A stretch of 44,059 bases of DNA from Phycisphaerales bacterium (GTDB taxonomy: Bacteria; Planctomycetota; Phycisphaerae; Phycisphaerales; UBA1924): assembly GCA_026982335.1 (NCBI GenBank), contig JALSHH010000046.1:1-44059 (forward strand), in the 5' to 3' direction. A program made the position numbers and the translations under genes. The notes under the pieces were generated by a model. It made no database searches and had not been told where the DNA came from. It worked only from the letters and a program-made list of their open reading frames with translations. The first letter of the stretch is position 1; each line of letters begins with the position of its first letter. Shown here piece by piece: positions 1 through 44,059 of this stretch.

Positions 1-61
1 ACTGCACCCAACCGATCTTGATTGATCTTTCTTGTTCCATCTGGTACAGAATATACCACGA

Positions 62-77
62 GGGGGGGGGAGGGGGG
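62..77. repeat. G-rich homopolymer tract
   Basis: Nine G, one A and six G in a row on the + strand, in the non-coding stretch beyond the 3' end of mrp. Seen directly. It could be a slippage-prone site or form a G-rich structure; no gene overlaps it. Confidence 0.7.
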
Positions 78-101
78 CAAGCCCGAATCGAGAAAATTAT
101 G

Positions 102-124
102 CACTGTTCATAAAACAGTGTTTT
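102..124. terminator. hairpin downstream of mrp
   Basis: CACTGTT (102-108) pairs with AACAGTG (114-120) around a 5-base loop. Four T follow on the + strand, and an AT-rich but less uniform tail follows on the - strand. It lies 41 bases past the mrp stop, so it may end the mrp transcript, or a + transcript entering from outside the window. Confidence 0.4.
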
Positions 125-164
125 GTGACGAATAACCCAATATTGTGTCATTCACCCCGTCGCC

Positions 165-1361
165 TCAACTCACCGTCAGCGTCGGCTTGCTTGATCCCTT
201 GCCCATCGACGCCAGCATCACCTGTGCTTCAAGCTGATCCACCAGCGTTTCAAGAGCCTTCGGCAGCATTTCGCCCCCGGCCGTCTTGGAGTCAAAGTTA
301 TGCGTCGGCTTGCCGCCATCGCAGTTCTCACGCAATGCCATATTGATCGGGATCGCACCCAAGAACGGATGATTCAATCGCTGGGCCATCTGCTGAGCAC
401 CGCCTCGACCAAATATATCATATTCCTTGCCATCATCACCGATGAAATAACTCATATTCTCGACCACTCCCAAAACCTCGACGCCCAACGACTCAAACAT
501 CGCACTCGCCCGCACCGCATCATCCTGCGCCACCCGCTGAGGCGTGCACACCACCACCGCACCCGTCAACTGCACGCTCTGGGCCAAGGTCAAAGGCACA
601 TCCCCCGTCCCCGGCGGCAGATCAATAATCAAATAATCCAACTCCCCCCACTGCGTCCGCTCGATCAACTGATGAAACGCCCCATGCGCCATCGGCCCAC
701 GCCAAATCAAAGGCTTCTCCGCATCAACAAGTTTCCCCATCGTGATCGACTTCACCCCATGGGCCATGAACGGCTGAAGCGCCCCCTCAAGCACCACCTG
801 CTCCACTGAATGCAACCCCAACATCGTCGGCAGCGAAGGCCCATAAATATCGCCATCGAGCAAACCCACCGCATGCCCCTTGCGCCCGAGTCCAATCGCC
901 AGATTCACCGCCACCGTGGTCTTGCCGACCCCACCCTTACCCGCGCCCACCGCAATAATGTGCTTGACCCCAGGCACCCCCGTCGCGGCATTATTCTGAG
1001 GCGTCGGCGTCTTGGGATCATCTTTATTCTGTTGCCGAGCGACCCCTTTGGCGTCGCCTTTGAGTTTCATGATGACCTCGCCCTGATGATCGACAAAGTC
1101 CACGATCAAACCGAGCGCATCAATCCCCTGCTCCTTGGCAGCAGCCCGCACCATCGAATCCACCAATGCCCCCATCTTGGCAAGCTGATCGCGCGATGGC
1201 TGAGGCTCGCTTGGATTTCCCTGTGTCATGCAGATCCGCACCGAAGCATGCTCATCGCACACCGCGATATTGAGCACGCATCCGCGGGCAACAAGGTCGC
1301 CCCCAGCGGGATGGGCGATTGCCGAGAGGGCTTCTCTGATGTGTTCTTTGGTCAACGCCAT
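165..1361 (-). CDS. mrp: Mrp/ApbC-family P-loop ATPase (iron-sulfur carrier type)
   Basis: 398 aa. Family role: ATP-dependent cytoplasmic carrier of Fe-S clusters. Residues 1-100 look like the MIP18/DUF59 domain. A Pro/Gln/Asn-rich linker follows, then a SIMIBI NTPase domain with a deviant Walker A (GKGGVGKTT, 141-149) and the LIIDLPPGTGD motif near 245-253. The start at 1361 is chosen because MALTKEHIREAL opens the domain and the upstream - strand reads AAAGGA about 9 bases before it; the 69 upstream codons look non-coding. Oddity: after ENMSYF (301-306) the usual CPxC cysteine pair of Mrp proteins is replaced by IGDDGKEYDIFG, so the classical cluster-bridging cysteines are missing. Convergent with whatever lies left of the window. 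Confidence 0.93.
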   Translation of the reverse strand: MALTKEHIREALSAIAHPAGGDLVARGCVLNIAVCDEHASVRICMTQGNPSEPQPSRDQLAKMGALVDSMVRAAAKEQGIDALGLIVDFVDHQGEVIMKLKGDAKGVARQQNKDDPKTPTPQNNAATGVPGVKHIIAVGAGKGGVGKTTVAVNLAIGLGRKGHAVGLLDGDIYGPSLPTMLGLHSVEQVVLEGALQPFMAHGVKSITMGKLVDAEKPLIWRGPMAHGAFHQLIERTQWGELDYLIIDLPPGTGDVPLTLAQSVQLTGAVVVCTPQRVAQDDAVRASAMFESLGVEVLGVVENMSYFIGDDGKEYDIFGRGGAQQMAQRLNHPFLGAIPINMALRENCDGGKPTHNFDSKTAGGEMLPKALETLVDQLEAQVMLASMGKGSSKPTLTVS

Positions 1362-1608
1362 GTCAAAAAATCCTTTTCGTTGCTGCCCCCGATGGGGCCA
1401 TCTGGAAGATTTAGGCCGATTATGAGGTCCAAAGCGCATAAAGAGCCTGGTAGAGTTGCTCATTTCCCGCGAATATGGGATCATAGACACCATGCCAACG
1501 GTTCGATAGACATATTCTGGGCTACCCACGATGCAATATGCCAGAATCAAACTCGTTATGCGCTTCACACAATCACTTCACTCCATACACATGCAACGGA
1601 GAATTGCC

Positions 1609-2487
1609 ATGAAAATGCAACGCACACTTACCGCTTCACTGACCCTGCTCATCATCTCGGCTTCGGGACTCACTGCTGCGAGCCCGGAGAAAAAAGAGAA
1701 ACGAGATAAAGATATCCTCCGAGGACCAAAGGTCATCCAGACCACGCCCACACAGCAGAATCGCCCAAGCGATTCCATGACAGATCGACCTGCCCAGCCC
1801 GATCGCCCGGACAAAACTGATCACAAAGGCAAAAACCGAGCCGGTCATCCCATCACCTTCCGCGATTACCAACTCGCCATCCGCCAACTCAGCAGCAAAC
1901 GCGCCGCCAAGGCACTCAACATCACCGACGATCAGCAAGCCCAAATCAGAACCATCGGCCAAGAACATCGCCAAGCAATGCAGGCATTCCTCGAGAAACA
2001 CAAAGAAAAAATTGCAGCGATGCGCCAACGCATCAAACAAAATAAAACCAGTCAACAAAAAAACCAAAGCGCAATCGAGCCGGCAAACAAACGAAGCAGC
2101 CAGCAAGGCAACCAGGCAAACCAAGCCCGCGAAAAACTCCGTCGCTTTATCGACAACGCGCCTGCCAACAAAGAGGCACTCGCCAAACTCCGCAAAGTGC
2201 TCACCCCAGGCCAGCTCGACATCCTCAAATCACACATCAAATCTACACACGCCAAAGAAGCCAACCGCCCAAGCCAAACCCAGCCAAGCAAACGAAAAAG
2301 AAGTCAAAGTGAGAACCAAAACAAAAATCAGGGAGGAGCGAAAGAGAAACAAAACAACACACACACCGATCGCCCAAACACCCATCGCCGAAAAATGAAC
2401 CGTGACCGCATCAAGAACACAACCCCCCAAAATGCCAAGCGGAGCAAAAAAAACAAGGGTGACCAACCTGCCTCCAAAGACGACTAA
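1609..2487 (+). CDS. secreted basic Spy/CpxP-like (LTXXQ-type) protein
   Basis: 292 aa. The start at 1609 follows GGAG by 7-8 bases and gives a clear signal peptide (MKMQRTL, hydrophobic core, cleavage near TAAS, about residue 25). The mature part has two short helical segments with LTxxQ-like motifs: LNITDDQQAQI and LTPGQLDIL. These are typical of Spy/CpxP and periplasmic metal-stress proteins. The rest is very rich in Gln, Asn, Lys, Arg and Ser, and the last 70 residues are almost all polar and basic. Family role: periplasmic chaperone or stress sensor; here that is inference. A strong terminator follows. No two-component partner is adjacent. Confidence 0.75.
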   Translation: MKMQRTLTASLTLLIISASGLTAASPEKKEKRDKDILRGPKVIQTTPTQQNRPSDSMTDRPAQPDRPDKTDHKGKNRAGHPITFRDYQLAIRQLSSKRAAKALNITDDQQAQIRTIGQEHRQAMQAFLEKHKEKIAAMRQRIKQNKTSQQKNQSAIEPANKRSSQQGNQANQAREKLRRFIDNAPANKEALAKLRKVLTPGQLDILKSHIKSTHAKEANRPSQTQPSKRKRSQSENQNKNQGGAKEKQNNTHTDRPNTHRRKMNRDRIKNTTPQNAKRSKKNKGDQPASKDD

Positions 2488-2523
2488 CCCCATCCTTCAT
2501 CGCACAAATCCCAATTCCATCCG

Positions 2524-2555
2524 AGCCCGTTGCCGAAAGGTGCGGGCTTGTTTTT
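2524..2555 (+). terminator. Rho-independent terminator after Spy-like gene
   Basis: AGCCCG (2524-2529) pairs with CGGGCT (2543-2548). A GAAA tetraloop sits on an inner CC/GG pair, and TTTTT (2551-2555) follows. Confidence 0.85.
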
Positions 2556-2584
2556 CCTCTGATCAGCGAACGCAGGTTATGCCC

Positions 2585-2616
2585 AACGAGCCGCTCCCCC
2601 ACGGTCGCGGCTCGTT
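2585..2616. repeat. perfect 10-bp inverted repeat (intergenic hairpin)
   Basis: AACGAGCCGC (2585-2594) and GCGGCTCGTT (2607-2616) are perfect inverted arms around 12 bases. No T-run follows on either strand, so it is not a standard terminator. It lies between the convergent Spy-like gene and nuoF. It resembles a short hairpin I recall from planctomycete intergenic DNA, but that recollection is unverified. Confidence 0.7.
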
Positions 2617-2666
2617 CAATACATTCATATTCATGCGCTGATATTTACACTCTTTTTGAGCCTCAA

Positions 2667-4058
2667 TCATGCCCCGCTCAGGGCTGCCATATCAATCGTC
2701 ACCGGCACAAAGGTTCTCGCCACCCGCGCCTCAAACTCCTCATGGTATTTCTCCATGATCGTCCGTGCTGCCCAGTTGTTCCCATCGGCCAACCCACAGA
2801 TCGTCGTCCCAGGCATCGAACCCATGGACTTGGCTATTTCCATCGCCAAATCCAAGTCCCTCGTCTTCGCATCGCCTGCCTCGATCCGCGTCATGATCTG
2901 ATACAACCATCCCGAACCCTCCCGGCAAGGCGTGCACTGACCGCAACTCTCATGCTTATAGAACCGAGCAATATTCCGCGCCACCGCGACCATATCCGTA
3001 TCCTCATCGAACACCGTTGGCCCTGATGTTCCCAGCCCAAGCACATCGTACTTGCGACCAATATCGAAATCCATCTCGGCCTCGTACTGATCGGGACCAA
3101 GAATCCCCATCGACACGCCGCCAGGGATCGCCCCCTTGAACTTCTTGCCGCCCCGGATGCCGCCGCAGTAGTCTTCGATCAATGTACGAAGCGGAATCCC
3201 AAGCTCAAGCTCATAACATCCCGGCTTCTCGACATGACCCGAAACCCCCATCAACTTCGTCCCGAAGCTCGGCGGCCCGCCAATACTCGACTCCACACCC
3301 TGATTCGCAAACGCTTCCGACCCATCGCTCATGATGAACGGCAGATGCGCCAGCGTCTCGACATTATTGATAATCGTCGGGCGATCGAACAACCCCTTCA
3401 ATGCCGGAAACGGCGGCTTGATCCTCGGCCATCCTCGTTTGCCCTCGATGCCTTCGAGCAGCGCCGTCTCTTCGCCACAGATATAGGCGCCTGCTCCGCG
3501 ATGGACATAGCACTCGCCGACGAATGGATCACCCGATGGATTCGGTTGATTGAGCAATCCCTTCTCCCCAAAAATTCCGTTTTCGTACGCTTCCTTGATC
3601 GCCTCTTCAAGCACATGGGCTTGGTGGTGATACTCGCCTCGGATAAAGATGTACGCCTTGTTCAATCGGCACGCATACATGCAAATCGCGATGCCTTCGA
3701 GCAACCCGTGTGGATCAAAGTCCATCAACAACCGATCCTTAAAAGTCCCCGGCTCAGACTCATCCGCATTGACCGCCAAATACCGTTGCCCGCCATCAGG
3801 ATCAGGCAAAAAAGTCCACTTCAACCCCGTCGGGAACCCCGCCCCGCCGCGCCCACGCAACACCGAGTCCTTCACCTGACTCGTCACCTCGCCCGGCTTC
3901 ATCGCCATCGCCTTGCGCAACCCTTCGTAGCCTCCGGTCTTGACATACTCGTCATACTTGACGATGTGCCGATCGCGGATATGCCCAAACGGAGCCGTGG
4001 GGATCCGCTTGAGGAGATGGTGCTGCGTCAGTGTATTTTCCCAGGTCTTCTTGGGCAT
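2667..4058 (-). CDS. nuoF: NADH-quinone oxidoreductase subunit F
   Basis: 463 aa, normal length for NuoF/Nqo1. It carries the NADH- and FMN-binding part of complex I on the cytoplasmic face of the membrane. Visible: the glycine-rich NADH site GRGGAGFPTGLKW (69-81), the FMN region GAYICGEETALLEG, and the [4Fe-4S] N3 ligands in ESCGQCTPC (C372, C375, C378) plus C421. The start at 4058 follows GGAG by 7 bases on the - strand; the 60 upstream codons do not resemble NuoF. No nuoE or other nuo gene is adjacent, and nuoG lies 35 kb away in this window. Divergent from the epimerase gene, with 109 bp between them. Confidence 0.96.
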   Translation of the reverse strand: MPKKTWENTLTQHHLLKRIPTAPFGHIRDRHIVKYDEYVKTGGYEGLRKAMAMKPGEVTSQVKDSVLRGRGGAGFPTGLKWTFLPDPDGGQRYLAVNADESEPGTFKDRLLMDFDPHGLLEGIAICMYACRLNKAYIFIRGEYHHQAHVLEEAIKEAYENGIFGEKGLLNQPNPSGDPFVGECYVHRGAGAYICGEETALLEGIEGKRGWPRIKPPFPALKGLFDRPTIINNVETLAHLPFIMSDGSEAFANQGVESSIGGPPSFGTKLMGVSGHVEKPGCYELELGIPLRTLIEDYCGGIRGGKKFKGAIPGGVSMGILGPDQYEAEMDFDIGRKYDVLGLGTSGPTVFDEDTDMVAVARNIARFYKHESCGQCTPCREGSGWLYQIMTRIEAGDAKTRDLDLAMEIAKSMGSMPGTTICGLADGNNWAARTIMEKYHEEFEARVARTFVPVTIDMAALSGA

Positions 4059-4156
4059 CGAAAAGCTCCAATAGATCACCACCCCAACTCGAGGCGAGAT
4101 TCCACCGATTCTAGTCAACACGCACCGAGAATTGCATCCAAACCCTGTTTTCCCGG

Positions 4157-4162
4157 TATCCT
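4157..4162 (+). promoter_or_regulatory. -10 hexamer of a probable leaderless promoter
   Basis: TATCCT lies 5 bases before the ATG at 4168. No Shine-Dalgarno site is visible. See the finding on leaderless genes. Confidence 0.5.
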
Positions 4163-4167
4163 CTCCC

Positions 4168-5196
4168 ATGAACATCCTCATCCTCGGCGGCACCCAGTTC
4201 TCAGGACGCGCCTTCACCGAACTCGCTGTCAAAGCCAATCACCAAGTCACCCTCCTCCACCGCTCAGCAGCCGATCCCGGCCTGCCGCCCGCGGTCCGTC
4301 GACTCGTCGGCGATCGAGACCCAAACGCAGGCAATGGGCTCGAAAAAATCAAAACCCTCATCGACGTGGGTGAACACTTCGATGCCGTCATCGACATGTG
4401 CGGCTACACCCCCCGCGTCACCAAAGCCGCCTGCGATCTGCTCAAAGACCACACCGCCCTCTACATTTATATCTCCACCATCTCCGTCTATGACAAGGCG
4501 AAGCCCGATGCGATCCTCGACGAAAACGCTCCCAAAGTCACCCTCGCCGACCCGACTGTCGAAGAAGTGACAGGCAAAACCTATGGCGGCTTAAAAGTCC
4601 TCTGCGAACAAGTCGTCATCGACGCCTTCCCCGATTCCCACTGCATCCCCCGCCCATGCGTCATCGCCGGACCGAACGATCCCACCGATCGCATCACCTG
4701 GTGGACACGGGTGCTCACGACGCAAAACGAACTCGTAATCCCCAAACCACCCGCCGGGTTTGTCAGCTTTATCGACTCGCGCGATCTCGCCGCATTCTTC
4801 CTCCACTGCGCCCAGAACAACATCACCGGCATCTTCAACGCCACCGGCCCAGAATCCAACCTCACCCTTCACGGCTTCATCCATCGAACCCACAAAGCCC
4901 TCGATTCAAAGACCACACTGATCGAAGCCAACCAATCTTGGCTCGAAGCCCAAGGCGTGCAACCTTGGACAGACATCCCGACCTGGCTTCCACAAGCCAA
5001 GCAATACATGAGCAAAATCTCATCTGCCAAAGCTCTTGCTGCCGGACTGACGAATCGCTCACTCGAAGAAACCATGCAAGCCATCGCCCAATGGGACACC
5101 AGCCGAGGCTCACCCAAACTCCAAGCAGGCATGAAGCCTGACCAAATCGTTACACTGGCCAAAAAATACGCAAGTTGCTGTAAAAACAATCGTTAG
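4168..5196 (+). CDS. NAD(P)-dependent epimerase/dehydratase (extended SDR family)
   Basis: 342 aa. An N-terminal Rossmann motif sits at the very start (MNILILGGTQFSGRAF), so the start at 4168 is well placed. The SDR active-site pair appears as YGGLK (Tyr and Lys) near residue 140, with a serine-rich strand (YISTISVY) before it. Family role: NAD(P)-dependent sugar-nucleotide epimerase or reductase. The sequence also resembles the plant/cyanobacterial CSP41-type SDR branch, so the substrate is unknown. It is monocistronic, divergent from nuoF and convergent with comEC, and ends before a bidirectional terminator. Confidence 0.85.
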   Translation: MNILILGGTQFSGRAFTELAVKANHQVTLLHRSAADPGLPPAVRRLVGDRDPNAGNGLEKIKTLIDVGEHFDAVIDMCGYTPRVTKAACDLLKDHTALYIYISTISVYDKAKPDAILDENAPKVTLADPTVEEVTGKTYGGLKVLCEQVVIDAFPDSHCIPRPCVIAGPNDPTDRITWWTRVLTTQNELVIPKPPAGFVSFIDSRDLAAFFLHCAQNNITGIFNATGPESNLTLHGFIHRTHKALDSKTTLIEANQSWLEAQGVQPWTDIPTWLPQAKQYMSKISSAKALAAGLTNRSLEETMQAIAQWDTSRGSPKLQAGMKPDQIVTLAKKYASCCKNNR

Positions 5197-5226
5197 CCCC
5201 ACAACCCGACGCCATGTCCGAAAAAA

Positions 5227-5352
5227 ATGAAAATACGATGGCACCGCCTCAATTCTGTGCTCTACTTTGCACGGTGGGTCAGGTATCCGGTTGAGACTTT
5301 CAACCTTGCAACAAAGAACATGCCGTTCGACCTGTTGCACAAGACCAAATGA
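5227..5352 (+). CDS. possible 41-aa small protein next to a terminator
   Basis: An open frame from ATG at 5227 to TGA at 5350-5352 encodes 41 residues beginning MKIRWHRLNSVLYF. It is basic and aromatic-rich with no transmembrane segment. The stop overlaps the first base of the terminator stem, as is usual for a real last gene. Against it: no clear ribosome site or -10 sequence precedes it, and it is short enough to arise by chance. It would be read after the epimerase gene (30 bp gap). Function unknown. Confidence 0.3.
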   Translation: MKIRWHRLNSVLYFARWVRYPVETFNLATKNMPFDLLHKTK

Positions 5353-5384
5353 AAAACGCTCCCGGAAGCACCGGGAGCGTTTTT
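5352..5384. terminator. bidirectional terminator between epimerase and comEC
   Basis: AAAAACGCTCCCGG (5352-5365) and CCGGGAGCGTTTTT (5371-5384) are perfect 14-bp inverted arms around AAGCA. A T-run occurs in both directions, which suits the convergent genes on either side. Confidence 0.93.
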
Positions 5385-5440
5385 CATCTTTTTGTCATCA
5401 GCACATCATTCAAAAACAAGGAAAATAAACCAAAGCAGGG

Positions 5441-7966
5441 TCACTGCCTCCCCCGGGCCCACCCATGTTCGATCCGCCCATCGCCCATGATCCGTACCCA
5501 AACACCCCCCTGTTCTGCTGTGGCATACCAAACACGCCCCAATCGCAATGCATCCCATCGCGGATCATTGAGCCGACTCACCCCAGTAGATTGAAGCACA
5601 ACCAACGGATCGAGCCGGTCCACAAACCCCAAAGCCCCAGGCTTGATGCTCCCATGATGAGGCAACTCGAGCACATCGGCATCGAGATCAGGGTGAACCA
5701 ACAAAATCTCCTCCATCGCCGCCCCCTCGATATCCCCAGTAAGCAACACGGTGCGCATTGATCCTTCATCAACCCGCACCTTAATCCGTGCCACCGCTGA
5801 AGTATTATTCTGGCTCATCAAATCAATCAACCCCGGATCAGGCCAAAGACACTCAAGTTCAACATCCCCCAGCGCGATCCGACCACCTGCCTTCAATTCG
5901 AAAATCTCCACGCCCATCGATACCAACTGGGCTTCGATCGCCCGCCAGCTCGGTGATGGATCATCAATCATCCGTCGAGTCATCCAGACCCGATCGACCC
6001 TCAGCTCCTGCACAAAATCAAGCAACCCATTAAAATGATCAATATTGTCATGCGTCACAATCACATCATCAACCCGATGAACCCCAACAGCCCGAGCTGC
6101 CCGGCGCATCTCCATCCCAACTCGACGATCAAGCGAACCACAATCCCAAATCAGCCCTTCGCCACCCGATTGAATCAACACTCCAGTCCCATCCCCAACA
6201 TCGAGCATGTCAATCCGAAGCAAAGCCTGATCTCGCATCACCATCGGCGAACCAACCGCCCACACAAGCAACCCAATCCCCACCATAAATCCACGAGCCC
6301 TGCCCATCTTCCACTTGCCCGTCACCATCGCCCCAACCCATGCCGTCGCAACGAGAGTCCAAACCCATCCAAACGAACCCACCGGCACCGATGACCACCC
6401 CAGACCATCAACCCACTGAATCAACCCACTGACCACCCGACTCAACCAATCCGACACGCCGATCGTTTCGTTGGCTAACTCAGGACTGAGCACACCAATC
6501 GCGATCTGTCCATAGCCGATCACCATCAGCCCCACAACCAGCGGAATCAACACCAGCGACACAACCGGCGCCAGCACACTCACAATCCCTGCGTGATACG
6601 CAATTGCAGGCATCGCTGCTGCCCAACATGCAAAGTTCCCCTTGACTGTTTCAAACACACCCACTTGCAACTTACCCAACACGCCACGATCCGCGTTCAT
6701 CTTGGCAGCTACAAAAGTTGATCCGTTGAATACCCCCATGTCCTGACGATACGAGCGCATTACCAATAACCCCGTAATCCCCATGCTCAACTGATACCCA
6801 AGCGAGAACACATCCATAGGCCTCCAAATCAAAAGCCCAACCCCCACCCACGCCAGCACCGTCAACCGATCATACCGTCGACCAAACCAGCCCGAAATCA
6901 TCAGCACACTCACAATCACCCCCGCGCGCACAATCGGAGGACGCATCGGAATCACCAACACACCAAGCACCAGAATCGTGACGATGATCACCGATTCAAC
7001 CCGCGGATGTTCGCCGATAAGACGAATCGCAAGCACCCCCAACAAAATTACCAGCGACAGATGAAAACCAGAAATCGCCAACACATGCGCCACGCCCACG
7101 CGCTGAAACGACTCATACACCTCATCAAAACTCGGATCACGCTCACCGAGCAGCAGCGCCCCGAGCACCGAACGATGGGCAAGGGCTCCATCCGAAATAT
7201 CATCAATTTCAAGCCCAAGAGCCCCCAACGCCCGAACCCGAAGCGCCCCGCGCCAACCAAGCAGCACCCCTTTCGCCCCCCCGACCAATCCCACATGCTC
7301 GATGCGCCTCATCATCGACCAATCCGTCACCGCCACCGTCCCCACCCGTCCCGACTGCGCATTGAGTGCCCCCCAATCCAAATCACCGAAGTTGCGAGCA
7401 CTGCCTGCAGCTGAAAACATCCCCAAAACCTCAACCCGATCACCCGCACCAAACCCTCCACCATCTGCAAAACCCTCGTCAGGCAAAATCAACTTGGCAA
7501 TTCCCGAAGTTTCAACCCATGACCCACGCCCACGCACATCGGTCATGTACACCCGATCAACCGCGATGCGCGTCCGGACCTGCCGACTTGTCCACATCGG
7601 CGGATCACCTGCTGACACGGACATCATCTGCGTCTGAACCGGGTCGATGAGGACCCCCTGAATCTCAATGGGCACGCTCGAATCAACAGCACCCGCGCCC
7701 ACCAATCGATCAAGCCGATCCGTCGGCCGCTCGTGTATCCTCAACTGTACAAGTCCTCCGCCCATCGCCATCATCCCGAGCACAAGCATCGCCGATTTCC
7801 ATCGCCCACGAAACACGATCGAAACGCCCAAAATTCCACACGCCATACTCAGCCACACCAACGAAGAAATCGCCGGGAACTGACGAACAACGAGTATCCC
7901 GACAATCATCGCTCCCAACGCAAAGAAGGCCCGTTGACGCGCTTGCTGGACAAATGAAACGCTCAT
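5441..7966 (-). CDS. comEC: ComEC/Rec2-family DNA uptake channel protein
   Basis: 841 aa, normal for full-length ComEC. Family role: inner-membrane channel that carries single-stranded DNA into the cytoplasm during transformation. Layout: N-terminal hydrophobic segments and a DUF4131-type domain, a central polytopic Competence domain (a long run of hydrophobic helices, about 225-560), then a C-terminal metallo-beta-lactamase-like domain with THDNIDHFNG (near 637) and ELPHHGS (near 770). The start at 7966 is chosen because it begins just before the first membrane segments; TACAAC lies 6 bases upstream, a weak leaderless-type -10. No other com gene is adjacent, but the next gene in the same direction is a prepilin-like protein. 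Confidence 0.93.
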   Translation of the reverse strand: MSVSFVQQARQRAFFALGAMIVGILVVRQFPAISSLVWLSMACGILGVSIVFRGRWKSAMLVLGMMAMGGGLVQLRIHERPTDRLDRLVGAGAVDSSVPIEIQGVLIDPVQTQMMSVSAGDPPMWTSRQVRTRIAVDRVYMTDVRGRGSWVETSGIAKLILPDEGFADGGGFGAGDRVEVLGMFSAAGSARNFGDLDWGALNAQSGRVGTVAVTDWSMMRRIEHVGLVGGAKGVLLGWRGALRVRALGALGLEIDDISDGALAHRSVLGALLLGERDPSFDEVYESFQRVGVAHVLAISGFHLSLVILLGVLAIRLIGEHPRVESVIIVTILVLGVLVIPMRPPIVRAGVIVSVLMISGWFGRRYDRLTVLAWVGVGLLIWRPMDVFSLGYQLSMGITGLLVMRSYRQDMGVFNGSTFVAAKMNADRGVLGKLQVGVFETVKGNFACWAAAMPAIAYHAGIVSVLAPVVSLVLIPLVVGLMVIGYGQIAIGVLSPELANETIGVSDWLSRVVSGLIQWVDGLGWSSVPVGSFGWVWTLVATAWVGAMVTGKWKMGRARGFMVGIGLLVWAVGSPMVMRDQALLRIDMLDVGDGTGVLIQSGGEGLIWDCGSLDRRVGMEMRRAARAVGVHRVDDVIVTHDNIDHFNGLLDFVQELRVDRVWMTRRMIDDPSPSWRAIEAQLVSMGVEIFELKAGGRIALGDVELECLWPDPGLIDLMSQNNTSAVARIKVRVDEGSMRTVLLTGDIEGAAMEEILLVHPDLDADVLELPHHGSIKPGALGFVDRLDPLVVLQSTGVSRLNDPRWDALRLGRVWYATAEQGGVWVRIMGDGRIEHGWARGRQ

Positions 7967-8033
7967 CAATCTGTTGTACCCGTATTGCCCACCCGATGCA
8001 CACCCTAACGATCCAATATCGTTCCAGACACGC

Positions 8034-8064
8034 AAAAAGAACCCCGCATGGTGCAGGGTTCTTT
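8034..8064 (-). terminator. terminator after prepilin-like gene
   Basis: On the - strand AAAGAACCC (8064-8056) pairs with GGGTTCTTT (8044-8036), followed by T residues to 8034. It ends the gene at 8107-9300 and separates it from comEC. Confidence 0.85.
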
Positions 8065-8106
8065 GAGAAAATCATCGCAGGTGAGCCACGAAAGTAATTG
8101 GCTTGC

Positions 8107-9300
8107 TCAATTCACCGTCCCCAAGATATCGTCGAACTCACTGGCAAGATCGCCGGTGATGAACTTTCCATCGTCATCGGTGAGCCGATCAGTGCTTTCA
8201 CCAATTTTGTAGTTATTTCCAAAATCCAGGTGGAACTCGCCACCTTCGGTGTGGGCGTTCTGGTTCCATCCCTTTTCGTTGGTCGAGAAGTAGTACCCAT
8301 CAACGCCAGCGGACTGGACAATCAATCGTCCACGCGCGCGGGCAGGATAAATCTCATCAAAAGCAACAGCCTCGAGTGTTTGCCCTGCTTCGAGCAGGTA
8401 GTACGACGGACTGGCCAACATCGCCGTCAGTGTGCGGATCCGGTCGATCCCATCAATCGCAGCACCTTGCGGATCTTGGGGGCTCAGTGCGCTCAGTGCC
8501 CGCTGATTGGCGCCCGAGTCGCCCACATTTTCCGCTTCGTCACCAAAGAAAGTCTCGTTTGAAGCCAAGTAAAACCACGCAGGCCCATCGTCGGCATCGG
8601 TCCCGTCAGAAGTCAGCGTGGCAAACTGGCGATATACATCATCAGGATCGTCCACATCGGGGTCGATCGACCCACGCGAACTCTCATCCTTGACCCAGGC
8701 CAAAAGCGGGTTACCAAAAGCATCAACCACATCAAGCATCAACTCCTGCCCATCATTACCCGGGTTCTGAGGCGCCTGCTGACGAGCTTCGTGATCCATC
8801 GTGCGGATAAAATTCTTGTCCGGTGCAAAGTACGCTCCCTTTGAACCAATCAGATTGATATTGACAATCACAGGTTTGCGAACAGCATCACCCACAAAGG
8901 GCGCAATGGCAATGATCCCCTGGGCCGGATTGGGCGCAGGCACGCCGTCGTCGTCCATGCGTCCAAGAATCGCGTCAGGCCCGCCAAGCTCGAGCATGAC
9001 ATTCTCCATCGCCGACATACCTGATTCGATATTCTGCTGCCCCCCCATCTCATAAGACGAGAAATACCCCGGCATCCGCGAACCATGATCGTTCGAAAAC
9101 GAACTCGCCGCATTGGTCAACGCATTGATCATGCTCTGAGTACCCGACTTGAGCCCTGCCTGTCGAGCCCCGCTCAATGCAGGGAGCAAAATCGCCATCA
9201 ACAAGGCGATGATCGCAATGACCACCAACAACTCGACGAGTGAAAACGCCGACCGACGCCCCGGTACAATGGCTCTGGTTCCTGTGTGCTCAATCGACAT
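8107..9300 (-). CDS. prepilin-type N-terminal methylation/cleavage protein
   Basis: 397 aa. The N-terminus reads AFSLVELLVVIAIIALLMAI after a short basic leader. This is the class III (type IV pilin/pseudopilin) signal with the conserved Glu five residues into the mature helix. The long, mostly hydrophilic C-terminal part is rich in Asp, Ala and Gly and has no motif I recognise. Such proteins are very common in planctomycetes, usually as secreted pseudopilin-like proteins of unknown job. The start at 9300 follows GGAG by 9 bases. A role with the nearby comEC in DNA uptake is possible but is only inference from proximity. Confidence 0.88.
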   Translation of the reverse strand: MSIEHTGTRAIVPGRRSAFSLVELLVVIAIIALLMAILLPALSGARQAGLKSGTQSMINALTNAASSFSNDHGSRMPGYFSSYEMGGQQNIESGMSAMENVMLELGGPDAILGRMDDDGVPAPNPAQGIIAIAPFVGDAVRKPVIVNINLIGSKGAYFAPDKNFIRTMDHEARQQAPQNPGNDGQELMLDVVDAFGNPLLAWVKDESSRGSIDPDVDDPDDVYRQFATLTSDGTDADDGPAWFYLASNETFFGDEAENVGDSGANQRALSALSPQDPQGAAIDGIDRIRTLTAMLASPSYYLLEAGQTLEAVAFDEIYPARARGRLIVQSAGVDGYYFSTNEKGWNQNAHTEGGEFHLDFGNNYKIGESTDRLTDDDGKFITGDLASEFDDILGTVN

Positions 9301-9491
9301 GAAAAATAGCTCCGCCCGATTCTCAAAGTGTTCAACCCAAGTGCGCAAAACAGCCGCCGACCAAGCATACCCACACACACGCCCGGCGTCGTCCCCACAA
9401 CGATATACGAACCATTCTTCCCAACGGATGCCACCAACCCACACATCCCAAAGAACAGGCAACCTCGCCCCCTAACAAAGCACAGCCCGCC

Positions 9492-9752
9492 TCACAACAT
9501 GAATCCCAACAGCACCAAAATCAACCCAAACACCCCAAGCACCATCCACAACGACACCGATTGGGGCACTTCACCAAAATACCACCCACATTGAGGGCAC
9601 ATCTCGGCCTGGTCATAGATCATCGCCCCACAGTTAGGGCAGGAGTCCATCTCGTCACCAAACCGATCAAGATCCTGGGCCGAGGGACCTTCCGGGTCTA
9701 AACCTTCCGACAAATCCCAATCTTGGTCGAACGCGTGCTGATCCGGGCTCAT
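9492..9752 (-). CDS. small zinc-ribbon protein with C-terminal membrane helix
   Basis: 86 aa if started at the second of two adjacent ATGs (9752); 87 aa from 9755. It has an acidic N-terminus, then CPNCG and CPQCG (C38, C41, C52, C55) forming a zinc ribbon, then one hydrophobic helix at 68-86 ending at the C-terminus (tail anchor). TAGAAT lies 5 bases before the ATG at 9752, so I prefer that start as leaderless. Function unknown. It is divergent from the first flagellin gene, about 100 bp apart. Confidence 0.75.
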   Translation of the reverse strand: MSPDQHAFDQDWDLSEGLDPEGPSAQDLDRFGDEMDSCPNCGAMIYDQAEMCPQCGWYFGEVPQSVSLWMVLGVFGLILVLLGFML

Positions 9753-9848
9753 CATCGATTCTATCGCCAAACCGGCAAAGATTTGCAAATTTTGATCAAA
9801 CAACATCTTACGCATCATCCATCCCCCTCTTCGTCCGATCATACACCC

Positions 9849-10631
9849 ATGAACATCGGCAGCTTCGCGAACTTCAACTTCGGCATCCGTGCCTTGGCCC
9901 AGAACCAAGAGCAAGTCACCGAGTCCCTCGAACGATTGGCCACAGGCAAACAAATCAACCGCGCATCGGATGACCCCTCAGGCATGATCACTGCCGAACA
10001 ACACAAAGTGCGCATTTACTCCATCGAATCCCAACTCAAAACCTTCAATCAAACCCAGTCCTACCTGGGCGCCAAAGAAGGCGGACTCTCGGTCATCAAC
10101 GAAAAAGTCATCGAACTCAACGAACTTGTCATCCGCGCAGCCAACAAAGCAGGCAACACCGACGAAGAACAAGATGCCCTCGCACTCGAAATCAACGCCG
10201 TCCTCGATTCCATCGACACCATCGCCCAGACCACCACATTCAAAGGGCGATCCGTCCTGAGTGAATACACCTCCGGCTCGATCGCCGAGGGACTCGGTAC
10301 CTTGGCAACCCTCGCCTTTGAAGACCCAGAAGCCGCCCAAATCCTCGCCCAAGAAAGCGTCGATAAAGTCGCCCGCACCCGAGGCGCCATCGGCAACCGG
10401 CTCAACGAGATCAACACCCAACGATCCCTCCTTTCCGAAGAACTCATCAACCTCACCGGCTCACTCTCCTCAATCGAAGACACCGACTTCGCCACCGAGG
10501 CGGCCAAATTCGTCCGCGCCCAAATCCTCGAACAAGCCTCCATCATGGCCATCGACATCAACCGACAAAGCGCCCAACAAGTCCTCGGCCTGCTCAAAAG
10601 CGCCACCGACATGGCCAGCGCCATCACCTAA
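9849..10631 (+). CDS. flagellin-like protein 1 (short)
   Basis: 260 aa. The N-terminal helical region matches the flagellin D0/D1 domain: LAQNQEQVTESLERLATGKQ followed by NRASDDPSGM, the counterpart of the flagellin SGxxINSAxDDAAG region. The C-terminal helix (SSIEDTDFATEAAKFVRAQI and QQVLGLLK) matches flagellin D0. There is almost no variable D2/D3 region, so the protein is near the minimum for a filament subunit. Family role: secreted filament subunit, assembled through its end helices. No Shine-Dalgarno is clear. It is followed by a paralogue 205 bp downstream; no chaperone or other flagellar gene is present here. Confidence 0.85.
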   Translation: MNIGSFANFNFGIRALAQNQEQVTESLERLATGKQINRASDDPSGMITAEQHKVRIYSIESQLKTFNQTQSYLGAKEGGLSVINEKVIELNELVIRAANKAGNTDEEQDALALEINAVLDSIDTIAQTTTFKGRSVLSEYTSGSIAEGLGTLATLAFEDPEAAQILAQESVDKVARTRGAIGNRLNEINTQRSLLSEELINLTGSLSSIEDTDFATEAAKFVRAQILEQASIMAIDINRQSAQQVLGLLKSATDMASAIT

Positions 10632-10836
10632 CCCCCCCCCCGCCCCCTTGATCTCTTTTCTTCCGCGCCCCCCCTGTGTGCGTTGGAGCCAATCTTCTCT
10701 TTTCTCCCCTCGCCCCACCTTGTTATCGGCCCACCTCATCTTCGCCACCTTCACTCACCGACACACCCCCACAACATCTCTCCCCATTTCGCCTCCCACC
10801 TTGCATGACCGGCGGTGCAATTGGACACTCACATTC

Positions 10837-11631
10837 ATGTCCAGCATCACCCCCGCCACATCGCTCCTCCTGACCCATAACCTCAACGCCAACAACCTAT
10901 CCGCAATGAGCACCCTCGAGCGCCTCGCCACCGGCAGCGCCATCAACCGCGCCAGTGAGAACCCCGCAGGACTCATCGCGTCCGAGAACTTTGCTGCACG
11001 CCTCAATGTCATCCAAACCCAAATCTCCGCAACAGAACGCAACATCTCCGTCCTCAACACCCAAGATGCCAATCTGGGCGTCACACTCGAAAACATCTCC
11101 GATCTCGACGGCCTCGTGATTCAAAGTGCCAACGCCGGCGGCTTGACCGGATCAGAAATGGACGCCATCCAGACACAAGTCACAGGTATCCTCACCGGCA
11201 TCGACCGCATCGCCTCGGCCACCGGCATCGACATCACAAACGAAGTCACCACCGAAATGGTCATCGGCACCGACGAAACCACAGGCGATCCAATCACCGA
11301 AACCGTTTCGCTCGCCGAACTCGCGCGCGTACTCGAAACCGATCCAGAAGCGGCCCAACGGCTCGTCGAAGGTGCCCGTCAAGCCCTCGTCACCGCTCAA
11401 GCCCAAGTCGGCATCGAAGCCAGGGCTGCCGAATCTGAGCGACGAGTCCTCGAAGAAGAGCAAATCAATCTCGCCCGCGCCTACTCCCAAACCCGCGATG
11501 CCGATTACGCCCGAGAGAGCTCAAACATGATCCGCTCACAAATCCTGACCCAAGCATCGGTCTACACCATCCTCGCCCAACGACAGAGCGACGGGATGCT
11601 ACTGGGTTTGCTCAGCGATATCACAGCCTAA
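10837..11631 (+). CDS. flagellin-like protein 2 (short)
   Basis: 264 aa, paralogue of the preceding gene. Shared landmarks are LERLATGSAINRASENPAGL near the N-terminus and a C-terminal D0 helix (DADYARESSNMIRSQILTQA). The centre carries a short extra stretch (TTEMVIGTDETTGDPITETV) absent from the first copy. The start at 10837 is chosen because upstream codons are Pro/Ser-rich and non-flagellin. Most divergence lies in the middle, as expected for two subunits of one filament with different exposed surfaces. A structured segment and a strong terminator follow the stop. Confidence 0.83.
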   Translation: MSSITPATSLLLTHNLNANNLSAMSTLERLATGSAINRASENPAGLIASENFAARLNVIQTQISATERNISVLNTQDANLGVTLENISDLDGLVIQSANAGGLTGSEMDAIQTQVTGILTGIDRIASATGIDITNEVTTEMVIGTDETTGDPITETVSLAELARVLETDPEAAQRLVEGARQALVTAQAQVGIEARAAESERRVLEEEQINLARAYSQTRDADYARESSNMIRSQILTQASVYTILAQRQSDGMLLGLLSDITA

Positions 11632-11742
11632 ACCGGCCAGCACTGCCCTCGGAATAATCGGAACACGAACAGGAAATTTACCCCCAAAACACAGGCTTTC
11701 CGACAAGTTCAATTGGACAATCAAGGTAGTCCCAGCGGGTGT

Positions 11743-11849
11743 GGATACTTCTCTGGTGTCGGCGGTTGGTGCACTCCGAGCATCGCCAATCTCCGCGAAG
11801 TATCCCCTGCACAGGCCCCGCGCCAACACCCCCGGCGCGGGGCTTTTTT
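11743..11849 (+). ncRNA. candidate structured RNA or leader with terminator
   Basis: GGATACTTC (11743-11751) pairs perfectly with GAAGTATCC (11797-11805). Nested inside, GCGG (11762-11765) pairs with CCGC (11793-11796) and TTGG (11766-11769) with CCAA (11786-11789), leaving a TCT bulge; TGC/GCA (11770-11772, 11780-11782) closes a 7-base loop. A strong terminator follows at once. It is non-coding in all frames I can support. It may be an independent small RNA, the 3' UTR of the flagellin mRNA, or an attenuator for the glycosyltransferase at 11937. It matches no riboswitch class I know. Confidence 0.5.
11815..11849 (+). terminator. strong Rho-independent terminator
   Basis: GCCCCGCGCC (11815-11824) and GGCGCGGGGC (11834-11843) form a perfect 10-bp stem with a 9-base loop, followed by TTTTTT (11844-11849). 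It lies 183 bases after the second flagellin stop and 88 before the next start. Confidence 0.93.
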
Positions 11850-11936
11850 CTTTTTATACCTGCCTCGCTTTCCCGAAGCCCTGACGGCGAAAACAGACGG
11901 AAGAAGGCTTCTTCCCCAGGCCTACACTCCCACCAC

Positions 11937-13145
11937 ATGCCTCTCAACCACCACTCCACCTGCGTACTCAAGTTCACCGACACCCTCGCCGACATCAACG
12001 GCGTATGCCGATTCATCCAAAATACCGCCCAAGCCGCACACGACACCAACCGCAATCTCAAGGTCTTCACTTCCACACGCATGCACATGCCCGATGGCGA
12101 CAACCTCGTCAACTTTGAGCCCATCTTCGCAATGAAAATGCCCGGCTATGAAACACTCGACTTCGCCCTCCCCCCACTCATCGCCATGCTTCGTGCTGCC
12201 GATGCCTTCCGACCCGATCTCATCCACATCTCCACCCCAGGTCCCGTCGGCATGGTCGGCATGCTGGCTGCCAAACTCATGCACATCCCCATCACCGGCG
12301 TCTACCACACCGACTTCCCCGCCTACATCGACGAGCTTTTCAACAATCCATTGGCCTCTTCAGCAACTCGCCTGCTCATAGGCGCCTTCTATAAACAATT
12401 CCGATTCGTATTCGCACGCTCTGACGACTACGCCCGCCGCCTCGAATCCATCGGCATCCACAAAAATAAACTCCTCCGCCTCACCCCCGGGTTCGACAAC
12501 ACCAAGTTCGATCCAACACTTCGCGATCCCAACATCTGGAATCAACATGCCATCGCGACCGATTCGATCAAAGCTGTGTTCTGCGGACGCGTGAGCACCG
12601 AAAAAAACCTGCCAATGCTCGAAGCTATCTGGCCCAGCATTGTGAGCCGAATCGAGCAGGCTGGCAAAACCATCGACCTCATCATCATCGGCGACGGTCC
12701 ATACCGCACACAAATGGAATCGAACCTCAAAAACCAACACGCCCACTTCCTCGGGTTCCGCAAAGGCCACGAACTCGCCACCCTCTACGCTTCGTGTGAT
12801 CTCTTCATCTTCCCTTCCACCACCGACACCCTCGGGCAAGTCGTCATGGAATCGCAAGCTTCAGGCTTGCCCGTCATCGCCACCAACCAAGGTGGCCCAA
12901 AGGAAATCATCAACGATGGCCATACCGGGTTCGTCCTCCCAGTCGACACACCCGGTGCACATGCACGCTGGATCGAAACCATCGTCAGCCTCGCTCTTGA
13001 TGATACCAAACGAAAAGCAATGGGCACCGCCGGCATCAAAGTGATGAAATCCTACACCTTTACCCAATCCTTCGAGCACTACTGGCAAGTCCACGAATCG
13101 CTGATATCCTCACCAAAATCAAAACAACCAGAACCAAGAAAATAA
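11937..13145 (+). CDS. GT4-family glycosyltransferase
   Basis: 402 aa. GT-B fold glycosyltransferase of the SQD2/PimB-like branch of family GT4; it moves a sugar from a nucleotide-sugar to a lipid or glycan acceptor. Visible: the acceptor-side motif GVYHTDFPAYIDEL, a donor-domain start GRVSTEKNLPMLEA, GDGPYRTQM, and the EX7E-type region FPSTTDTLGQVVMESQASGLP. The start at 11937 is supported by TACACT 8 bases upstream and by N-terminal alignment; upstream codons lie in the terminator region. It stands alone with no sugar-nucleotide or lipid synthesis gene next to it, so the product is unknown. Confidence 0.88.
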   Translation: MPLNHHSTCVLKFTDTLADINGVCRFIQNTAQAAHDTNRNLKVFTSTRMHMPDGDNLVNFEPIFAMKMPGYETLDFALPPLIAMLRAADAFRPDLIHISTPGPVGMVGMLAAKLMHIPITGVYHTDFPAYIDELFNNPLASSATRLLIGAFYKQFRFVFARSDDYARRLESIGIHKNKLLRLTPGFDNTKFDPTLRDPNIWNQHAIATDSIKAVFCGRVSTEKNLPMLEAIWPSIVSRIEQAGKTIDLIIIGDGPYRTQMESNLKNQHAHFLGFRKGHELATLYASCDLFIFPSTTDTLGQVVMESQASGLPVIATNQGGPKEIINDGHTGFVLPVDTPGAHARWIETIVSLALDDTKRKAMGTAGIKVMKSYTFTQSFEHYWQVHESLISSPKSKQPEPRK

Positions 13146-13182
13146 ATGGCAATGACAAAAAAATAAATGGCAATGACAAAAA
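13141..13182 (+). repeat. 21-bp tandem duplication
   Basis: The unit AATAAATGGCAATGACAAAA plus one A occurs at 13141-13161 and again at 13162-13182 without mismatch, right at the glycosyltransferase stop codon. A recent slippage or duplication event is likely. Confidence 0.85.
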
Positions 13183-13819
13183 ATAGATAGATGATAAAAA
13201 AGCGGCTCGTCTCTTCCGAACAGGGGGCCGGGGCCTTCTTCGATTGCCTCGCTCAACCCCCACTCAACCCCCCATCGGCAGCGCCTGCCCCCCCTCGTAA
13301 CGATCCACAGGCCACGCGATCCACAATACAAAAACACAATAATAAATACAAAAAAGCCGCTGCCCATCGCAGCCGGTGTCAGCGTCCGAAACCCTGATCA
13401 ACAGGGGGGGGCCTCGAGCCAGAGCCCGACCTTCCACTCGAAGGAGGCCCGGTCATTGCCTGGCATGCTTTGGCTCCCGATCAGAGACTCAAAGGGTTCG
13501 AACTTATCTGACCGACCACGATGGGCAGCGTTTACAGCACCATACCACACCCCCCCCCAGTCCTGATCCATCAATTTTCAATTCCACACACAATTCTCCC
13601 CATTGCCTTTCTCTAATGTCCGGCCAACCCAATTTCTGCCGATATCCGCAACTCTCCCCGTTCTCGAGGCGTATCGTTCATCACAACGGGTCCAATTCTC
13701 GCGCTGTCTCTCAAAATTGCACCTCTTCAAGCCAGAAGAGCCCATGCAACCTGTGACAGCGGGCGAATTTCTCGCTATGCTCGTTGCTCAATCACCATAC
13801 ACAAATCCGAGGCCTTGCC
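13146..13819. other. 674-bp intergenic stretch, no supported gene
   Basis: No frame here looks coding. It holds the tandem duplication above, C-rich low-complexity runs near 13255-13300 and 13549-13558, and complementary arms GGGCCTC (13409-13415) with GAGGCCC (13444-13450), competing with GAGCCA (13416-13421) with TGGCTC (13471-13476). On the - strand AGCCGC runs into TTTTTT near 13347 after a weak GCTGC/GCAGC hairpin. A non-coding RNA is possible but not shown. Confidence 0.5.
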
Positions 13820-14107
13820 ATGAAGAATACACCACGCACCCTTCGCCGTACGCTCGCCACCGCCTTGCTCGGAGGTACCCCACTGCTCCTCGTCGGGTGT
13901 TCTTCTGGACCGTCGCACGCAGGCGATATCAACTCTATTCGCTGGGACCCCACACCCGCCATGCATACCTTGGCCGAACGCGACTCCGATCGAATCAACA
14001 CCCACGCCTATATCAAAGATTCGAACCTGCGTATGATCTCAACCGACCTTGATCGTGTCTTTTTCATGGATCGCCCATCGCGACTCTACATGGGCATCAA
14101 ACCCTAA
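13820..14107 (+). CDS. small lipoprotein
   Basis: 95 aa. A basic N-terminus (MKNTPRTLRRT), a hydrophobic core and a lipobox LLLVGCSS predict a lipoprotein with lipidated Cys near residue 27. The mature part is about 68 residues, polar, ending RPSRLYMGIKP. I recognise no domain. GAGG lies 7 bases before the start. It is flanked by a long intergenic stretch and a bidirectional terminator, so it is probably its own transcript. Confidence 0.75.
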   Translation: MKNTPRTLRRTLATALLGGTPLLLVGCSSGPSHAGDINSIRWDPTPAMHTLAERDSDRINTHAYIKDSNLRMISTDLDRVFFMDRPSRLYMGIKP

Positions 14108-14435
14108 CCTCTCCCCATACAGCTTCTTCTGTCTCCCTTTTAACCACTCTTTTTTACCTGCGCCTTGATTTTTCAGCACCGCCTTTCACCGCAACCAATC
14201 ATTGGCTCCTTCGATATGACTCAGAAGAAGTCGCTGCACGGTCATACACCCCACACCCAAAAAACGGTTGACAAACAAGCAAAAAACACCCGAACTCGGG
14301 TGTTTTTACAACATCTCTTTTACAAATGCTGGCACCACTTTTCACTTTGAGCCTTTCGGCACTTCCGCAAAAACCCTCCTCATGGATACCAAGAGGCAGT
14401 CAGCAAAATCAAGCCCCTCAAAAAATGCCAAAGAA
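14108..14435. other. intergenic stretch between convergent genes
   Basis: About 330 bp with no supported gene. It contains the terminator at 14281-14307; otherwise I see only T-rich and C-rich non-coding sequence. Confidence 0.5.
14281..14307. terminator. bidirectional terminator
   Basis: AAAAACACCCG (14282-14292) pairs with CGGGTGTTTTT (14297-14307) around AACT. It is flanked by A and T runs and so works in both directions between the lipoprotein (+) and the HTH protein (-). Confidence 0.88.
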
Positions 14436-14864
14436 CTATTTGGCAGTATACCGTCCGCGTGCAACTTTCTTGAACATCTTCTTTTCACGAATCAGCGCCT
14501 GATTCACAATTGTACGGAAATTGGCAGCCGTCGTAATATATCCGGCCTTTTGTACCGCCCGGGTTGCCTCCGTAACGGACATCGTCTTGCCGTCAAGCAC
14601 CTGAACGAGTGAATCGACAAGGTTCATTTCGTTGCGAGGTCGACGCCGAATCCGACCCGATGCCCCCAATGCACCAACCGACCCCAGCTCGGAATCAATC
14701 TTGGCCAACTCATCGAGAAGCTTTTCTCGCCGTCGTTCGAGTTTACGGATTCCTCGCTCACGCCGTTGAAGTTCGGCCTGAAGTTCACCGAAGGACATGC
14801 TGTTGGCAGAAATTTTGACCGGTGCTTTTGTTTTTTGTTTTCGTGGTGCTGTTTTTTTAGCCAT
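14436..14864 (-). CDS. coiled-coil protein with C-terminal winged-helix-like domain
   Basis: 142 aa. The basic N-terminus (MAKKTAPRKQKTKAPVK) could touch nucleic acid. Residues 25-62 form a charged coiled coil (LQAELQRRERGIRKLERRRE). The last 60 residues (VTEATRAVQKAGYITTAANF through FKKVARGRYTAK) look like a winged helix similar to the HARE-HTH/HB1 type. A regulatory or nucleoid role is inference. An alternative start three codons upstream (14873) cannot be excluded. It lies downstream of parB on the same strand with a 241-bp gap. Confidence 0.7.
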   Translation of the reverse strand: MAKKTAPRKQKTKAPVKISANSMSFGELQAELQRRERGIRKLERRREKLLDELAKIDSELGSVGALGASGRIRRRPRNEMNLVDSLVQVLDGKTMSVTEATRAVQKAGYITTAANFRTIVNQALIREKKMFKKVARGRYTAK

Positions 14865-15105
14865 TGTTGTCATTCTTTCATATTGGATGTGCTGCTCAAG
14901 AGTAATACGGCACTCATACCGCCCACGCATAGATGGCAGGATGAGTATAAAAAAGATATGTCACCAAAATGAGGAGAAATGATAGTCCCGCAAGTAACCC
15001 TATTCTCATATTTTTGCTCATATTTGAACATTTGAACGCACTTCAAAGCAAATTCAAGCCCCGTCCCACCCATTTCCCGGTACACCTTGTTTCGAAAAGG
15101 CGCTG

Positions 15106-16155
15106 TCATTCGCTTAACTCATCAGTACCTCGTACACCAAGCCGATTCAGCAACCCGTCAAAATGATCAAGATCGTAAAACTCGATGACAATACACCCTT
15201 TCGTACCTGATCGATCAGTCTTGAGTTTCACTTTGGTCCCAAGCTCTTCACCAAGCCGGTCCTCTAAATCTTTGAGCACCGACTCAACCCGCGAAACAAC
15301 CCCATTTGTATTGCCAACGACCATTGGTGTTTCTGAGGTGTTTTGATTGGCATTGGATGCGGCCATGTTTTCAAGTAGACGAACATTCCACCCATCCTTA
15401 AGTGCCTGCTGCGCCAACTTGAGCCGTCGATCGGGATCGTTACACGAAAGAAGCGCCTTGCCGTGTCCGGCGCTGAGTTCTCCGGATGCGATCAAGGTTT
15501 GAATTTCCTCGTCGAGCTCGATCAACCGAAGCAGGTTGGCCACAGACGATCGACTGATCCCAACCTTTGCCGCAATTTGTGCTTGGGTCATCGAAAAATT
15601 CTTGACCAACCTTGCAAAGCCATTGGCCCGTTCAATCGGATTAAGATCTTCACGTTGGATGTTTTCAATCAAGGCAAGCTGCGCCGATTGCAGGTCATCA
15701 GCATCGAGCACGATCGCTCGAATGCGAGGCTGCCCTGCCTGAACACTCGCACGCCACCGGCGCTCTCCCGCAATCAGTTCGTACACACCATCACCTACCC
15801 AACGCACCACGATCGGTTGCATTAATCCATGCTCAACAATCGATTGGGCAAGTTCTTCGATTGCCTCGTCTGAAAAAAAACGCCGAGGCTGATGGGGATT
15901 GGGCCTAATATGAAGCACATCGAGTTCAACAACCTGCCTGTCTGCTCCCTCTTCAAGAGAAACCCCACCACCCACCCCTGTGTTCGTGTTTTGGCCGACC
16001 GTTGGGTTTGGCACCCGAATTGGGGCCCCTCCTCCTTGTTCCACCAGAGCACTGAGTCCCCGCCCAAGCTTTGACCGGGCCCGTTTTGTTCGCCGTGGAG
16101 GCGTGGTGGGGTGAGGACGAGGATCAGGATGAGGGTCAGGAATAGGGGTGCTCAT
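15106..16155 (-). CDS. parB: chromosome partitioning protein ParB (Spo0J family)
   Basis: 349 aa. CTP-dependent clamp that loads at parS sites and spreads to organise the origin region. Visible: the N-terminal ParA-contact motif KLGRGLSALV (29-38), the ParB/Srx CTP-binding motif GERRWRA (130-136) and ENIQREDLNPIE (164-175), a helix-turn-helix (about 188-212), and a C-terminal dimerisation part. The linker at 41-75 is Gly/Pro-rich. The start at 16155 is fixed by AAGGAGG (16168-16162) six bases upstream; the 26 extra upstream codons are rejected. parA is not adjacent, unusual for this family. Two parS-like sites lie 0.3 and 1.3 kb away. Confidence 0.95.
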   Translation of the reverse strand: MSTPIPDPHPDPRPHPTTPPRRTKRARSKLGRGLSALVEQGGGAPIRVPNPTVGQNTNTGVGGGVSLEEGADRQVVELDVLHIRPNPHQPRRFFSDEAIEELAQSIVEHGLMQPIVVRWVGDGVYELIAGERRWRASVQAGQPRIRAIVLDADDLQSAQLALIENIQREDLNPIERANGFARLVKNFSMTQAQIAAKVGISRSSVANLLRLIELDEEIQTLIASGELSAGHGKALLSCNDPDRRLKLAQQALKDGWNVRLLENMAASNANQNTSETPMVVGNTNGVVSRVESVLKDLEDRLGEELGTKVKLKTDRSGTKGCIVIEFYDLDHFDGLLNRLGVRGTDELSE

Positions 16156-16161
16156 TGAATG

Positions 16162-16168
16162 CCTCCTT
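16162..16168 (-). promoter_or_regulatory. ribosome binding site that fixes the parB start
   Basis: AAGGAGG on the - strand, six bases before the ATG at 16155. It is among the strongest Shine-Dalgarno sites in the window and decides the start. Confidence 0.9.
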
Positions 16169-16227
16169 GTTTGACAGATTTGAAATGCAATGGACTTCAT
16201 AAAAAGGATAGCCGATTTCTCAAGGCA

Positions 16228-16233
16228 TAGCAT
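16228..16233 (+). promoter_or_regulatory. -10 hexamer of a probable leaderless promoter
   Basis: TAGCAT lies 5 bases before the ATG at 16239 of the NUDIX gene. Confidence 0.45.
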
Positions 16234-16238
16234 GGATC

Positions 16239-16766
16239 ATGGGATCAAAGCATACCACCGAACTCATCGTCCGCGGGCTCCTGCTCAACCACGGCCGGGT
16301 ATTGATGTGCCGAAACAATAAGCACAACTACTGCTATCTCCCCGGCGGCCATATTGAATTCGCCGAAAAGGCCCGCGACGCACTCCGTCGTGAGCTCAAA
16401 GAGGAAACCGGACTCGATGCCCAAACAGGCCCGCTGCTGCTCACCACCGAGCAATGCTTTGATGACGGCCAGCAAGTTCACCACGAAATCAATGTCGTGT
16501 TCCATGTGGAACAATTGGGCCTGTCAAAAACGCCACCCGAAACGGTACCGACACTCGAAAACAAAATCGACTTTGTCTGGATCGAACTGGCCCAACTCCC
16601 CGAGACCGATGTCCGCCCCAGCGAGATCAAAGCCTGGCTGATGAGTGGGGGCGCCACCCAAGCATCCCAAGGTCCCTGGCTCAGCGGGTTCGATTCCCCC
16701 CCCGCCCCCCCCCCTACTCCTACCACCACCAACAACACCAACACGAACGGTTCAGCCGCACATTGA
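16239..16766 (+). CDS. NUDIX hydrolase
   Basis: 175 aa. The NUDIX box is complete: GGHIEFAEKARDALRRELKE then ETGL (36-59), with the metal-binding REL...EE glutamates. Family role: hydrolysis of nucleoside diphosphate derivatives in the cytoplasm; the substrate cannot be told from the sequence. The last 35 residues are Pro/Thr/Asn low complexity and C-rich in DNA. Divergent from parB. A parS-like site lies inside the coding sequence at 16498-16513. Confidence 0.9.
   Translation: MGSKHTTELIVRGLLLNHGRVLMCRNNKHNYCYLPGGHIEFAEKARDALRRELKEETGLDAQTGPLLLTTEQCFDDGQQVHHEINVVFHVEQLGLSKTPPETVPTLENKIDFVWIELAQLPETDVRPSEIKAWLMSGGATQASQGPWLSGFDSPPAPPPTPTTTNNTNTNGSAAH
16498..16513. promoter_or_regulatory. parS-like site 1
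   Basis: TGTTCCATGTGGAACA is palindromic except for its centre. It differs by one base (position 8) from TGTTCCACGTGGAACA, a natural variant of the parS consensus TGTTTCACGTGAAACA. It lies 0.34 kb from the parB start, inside the NUDIX gene. Confidence 0.7.
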
Positions 16767-16843
16767 CCCGCCTGTTTGGGGGGGCAGCAAACCGCCTTCA
16801 GCATTGATGCTGATTCTGATTCCAACTTCAGCCTTCTGCTTGA

Positions 16844-17779
16844 ATGAGGGCTCCATTGGGTCGAGATAAACGCTCGATGCCTTCGTCAAGTCCCAATCCT
16901 GCCCTTACCCCTGAGCGATCCGAGATACACCCATCGCCCTCACTGTCGGCTTCGGTGCTCGACGAAATCGAGCAGATAGGCTCCTTCCTGAGCTCGATCG
17001 AATCTCATTTCGACCAAGCTTCGAGCCTCGCCGAGCTCGGCGTGTTCTCCTCGATGTTTGCCCATGAAGTCAATAACCTGATGACCCAGGTCGGTGGCCG
17101 GGCCCAAATGGCATTGATGAATATGGATCGACCCGAAATGGTCGTCCGGGCACTCGAGCTCGCCTGCCATGCAAGCACCCAGATCGCCCAGCTTTCTGAG
17201 ATTTTTCTCGAATCTGCCGACACCGATTCACCTCATGCCGATCAATACAGCCTGTGCGATATCCACAAACGGGCAATTGAGTTCCTTGCTGACGAGGATG
17301 TCCAAGCATATGGCTTGACCCTCGAAGTGAATCCGGCCGATCTCAAGGTGTCAATTTCACCCATTCTGCTTCAACAGGTGCTTCTGAATCTTTACCTCAA
17401 TGCGATCAGGGCCATTGAAGAGTCGGTTTCATCTGGGCCTCACCAAATCATAACCCAAATTGAGCAGATCATACCTGAAGGTAATTGTTCCCCGTGGAAC
17501 ATGCCTCAGATCAGAATCACGGTTACGGACACTGGAATTGGGATGGATCCCCAGCAGGTCGAGCAAGTATTTCGTGCCCCATCTCGTCGACCATCGATCC
17601 AAGGCACCATTCGTTCCAGTGGCCGCGGACATGGGCTCGGATTATCAGTGTGTCAAAAATTGCTTACCCAAGCTGGTGGGAGTATCAAAGCCAACTCGAG
17701 CCCGGGCAAAGGCACCGAGATCACCATAACCTTACCCAGTTCCAACTCCAGTTTGACTCCACCCCTGACTTGCCCTTGA
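16844..17779 (+). CDS. soluble sensor-less histidine kinase
   Basis: 311 aa from 16844, or 300 aa from the ATG at 16877. Visible: the H-box FAHEVNNLMTQ with phospho-acceptor H74, the N-box LNLYLNAIRAIE, G1 DTGIGM and G2 GRGHGLGLSVC, a complete HisKA-HATPase pair. No transmembrane helix or recognised sensor domain precedes the H-box; the N-terminal 55 residues are Ser/Pro-rich. Family role: autophosphorylation and phosphotransfer to a response regulator, none of which is encoded nearby. A parS-like site lies inside the gene (17486-17501), and an 11-bp tandem repeat spans the stop codon. The skew flip follows immediately. Confidence 0.9.
   Translation: MRAPLGRDKRSMPSSSPNPALTPERSEIHPSPSLSASVLDEIEQIGSFLSSIESHFDQASSLAELGVFSSMFAHEVNNLMTQVGGRAQMALMNMDRPEMVVRALELACHASTQIAQLSEIFLESADTDSPHADQYSLCDIHKRAIEFLADEDVQAYGLTLEVNPADLKVSISPILLQQVLLNLYLNAIRAIEESVSSGPHQIITQIEQIIPEGNCSPWNMPQIRITVTDTGIGMDPQQVEQVFRAPSRRPSIQGTIRSSGRGHGLGLSVCQKLLTQAGGSIKANSSPGKGTEITITLPSSNSSLTPPLTCP
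17486..17501. promoter_or_regulatory. parS-like site 2
   Basis: TGTTCCCCGTGGAACA differs by one base (position 7) from TGTTCCACGTGGAACA. The half-site TGTTCC is the same as in site 1. It lies 0.33 kb from the compositional flip. Confidence 0.7.
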
Positions 17780-17799
17780 CTTGCCCTTGACCTGCCCTC
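17767..17799 (+). repeat. three 11-bp tandem repeats
   Basis: GACTTGCCCTT occurs twice without mismatch (17767-17777, 17778-17788), then GACCTGCCCTC (17789-17799). The period is not a multiple of three, and the array crosses the histidine kinase stop codon. It lies at the GC-skew sign change. Confidence 0.85.
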
Positions 17800-17830
17800 C
17801 CCCGGTCTGTCCTTGATGAATGATTGAAGT

Positions 17831-18919
17831 TCAAACATCGGCAACAGGCACGATATCGCCTGCGAGGAACTCAACCTGAACTGCATCGCCGGGTTCGGGG
17901 TGTACAGCTGAGGTTGAGCCAAAGGGATTCATCTCCGCGATTTTGATCGGCGGGCAACCTTTGATTTCAACGAGATGCTGGGCGGTTTCACCAAGATAGG
18001 TCGTATCTAAGAGTTTGCCTGGCAAGGTGTTAGGCTCACCACCTTTGCGCAACCGAATCGCCTCGGGGCGGATGGAGAGCAGGTTTCGTTCGGCATTTGT
18101 CCCCTCTCGCCGTGGTCCGAGGAATTGTCCTGCTTGAACTTGGTAGGTGGAGGCATGGTCCGTGCCATCGACGGGTTGGGCTTCGATGAGGTTGGTTTCG
18201 CCGAGGAACTCGGCGACGAATCGGGTCTTGGGCGAACGATAGAGCTCGCGAGGGGTACCGACCTGCATGATTTTGCCCGATCGCAGCAGCGCCACGCGAT
18301 CGGCCATCGAAAGCGCCTCTTTTTGATCATGCGTCACATAGACGGTGGTGATACCCGAAGCTTTACAGACATTGCGGATTTGGTGGCGGAGATCATTGCG
18401 AAGTTTGGCATCAAGGTTTGATAAAGGTTCGTCGAGCAGAAGGACATCGGGTTTGATGACCAATGCGCGGGCCAAGGCGACGCGTTGTTGTTGTCCGCCT
18501 GAGAGCTCGTTGGGTTTGCGATGGGCGTAGGCTTCCATTTGTACCGCTGCGAGTGCTTCGAGAACGCGCTGGTCTTTTTCGGGGTTGGGAATTTTGCGGA
18601 CATTGAGCCCAAAGGCCACATTGCCTGCGACCGTCATATGAGGCCAAAGGGCATAGGACTGGAAGACCATCCCAGTGTTTCGCTTGTTGGGGGCGTTGTG
18701 TGTGACATCTTTGCCATCGAAGGCGATTTGGCCGCTGGTGGGATCGATGAATCCGGCGATCATACGCAGGAGTGTTGTTTTGCCACACCCCGAAGGGCCC
18801 AAGAGGAAAAAGAGCTCCCCAGGTTCGATGGTCAATGTGAGATCATCGACGGCTGCGGTTGCTTTGGAACCCGAGCCGAAGATTTTGACGAGGTTATTGA
18901 TCGTAATTTGTGTACCCAT
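17831..18919 (-). CDS. ABC transporter ATP-binding protein (MalK/PotA/FbpC type)
   Basis: 362 aa. Walker A GPSGCGKTT (41-49), signature LSGGQQQR (139-146), Walker B VLLLDEP (159-165), an H-loop in VTHDQKEA, then a C-terminal TOBE-like regulatory part (about 240-362). This layout is typical of ATPases for sugar, polyamine or iron(III) importers. No permease or binding protein is next to it, so the substrate is unknown. It shares a 41-bp intergenic space with the divergent DciA-like gene; TATGAT lies 8 bases before its ATG, so a leaderless or one-base leader transcript is likely. Confidence 0.93.
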   Translation of the reverse strand: MGTQITINNLVKIFGSGSKATAAVDDLTLTIEPGELFFLLGPSGCGKTTLLRMIAGFIDPTSGQIAFDGKDVTHNAPNKRNTGMVFQSYALWPHMTVAGNVAFGLNVRKIPNPEKDQRVLEALAAVQMEAYAHRKPNELSGGQQQRVALARALVIKPDVLLLDEPLSNLDAKLRNDLRHQIRNVCKASGITTVYVTHDQKEALSMADRVALLRSGKIMQVGTPRELYRSPKTRFVAEFLGETNLIEAQPVDGTDHASTYQVQAGQFLGPRREGTNAERNLLSIRPEAIRLRKGGEPNTLPGKLLDTTYLGETAQHLVEIKGCPPIKIAEMNPFGSTSAVHPEPGDAVQVEFLAGDIVPVADV

Positions 18920-18948
18920 GGCGGAACATCATAGCGATGCAATGGTGG

Positions 18949-18954
18949 TAGACT
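18949..18954 (+). promoter_or_regulatory. -10 hexamer of a probable leaderless promoter
   Basis: TAGACT lies 6 bases before the GTG at 18961. On the opposite strand TATGAT (18933-18928) serves the ABC gene 8 bases from its ATG. Back-to-back promoters thus fill the 41-bp gap. Confidence 0.5.
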
Positions 18955-18960
18955 CTTGGC

Positions 18961-19353
18961 GTGACGAGCAACAAAGCGCAATCTTTCTCTGACGGCATGC
19001 AGGTTCCGAGGGATCCACTGGACCGGCTTCGCTCGTATCGCCAGCATCCTGACCGGGCTCGCGGACTCGGTGAGGACTTGGCTGTTGTGCTGCATTCGAC
19101 GAAGAAAATTTCTGTAAGCGAGCAGGCCGCAGGTGAGGCTTGGGGCGCGTTGGTCCCGGATATGATTGGGGAGTGTACCCGGATTGGCGGTTTTCGAGCG
19201 GGGAAATTGATTGTGCTGGTCCCCAGCAGCGCCCATCGGTATACGGTGGATCGTTGGCTTGGTAGTGGGGGATTAAGGGCGTTACAGGAGTTGGCCCGAG
19301 TGCCTATCGGGGGTGTGATCCTCAAAATTACGCGAGAATTTGATCGAATCTGA
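18961..19353 (+). CDS. DciA-like (DUF721) protein
   Basis: 130 aa with GTG start. The order of a short N-terminal basic helix and a KH-like domain (EAWGALVPDMIGECTRIGGF, RAGKLIVLVPSSAHRYTV) fits the DUF721/DciA family, whose members help load the replicative helicase in bacteria lacking DnaC. The assignment is by overall pattern, not an exact motif. The start follows TAGACT by 6 bases; an internal ATG at 18997 is the alternative. Its location near the proposed origin suits a replication role. It is followed by a structured non-coding segment, not by gyrB or dnaA. Confidence 0.65.
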   Translation: MTSNKAQSFSDGMQVPRDPLDRLRSYRQHPDRARGLGEDLAVVLHSTKKISVSEQAAGEAWGALVPDMIGECTRIGGFRAGKLIVLVPSSAHRYTVDRWLGSGGLRALQELARVPIGGVILKITREFDRI

Positions 19354-19581
19354 GAAACCCGTCGAGATTCCTGTGAAAACCCTTTGACAAGCTCGCCGAT
19401 TTCGGGGATGCTGGTGCATCGTCGGCGTCGTGGTCGTCGATGACAATTGATCCCACACTTGGACCGATCGCTCCAGATGATCGCCTGCGCTGCACACGCA
19501 CGCAATCACACGGGACGATTTGGATTTTCGGTATACCCGCTCTGCACTTTGGGTATTTCGATTGGCTGGTGTGGCGGTGAT

Positions 19582-19664
19582 GTGTTCTGTTGACGACTAC
19601 TCCTCCTGGGTATGACAACAGAACACTCCGGGCGGTGTCTTCTCGTGGGGATACCGCCTTTTTT
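19582..19664 (+). ncRNA. candidate small RNA or clpB leader with anti-Shine-Dalgarno loop
   Basis: GTGTTCTGTTG (19582-19592) pairs perfectly over 11 bp with CAACAGAACAC (19616-19626). The 23-base loop carries CTCCTCCT, complementary to the AGGAGG ribosome site. Four bases later comes a terminator stem (19631-19658) and TTTTTT. Stem, C-rich exposed loop and terminator are the standard parts of a trans-acting small RNA. It may instead be an attenuator in the clpB leader, since clpB begins 245 bases on. The 5' end is not determined. Confidence 0.55.
19631..19664 (+). terminator. terminator upstream of clpB
   Basis: GGCGGTGTC (19631-19639) pairs with GATACCGCC (19650-19658), nine pairs including one G-U, followed by TTTTTT (19659-19664). 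Confidence 0.82.
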
Positions 19665-19895
19665 GTGCCCTTTTGTGCAAGTACCTCTGGAAGATTGAGG
19701 ATGAAATCTGCACGCATCTTCTTTCTGTATTTGGCTTTGGCTGCCAGAGTGGCGGTTCGGGGATGAGAAGCCGCCAAATTGCGGTTGGTGTGTGGGGTAC
19801 TGGTCAAATAGAGGTCTTTGGAATATGGCGCGCAGTTTGCATCTGGTGAGGTGTTGATTGGTGTTCTTTTGGCAGGATGCGAATCGGCCTTGATA

Positions 19896-19901
19896 AAGGA
19901 G
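19896..19901 (+). promoter_or_regulatory. clpB ribosome binding site
   Basis: AAGGAG seven bases before the ATG at 19909 fixes the start of clpB. Confidence 0.85.
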
Positions 19902-19908
19902 ACCCGCC

Positions 19909-22626
19909 ATGTCGATGGATAAACTGACCACGCTTGCTCAAGAAGCACTCGCCAAAGCTCAGCAGGTTTCGATGGGGGCGTCGAATCCAGAGGTGGGGGG
20001 GCTTCATGTGCTCGATGCATTGATCGAAGATGCCAATGGACCTGTCGTGGCGATTTTGAACAAGATCGGCGCGCCGGTGGCACAAATGGTGCAGATTGCC
20101 AAGTCCGAGCTCGGTCGGCTCCCCAAGACTTCATCGGGGGCCGGATCGAGCGGGCGCGAAATCATGGAGATTCTGGGCAAGGCCGACGCAGCGGCGACGG
20201 CGATGGGCGATCAATTCATCTCATGCGAGCATTTACTGATCGCGCTCACCGAGATCGGAGGCAGCGCCGGCGAAGTGCTCAAGGTGCACAATGTAGATAC
20301 AAAGTCAGTCAAAGCAGCGATCGAAGAAATCCGCAAGGCATCAGGGGTAAGCCATATTACCGACCCCAACGCGGAAGGTTCGTTCGAGTCGCTCAAGAAG
20401 TATGGGATTGATCTGACCGACCAGGCGCGTGAGGGCAAGATTGACCCGGTGATCGGGCGTGACGAGGAGATTCGGCGGTGCATGCAGGTGCTTAGTCGGC
20501 GTACGAAAAATAATCCTGTGTTGATCGGTGAGCCGGGTGTTGGGAAGACCGCGATTGTCGAAGGGATTGCCTTGCGAATTGTCAATGGCGATTGCCCCAG
20601 CGGCATGAGCGATAAACGGATCATCGCGCTCGATGTCGGGTTACTCCTCGCCGGTGCCAAATATCGCGGAGAATTTGAGGATCGGCTCAAAGCAGTTTTG
20701 CGCGAAGTTGAGGGCAGCGACGGGCAGGTAATTCTGTTTATTGATGAGTTACACACGATCTTGGGTGCAGGGGCAGCCGAGGGTGCGGTAAGCGCGGGGA
20801 ACCTGCTCAAGCCTGCCTTGGCCCGCGGCGGGCTGCGCGCCATTGGGGCGACAACGCTTGATGAGTATCGTAAGCACATTGAAAAGGATGCGGCGTTTGA
20901 GCGCCGTTTCCAGAAGGTACTTGTCGAGGCGCCCAGTGTTGAAGAAACGGTTGCGATCTTGCGCGGACTCAAGGATCGGTACGAGACGCATCATGGGGTA
21001 CGGATTCAGGACGGGGCCATTCTGGCTGCGGCGAGCTTGAGCGATCGGTACATCACGGAAAGATTTTTACCTGATAAAGCGATTGACCTGATTGATGAGG
21101 CAGCCAGTGCGTTGCGGATGGAAATCGACTCGATGCCGACCGAACTCGATGAGTTGCGACGGAAAATCATGCAACTCGAAATCGAGCGTGAAGCACTGAA
21201 ACTTGATGAGGGAAGTGAAGGGAACAAGAAAGAGATTGAGCGGGTTGAGGAAGAACTCGCGGGATTGCGTGAGCAGAACAATGCACTCAGTGCCCGCTGG
21301 GAAGAAGAAAAACGAGACCTCGATGTGGTCCGACACATCAAAGGGGAGATCGAGCACAAACGCGTTGAGCTCGAGCAGGCCCAGCGAATTGGCGATCTTG
21401 AATGCGCAGCGCGGATTCAATATGGCGATCTTGTTGAGCTTGAGAAACAGCTCGAAGAGGCCGAGGCCAATATTGACCAGCGGGCGGCTTCGGGTGAACT
21501 GCTCATTAAGGAAGAGGTTGATCCCGAATCAGTGGCCAAGATCGTCGGGCGATGGACCGGAATACCAGTATCACGGCTGGTTGAATCCGAACGGGACAAG
21601 CTTGTACAAATGGAAGATCACCTCAAAGCACGCGTGGTTGGGCAAGATGATGCGCTCACGGCGGTGGCTGATGCGGTGCGTCGATCGCGAGCAGGGCTTG
21701 GCGATCCGACCAAGCCGATCGGGAGTTTCTTGTTCCTTGGGCCAACAGGTGTGGGCAAGACCGAGACTTGCAAGGCACTAGCAGAGTTCTTGTTCGATAC
21801 TGAAGATGCGCTTGTGCGGATTGACATGAGTGAATATATGGAGAAGCACGCGGTGAGTCGGCTCATCGGTGCGCCTCCGGGGTATGTCGGGTATGAAGAG
21901 GGCGGAGCATTGACCGAAGCGATTCGGAGAAGGCCTTATGCGGTGATCCTGCTCGATGAGATTGAAAAGGCGCATCCGGATGTGTTCAATGTGCTGTTGC
22001 AGCTCTTGGACGATGGTCGGCTGACCGACGGGCAAGGGCGAACGGTTGATTTCAAGAACACGATCGTGGTGATGACGAGTAATATTGGCAGCCAGAAGAT
22101 TTTGCAGATGGCTGAGCACGGTGCTGAGGACTGGGAAATCGAGGCAGCAGTGCGTGATCTGATTCGGCGTGGTCCTGGAGCTGATCTTGATGCTCAGGGT
22201 ATGAAGCCTGATCTTGAGACCGGGAAGATGAATGTGAATCTTGATGTGGGGATGCGCGAGCAGTTCTTCCGCCCGGAGTTGTTGAATCGGATTGATGAAA
22301 CGGTTGTGTTCCATCAGCTCGGCAAGGAGACGCTTATTGGGATCGCTGATATTCTCCTTGGATCGTTGCGTGATCGGTTGGCAGCTCGTGGGATTGAGTT
22401 GTCATTGACCAGTGCGGCAAAGGAGCAGCTGATCGCGGAGGGGTTCGATCCGGCGTATGGTGCTCGTCCTCTTGCTCGTACGATTCAAAGGCGGATTGAA
22501 AACCCGCTGGCGAGCCGAATTTTGGCTGGAGAATTTGAATCGGGTGATCGAGTGACTGTTGATGCCAGTGGGCCAAGTTTTGTCTTTACGCACTCAACGG
22601 AAGACCCGTCCAAGCAGGCGGTGTAG
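19909..22626 (+). CDS. clpB: ATP-dependent disaggregase ClpB
   Basis: 905 aa. Hexameric Hsp100 chaperone that, with DnaK, pulls polypeptides out of aggregates in the cytoplasm. Layout: N-terminal Clp repeats (1-150), first AAA+ domain with Walker A GEPGVGKT (207-214) and [12 protein letters not shown], a long coiled-coil middle domain (about 410-540), second AAA+ domain with Walker A GPTGVGKT (near 611), and a ClpB-type C-terminal domain. The middle domain separates it from ClpA and ClpC. The second AAA+ domain has a short insertion around [20 protein letters not shown] (about 760-780), longer than in E. coli ClpB. It stands alone with a long structured leader. Confidence 0.97.
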
Positions 22627-22663
22627 TCCTTGTGCGATTGAAGTTGAAGTAAAAATCGGATAA

Positions 22664-22831
22664 TCAAAAATCGAGACCGTCGAGAGCGTAGGGGTGGAAA
22701 TAATCCGGATGATTGTTCATGTGGGCTGTTGTTTTGACGCACGCTTTGCGGTCTTCACGGACAACTGACGGGCTGCCAAGGATCAAGCGGCGAGGGGCGA
22801 CCAAGAAACTCATTGTCAGTTTACGATGCAT
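22664..22831 (-). CDS. possible small protein, unknown
   Basis: 55 aa from the ATG at 22831 (49 aa from 22813). Codons are C/G-ending and the peptide is mixed (MHRKLTMSFLVAPRRLILG, ending HPYALDGLDF). I recognise no domain. It is convergent with clpB with 37 bp between stops. No ribosome site is clear and no terminator follows. It could be spurious. Confidence 0.25.
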   Translation of the reverse strand: MHRKLTMSFLVAPRRLILGSPSVVREDRKACVKTTAHMNNHPDYFHPYALDGLDF

Positions 22832-23397
22832 AAAAATGACCACACACACGGCGAGGGGGTTGGGCGACAAGATTTGCAAACTTAAATTCGCACCACCACA
22901 GAAAGCGAATCATGCATTTTGCCCATTGACCAGGCAGAAGAGGAGGCGGGACTCAAGAACGAACCTGTTGGCAGAGAGCATTTTGTTTGAAAACAGCTTT
23001 TGTCGCGTAATTTCGCGAAAAATTCAGAAATCAAAAAAGAAACTTCTCGCCATTGCAACCGCATGAAAAAGGGTGCGTATGGAGATGCGGTCTGATCTGA
23101 CCGAGCATGAGAATGAGTTGTATGTTTGCTCATTTTTTGAGTTGTGTCTCTTTGAGCGTTGTCTTTGTTCCCTTTATCTTTGGCAAGCGCCGTTCAGTAT
23201 TGAGTTGATAGCGGGATTCCACTCACTGGTATCGACTGCATGTGTGCGTTTGGGAGTGGCGCTTTTATCGGGCGTGCCTTTGCGCCGGTTCTTCATTCCC
23301 AGAATCGACGAGTTCACAGAATCGAGTCCATAGTGTGCTGCGTGCTGCCCGACGCCGGGTGGGTAGAAGATTCTGGTCTTGCATTCTTTGTAGGCTA

Positions 23398-23427
23398 GGG
23401 TTTGACGAGGAGGGGTTTGACGCGGAG
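23398..23427 (+). repeat. 15-bp tandem repeat
   Basis: GGGTTTGACGAGGAG (23398-23412) followed directly by GGGTTTGACGCGGAG (23413-23427), one mismatch. It is non-coding. Confidence 0.75.
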
Positions 23428-23630
23428 GGAAACTGAAACTGTTTGGCTTATCTATCGGTTCGCCAGCAAATTGAATGGGTTAACTTGATCGCCAGGCATG
23501 ACCGCGTGTGTGCAAGCGGATACGCCTGGACTATATCCTGCGACCATCTGTGTGCTGTTTGGAGCGGATTCGCTGGGATATGGATGGGTCGGGTGTGTCG
23601 AGGGGAGAGAGGATGCCCCGGCCTATAAAG

Positions 23631-23703
23631 GTTGTCGCCGAGGTGGATGACTGGCGACAACACTGATGCCGAGCTGGGATGTCCCCCCCCAGCTCGGTTT
23701 TTT
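23631..23703 (+). ncRNA. candidate hairpin-terminator RNA upstream of rnpA
   Basis: GTTGTCGCC (23631-23639) pairs perfectly with GGCGACAAC (23653-23661) around a 13-base loop containing GAGGTGG, a Shine-Dalgarno-like sequence. Seven bases later the terminator stem begins. TATAAA at 23624-23629 could be a -10 element, but I see no matching -35. It may be a small RNA or the end of an unseen transcript. Confidence 0.4.
23669..23703 (+). terminator. strong Rho-independent terminator
   Basis: CCGAGCTGGG (23669-23678) and CCCAGCTCGG (23688-23697) form a perfect 10-bp stem, followed by TTTTTT (23698-23703). No coding gene lies immediately upstream on this strand. Confidence 0.92.
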
Positions 23704-23954
23704 CATTGAGGGAATGGACTGGGACTGGCGCGAGGTTGTGTCTGATGATGCGTGCATCTGACGGAAGAAGGCAAACCATCTCAGACAGAACCTGATGGAG
23801 GAGAAACGGAAGAAAAACACAGAGATACAGAGAATGGTTTTTTTACCCGAGGAGCGTGAAGGGCTCGAAGGAGGAGATTGGAGGAGACTTCGTCACCTGC
23901 ATGGCACCGGCACCGGGACAATCTCTTCTTTGTGGCTTTGGTGTTCTTTTCTCC

Positions 23955-23960
23955 TACCAT
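23955..23960 (+). promoter_or_regulatory. -10 hexamer of a probable leaderless rnpA promoter
   Basis: TACCAT lies 5 bases before the ATG at 23966. The GGAG at 23961-23964 is too close to the ATG to act as a normal ribosome site. Confidence 0.4.
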
Positions 23961-23965
23961 GGAGC

Positions 23966-24397
23966 ATGGACTTGGATTCTTCGGCACAACCTCTTGGCCC
24001 AGCGGTATTTCGGGCTCGGCATCGGATTCGAACTCGAGCGGAGTTTGAGGCGGTGTTTGAGGCCAAGATCCGCAAATCTTATGGCCCCATCACCGTTTTT
24101 GTGCTTGCAACAGGCCGCAACGAGCATCGGCTTGGGCTTTCAGTTGGGCGCAAGGTGGGCCACGCGGTGGTGCGCGGGCGGTTCAAGCGCATGATGCGTG
24201 AGGTGTTTCGGCTTTATCGTGGGCGGCTGCCTGTCATTGATGGTGGGGGGCATTATGACATCGTGGTGACGACCCGCAGGCATGAGATACTCGGGCTTGA
24301 GGCTTATGCTCGGTTGTTTGTTCAGGCGGTTGAGGCGGCTCATCGGGTGCATGAGAAACGGACAAAGCAAGCAGCAGGTGGGCAGAAGGATGAGTGA
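23966..24397 (+). CDS. rnpA: ribonuclease P protein component
   Basis: 143 aa from 23966. Binds the RNase P RNA and helps remove 5' leaders from pre-tRNA. The family core is clear: RIRTRAEFEAVFEA, LGLSVGRKVGHAVVRGRFKR and MMREVFR, containing the RNR-like basic motif region. An open frame extends 57 codons further upstream, but those residues are not RnpA-like and would make the protein too long. The C-terminal 30 residues are a polar extension. It overlaps yidD by 8 bp. rpmH, the usual upstream neighbour, is absent. Confidence 0.88.
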   Translation: MDLDSSAQPLGPAVFRARHRIRTRAEFEAVFEAKIRKSYGPITVFVLATGRNEHRLGLSVGRKVGHAVVRGRFKRMMREVFRLYRGRLPVIDGGGHYDIVVTTRRHEILGLEAYARLFVQAVEAAHRVHEKRTKQAAGGQKDE

Positions 24398-24698
24398 GCA
24401 CACTCAACTTGGGATCTGGTCGCGGATTGGGAACTGGCCATTTTTGGGGATGATTTATCTGTATCGGGTGACGCTCTCGCCTTTTCTTGGTGGGCAATGT
24501 CGATTCGAACCCACCTGTTCGCGATATGGAATCGAGGCATATAAGGCTTATGGGCCTCTCCGAGGGACGATCATGACCGGGAAGCGGATTTTGCGTTGTC
24601 ATCCGTTTTCCAAGGGTGGATATGATCCGGTGCCGATACCATCATGCAGGCATGAAAAGCATGCAACGGATGGATCAAATGAAAGTGAGCAGGATTGA
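24390..24698 (+). CDS. yidD: membrane protein insertion efficiency factor YidD
   Basis: 102 aa. A small, membrane-associated protein of the YidC/Sec insertion pathway. The family motif is plain: LYRVTLSPFLGGQCRFEPTC followed by SRYGIEAYKAYG and a Cys/His-containing RCHPF. The start at 24390 overlaps the rnpA stop, matching the usual rnpA-yidD arrangement. A polar tail of about 25 residues follows the family core. The stop overlaps the ATG of the next gene (TGATG), which suggests translational coupling. Confidence 0.93.
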   Translation: MSEHTQLGIWSRIGNWPFLGMIYLYRVTLSPFLGGQCRFEPTCSRYGIEAYKAYGPLRGTIMTGKRILRCHPFSKGGYDPVPIPSCRHEKHATDGSNESEQD

Positions 24699-25372
24699 TG
24701 AGTCGATTACCAGCAGCCCAACGGCGTGAACAGCTCCTCGATGTGGCAGCCGAATTGTTCTCGGTGCGGGGATACGCCGGGGCAACAACGGCCCAGATCG
24801 CCAAAGAGGCCGGAATCACCGAGCCGATTATCTATCGCCACTTCAGGTCCAAGCGCGATCTCTTCGTCGCGTTGATCGAACGCACCGGCAGGCAGACACT
24901 TGAGCAATGGGAGCGGGACCTCGAAGGGGTCGATGATCCTGGTGCACGATTGACCAAGATTATTGATGAGAATCCGATGGTGTCCGAGAGTGGGCGCAAG
25001 GGGTATCGGGTGCTTTTGCAGTCGATCTCAGAGGTCGAGGACCCATTGATTCACAAGGCTGTGTCGGATCACATGACGCGATTGCATGCGTTTATTGTTC
25101 GTGAGATCGAGCGGGCCCAAGCGACGCACAAGGTGACGAATCGGTTCTCAGCGGCGGTGATTGCGTGGGTGTTGGTCAATGTGGGGATGGGGTATGGGGT
25201 GCTCAGTGCGATGGGGGTGCCCGGACATGGGTTCGATGCTTCGGGGGTGCATGTCAAGGATGTGATGGGGCGTATTCTCGTTGGGCGTGAACATCATCCT
25301 GAAAAAAGTATCAGGCCTGCATCGGAAAAGAATGAAGAGTTTGAACATGGGAAGGAAGGGACTGGCCACTAG
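24698..25372 (+). CDS. TetR/AcrR-family transcriptional regulator
   Basis: 224 aa. An N-terminal TetR helix-turn-helix (residues 10-55: LLDVAAELFSVRGYAGATTA, IAKEAGITEPIIYRHF, KRDLF) is followed by an all-helical ligand-binding region and a charged tail (EKNEEFEHGKE). It probably acts as a homodimeric repressor; the ligand is unknown. The ATG at 24698 overlaps the yidD stop; a TTG one codon earlier is less likely. A perfect 14-bp palindrome lies 41 bp past its stop, before the desulfurase gene, and might be its operator. Confidence 0.9.
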   Translation: MSRLPAAQRREQLLDVAAELFSVRGYAGATTAQIAKEAGITEPIIYRHFRSKRDLFVALIERTGRQTLEQWERDLEGVDDPGARLTKIIDENPMVSESGRKGYRVLLQSISEVEDPLIHKAVSDHMTRLHAFIVREIERAQATHKVTNRFSAAVIAWVLVNVGMGYGVLSAMGVPGHGFDASGVHVKDVMGRILVGREHHPEKSIRPASEKNEEFEHGKEGTGH

Positions 25373-25413
25373 CCATTGGTCACTGGCCGTGGGGGATTGA
25401 AAAAGATCCTTTC

Positions 25414-25427
25414 CGTCTGCGCAGACG
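25414..25427. promoter_or_regulatory. perfect 14-bp palindrome (operator or hairpin candidate)
   Basis: CGTCTGCGCAGACG is fully self-complementary. Flanking CTTTCC (25409-25414) and GGAAAG (25430-25435) extend the dyad with a three-base offset. No T-run follows, so a terminator is unlikely. Confidence 0.5.
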
Positions 25428-25472
25428 CAGGAAAGCGGCAAGAGGATTGCCATTGTTTGGAAAAGGATGCTC

Positions 25473-26675
25473 ATGCGACAGGTTTATTTGGATCACCATG
25501 CGACGACCAAACCCACCGCCCAGGTGGTTTCGGCAATGGTCGAGGGACTTGAATCATGGTGGGCAAATCCGTCGAGTATTCATCGGGCGGGGCAGCAAGC
25601 CAAACATGCGATTGAGCGAGCACGGGGAGAAATGGCGTCGTTGCTTGGGGTGAAATCGCGCGAGGTGACTTTTACAGGGTCGGGAACCGAAGCGATTGAT
25701 TTGGCAATCCGCGGGACGCTGGGCGCCATGTCCAGAACAAACCCGAAGAAGAATGTGATCATCACGACAGCGATTGAGCACAGTGCGGTACTGAATCTAT
25801 GCCGAGAGCTCGAAAAGACTGGGCGGGCACGGGTGGTGATACTGCCTGCGAATCGCTCGGGAGTGGTTGATGTGGCTGATCTTGAAGCGATCATTGGGGA
25901 GTATGCGACCGAGTCCGGGCATGAGGTGGCGTTGGTGTCGATGCAGTGGGTGAACAATGAGACGGGGGTGGTTCAGCCTGTGCATCGGGTGGGGGAAATT
26001 TGTGATCGGTGCAATGTGGTGTTTCATTGTGATGCGACGCAGTGGGTTGGGAAGATGCCGACGGATTTGCGCTCTCCCGAGGCGCCTCGGATTGATTTGC
26101 TCAACGCATCGCCTCACAAGTTTCATGGGCCCAAGGGGGTGGGGGTGCTGTGGGTTCGGCGTGGGGTGAAGTTGTTGGCGGTGACGCCGGGTTCACAGGA
26201 GTTTGGTCGGCGTGGAGGGACTGAGCCGGCGCCTGCGATTGTCGGGGCAGGGGTGGCAGCGGCCCAGGCGCGGATGTGGGTTGAAGAGGCATCGAATCGG
26301 TCGGCAGCTGGCGCGTTGCGTGATCGACTCGAACGCGGAGTACTTGGGGCGTGTGCTGGCAGTGTGGTCAATACGACGGTTGGTCCCTCGCTTCGGCTCT
26401 GGAGCACGACGAATATTGGATTTCCAAAATTGGAAGCCGAGGCGATATTGTTGTCGCTCTCTGAACGCGGGGTGTATGTGTCGGCGGGCTCGGCGTGCGC
26501 GTCGGGTTCGTTGGATCCTTCGCCGGTGCTTGTCGCGATGGGTGTGGATGAACTGATTGCCCATGGTTCGGTCCGAATGAGTGTGGGGCGGGAAACGACC
26601 GCGGAGGAAATTGATCGGGCGATCGAGGTTATCGGGCAGGTTGTGCGCCAACTTTCGCGTTCGATGCCTGGGTAA
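25473..26675 (+). CDS. cysteine desulfurase (NifS/IscS family)
   Basis: 400 aa. PLP enzyme that takes sulfur from cysteine and passes it on as persulfide for Fe-S clusters or tRNA thiolation. Visible: YLDHHATT (6-13), IEHSAV with H103, the PLP lysine K216 in NASPHKFHGPKG, and the active-site Cys C342 in SAGSACASGS. The start at 25473 follows AGGA by 5 bases; the ATG two codons earlier is an alternative. No iscU, iscR or suf gene is adjacent. It stands after the tetR gene and a palindrome and ends 62 bp before a new promoter. Confidence 0.94.
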   Translation: MRQVYLDHHATTKPTAQVVSAMVEGLESWWANPSSIHRAGQQAKHAIERARGEMASLLGVKSREVTFTGSGTEAIDLAIRGTLGAMSRTNPKKNVIITTAIEHSAVLNLCRELEKTGRARVVILPANRSGVVDVADLEAIIGEYATESGHEVALVSMQWVNNETGVVQPVHRVGEICDRCNVVFHCDATQWVGKMPTDLRSPEAPRIDLLNASPHKFHGPKGVGVLWVRRGVKLLAVTPGSQEFGRRGGTEPAPAIVGAGVAAAQARMWVEEASNRSAAGALRDRLERGVLGACAGSVVNTTVGPSLRLWSTTNIGFPKLEAEAILLSLSERGVYVSAGSACASGSLDPSPVLVAMGVDELIAHGSVRMSVGRETTAEEIDRAIEVIGQVVRQLSRSMPG

Positions 26676-26725
26676 AACGAGACGGAAACTCGGGTTTGGG
26701 TGTGGTTTGCGATGCCAAAGTCCGC

Positions 26726-26731
26726 TAGTGT
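26726..26731 (+). promoter_or_regulatory. -10 hexamer of a probable leaderless promoter for the lipid-transport operon
   Basis: TAGTGT lies 6 bases before the ATG at 26738. Confidence 0.45.
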
Positions 26732-26737
26732 GAGGCT

Positions 26738-27541
26738 ATGACACAGATGCACTCGGCTTATGAAGACCCGTCGGATCAAATGATCTACCAAGAACCCGAA
26801 CGAACCAGCATCATGGCCATTTTGAGTATGGTCTTTGGATTTGGGGGGTGCTGTCTGGGATTGACTTCAATCCCAGCTCTTTTTCTGGGAATTTTTTCGC
26901 TCGTTGGTATTTCCAAAAGCAACGGGCGCATCGGAGGGACGGGGTTCTCGATCGTGGGGATTCTTGTCGGGTTATTGACACTTGCGCTCTGGGGCGGAGC
27001 TTTGGGAGCGGTCGCCTTTGGATTTAAGGAATTCGACCGAGTCTACAGCAGCGGAACCGAGCAGATTTTCCTTGATCTGCAGGCGAACAACTTCGATGCT
27101 GTGCGTGCGTCACTTGCGTCTCCCGCAGCGGATGTGTCTGATGAAGAACTCATCGCGTTCCGTGAAGGATACCAGAACGGGCTTGGAAATCTGGTGTCCA
27201 AAACCGATGGGGTCGGGGACTTGGTCAATGGATACCTGACAATCGCTCAGCAATCCAATGCGTATAACAACCAGTTTGGGTACACCCCAGTGCCAATGCA
27301 TTTTGATTCGGGGTATGGATTGGTCATTCATGTGATTGATCCGATGAATGTGCAGAGATCGAGCGTCGGCGATCCGCTGGCGATCAAGCTGATTGTGATT
27401 GATTCGCAGGGAAATGAGTATCATCTTCCAATGGCAGGCAAGGAAGACGCCGATACAAAAGCCGATCCGGAAACCAATTCGGGGACCGGCGCGAGTGATC
27501 AGCCCGGTGGTGAAGACGATGGTGATTCCGACGGGCCTTGA
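26738..27541 (+). CDS. DUF4190-like membrane protein, first gene of MCE operon
   Basis: 267 aa. After a polar N-terminus (1-25), two glycine-rich hydrophobic hairpins (26-58 and 65-95) follow the DUF4190 pattern (IMAILSMVFGFGGCC, LFLGIFSLVGISKS, GFSIVGILVGLLTL). The rest (100-240) is a soluble domain and the last 30 residues are an acidic low-complexity tail. Not an MlaE-type permease: it lacks the multi-helix MlaE core. It is 21 bp ahead of the MlaF-like ATPase and probably co-transcribed; a function in lipid transport is inference from position. Confidence 0.75.
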   Translation: MTQMHSAYEDPSDQMIYQEPERTSIMAILSMVFGFGGCCLGLTSIPALFLGIFSLVGISKSNGRIGGTGFSIVGILVGLLTLALWGGALGAVAFGFKEFDRVYSSGTEQIFLDLQANNFDAVRASLASPAADVSDEELIAFREGYQNGLGNLVSKTDGVGDLVNGYLTIAQQSNAYNNQFGYTPVPMHFDSGYGLVIHVIDPMNVQRSSVGDPLAIKLIVIDSQGNEYHLPMAGKEDADTKADPETNSGTGASDQPGGEDDGDSDGP

Positions 27542-27562
27542 GTTCGATGAGGTGGTAGTGCG

Positions 27563-28507
27563 TTGAGTGGAACCAAATCACAATCTGGGGTGGAGGCCAA
27601 GATAGAGGCCAAGGCAGAGGCCAAAGTTCCCCCGATCATTCGATGCCGAGAAATCGTCAAACGATTTGGCGATCAGACTGTGCTCAAGGGAGTCAATCTT
27701 GATGTGTACCCTGGCGAGACGATGGTGATTATGGGCGGGTCAGGCTCTGGCAAGAGCACTTTTTTGCGGACGATGATCGGCACACACAAGCCTGATGAGG
27801 GAACGGTGGAGTTGTTTGGGCAATGTATTTGTGATCTCGATGAGGAGGGGCTCAATGAGGTGCGCAAGAAGTTTGGGATTTTGTTTCAGTCTGGTGCGTT
27901 GTTCAACTCGATGACGATCGCGGAGAATGTGGCTTTGCCTTTGCGCGAGCATACGGATTTGGATGATGAGATTATTGATATCCAGGTGAAAATCAAGCTC
28001 GAGCTGGTGGGGCTTCGTGAAGATGCCCACAAATATCCTGCCCAGATATCGGGGGGGATGAAGAAGCGTGCGGGGTTGGCGCGGGCTTTGGCGCTGGATC
28101 CCAAGATTCTTTTTTATGATGAGCCCAGTGCCGGACTTGATCCGGTGACGAGCGCGCAGATTGATCAGTTGATAATTGCTTTATCTCGCCAGCTTGGGGT
28201 GACGAGCGTGGTGGTGACCCATGAGATGGATAGCGCCTTTGCGATTGCAGATCGAATGGCGATGCTCGATCGCGGAGTGATGCTGTGCCTCGACGATCGG
28301 CCTTGGTTTGAGCATTTGCGTGATATGCCTGAAGATGAGGCCGGGAAAATGGATGAAAAGCGTCGTTTGGTCCGACAGTTTTTGCGTGGGGACGCAGATG
28401 GTCCTTTGGCATCTCGTCGTGACGAGGTCGGTTATGGCGAGGATTTGTTCGGAATGACCCCCGATCTGGTGACCCGAACGCCAAGTGTGCTGCCTACACG
28501 CGGGTAA
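27563..28507 (+). CDS. MlaF-like ABC ATPase (MCE lipid transport)
   Basis: 314 aa, TTG start preceded by GAGGTGG 7 bases upstream. Walker A GGSGSGKST (58-66), the MlaF/Mkl-type signature ISGGMKKRAGLARAL (162-176) and Walker B ILFYDEPSAGLDP (182-194). The MKKR variant of the ABC signature points to the MCE-associated ATPase family, which moves phospholipids between membranes. The N-terminus carries a short EAK triplet repeat (EAKIEAKAEAK) from a repeated GAGGCCAA in the DNA. Acts with the MCE protein downstream. No MlaE permease gene is in the operon. Confidence 0.92.
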   Translation: MSGTKSQSGVEAKIEAKAEAKVPPIIRCREIVKRFGDQTVLKGVNLDVYPGETMVIMGGSGSGKSTFLRTMIGTHKPDEGTVELFGQCICDLDEEGLNEVRKKFGILFQSGALFNSMTIAENVALPLREHTDLDDEIIDIQVKIKLELVGLREDAHKYPAQISGGMKKRAGLARALALDPKILFYDEPSAGLDPVTSAQIDQLIIALSRQLGVTSVVVTHEMDSAFAIADRMAMLDRGVMLCLDDRPWFEHLRDMPEDEAGKMDEKRRLVRQFLRGDADGPLASRRDEVGYGEDLFGMTPDLVTRTPSVLPTRG

Positions 28508-28566
28508 AGGGGTAGGACGAAACGGGCGGAGAATGACCTGTCCAGAACTGGAATGGGAGTCAATAG

Positions 28567-29907
28567 ATGAGCATGCAGGTGGTCAATCGAAACAATGTGG
28601 CTGCAGGTTTTTTCCTGATCGGAAGCATCATTTTGGCGGTAGCCATTTCGTTTATTCTTTCGGATATCAGTGATCAGTTTGGGTCCAGGAAACACTATGT
28701 GTTCCGATTCCCAACAAGTGTGGGGGTGACGGGACTCAAGCCTGGGGCGGAGGTGACCTTTGGTGGGCTTGGTGTAGGCAAGGTCGAGTCGATTGTTGCC
28801 CATACGCAAGTCGATCCTCAAAGCGGAGTCGAGGTGGTGGTGGCGCACGATGTGCAGGTGGCGCTTTCATCGGATTTGGTATTGTATGAGGATGCGTATG
28901 CGGATTTGACGCTGCCGATGCTCGGGGGTGTATCGAAGATCAATATCACTTCTGCGGGACATGGGTCGTATGATGGCGGGCCCAGCGATACCAACACGGT
29001 GCTCGATGAGGGTGAAGTACTCCGAGGCCGATTCGCCCCGGCGATTTTGACCCAGCTTGGATTCGATGTGGAATATGTAGAAAAAATCAAAGCCATCACC
29101 AATGAAGTCAAACAGGTCACATCCAATGTCAATGAATCGACCGCCAGCGTTCGGCGGATGACCGACGCCCTTGAGCCTGAGTTTATTGAAGGGGTTAATA
29201 ACGGAAAGTCGGCGGTTGCCAATGTACGGACTTTTACCGACCGGCTCAATGGCGACGATGGATGGTCAGGTCGAGTTGATGGGATTTTGGGCAAAACTGA
29301 GGAGGCGTCAGGCAAAGCGGTGGAGGTTCTCGATGAGACCTATGCGCGAATCCAAGAGGCGCGGGATGTGATCGCCCAGAGCAAGCCTCGAATTGTCCGA
29401 ATTTTGGACAATGTGGAGCAGACGACGGAACGGGTGCGTTTTGATTCGATGGGACATCTTGATGAACTCTTAGCCAAGGGGTCACTGGCGCTAGGGTCGT
29501 ATAAGGATTTGGCGGATAATGCCAATGAAATGATTGGGGTCAACCGTCCCAAGATTGATGCAACGCTCGATTCGGTGCGTGATATCGGAGTACACGGAGA
29601 GTTGTTTCTTGAGGAGATTCGTGCTCAGCCTTGGCGTTTGCTTAAAAAACCAAGCAGGGAGGATCTTGATCGCGAGCCGATTTATGAAGCTGCCCGGGCC
29701 TATGCCAGCGCGGTTTCAGATTTGCGAGTTGCTTCAGAAGCCCTTGATGCTGCGGTGATGCGTGTGAGTGAAACCGGATCACCTGCCAGTGCGGCCGAGT
29801 TGTCACGGATTGCCCAGGTGGTCGAAGAGGCCTACGGGCGATATGAAGAGGCCGAGCGTGGGCTGCTTGAAAAATTGCGTACGCCAAGCCCACCAACAAG
29901 ACCATGA
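28567..29907 (+). CDS. MlaD/MCE-domain membrane-anchored protein
   Basis: 446 aa. One N-terminal transmembrane helix (about 11-32), a single MCE domain (about 40-125: YVFRFPTSVGVTGLKPGAEV, FGGLGVGKVESI, YADLTLPMLGG), then about 300 residues of predicted helix and coiled coil (for example EYVEKIKAITNEVKQVTSNV). MCE rings form the periplasmic lipid tunnel; the long helical part could build a needle-like extension as in PqiB/LetB. The start is supported by GGGAG 8 bases upstream. It overlaps the next gene by 4 bp (ATGA), so the two are coupled. Confidence 0.9.
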   Translation: MSMQVVNRNNVAAGFFLIGSIILAVAISFILSDISDQFGSRKHYVFRFPTSVGVTGLKPGAEVTFGGLGVGKVESIVAHTQVDPQSGVEVVVAHDVQVALSSDLVLYEDAYADLTLPMLGGVSKINITSAGHGSYDGGPSDTNTVLDEGEVLRGRFAPAILTQLGFDVEYVEKIKAITNEVKQVTSNVNESTASVRRMTDALEPEFIEGVNNGKSAVANVRTFTDRLNGDDGWSGRVDGILGKTEEASGKAVEVLDETYARIQEARDVIAQSKPRIVRILDNVEQTTERVRFDSMGHLDELLAKGSLALGSYKDLADNANEMIGVNRPKIDATLDSVRDIGVHGELFLEEIRAQPWRLLKKPSREDLDREPIYEAARAYASAVSDLRVASEALDAAVMRVSETGSPASAAELSRIAQVVEEAYGRYEEAERGLLEKLRTPSPPTRP

Positions 29908-31073
29908 GAACTTTTTTACGCAAAGTTGAGCAGGCACTGGGTTCGCCACGGCGCAATATGATGGTTAGCTTTGGACTGGTGATTGTTGGTGCGCTAGCGA
30001 TTGTAATCGGCAATATGCGCATAGATCATCGCCAAGCTGAGCAGCGTTTGAACGATGGGATTGGATCGGTGATCACAAGTTCTGCGCAGATACTTTCATT
30101 GGTCTTTGGCCCAGATGGGCTCGATGAAGATCAACAGCCTTGGCTTGGGTTTCGGATGTATGACAAGCAACGCAAGGTGTGGATTGAACTTGAAACACAT
30201 TCTGATAAACAACTTGATGAACAACTCGACGAGCGGATTGTGGTGCTGGTCCATGGGCTTGATGAGCCCGGTGGGATCTGGGACCAACTGGCTCCTGCGC
30301 TTGCCGGTGCAGGATATACGGCGGTGCGTTTTGACTATGCCAACGATCAGGCAATTGCCCTCAGCGCAACGAGTTTGTTTAACTCGCTCGATGAGTTGCG
30401 TGAATATGGCGTCAAGACGATCGACTTTGTGTGCCACTCGATGGGGGGCTTGGTGGTGCGCGATACGATCACACGCGAGGGGTTTGGGGAGAAGGGAATC
30501 ATGGTGGATCGGCTGATTACGATCGGGACGCCTCATGGTGGATCGCCTTGGGCAAGGCTTCGGGCGGTGTCGGAGATTCGTGAGCAGGTGCAGCGGTGGG
30601 TTGAATCGGATGATCTGGATCCTCAACGACTCTTGGGCTTTGCGCGCGATGGGGTTGGGCAGGCAGGAGCAGACTTGCTTCCGGGTTCCAATTTTCTCAC
30701 AGAACTTGATGCGCGCACGCTGCCCGATGGAATCGCGGTGACTTGTATCGTTGGACGAATGACCTCGAAGACTGGGGTTGAAGCGGGATCTGTTTTGGCT
30801 GCCAGTGCGCTGCGCGATCTTGTTGGAAGCGAGGATGCTTGGGCAATCATGGGGGCTGTTGACCGGTTCGGGCGTGAGCTTGGCGACGGCGTGGTGCCGA
30901 TGTCGTCAGCGGTGCTCGATGGGGTTGATGATGTGGTGATCTTGCAGGCGAACCATCGCGCGATGGTTCGCACTGTGGAGCTTGGCGAGGTAATTCGTCA
31001 AATTGGCGGACTCGGAGCTTCTGATGAACCACCTGCAATTGCGGTGGTTTTGGATCGATTGGCGCGAGAGTAG
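29904..31073 (+). CDS. membrane-anchored alpha/beta hydrolase (lipase-like)
   Basis: 389 aa. An N-terminal membrane helix (about 19-38) is followed by a predicted periplasmic region and an alpha/beta hydrolase domain. VVLVHGLDEPGG (113-124) forms the oxyanion region, CHSMGG carries nucleophile S179, TPHGGSPW follows, and ANHRAM near the end supplies the likely catalytic His. The pattern fits PGAP1-like or triacylglycerol lipases. A 4-bp overlap with the MCE gene puts it in the lipid-transport operon, where it could release or remodel lipids; that is inference. Confidence 0.88.
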   Translation: MRTFLRKVEQALGSPRRNMMVSFGLVIVGALAIVIGNMRIDHRQAEQRLNDGIGSVITSSAQILSLVFGPDGLDEDQQPWLGFRMYDKQRKVWIELETHSDKQLDEQLDERIVVLVHGLDEPGGIWDQLAPALAGAGYTAVRFDYANDQAIALSATSLFNSLDELREYGVKTIDFVCHSMGGLVVRDTITREGFGEKGIMVDRLITIGTPHGGSPWARLRAVSEIREQVQRWVESDDLDPQRLLGFARDGVGQAGADLLPGSNFLTELDARTLPDGIAVTCIVGRMTSKTGVEAGSVLAASALRDLVGSEDAWAIMGAVDRFGRELGDGVVPMSSAVLDGVDDVVILQANHRAMVRTVELGEVIRQIGGLGASDEPPAIAVVLDRLARE

Positions 31074-31240
31074 AGGAGGGAAAGAAGTCCCCTTCCGTCG
31101 GCTTGGCCGCCACCTCTGCACTCAAATGGTGGAGGTGCAAGAGAATACGATGGCCCATCTTTTCCTTAATCCCCAATCCGTCATGGCTCATGGCTTTGCA
31201 AATATCCTGATAAAACCCGTCCGTGGATGGCCTGGTGCTG

Positions 31241-31246
31241 TATACT
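31241..31246 (+). promoter_or_regulatory. -10 hexamer of a probable leaderless promoter
   Basis: TATACT, five of six matches to TATAAT, lies 6 bases before the ATG at 31253. Confidence 0.6.
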
Positions 31247-31252
31247 TTGGTA

Positions 31253-31921
31253 ATGGGACAACGGCGGCACCATTATGAGCATGCCTTTGAACGGTATCTG
31301 CGTGATGAGCGGATTCCGTATATTTCGGTCAATGAAGCAAAGAAGTCGCTCTTACCTGAACGGGCGATGTTGATGACGCAATCGGGGGATGGGTTGCCGA
31401 AGAAGCTTAAGAACTTTGACTTTGTGGTCTATGGGCAAGGGACGAACCTGCTGGTCGAGATCAAGGGGCGTCGGCTGCCTGCGGTTCGGCTCAAGGACGG
31501 GACGCCGAGCAAGCCCCGGATGGAATCATGGGTGACAATGGACGATATCGAGGCGTTGACTCGGTGGCGGGTGTTGTTTGGTCCTGAGTTTGAGCCGGTG
31601 TTTGTCTTTGTGTATTGGTGTGATGATGTGCCGCCTGATGGGGTGTTTGTGGAGACGATCGAGGATCGTGGACGGTGGTATACGCTTCGGGCGATCGGGC
31701 TTGATGCGTATGTTGGGGCGATGAAGGTTCGGAGTCCCAAGTGGGGAACAATGCATCTGGCTGCAAATGACTTTGAAGCATTGAGTTCTCCGTTTTCCAC
31801 TCCTGATTCTGGGGAACCCCGGAGGTGTGAGAATATAAGGGAATGGGAAAACCGGGCGTTTGACCAACCAAGGCGCACGGTCTTTGTTCGTGAGCCGATG
31901 CTTGATCCGCTTATGGTGTAG
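31253..31921 (+). CDS. PD-(D/E)XK nuclease-like protein
   Basis: 222 aa. The N-terminal helix HHYEHAFERYLRDERIPY, then KNFDFVVYG (D56) and NLLVEIKGRR (E69-I-K71) give the spacing of a PD-(D/E)XK nuclease core: D, then E-x-K on the next strand, with an upstream Glu (E9 or E13). The second half is Trp/Tyr-rich with no motif I know. Cleavage of DNA or RNA is inferred from the fold signature only; no partner methylase, helicase or toxin partner lies nearby. The ATG at 31253 has no Shine-Dalgarno but sits 6 bases after TATACT, so it is probably leaderless. Confidence 0.65.
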   Translation: MGQRRHHYEHAFERYLRDERIPYISVNEAKKSLLPERAMLMTQSGDGLPKKLKNFDFVVYGQGTNLLVEIKGRRLPAVRLKDGTPSKPRMESWVTMDDIEALTRWRVLFGPEFEPVFVFVYWCDDVPPDGVFVETIEDRGRWYTLRAIGLDAYVGAMKVRSPKWGTMHLAANDFEALSSPFSTPDSGEPRRCENIREWENRAFDQPRRTVFVREPMLDPLMV

Positions 31922-32009
31922 CTTGTGGTATGTGGTACAGATGTTGTGTTCTCGCATAGATTGTGGGGCATGGCAGGGTTTATACTTGACCTTTGGGGTG
32001 ATGTGTGTG

Positions 32010-32015
32010 TAGCGT
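32010..32015 (+). promoter_or_regulatory. -10 hexamer of a probable leaderless promoter
   Basis: TAGCGT lies 6 bases before the ATG at 32022. Confidence 0.35.
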
Positions 32016-32021
32016 GGGGGC

Positions 32022-32285
32022 ATGATTCACCGCTTCTTTGCTCGTCCGTTTACCTGTTTGTTTACTCGTTTGACCCCTTGGTGCGCCTCGATGATGTGCA
32101 TGGCGACGGTGCTGATGGTGTCTGTTTCTTCAACGCTTGCGATGGCGCAGGATGATTTGCGGCCTCCCAAGTCGGATCAGGCGCTCAGCTCGCCCAAGGT
32201 ATTGACGATCATCGTTGCGATCCTTTTGACCGGTGCGGTGGTTTTTGTAGCGACCTACCGGTCCAAGCGAACGCATCAAGACTGA
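32022..32285 (+). CDS. small secreted/membrane protein
   Basis: 87 aa. A long, Cys- and Met-rich signal-like region ends at a likely cleavage site AMA-QDD near residue 42. A short polar stretch and one transmembrane helix (LTIIVAILLTGAVVFVATY, about 60-79) follow, with a basic cytoplasmic end (RSKRTHQD). The product would be a single-pass membrane peptide of about 45 residues. No family recognised. First of three small exported proteins in a row. Confidence 0.65.
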   Translation: MIHRFFARPFTCLFTRLTPWCASMMCMATVLMVSVSSTLAMAQDDLRPPKSDQALSSPKVLTIIVAILLTGAVVFVATYRSKRTHQD

Positions 32286-32319
32286 GCCTCCGTTCATTTT
32301 GTTCCAAGGGAACCGATCG

Positions 32320-32350
32320 TTGTTGCACTCGAACGGGTATATGGCAACAA
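32320..32350 (+). repeat. intergenic hairpin
   Basis: TTGTTGC (32320-32326) pairs with GCAACAA (32344-32350). A moderately T-rich stretch (TGGTTTTGG) follows, so it may act as a weak terminator for the gene at 32022. Confidence 0.4.
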
Positions 32351-32401
32351 TGGTTTTGGTGCCTGGTTGGCCGTCTTTGCGCTGCACTTTGGCAGAAGTG
32401 A

Positions 32402-32407
32402 TATGAT
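32402..32407 (+). promoter_or_regulatory. possible -10 element for the small-protein pair
   Basis: TATGAT, five of six matches to TATAAT, lies about 87 bases before the ATG at 32494. No good -35 is visible. Confidence 0.3.
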
Positions 32408-32456
32408 GATGTATCGATCGCCGATGGGTTAAGGTCGCCATCCAATGTCGATCGAT

Positions 32457-32492
32457 GTAAAGAACACAGTAAAGAACACAGTGGAGAACACA
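32457..32492 (+). repeat. three 12-bp tandem repeats ending in a ribosome site
   Basis: GTAAAGAACACA twice (32457-32468, 32469-32480), then GTGGAGAACACA (32481-32492). The two changed bases in the third copy create GGAG seven bases before the ATG at 32494. Confidence 0.85.
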
Positions 32493-32493
32493 G

Positions 32494-32841
32494 ATGCATA
32501 CGCAGACAAAGACACACATGCGGAATGATGATGGACATCGCCGATCGGGCCTTGGTCGCGGGCTTCTGGCACTTAATGTGGCGCTCCTTGTCGGACTTGG
32601 TCTGGTAAGTTTGGCCCCTTTTGCGGGAGCTCAAGGAGGGGCAGGTCAAGGGAGCCGGGCGCTGGGAGAATATTCGGTGGTGGGCGGGGCAACAATCGGG
32701 GGAGTATCGAGTGTGATCTATGTGCTCGATACGGCCAACCGTGAGTTGATCGCATTGAGTTGGAACGACAGCACCAAATCGCTCGAAGGTGTGGGGTATC
32801 GGGATTTGAGCCAAGACTCGTCGAGTGATCCGGATCGGTAA
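32494..32841 (+). CDS. small membrane-anchored protein A
   Basis: 115 aa. A polar, Arg/His-rich N-terminus (1-23) leads into a hydrophobic segment (about 24-46) ending AGAQ, either a signal peptide or an anchor. The exported part is short: a Gly-rich linker, then SSVIYVLDTANRELIALSWN and SLEGVGYRDLS. The strand pattern resembles one blade of a beta-propeller and is shared with the next gene. Start set by GGAG from the 12-bp repeat array. Function unknown. Confidence 0.7.
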   Translation: MHTQTKTHMRNDDGHRRSGLGRGLLALNVALLVGLGLVSLAPFAGAQGGAGQGSRALGEYSVVGGATIGGVSSVIYVLDTANRELIALSWNDSTKSLEGVGYRDLSQDSSSDPDR

Positions 32842-32865
32842 AACCGCAAAGCAAAGGATGATGAT

Positions 32866-33204
32866 ATGACACGGACAACCAATACTGATTCGCCTCGAGG
32901 TCGTTCGCCCCGTCAGCCTGGGTGGCTTTGGGTAAGCGCGGGTGTGCTCGCTGCGATGATCGTGGTGCAGGGCAGCGGGGTCTTTGAATCGCCTGCTTTG
33001 GCGGAGATGGCAACAACGAGCGGATCGTTTTCGATGCTGACGACTGATGGGGGCAATGATGAGATTCTGGTGGTGGTGGATTCTCGGCAGGAATCGTTGA
33101 TGGTGTATCGTACGGTCAACAATAATGATCTTGTGCTGCTTGAGCGTGAGGAGCTTTCGAGTCTGTTTACGCGTGCTCGCGCCCGAGCGATGGGGGGGCC
33201 CTAA
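32866..33204 (+). CDS. small membrane-anchored protein B (paralogue of A)
   Basis: 112 aa. Same plan as the preceding gene: a basic N-terminus with several Arg and Pro, one hydrophobic segment (about 20-36), then a short exported part with DEILVVVDSRQESLMVYRTV and LVLLEREELSSLF. The alignment of VLDTANRELIALSW with VVDSRQESLMVYRT suggests a tandem duplication that has diverged. AAAGGA lies about 7 bases before the start; 24 bp separate it from gene A. Function unknown. Confidence 0.7.
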   Translation: MTRTTNTDSPRGRSPRQPGWLWVSAGVLAAMIVVQGSGVFESPALAEMATTSGSFSMLTTDGGNDEILVVVDSRQESLMVYRTVNNNDLVLLEREELSSLFTRARARAMGGP

Positions 33205-33289
33205 ACTTTGCTCGACGCTTGGTTTGTCGCTGAGGGTTCTTTGATTTGGGTATTGAGCGCAGCGTGTTTGGCTGTGGAAGTAGTCGATT

Positions 33290-34723
33290 TTGCCTATCCA
33301 TCCGCTCCCACAGTTTGAAGCTGACCTTGCAGCGCATCTCAAGGAGCAGGAAGATCGAGAGGCATATGAGAAGCTCAATGCGCCCTCGTCGATTGTGGTG
33401 CGTTTCGGGTATCTCCGGATGATTGGGGAGTTTCCGTATTCTGGCGATGTCAAGCCCGGATGTGGATCCAAGCTGGTGGTGGCGACACATCGCGGAACTG
33501 AAATCGGCGAGATGCTCACGAGCACCTGTGCCAACTCGGGGTGCGGCAAGAGTGTAACACGCAAGGAGATGCTCAAGTACATTGAGAACTCCGGAGGTCG
33601 GCAGTATCCGTTCTTTGATCGTGGGCGGGTGCTTCGGGTGGCGACGGCAGACGATCTCAACAAACAACACCAGCTCGAACAGCGCAAGAACGAGTTTCGG
33701 ATGATCGCTAGGGGGCTCGTTGAAAAAGCAGGGCTTGAGATGAAGATCATCGAAGCCGAACCGATCTTGGGCAACGAACGGGTCATGATCTACTTTGGTG
33801 CAGAAGAGCGGATTGATTTTCGGGATCTGGTGCAGGAGCTTGTGCGCGCCATTGGCACGAAGGTCGAGCTTCGGCAGATTGGTGCGCGAGATGAGGCGCG
33901 GATCACCGCCGATTATGAACGATGCGGGCAGTATTGCTGCTGTAAGAGTTTTTTGAAGGTACTCAAGCCGGTGAGTATGAAGAGTGCCAAGATTCAGAAG
34001 GCGACACTTGATCCCTTGAAGATTTCTGGACGATGCGGTCGGCTGATGTGCTGTTTGCGCTATGAAGATGAGACTTACGAGGCATTGCGCAAGAACCTGC
34101 CGCACCGTAAGTCTCGAGTGGGGACGCCTGAAGGCGATGGGATTGTGATCAGCACGCAGATTCTGACGCAGCTCGCACTGGTTCGACTCGATAGTCATAC
34201 TGATGTGGCGATCCCGGTCGAGGAGCTTACCGCACCGAAATCAAAAATGGCTCCTGCTTCTGCATCGACATCAAAGAGGCATTCGATGCAATCACCCAAG
34301 AACAGCGAGCGGGCCGCGGATGATGAATTGGGTTCGAAATCTTCGAGCAAACGGGCGCCTCATCGCAAGCGTTCGAAAGTAACAAATAAACGAGAAGGTG
34401 ATCGAAAGCAAGAATCCTCGCACGATTCGGTTCGCGCAGGAGAACGCCCAAAGAAAAAGAAGAAGCGTCGTCGTCGGCGACAGCGGGGAAGCACCCAAGA
34501 AAATACGCCAATACCCCACAATAATTCCTCGAGCAATACGCCGGCGAACAATCGTTCGGCAAATCATCGTTCCGGGGATCGTTCTGAAAAACAAAACACG
34601 GATTCTCGCTCTTCTGATGGAAAGGCTCGGTCGAAGAAAAAACGACGGAGGCGGAGGAGGCGAAAGCCAGGTGGAGATGGCTCTGGAAATAATGGCGCGA
34701 ACGGGTCCCCTTCAGAAAGTTGA
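33290..34723 (+). CDS. PSP1-domain protein (RicT/YaaT-like) with a basic tail
   Basis: 477 aa from a TTG at 33290 (GGAAG nine bases upstream; no in-frame ATG serves). Residues 30-310 are PSP1/RicT-like, with cysteine clusters CANSGCGKSV, CGQYCCCK and GRCGRLMCC. In B. subtilis RicT belongs to the Fe-S-containing Y-complex that affects RNase Y; the same job here is inference. The last 160 residues are disordered and extremely basic, with runs KKKKKRRRRRQRG and KKKRRRRRRRKPGG separated by Asn/Ser-rich parts, pointing to RNA or DNA binding. It is followed by signal peptidase I with about 75 bp between. Confidence 0.85.
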   Translation: MPIHPLPQFEADLAAHLKEQEDREAYEKLNAPSSIVVRFGYLRMIGEFPYSGDVKPGCGSKLVVATHRGTEIGEMLTSTCANSGCGKSVTRKEMLKYIENSGGRQYPFFDRGRVLRVATADDLNKQHQLEQRKNEFRMIARGLVEKAGLEMKIIEAEPILGNERVMIYFGAEERIDFRDLVQELVRAIGTKVELRQIGARDEARITADYERCGQYCCCKSFLKVLKPVSMKSAKIQKATLDPLKISGRCGRLMCCLRYEDETYEALRKNLPHRKSRVGTPEGDGIVISTQILTQLALVRLDSHTDVAIPVEELTAPKSKMAPASASTSKRHSMQSPKNSERAADDELGSKSSSKRAPHRKRSKVTNKREGDRKQESSHDSVRAGERPKKKKKRRRRRQRGSTQENTPIPHNNSSSNTPANNRSANHRSGDRSEKQNTDSRSSDGKARSKKKRRRRRRRKPGGDGSGNNGANGSPSES

Positions 34724-34798
34724 CTAGAGCTGCCTATTTGGGTGAAGATTGATCGGAGCCGTTTGGGTACATACGGCATTTTGGAGATCGTTTCATAC

Positions 34799-36469
34799 AT
34801 GACACATGCAACAACATCAATAAGCGCAAATTCGAAATCTAAAGCAAATGCGTCGGGTGGTGCGCTGGGGATTAAGGAAACGCTGACGAGTTTGATTATC
34901 GCGTTTATTCTGGCGTTTTTGTTTCGTGGGTTTGTCATCGAAGGGTTCCAGATTCCGACGGGATCGATGGCACCCACGCTGATGGGTAAGCATGTTCGGT
35001 TTGTGAGTCCATACAACGGGTATGACTGGTCGGTCGGACCTTGGACTTATGCCCCACGAAGCCCGGTGCCGATGCGCCAGCAGATGAACATGAAGGTGAA
35101 GGATCCAATGAGCGCATTGACGATCACCGATACCAATCGCAGGCTTGCTGCGGGCGATCGGGTGTTTGTACTCAAGTATCTTCCATTCTTGCATCAGCCT
35201 GAGCGGTGGGATGTGGTGGTATTCAAAAATCCGGGAACGCACGAGAATTATATCAAACGGCTGGTGGGTCTGCCCGGTGAGCAGGTTGCCATCGTGGACG
35301 GCGATGTATTCACGCGCCCGTTTGTTGATGGTCAGACCAGCGTGTCGGGATGGGATGCATGGGCAGAATCCGGGTGGGACATTGCCCGTAAGAGTGAACG
35401 GATCCAGCGGACAATGTTCCTTGATGTGTATGACTCACGGTATGTGCCGATGCCAATGGATCCGGGGTTTCGCTCACCATTTACCGGAATGACTCCGGGG
35501 TGGGAAGGCGTAGAGACCAACGCGAAATATCGGTACACGGGCTCGAGTTCGACGGCTTTGGCGTGGAACACGAATCGAGAAATCACCGATGCCAATGCGT
35601 ACAACCAGACCAGCGAACGGTTTGATCTCTTTGCACGCTCCGATGATAAAAATATCAGGCTTCGTCCGTTTCCGGTGTCGGATGTCGCGGTGACACTCAA
35701 TATCGAAGCAAACGAGGAACCGGTGCAAATCAGTGCGGTGCTCGAGGCGCGGGGGATGGAATTTCGGGGGGTGGTGGATTCGGCAGCAGGAAAAGCACGC
35801 GTCGAGATGCGCGCTGCAACGACGGCTGATTCGGATTGGACAACGCTTGATGAGGGTTCCTTTTCGGCATTTGAAGTCGGCGAAATTTACCATATCGAGT
35901 TCTGGCATGTGGATCAGGCCTTGTGGTTGTTCCTTGGCGACAAGCTCGTGTGCGGTGGGACTGAAAGAGGGGCCTACCAACTCTCGCCTGCTCAACGAGC
36001 GATGGCGGCGACGGGGATGAGCCTTGAAGAGCTGGCTGAGGATCGTGTTCTGGGCGATGGAGTAAGGAATCTCGGGGTGTTTGCACGCACCGATATTTAT
36101 CGCAAGCCGACTTTCCGATGGACTTTCTCTGGTGGGCCCTTTACGGTGCACAATGTGACGGTACAACGCGATATCGCCTATCAGATCAACCGCGGGCGGC
36201 CTACGCGAGGCGGACATCCTGACTTCTTCCCAACACTCAATGGCGACGAGTTCTTTATGTGTGGCGACAACTCGTCAAACTCTGCAGACTCTCGGCTTTG
36301 GCTTCCCAACGAGATCAATAAATGGGTACATCAGGAAATCGACAATCGGCCTGGAATGGTGCATCGGGATTTAATTGTGGGCAAGGCGTTTATGGTGTAT
36401 TTCCCGGCGCTGCTCGATGATGGGCCGGTGCTGACGCCTGATATGGGACGGATGCGGTGGATTTGGTAG
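34799..36469 (+). CDS. lepB: signal peptidase I with large inserted domain
   Basis: 556 aa from the ATG at 34799 (a GTG at 34742 would add 19 residues). Membrane serine peptidase that removes Sec/Tat signal peptides. Visible: a transmembrane helix (about 31-45), catalytic serine S56 in IPTGSMAPTL, catalytic lysine K153 in YIKRLVGLPGE, and the C-terminal box GDNSSNSADSR near residue 495. Between K153 and that box lie about 330 residues instead of the usual 50-100. Part of the insert (VAVTLNIEANEEPVQISAVL to WLFLGDKLVCGG) looks like a concanavalin/LamG-type beta-sandwich. The active-site residues are intact, so activity is expected. Confidence 0.9.
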   Translation: MTHATTSISANSKSKANASGGALGIKETLTSLIIAFILAFLFRGFVIEGFQIPTGSMAPTLMGKHVRFVSPYNGYDWSVGPWTYAPRSPVPMRQQMNMKVKDPMSALTITDTNRRLAAGDRVFVLKYLPFLHQPERWDVVVFKNPGTHENYIKRLVGLPGEQVAIVDGDVFTRPFVDGQTSVSGWDAWAESGWDIARKSERIQRTMFLDVYDSRYVPMPMDPGFRSPFTGMTPGWEGVETNAKYRYTGSSSTALAWNTNREITDANAYNQTSERFDLFARSDDKNIRLRPFPVSDVAVTLNIEANEEPVQISAVLEARGMEFRGVVDSAAGKARVEMRAATTADSDWTTLDEGSFSAFEVGEIYHIEFWHVDQALWLFLGDKLVCGGTERGAYQLSPAQRAMAATGMSLEELAEDRVLGDGVRNLGVFARTDIYRKPTFRWTFSGGPFTVHNVTVQRDIAYQINRGRPTRGGHPDFFPTLNGDEFFMCGDNSSNSADSRLWLPNEINKWVHQEIDNRPGMVHRDLIVGKAFMVYFPALLDDGPVLTPDMGRMRWIW

Positions 36470-36583
36470 AGGAAAAGCGAAAAAGCACAGGGACTGGCCA
36501 TGAGGGATGAAAGACTCATGTTCTTGAGGATCGTGGTGAGCCATTGTTTTGAGACGATGGCAGTTGTGTGATGGCCATTCGCA

Positions 36584-38017
36584 TCAGCGCAGGTTGGCGA
36601 TGGCTTGGCCGATGTAGTGGTCGTTTTGAGGATCGACATGCCATGAACCAACGGACGAGGTGATGGGTTCGCGAGTGTCCATGTTGGTGAGCTCGACCTT
36701 GTTTTCGGCGTGGATTTCGACGAAGAACTTGGCGTGCTGGTCGGAGGCGTCGGCTTTGAGTTTGTTGATTTTTCGGGTGGATTTGTAGGATATCCGCGCG
36801 TGCATTGGCGCGATCGCATAGCGATCTTTATTCCACGGTTTGCGGTTTTCGCGGCTGAGCCATGCTTCGGATTCGATGCCTCGGCGGAGGTTGGCGGTTA
36901 AGGTGTGGGCGAGGGATTCGTTGTCGGGATCGCCGTTGGGGACGACGAAGGCGTCTGGGCGGATCGAAGCCTGCGGGCGTGCGATGGCTTCTTTGAGTTC
37001 GAGCCCTGACGGCATGAGTGCTTTGTCTTCGAGGAGGTTGCTCAGGACGACATCACCCATGCCGAAGCCGCAGGCGGGGGTGGGTGGGCCGCCGAAGAGT
37101 TCGATGAGGTTGTCGTATCGTCCGCCGCCTGCGACGGCTCGTTCGCCGTCGGCGATGGCTTCGAAGACGGTGCCGGTGTAATAGGCGAGGCCTCTTGCGA
37201 TGGTGAAATCTTTGGTGACCCAAGCGTCCTGGTTGGTTACAGAGCACGCAGAGCACACAGCGTCCAGGTCAGAGGCATCGAGATCAGGAAGGGGGGCATC
37301 GGTGGTGAGGAAAGCGATGAAGGGAGTGGGAAGGTTGGCCTCGGTGGCGAGGGTGTGGAGGGTATCGGTGGGGAGTTTGGGTTTTCGATCGAGGAGGGTG
37401 AAGGCGGTGTCGAGTTGGTCGTCGGTGATCCCCAAGGAGGTGAAATAGCGGGCCATGGCTTGGCGGTCACTGATGCGAAGCTGGAGGGTGTTGGGAGAAA
37501 GGCCGAGGAGTTCGAGGAGATGGATGGCTGCTTCGATGACCTCGGCGTCCATCTGGGCAATGGAGTCGTTGTTCTCGCTGGGAAGACCGACGGCGTCGAT
37601 GTTCCATTGCAGGAACTCACGGAGTCGGCCTCGTTGTGGGCGTTCGGCTCGGAAGTATGGGCCTGCAGTGAACCATTTGCAGGGTTTGGGGAGTTGTTTG
37701 GCGTGGGCGCTGTACATGCGGGCGAGGGTGGGGGTGAACTCTGGACGCAGGGCGTAGGGGGCGGTGGCGGTTTGTTGGACTTGTTGGATTTCTTTGTCGG
37801 ATTTGCCTGAGAATGCCTGGAAGAGCTCATTGAGGATACCTTCGCCGGATTTGACCGCGTAGAGGTCGGTGGATTCGAAGGTTGGGCCTGCAATTTCGTC
37901 GAAGCCGCAGCGAATCGAAGCGTCTCGCCAGGCGTTGGTGATGTAGCGCTGGCGGAGGAGGTCCTCGGGGTAGAGGTCTCTGGTGCCTTTGGGTGGTTTG
38001 ATTTTTTTGGATGGCAT
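36584..38017 (-). CDS. hisS: histidine-tRNA ligase
   Basis: 477 aa. Class II synthetase that charges tRNA-His. Visible: the N-terminal PKGTRDLYPEDLL, motif 2 region FRAERPQRGRLREFLQWNID, the HisA-type motif ARGLAYYTGTVFEA and motif 3 GGGRYDNLIELFGG with CGFGMG. The start at 38017 is at MPSKKIKPPKGTRD; the 20 upstream residues are rejected. Oddity: the usual RGLDYY reads RGLAYY, losing the Asp next to the catalytic Arg loop. The C-terminal 130 residues include an unusual stretch (LSRENRKPWNKDRYAIAPMH) before the anticodon-binding end. Convergent with lepB and divergent from the TPR gene. Confidence 0.94.
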   Translation of the reverse strand: MPSKKIKPPKGTRDLYPEDLLRQRYITNAWRDASIRCGFDEIAGPTFESTDLYAVKSGEGILNELFQAFSGKSDKEIQQVQQTATAPYALRPEFTPTLARMYSAHAKQLPKPCKWFTAGPYFRAERPQRGRLREFLQWNIDAVGLPSENNDSIAQMDAEVIEAAIHLLELLGLSPNTLQLRISDRQAMARYFTSLGITDDQLDTAFTLLDRKPKLPTDTLHTLATEANLPTPFIAFLTTDAPLPDLDASDLDAVCSACSVTNQDAWVTKDFTIARGLAYYTGTVFEAIADGERAVAGGGRYDNLIELFGGPPTPACGFGMGDVVLSNLLEDKALMPSGLELKEAIARPQASIRPDAFVVPNGDPDNESLAHTLTANLRRGIESEAWLSRENRKPWNKDRYAIAPMHARISYKSTRKINKLKADASDQHAKFFVEIHAENKVELTNMDTREPITSSVGSWHVDPQNDHYIGQAIANLR

Positions 38018-38076
38018 GATGTGATAGGGTATGCTGGGATTGGAACTATTTTGGGAGATTGACGGATGAGGAGTCA

Positions 38077-38796
38077 ATGAGCATCAATATTGGACATGTG
38101 GTGGCCATTTCATTGGGTTTGGGAGTCGGGGCGTTTGTGTTCGTGGTGGGGTTTGCGCCGATGAACGAAACAGTGAATCCACGGGCGGGGGCTTTGGATC
38201 GGGTGCCGGTTCGACGGACGATCATTAATACGATCCGTCGATCGTTGGCTTTGGAGCAGCTTGCAGCTGCGGATCGGATGACCGATGTGCTTGTCGAACA
38301 CAACCCTGAGGACCCAAGCGCGTATTTCTGGCGTGCGACGGTGGATATGAAGCTCGGGGATGTGGAGTCGGCGCTGGGCAGTTGGGTGCTTCTGGACCGG
38401 CTGACACAAGGGCTAAGTTCTTGGGTGGAGCGGTATTCAGCGGAGGAGCTCGATTATTTTCGCGCGTGGGCCAAGATAGGGATCGGGGAGATCGAGCAAG
38501 GGCAGGCGATTTTTCGGAAGGTGGCTGATGATCTTGAGGCGCGGTCTGATCTCGAATCAGGTCTGCCTGCTGTTCTCAGCGGGGTGCATTATAATCTGGC
38601 GTGTTATCGTGCGATGGGTGGAGATGTTGAGTCGGCGATGGCACATTGGGAGCTGGCGGTTGAACTTGGGTATGGGCGAGATTCGGGATGGTGGGCTGTC
38701 GATCCTGATTTTGAGTCTTTGCATGGGGATGATCGGTTCTGGGCGATTGGGGAGGGGATCGAGCAGGTTGAATCGGGGTCGGATGATGATGGGTGA
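38077..38796 (+). CDS. TPR-like membrane-anchored protein
   Basis: 239 aa from the ATG at 38077 (AGGAG three bases upstream; a TTG at 38059 is the alternative). One N-terminal hydrophobic helix (about 5-28) anchors a helical domain with TPR-like pairs (DVLVEHNPEDPSAYFWRATV, LSGVHYNLACYRAMGGDVES). The end (GWWAVDPDFESLHGDDRFWA) matches the common TPR-end pattern in which the last repeat is followed by a short cap. Likely a protein-protein scaffold; partners unknown. It precedes nuoG, which has its own promoter. Confidence 0.78.
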   Translation: MSINIGHVVAISLGLGVGAFVFVVGFAPMNETVNPRAGALDRVPVRRTIINTIRRSLALEQLAAADRMTDVLVEHNPEDPSAYFWRATVDMKLGDVESALGSWVLLDRLTQGLSSWVERYSAEELDYFRAWAKIGIGEIEQGQAIFRKVADDLEARSDLESGLPAVLSGVHYNLACYRAMGGDVESAMAHWELAVELGYGRDSGWWAVDPDFESLHGDDRFWAIGEGIEQVESGSDDDG

Positions 38797-38875
38797 TGAT
38801 GCCGCGGGTGGACAGGGTGTAAGTTTGCGGGGTTTGGTTCGGCTCAGAAACCTGATTCGCGCTAGGATACGGGCA

Positions 38876-38904
38876 TTGAGCCGACGGGTAATCATCTATA
38901 AAAT
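38876..38904 (+). promoter_or_regulatory. sigma70-type promoter for nuoG
   Basis: TTGAGC (38876-38881), a 17-base spacer, then TAAAAT (38899-38904): four and five of six matches to consensus. The predicted start near 38911 leaves a leader of about 48 bases before the ATG at 38959. Confidence 0.6.
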
Positions 38905-38958
38905 GATCGCTCGGCGGGTTTTGTCATTCAATCACCAAATACGGGATGAGCCGACGCT

Positions 38959-40707
38959 ATGCCAAGAGTGACTATTAATGGGATCGAGTGCGCGTTCACC
39001 AAAGGTGAGATGGTCATCGAGGTGGCCAATCGCAATGGGATTGAGATCCCGCAGTATTGTTATCACGCTGGACTCTCGCGTCCGGCTCAGTGTCGGATTT
39101 GCCTAGGGACTTTTGAAGCGCCCAATCCACGCAATGACAATAAGCTCGAGCCAATGATGGGCGGGAAGTTGTTACCGACTTGCGCAACCGAAGCAACTGA
39201 TGGGATGGTGGTCACGATCGAGAGCGAGAAGGCGGTCGAGAATCAGAAGGCGGTGATGGAGTTTTTGCTGATTAATCATCCGTTGGACTGTCCGGTGTGT
39301 GACCAGGCGGGCGAATGTACGCTGCAAGATTATTCGTTCAAGTATGGGCGTGGTCATTCGCGGTTTACAGACACGAAAGTGGTGTCGCCCAAGAAAGTGA
39401 TGAGCGACAATGTGTATATGTATTCGGATCGGTGCATTATGTGCACACGGTGCGTGCGCTTTACCGATGAGGTGACGGGTACGAAAGAACTGATGGTCGA
39501 TGGGCGTGGGGATAAATGTACGATTGATGTGTTCCCGGGGATGCCTTTGGACAATGAACTGGCGAGCAATGTGATTGATCTATGCCCGGTGGGGTCGTTA
39601 ATCGACAAGGACTTTTTGTTCAATCAGCGGGTGTGGTTTTTGAAGAAGAGTGCGGGGATTGATCCATTCACGAGCTCGGGCGACAATATTTGGGTCGAGC
39701 ACAATCAGGGAAGGTTGTATCGGATCAAGCCTCGGACGAATATGGAGATCAATACTTGGTGGATCACTGATGAGGTTCGGTATGGATGGAAATTTGTGCA
39801 TGCCGATACGCGATTGACTCAGCCAATGCGTCGTGAGCATGGGATGATGGTCGAGGCGAGTTGGAGCCGGGCGTATGGTCAGACGATTGATTCGGTGCTC
39901 GATGCCAAGGCGGCAGGTAAAAAGACCGCATTGGTGGTCTCGGCAACGCTGACCTGCGAAGAGGCCTATTGCCTGGTCAAGGCTGCGCGGATGCTCGATG
40001 AAGGGGTTGAGCTTTTTGTCGGGCCGATTCCTGTCGATGGCGAAGATGTCGAGTTCCCCAATCCTCAGCACAGCAAGCCGTTCATTCAGCGGGCTCAGAA
40101 GGTGCCCAATGCGCGTGGTATCAGGCGGGTGTTGGAATCGCTCGGTGAATACAAAGACTACGAGACTTTCGTTCGCCGAGCGAGCGAATATGGCGCAGTG
40201 ATGCTGACTGCAAACTTCCCGAGCACATGGGTGACTGATGAGCTTGTCGATGCACTCACGAACACAAAGTTGGTTCTCATTGATACGACCGAGTCGGTGC
40301 TGTGCTGCAAGGCCGAGGTGGTGCTGCCTTCGTCCAGCTTTGCGGAGAAGTCGGGAAGTTTTGAAAACTGCAATGGCGTGATTCAGCATTTCGAACAGGG
40401 GATTCCCAATCAGCATCAATCTAAATCGGAAGGCCAGATTGGGCTTGATCTGATTGAGCTGGCAGCAGGGGGCAAGCTTGTCGAGCATGCGCCCGGATTT
40501 GGAGCACAGATTGTCGATGAGCAACCCGGACAGGTGCCAACGGCTTCGGATTCGGTGCTGCTGCCTCGGGGCAAGTTGTTCGATGCGTTGGTAATTCGTG
40601 AGCGGATGGCCGATGAGGCTGATGGGCTTGGTGTGTTTGTCCGTGATGTGAAGATGCCTCCAGCTCCGCCACCTGTTGATTCGGATATGGAGCTCGTTGA
40701 ACTTTGA
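38959..40707 (+). CDS. nuoG: NADH-quinone oxidoreductase subunit G (short form)
   Basis: 582 aa. Peripheral-arm subunit of complex I that carries several Fe-S clusters. Visible ligands: the [2Fe-2S] set C34, C45, C48, C75; the His-ligated [4Fe-4S] set H107, C111, C114, C120; and C159, C162, C165 with C209 for the next cluster. The molybdopterin-like C-terminal domain is present but cut short: Thermus Nqo3 and E. coli NuoG are about 780 and 900 residues. I saw no extra N7-type cluster motif. Own promoter upstream; no other nuo gene adjacent. The last 40 residues are Pro-rich and polar. Confidence 0.93.
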   Translation: MPRVTINGIECAFTKGEMVIEVANRNGIEIPQYCYHAGLSRPAQCRICLGTFEAPNPRNDNKLEPMMGGKLLPTCATEATDGMVVTIESEKAVENQKAVMEFLLINHPLDCPVCDQAGECTLQDYSFKYGRGHSRFTDTKVVSPKKVMSDNVYMYSDRCIMCTRCVRFTDEVTGTKELMVDGRGDKCTIDVFPGMPLDNELASNVIDLCPVGSLIDKDFLFNQRVWFLKKSAGIDPFTSSGDNIWVEHNQGRLYRIKPRTNMEINTWWITDEVRYGWKFVHADTRLTQPMRREHGMMVEASWSRAYGQTIDSVLDAKAAGKKTALVVSATLTCEEAYCLVKAARMLDEGVELFVGPIPVDGEDVEFPNPQHSKPFIQRAQKVPNARGIRRVLESLGEYKDYETFVRRASEYGAVMLTANFPSTWVTDELVDALTNTKLVLIDTTESVLCCKAEVVLPSSSFAEKSGSFENCNGVIQHFEQGIPNQHQSKSEGQIGLDLIELAAGGKLVEHAPGFGAQIVDEQPGQVPTASDSVLLPRGKLFDALVIRERMADEADGLGVFVRDVKMPPAPPPVDSDMELVEL

Positions 40708-40862
40708 GTTGATGCCTGTGCATAAGGAGCAGGAAGCGGCTTATCCTGTCCACCGTATGGATCGGATTTTTTGGGTGCAACAGGTATTTTTGTCGCGGGT
40801 GGTCGGGGCGTACCGTATTTGAGTCGAGTTGTATTTCTTTGCTGGGCCTCTTTTTGAGCGCA

Positions 40863-40868
40863 TAGGAT
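40863..40868 (+). promoter_or_regulatory. -10 hexamer of a probable leaderless promoter
   Basis: TAGGAT lies 6 bases before the ATG at 40875. AGGA overlaps it and could instead act as a ribosome site. Confidence 0.4.
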
Positions 40869-40874
40869 AGTAGT

Positions 40875-41081
40875 ATGTTGATGTGGATACTACTTGGGGT
40901 TCTGATTGCGGTGCTCACTGGTGTGGTGACGCTGATCTGGTGGAAAGTCGGGGATCAGTGGGCCGACGAGGAATATAAGAAATTCGGACACGGCGGGGGC
41001 GCACCCAAGGGACCTGGGCCAACGGTGATTGCGGACTTTCGTTCGGACAAGCCAACGCCTCCGAACCTGGATACGGACTAA
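40875..41081 (+). CDS. small single-pass membrane protein upstream of truA
   Basis: 68 aa. One N-terminal transmembrane helix (MLMWILLGVLIAVLTGVVTL, 1-20), then a polar tail with WADEEYKKFGHGGG and a Pro/Asp-rich end. No family recognised. It ends three bases before truA and so is co-transcribed and probably translationally coupled. Confidence 0.7.
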   Translation: MLMWILLGVLIAVLTGVVTLIWWKVGDQWADEEYKKFGHGGGAPKGPGPTVIADFRSDKPTPPNLDTD

Positions 41082-41084
41082 ACG

Positions 41085-41930
41085 ATGCCCCGCTATAAGC
41101 TCACGATTGCCTATGACGGGACGGATTTTGTCGGGTGGCAGAAGCAAGAACCACCCGATCCTGATGCACCTGTTCCTGCGTCCGGTGAGGAACCCAAGCG
41201 ATTGCAGCTGCGCACCGTACAGCATGTGCTCGAACAAACCGTTCGCCAGGTGGTGCGTGAGCAGGTGGTGGTGACGGGCGCGTCGCGGACGGATTCGGGG
41301 GTGCATGCCAATGGGCAGGTGGCTTGTTTTACGAGCGAACCTGATGCGAGCAAAGGCGTCGGTTGGCCAATCGAGCGCAGGACGGAGAACTTGGTCAAGG
41401 CGATCAACTCGAAGTTGCCGAGGGATATGCTCGTACATAGCGCCGAGGTGGTGGCCGATGATTTCAATCCGATTGGTGATGCGGTCGAGAAGGAGTATTG
41501 TTATACGATTGTTTCTGGGCCGGTTCGTCCGTTGTGGGATCGGCGGTTCGTGTTTCATACTTGGTATGATTTGGATGCAACCCGGATGCAGGCGGCTGCG
41601 GACTTGATGGTGGGTGAGCATGATTTCGCATGCTTTGCGCAGATCAATCATGGGCGCAAGACGACGGTGCGGACGATTTACAAGTGCCAGATCGAAACAC
41701 CTGGACCCGGCAAGTTTGTGATTCGGGTTTCGGGCAATGGGTTTTTGTATAACATGGTGCGGATCATCGCGGGTACGCTGATGGATGTCGGGCGTGGGAA
41801 GATTGAGCCTAAAATGGTGCGGGAGATGATTGCCTGCGGCGATCGAAGAAAAGCGGGGGTGACGCTGCCTCCGATGGGGTTGAGGTTGGAGTGGATCAGG
41901 TATGGGGAAGGGACTGGGGACAAGGGATAG
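41085..41930 (+). CDS. truA: tRNA pseudouridine(38-40) synthase TruA
   Basis: 281 aa. Makes pseudouridine at positions 38-40 of the tRNA anticodon arm. The catalytic Asp is D70 in TGASRTDSGVHANGQVACF; DGTDFVGWQKQ near the N-terminus and the end MPPMG-like region (LPPMGLRLEWIRYG) are family landmarks. A Pro/Glu-rich insert of about 18 residues (PPDPDAPVPASGEEPKRL) splits GWQKQ from TVQHVLEQ, where most TruA proteins have none. It is joined to the small membrane protein by a 3-bp gap. Confidence 0.95.
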   Translation: MPRYKLTIAYDGTDFVGWQKQEPPDPDAPVPASGEEPKRLQLRTVQHVLEQTVRQVVREQVVVTGASRTDSGVHANGQVACFTSEPDASKGVGWPIERRTENLVKAINSKLPRDMLVHSAEVVADDFNPIGDAVEKEYCYTIVSGPVRPLWDRRFVFHTWYDLDATRMQAAADLMVGEHDFACFAQINHGRKTTVRTIYKCQIETPGPGKFVIRVSGNGFLYNMVRIIAGTLMDVGRGKIEPKMVREMIACGDRRKAGVTLPPMGLRLEWIRYGEGTGDKG

Positions 41931-42068
41931 AGATATGAGATAGGGAAAAAGGAGGGAGAAAGGGGCAAAGGTGCAGAAGGTACAGAGAAGACAGGGTGGT
42001 GTGATTAAGTTACGGATATTCGTTTGCGGGATTGCATAAAAGCATGTGTCTCGAGTGCGGAGAACAAC

Positions 42069-42587
42069 ATGCGTGAGGTTGTGTTTGAGACAGATCGGCT
42101 GGCGTTGTGTGTACCTTGCTCGGAGGATGTCACTGCGCTGGCGGGGTATTGGGGCGATCCGGAGACGATGCGGTATCTTGGGGTTGATGACGATGTATGG
42201 ACGCGGGAGCAGGTCGTCAAGCGGATTGAGCGCGGGGCGAGGTTTTGCGATGAGTATGGGATGACATTTTGGACGGTAGTCGAGAAGGCGTCGGGAATGG
42301 TGATCGGGCAAGGGGGATTGGTGCCGATTGCGTTCAATGGAGATGAGGTTGAGCTGGGGTATCGGTTTGGCAAAGCCCATTGGGGGAAGGGATATGCGAC
42401 GGAGGTGGCCGAGGCGTCGGCAGCGTATGGGTTTGGGGAGTTGGGGTTGGATCGGCTGGTAGCGGTGTCGTTTCCGGGGAATGTCGCTTCACGGAAGGTG
42501 TTGACAAAGGTTGGGTTTAAAGAGCTGGGGAAGTCGGGGTTGTATTATGGAAAGATGTTGGTTTTGTTTGAGATGAGGAAAGGATAG
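42069..42587 (+). CDS. GNAT-family N-acetyltransferase (RimJ/RimL type)
   Basis: 172 aa. The start at 42069 is set by GGAG six bases upstream; 15 further codons from a TTG at 42024 are rejected. N-terminal ETDRLAL, the acetyl-CoA region ELGYRFGKAHWGKGYATEVA (pyrophosphate loop) and the C-terminal NVASRKVLTKVGF are typical of the RimJ/RimL-like GNAT branch. Transfers acetyl to a protein N-terminus or small amine; the substrate is not deducible. It stands alone 138 bp after truA. Confidence 0.92.
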   Translation: MREVVFETDRLALCVPCSEDVTALAGYWGDPETMRYLGVDDDVWTREQVVKRIERGARFCDEYGMTFWTVVEKASGMVIGQGGLVPIAFNGDEVELGYRFGKAHWGKGYATEVAEASAAYGFGELGLDRLVAVSFPGNVASRKVLTKVGFKELGKSGLYYGKMLVLFEMRKG

Positions 42588-42641
42588 ATTTTGATGGCCC
42601 GATTCGCCGAACCGAATCTTTGTGCCTGTGTGTTGGGGTGA

Positions 42642-42672
42642 AGAAAAAAGAGCCCGGCTCGGCAAACCGGGC
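42642..42672 (-). terminator. terminator pointing away from the GT4 gene on the antisense strand
   Basis: On the - strand GCCCGG (42672-42667) pairs with CCGGGC (42657-42652), followed by TCTTTTTTC (42651-42643). The coding gene beside it runs on the + strand, so this would stop antisense transcription. On the + strand it is a hairpin 8 bases before the start at 42681. Confidence 0.7.
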
Positions 42673-42680
42673 CGCCGGGG

Positions 42681-43925
42681 ATGGAAATGGCGTTGACGAT
42701 TCTGCATATTTCGACGCGGCTGATCCAAGGGGGGTCGCAGGAGAACACGGTGTTGTCTTGCGAGGGGCAGGCTGAACTTGGGCATGATGTGCATTTGGCG
42801 TATGGGCCGATCTTTGGGCCTGAGGGGTCGTCCTTCGATCGGGCGAATGATTTTGTCGCAAGCAATGGGAAGAAGATTACGATGCACGAGGTGCCGAACA
42901 TGGTTCGACAGATCTCGGCGACGAAGGATATCAAGGGGTACTTCGAGCTTAAGAAGTTGATCGAGGAAATCCAGCCTGATGTAGTGCATACGCATTCGTC
43001 CAAAGCTGGGGTACTTGGTCGGGCGGCGGCGTGGAGTGTGTGTAAGCGATCGAAAGATAAACGGCCTGCGGTGGTGCATACGGTGCATGGACCGCCGTTC
43101 CATCGGTATTTGCCTCGATGGAAAAATGCGATCTATATTGCGTCCGAGCGGTTCGCAGCCAAGCGGTGTCATGTGATTGTTTCAGTGGCCGATGCAATGA
43201 CGGCCCAGTTTCGTGCAGCGAAGATTGGGAAGGATGAACAGTTCGTGACTGTGCGATCAGGGATGGAGACGGAGAAGTTTTTGAATCCGATACCAACCGA
43301 AACGCGCGAGGCGATGCGGGCGGAGCTTGGGTTTGGAGATGATGACTTTGTGATCGGGACGGTGGCAAGGCTCGCTGAGCACAAGGGGCATGATGATGTG
43401 ATCGATGCACTCGGCGATGAACTCAAGGCGAATCCGAAGTGGAAACTGTTGTGGGTTGGTGATGGGTGGTGGTCGGAGCGGCTGTTGGGGCGGGTCAAAG
43501 AGATGGGACTTTCGGATCAGGTTGTGGCGACGGGATTGGTGCCGGGCGATCGGGTTGGTGCGATGATGCGGGCGATGGATGTGTTGTTGCATCCGAGTTA
43601 TCGCGAGGGCTTGCCTCGGACGGTACCTCAGGCGTTGTTGTGCGCTGTGCCTGTTGTTGCCAGCGATGCGGATGGGACGCGCGAGGCATGTTTGGATTGG
43701 AAGTATTTGGATGGAGTCGATGAATCGGAGGCGACAGGGATTTTATTTCCAATCGGAGATGCTCAAAGTCTGCGAGATGGGGTAGAGTGGATGTTTGCCC
43801 ATCCTCAAGAGCGCAAGGTCATGGGTGAGCGCGGACAAGCGATGTGCACTGAGATGTTCGCATCAGGGACGATGGTGGGAGATTTGGAAGCCATGTATCG
43901 GCGGGCGATGGGGCTGGCGAAATAA
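42681..43925 (+). CDS. GT4-family glycosyltransferase
   Basis: 414 aa. GT-B fold enzyme with an N-terminal acceptor half (ILHISTRLIQGGSQENTV, VVHTHSSKAGVLGR, HTVHGPPFHRYLP) and a donor half (VARLAEHKGHDDVIDALG, VGDGWWSERL, LLHPSYREGLPRTVPQAL). The E-x-L-P-R-T-V-P-Q form replaces the usual second Glu of the EX7E motif with Gln, as in several surface-polysaccharide GT4 enzymes. Two ATGs (42681, 42687) are possible. A GC-rich hairpin lies directly before the start and could hide the ribosome site. Substrate unknown. Confidence 0.88.
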   Translation: MEMALTILHISTRLIQGGSQENTVLSCEGQAELGHDVHLAYGPIFGPEGSSFDRANDFVASNGKKITMHEVPNMVRQISATKDIKGYFELKKLIEEIQPDVVHTHSSKAGVLGRAAAWSVCKRSKDKRPAVVHTVHGPPFHRYLPRWKNAIYIASERFAAKRCHVIVSVADAMTAQFRAAKIGKDEQFVTVRSGMETEKFLNPIPTETREAMRAELGFGDDDFVIGTVARLAEHKGHDDVIDALGDELKANPKWKLLWVGDGWWSERLLGRVKEMGLSDQVVATGLVPGDRVGAMMRAMDVLLHPSYREGLPRTVPQALLCAVPVVASDADGTREACLDWKYLDGVDESEATGILFPIGDAQSLRDGVEWMFAHPQERKVMGERGQAMCTEMFASGTMVGDLEAMYRRAMGLAK

Positions 43926-43996
43926 TGAGAAGCCGAATCTAGAAATCTCTGAACAATCGCGCAACCGGCCTCCATTTTTCTCCGTATCGTCTTGTG

Positions 43997-44013
43997 GGCC
44001 AAGTTCTTTGGCC
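43997..44013 (+). repeat. short hairpin in the leader of the last gene
   Basis: GGCCAA (43997-44002) pairs with TTGGCC (44008-44013). It lies 8 bases before AGGAG of the next gene and could affect its translation. Confidence 0.4.
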
Positions 44014-44033
44014 TTGAAACAGGAGATTGACCA

Positions 44034-44059
44034 ATGCCGATCCGGAAGAATGCGCCGAT
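44034..44059 (+). CDS. partial gene at the window edge
   Basis: AGGAG (44021-44025) lies 8 bases before an ATG at 44034. Only MPIRKNAP is visible before the window ends, too little to name. The good ribosome site makes a real start likely. Confidence 0.5.

Follow-up and report, generated by a model that had tools for sequence, protein, structure and literature searches.

Does the sharp GC-skew flip beside parB in the DNA analysed here mark a replication origin, and is it the only such point on its chromosome? Exactly one origin is expected on a bacterial chromosome. The window, i.e. the whole 44,059-nt stretch, is the entire contig C46 of a Phycisphaerales assembly (G000; 2.56 Mb, 56 contigs, 92% complete); relatives are numbered from G001 on and contigs C1, C5 etc. 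G006 and G007 belong to the same genus as the window, G024 to another genus, and G028 and G036 to other families. All genomes compared are fragmented assemblies, and the 56 contigs of G000 are unordered and sampled in part (stretches of 12/56 contigs, 11 of them included in the scan for skew jumps). A ParB match was found in 36 of 41 genomes, and long parB neighbourhoods were compared for 13 relatives and the window. A ParB scan of genome contigs (best 80 of 597 matches) returned mostly distant bacteria, with Phycisphaeraceae and Phycisphaerales assemblies among the closest named matches listed; six of these 80 loci were viewed for skew, then set aside.

The skew switch and its surroundings in the window

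The minus-to-plus change in GC skew lies at 17,780–17,900 (a point without strand), at the convergent junction between a histidine-kinase-like ATPase gene (16,844–17,779, + strand), a neighbour kept in most relatives, and a gene for a PotA-like ABC transporter ATPase (17,831–18,919, − strand), the first to the right of the flip; the cumulative skew minimum of the window is at 17,890. The original prediction, that an excess of C over G gives way to one of G over C at about 17.8 kb, is borne out by skews of −0.259 (1–17,800) and +0.233 (17,900–44,059), and the counts it quoted for 60-base lines are exact (23 C/10 G from 17,701, 25 C/11 G from 17,761, 11 C/24 G from 18,121 and 13 C/22 G from 18,181). 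The change-point statistic (2,844) is greater than the maximum of 1,537 reached when 500-base blocks were permuted 20,000 times. The SkewDB abstract (PMC8941118) gives 2.5% as typical, about one tenth of the skew in the window (−0.26 left, +0.23 right).

Coding direction had been said not to cause this bias, and it does not: third-position skew is negative in 11/11 genes examined to the left and positive in 15/15 to the right, on both strands, including five + strand genes left of the flip and two − strand genes right of it. Gene direction or codon use is therefore ruled out for the window as the cause of the skew. For most of the 26 genes there is a Pfam match; the gene at 14,436–14,930 matches no family above cut-off and the DciA-like gene falls below its own. 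A self-trained gene caller was unreliable in strongly skewed stretches (flagellin genes reversed in the window, parB missed or reversed in G007 and G006), and the strand control rests instead on the window's own genes and on homology-supported genes. Third-position skew is near −0.66 in the two adjacent flagellin genes (9,723–11,631, + strand), in an arm where some of the other genes lie on the − strand.

parB (15,106–16,233, − strand; ParB_N, HTH_ParB and ParB_C), followed downstream by a conserved small gene without a family above cut-off (14,436–14,930, − strand), and rnpA and yidD (23,795–24,698, + strand), within 7 kb of the flip, were all confirmed by Pfam as predicted, while the DciA-like gene, a possible helicase loader (18,961–19,353, + strand), gave only a weak match (19.5 bits vs a cut-off of 24). 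A conserved NUDIX hydrolase gene (16,239–16,766, + strand) adjoins parB, and the right arm starts with a Clp ATPase gene (19,909–22,626, + strand). The predicted parS-like sites were recovered, matching TGTTCCAYGTGGAACA with 0 and 1 mismatch (better strand): TGTTCCATGTGGAACA (16,498–16,513, + strand) inside the NUDIX gene and TGTTCCCCGTGGAACA (17,486–17,501, + strand) inside the kinase-like gene, 1.4 and 0.4 kb from the flip (n = 2). parB thus has parS palindromes nearby, the arrangement of a ParB-parS centromere region. No parA adjoins parB among the neighbouring ORFs scanned, and the ParA-named match at 165–1,568 is of the NUBPL type. In genomes of the same genus (n = 10), parS is 265–476 bases from the parB start in 8/10, the remaining two (G006 and G007) having three parS sites 639–1,351 bases away. 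Rfam and tRNA scans of the window gave no matches.

Two features for which a scan had been proposed are missing at the flip. There is no cluster of DnaA boxes of the E. coli type, one box with a single mismatch being found nearby (17,259), and no AT-rich unwinding element, the intergenic gaps at and right of the switch being 45–47% AT and the most AT-rich 100-base stretches lying near 13.1 and 14.95 kb.

Conservation beside parB and the separate dnaA loci

An upward skew change adjoins parB in 12/12 family members examined (window included), always with parB on the minus side, although in weaker cases (G011, G018, G010, G013 and G015) skew rises only to about zero. The cumulative minimum within 12 kb is −0.3 to +6.3 kb from the parB start; such a minimum exists in any profile, and the evidence is the sign change of the profile. 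A two-segment fit places the change point 0.1 to 2.0 kb from the parB start in 10/12, and 6.2 and 6.9 kb from it in G015 and G002. A clear flip at parB was not found in G028 and G036.

The gene order ParB, NUDIX, kinase, ABC ATPase, DciA is kept in seven relatives. In six (G016, G013, G015, G018, G002 and G010) the arms are swapped: genes of the window's right arm, from Clp to the signal peptidase, are found on the − strand to the left of parB, and five of the six have the ComEC, pilin and flagellin genes to its right. Seen from the flip, the swapped genes still point the same way as in the window. Bacterial chromosomes are known to undergo inversions symmetric about the origin (Eisen et al. 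2000, as cited in PMC7111523), and such inversions would leave arms swapped as they are around the flip. A local inversion boundary, the alternative raised with the original prediction, fits poorly because the flip persists with its flanks inverted. What holds of the predicted origin is a point of origin type: strand-independent, beside parB in 12/12, with arms swapped in six relatives, and next to parS. What does not hold is a unique minimum with DnaA boxes and an AT-rich element. On these sequence features the window probably contains a replication origin.

dnaA is not next to the flip: dnaA1 is on another contig (C17) of G000, and is ~100 kb from parB in G006 and G011. Two DnaA proteins with both the ATPase and the DNA-binding domain are encoded in G000 (C17:63,429 and C12:18,741; L001 and L002), and two Bac_DnaA matches were obtained in 17/17 relatives tested across the order. 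DnaA boxes occur within 600 bases downstream of dnaA1 in 11/13 genomes, all but one on the same strand, while the 12 family parB loci have 0 to 2 boxes of the E. coli type per 5 kb, and boxes of this type are not enriched at skew jumps. Since the boxes are located beside dnaA1 and not at parB, it is the dnaA locus that resembles a classical oriC; the parB locus looks like a second origin, for which the second DnaA would be the obvious candidate as initiator. Skew rises across dnaA1 by at least 0.1 in 8/13 genomes and by at least 0.2 in three (G000, where it changes from −0.13 to +0.11 on C17, G014 and G016). There is no flip at dnaA in G006 and G007, in which the downstream boxes are also present.

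Further skew jumps and scattered parS sites

The flip is not the sole minimum: other upward jumps occur in the same genome, and several on single contigs in relatives. On G007 contig C10 (775 of 1,425 kb examined) sharp upward jumps are found at 10.3, 445.8, 768.1, 847.7 and 1,302.3 kb, and on G006 contig C6 (complete, 493 kb) strong ones at ~208, 333 and 488 kb, together with weaker ones near 2.5, 120, 160 and 364 kb. Jumps in G000 are spread over several contigs, with a strand control in the window only: in addition to C17, C14 has partial upward jumps of 0.18 (near 40 kb) and 0.21 (near 68 kb), a weak one of 0.17 lies on C1, and on C5 an upward jump (0.33) is followed by a downward one (−0.24). 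Skew far beyond the usual few per cent was seen in G000 C5:1–12,000 (12 kb at about −0.3 to −0.5) and G006 C6:448–488 kb (40 kb at about −0.4). Among the jumps examined, that at parB is the largest at the 5-kb scale in G007 (+0.64), G006 (+0.85) and G000. Secondary jumps are mostly not common to different species in the sequence examined.

Most jumps have the same polarity. On a 5-kb grid, steps above +0.2 outnumber those below −0.2 by 5 to 0 in both G007 C10 and G006 C6, and a scan of 14 sequences with 8-kb halves (threshold 0.2) gave 12 up and 2 down; the counts vary with settings (13 up/5 down with 5-kb halves, 18 up/8 down at threshold 0.15). Steps in one 50-kb stretch of E. coli, too short for a full control, range from −0.13 to +0.10. 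In G006 and G007 homology-supported genes on both strands track the sawtooth, the two strands being offset from each other and many of the 20-kb bins containing few or no such genes. Several strand-independent jumps of one polarity thus lie on a single contig in G007 and G006, as expected of multiple origins.

Between jumps skew declines linearly in 8/9 intervals (R2 0.75–0.93), the ninth fitting a line poorly (R2 0.29). The drop per interval (slope × length) is 0.22–0.55 in G007 (0.55 over 435 kb, 0.42 over 203 kb, 0.22 over 118 kb with nine bins only, 0.51 over 79 kb and 0.34 over 454 kb) and 0.22–0.72 in G006 (0.72 over 117 kb, 0.22 over 88 kb, 0.66 over 125 kb and 0.52 over 156 kb), and does not rise with length; slopes in G007 are −0.643 per 100 kb over 79 kb vs −0.075 per 100 kb over 454 kb. 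Such independence of length is not what a local effect that fades within a set distance would give; it would fit fork polarity between neighbouring origins, which behaves in this way.

In 1.86 Mb of G007, G006, G000 and G011, every parS site with up to two mismatches (13/13) has an upward jump no more than 1.4 kb away, a count that includes weak jumps of 0.15 and in which 10/13 sites belong to parB clusters and three lie elsewhere; for sites with three mismatches the count is 0/4. parS with at most one mismatch is present in 21/21 genomes of the genus, at 11–16 sites in G003, G004, G006 and G007, five to seven in G001, G017 and G019, and two or three (forward strand) in G000 and thirteen others. 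Outside the genus, where the search used one spelling only, that of the window's genus, G024 has 11 sites with the same pattern and the remaining 15 family or order members none to two. Among jumps, parS was not found at four strong ones (three in G007, one in G006) or at some weaker ones; it is therefore not required for a jump. A passage in PMC5815017 reports parS in other bacteria almost exclusively near the origin, and parS at a skew jump is thus what would be expected of an origin.

Seven scattered sites were also selected by parS alone and skew was compared in the 2 kb around each, the G007 site being not wholly blind (flanks ~10 and 40 kb away were already known). Right-minus-left differences are +0.72, +0.40 and +0.55 in G006 and +0.125 in G007 (null SD 0.085–0.11), and +0.13, 0.00 and +0.20 in G024 (null 0.062; one nil, one just below the 95% level), i.e. 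large jumps at 3/4 in-genus sites and weak or none at the three in G024. A further G006 site, known beforehand (C5:25,053), gives only +0.08. G000 has only two good parS sites, a third (two mismatches) being 754 bases from a weak jump with a local 1-kb difference of −0.04. The parS jump sites at G006 C8:263,620 and G007 1,302,268 are orthologous (69% across a 327-base stretch that includes parS).

K-mer enrichment in 13 jump/parS regions returned parS, circularly for the 4/13 regions picked by parS, plus a weaker TGCGCACAA in 5/13; no k-mer of 7–10 bases among the top-ranked is common to all 13. A palindrome like TTGTGCGCACAA (up to two mismatches) is within 200 bases of 6/11 scattered parS sites (L278, L279, L281, G006 C6:207,523, G007 C10:1,302,296 and G000 C14:40,823) and also occurs elsewhere. 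It is absent at the three G024 sites, L280 and G006 C5, and no copy lies less than 1 kb from the parB jump of either G006 or G007; on the count of 6/11 it was dropped as a general companion of scattered parS. G006 C6 has nine occurrences of a 40-base element (e.g. C6:208,107–208,146), which G000 C14 and C12 also contain.

Competing explanations and comparison with known systems

The strand-independent flip, its conservation beside parB, the swapped flanks and the same-polarity jumps elsewhere in the genome and genus make it somewhat probable that the chromosome is copied from several origins, the flip in the window being the parB/parS-marked member of the set. At the flip, next to parB and two parS sites, two forks would regularly start and diverge. 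Fork direction, and hence GC skew, would jump at each origin and drift toward the next, and the origins of one chromosome would be used with unequal efficiency. ParB could gather several of them for segregation, as many origins would bear parS in one set of relatives. The fullest version, with several fixed origins, many of them parS-marked and gathered by ParB, and with the parB locus as the primary one, starting without the usual DnaA-box cluster, is put forward tentatively, at a little under even chances.

One ordinary origin at the parB locus, with the remaining jumps being scars of inversions, translocations or assembly joins, is unlikely. It would agree with the parB jump being both the largest of those examined at the 5-kb scale in G006, G007 and G000 and the most widely conserved, and rearrangements are common here and sharp downward steps do occur. 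However, inversions should give both signs equally, against the excess of upward jumps seen in the scan (12 to 2) and on the coarse grid (10 to 0); smooth declines with a length-independent drop are unexpected from scars, and parS sites predict jumps in G006.

A single origin per round, its position shifting over evolutionary time or between cells so that skew averages over positions, is quite improbable too. The scarcity of secondary jumps common to the species examined fits such shifting, as does the rise of at least 0.1 at dnaA in 8/13 genomes with none in G006 and G007, but frequent and site-specific relocation would be required, and one secondary parS jump is orthologous in two divergent species.

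It is very unlikely that replication truly starts in the DnaA-box region at dnaA, with the flips linked to parS arising from some other directional process, e.g. SMC complexes loaded at parS. The boxes downstream of dnaA1 (11/13), the skew rise there (8/13), the parB locus without a box cluster and the coincidence of parS with jumps are all compatible with it, but four strong jumps lack parS and the dnaA locus of G006 and G007 has no flip; SMC traffic is not known to cause mutations in a strand-specific manner. That skew follows gene direction or codon use and not replication is scarcely credible: 13/15 right-arm genes examined are on the + strand, yet on each side of the flip in the window the sign of third-position skew is the same for genes of either strand, and both strands track the sawtooth in G006 and G007.

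The preferred reading of several origins can be set beside known systems. Like a bacterial oriC with a ParABS region, the window has a skew switch adjacent to parB and parS, with rnpA-yidD within 7 kb and arm inversions about it, but its flip lacks dnaA, a DnaA-box cluster and an AT-rich element and is not the sole switch. Mammalian replication domains have a skew sawtooth of sharp upward jumps and linear declines. The shape here is the same, in intervals of 80–450 kb on a bacterial chromosome.

Gao 2015 (PMC4403523) describes putative double origins from DoriC; in Dehalobacter sp. CF the second one is beside parB. A second, parB-adjacent candidate origin on a bacterial chromosome is the point in common with the flip, but the DoriC cases, as described there, are called from DnaA boxes and number two per chromosome, whereas the jumps here are more numerous, skew declines linearly between them and parS is scattered. 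Multiple origins have been proposed from skew for a few bacteria, with a warning that other causes are possible (Xia 2012; PMC3269012). Archaeal multi-origin chromosomes, treated in the same source, likewise have several skew switches per chromosome, but the present case is a bacterium with DnaA. Cyanobacteria are reported to be copied from multiple origins without DnaA (PMC7198777); starts at many places on a bacterial chromosome are thus on record, but the skew described there is irregular, while the sites here are discrete, strongly skewed and often parS-marked. Among the matches listed from the open-licence literature there was no report of multiple origins in Planctomycetota.

If several origins are indeed used, a DnaA-bearing bacterium would have discrete, strongly skewed and partly parS-marked origins, testable by ordinary metagenome read coverage, and the question would arise of how several origins are segregated in such cells and how replication is completed in the absence of a fixed terminus. 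To earlier multi-origin proposals the present case adds the asymmetry in jump direction, the length-independent drop, the conservation of the flip and its association with parS.
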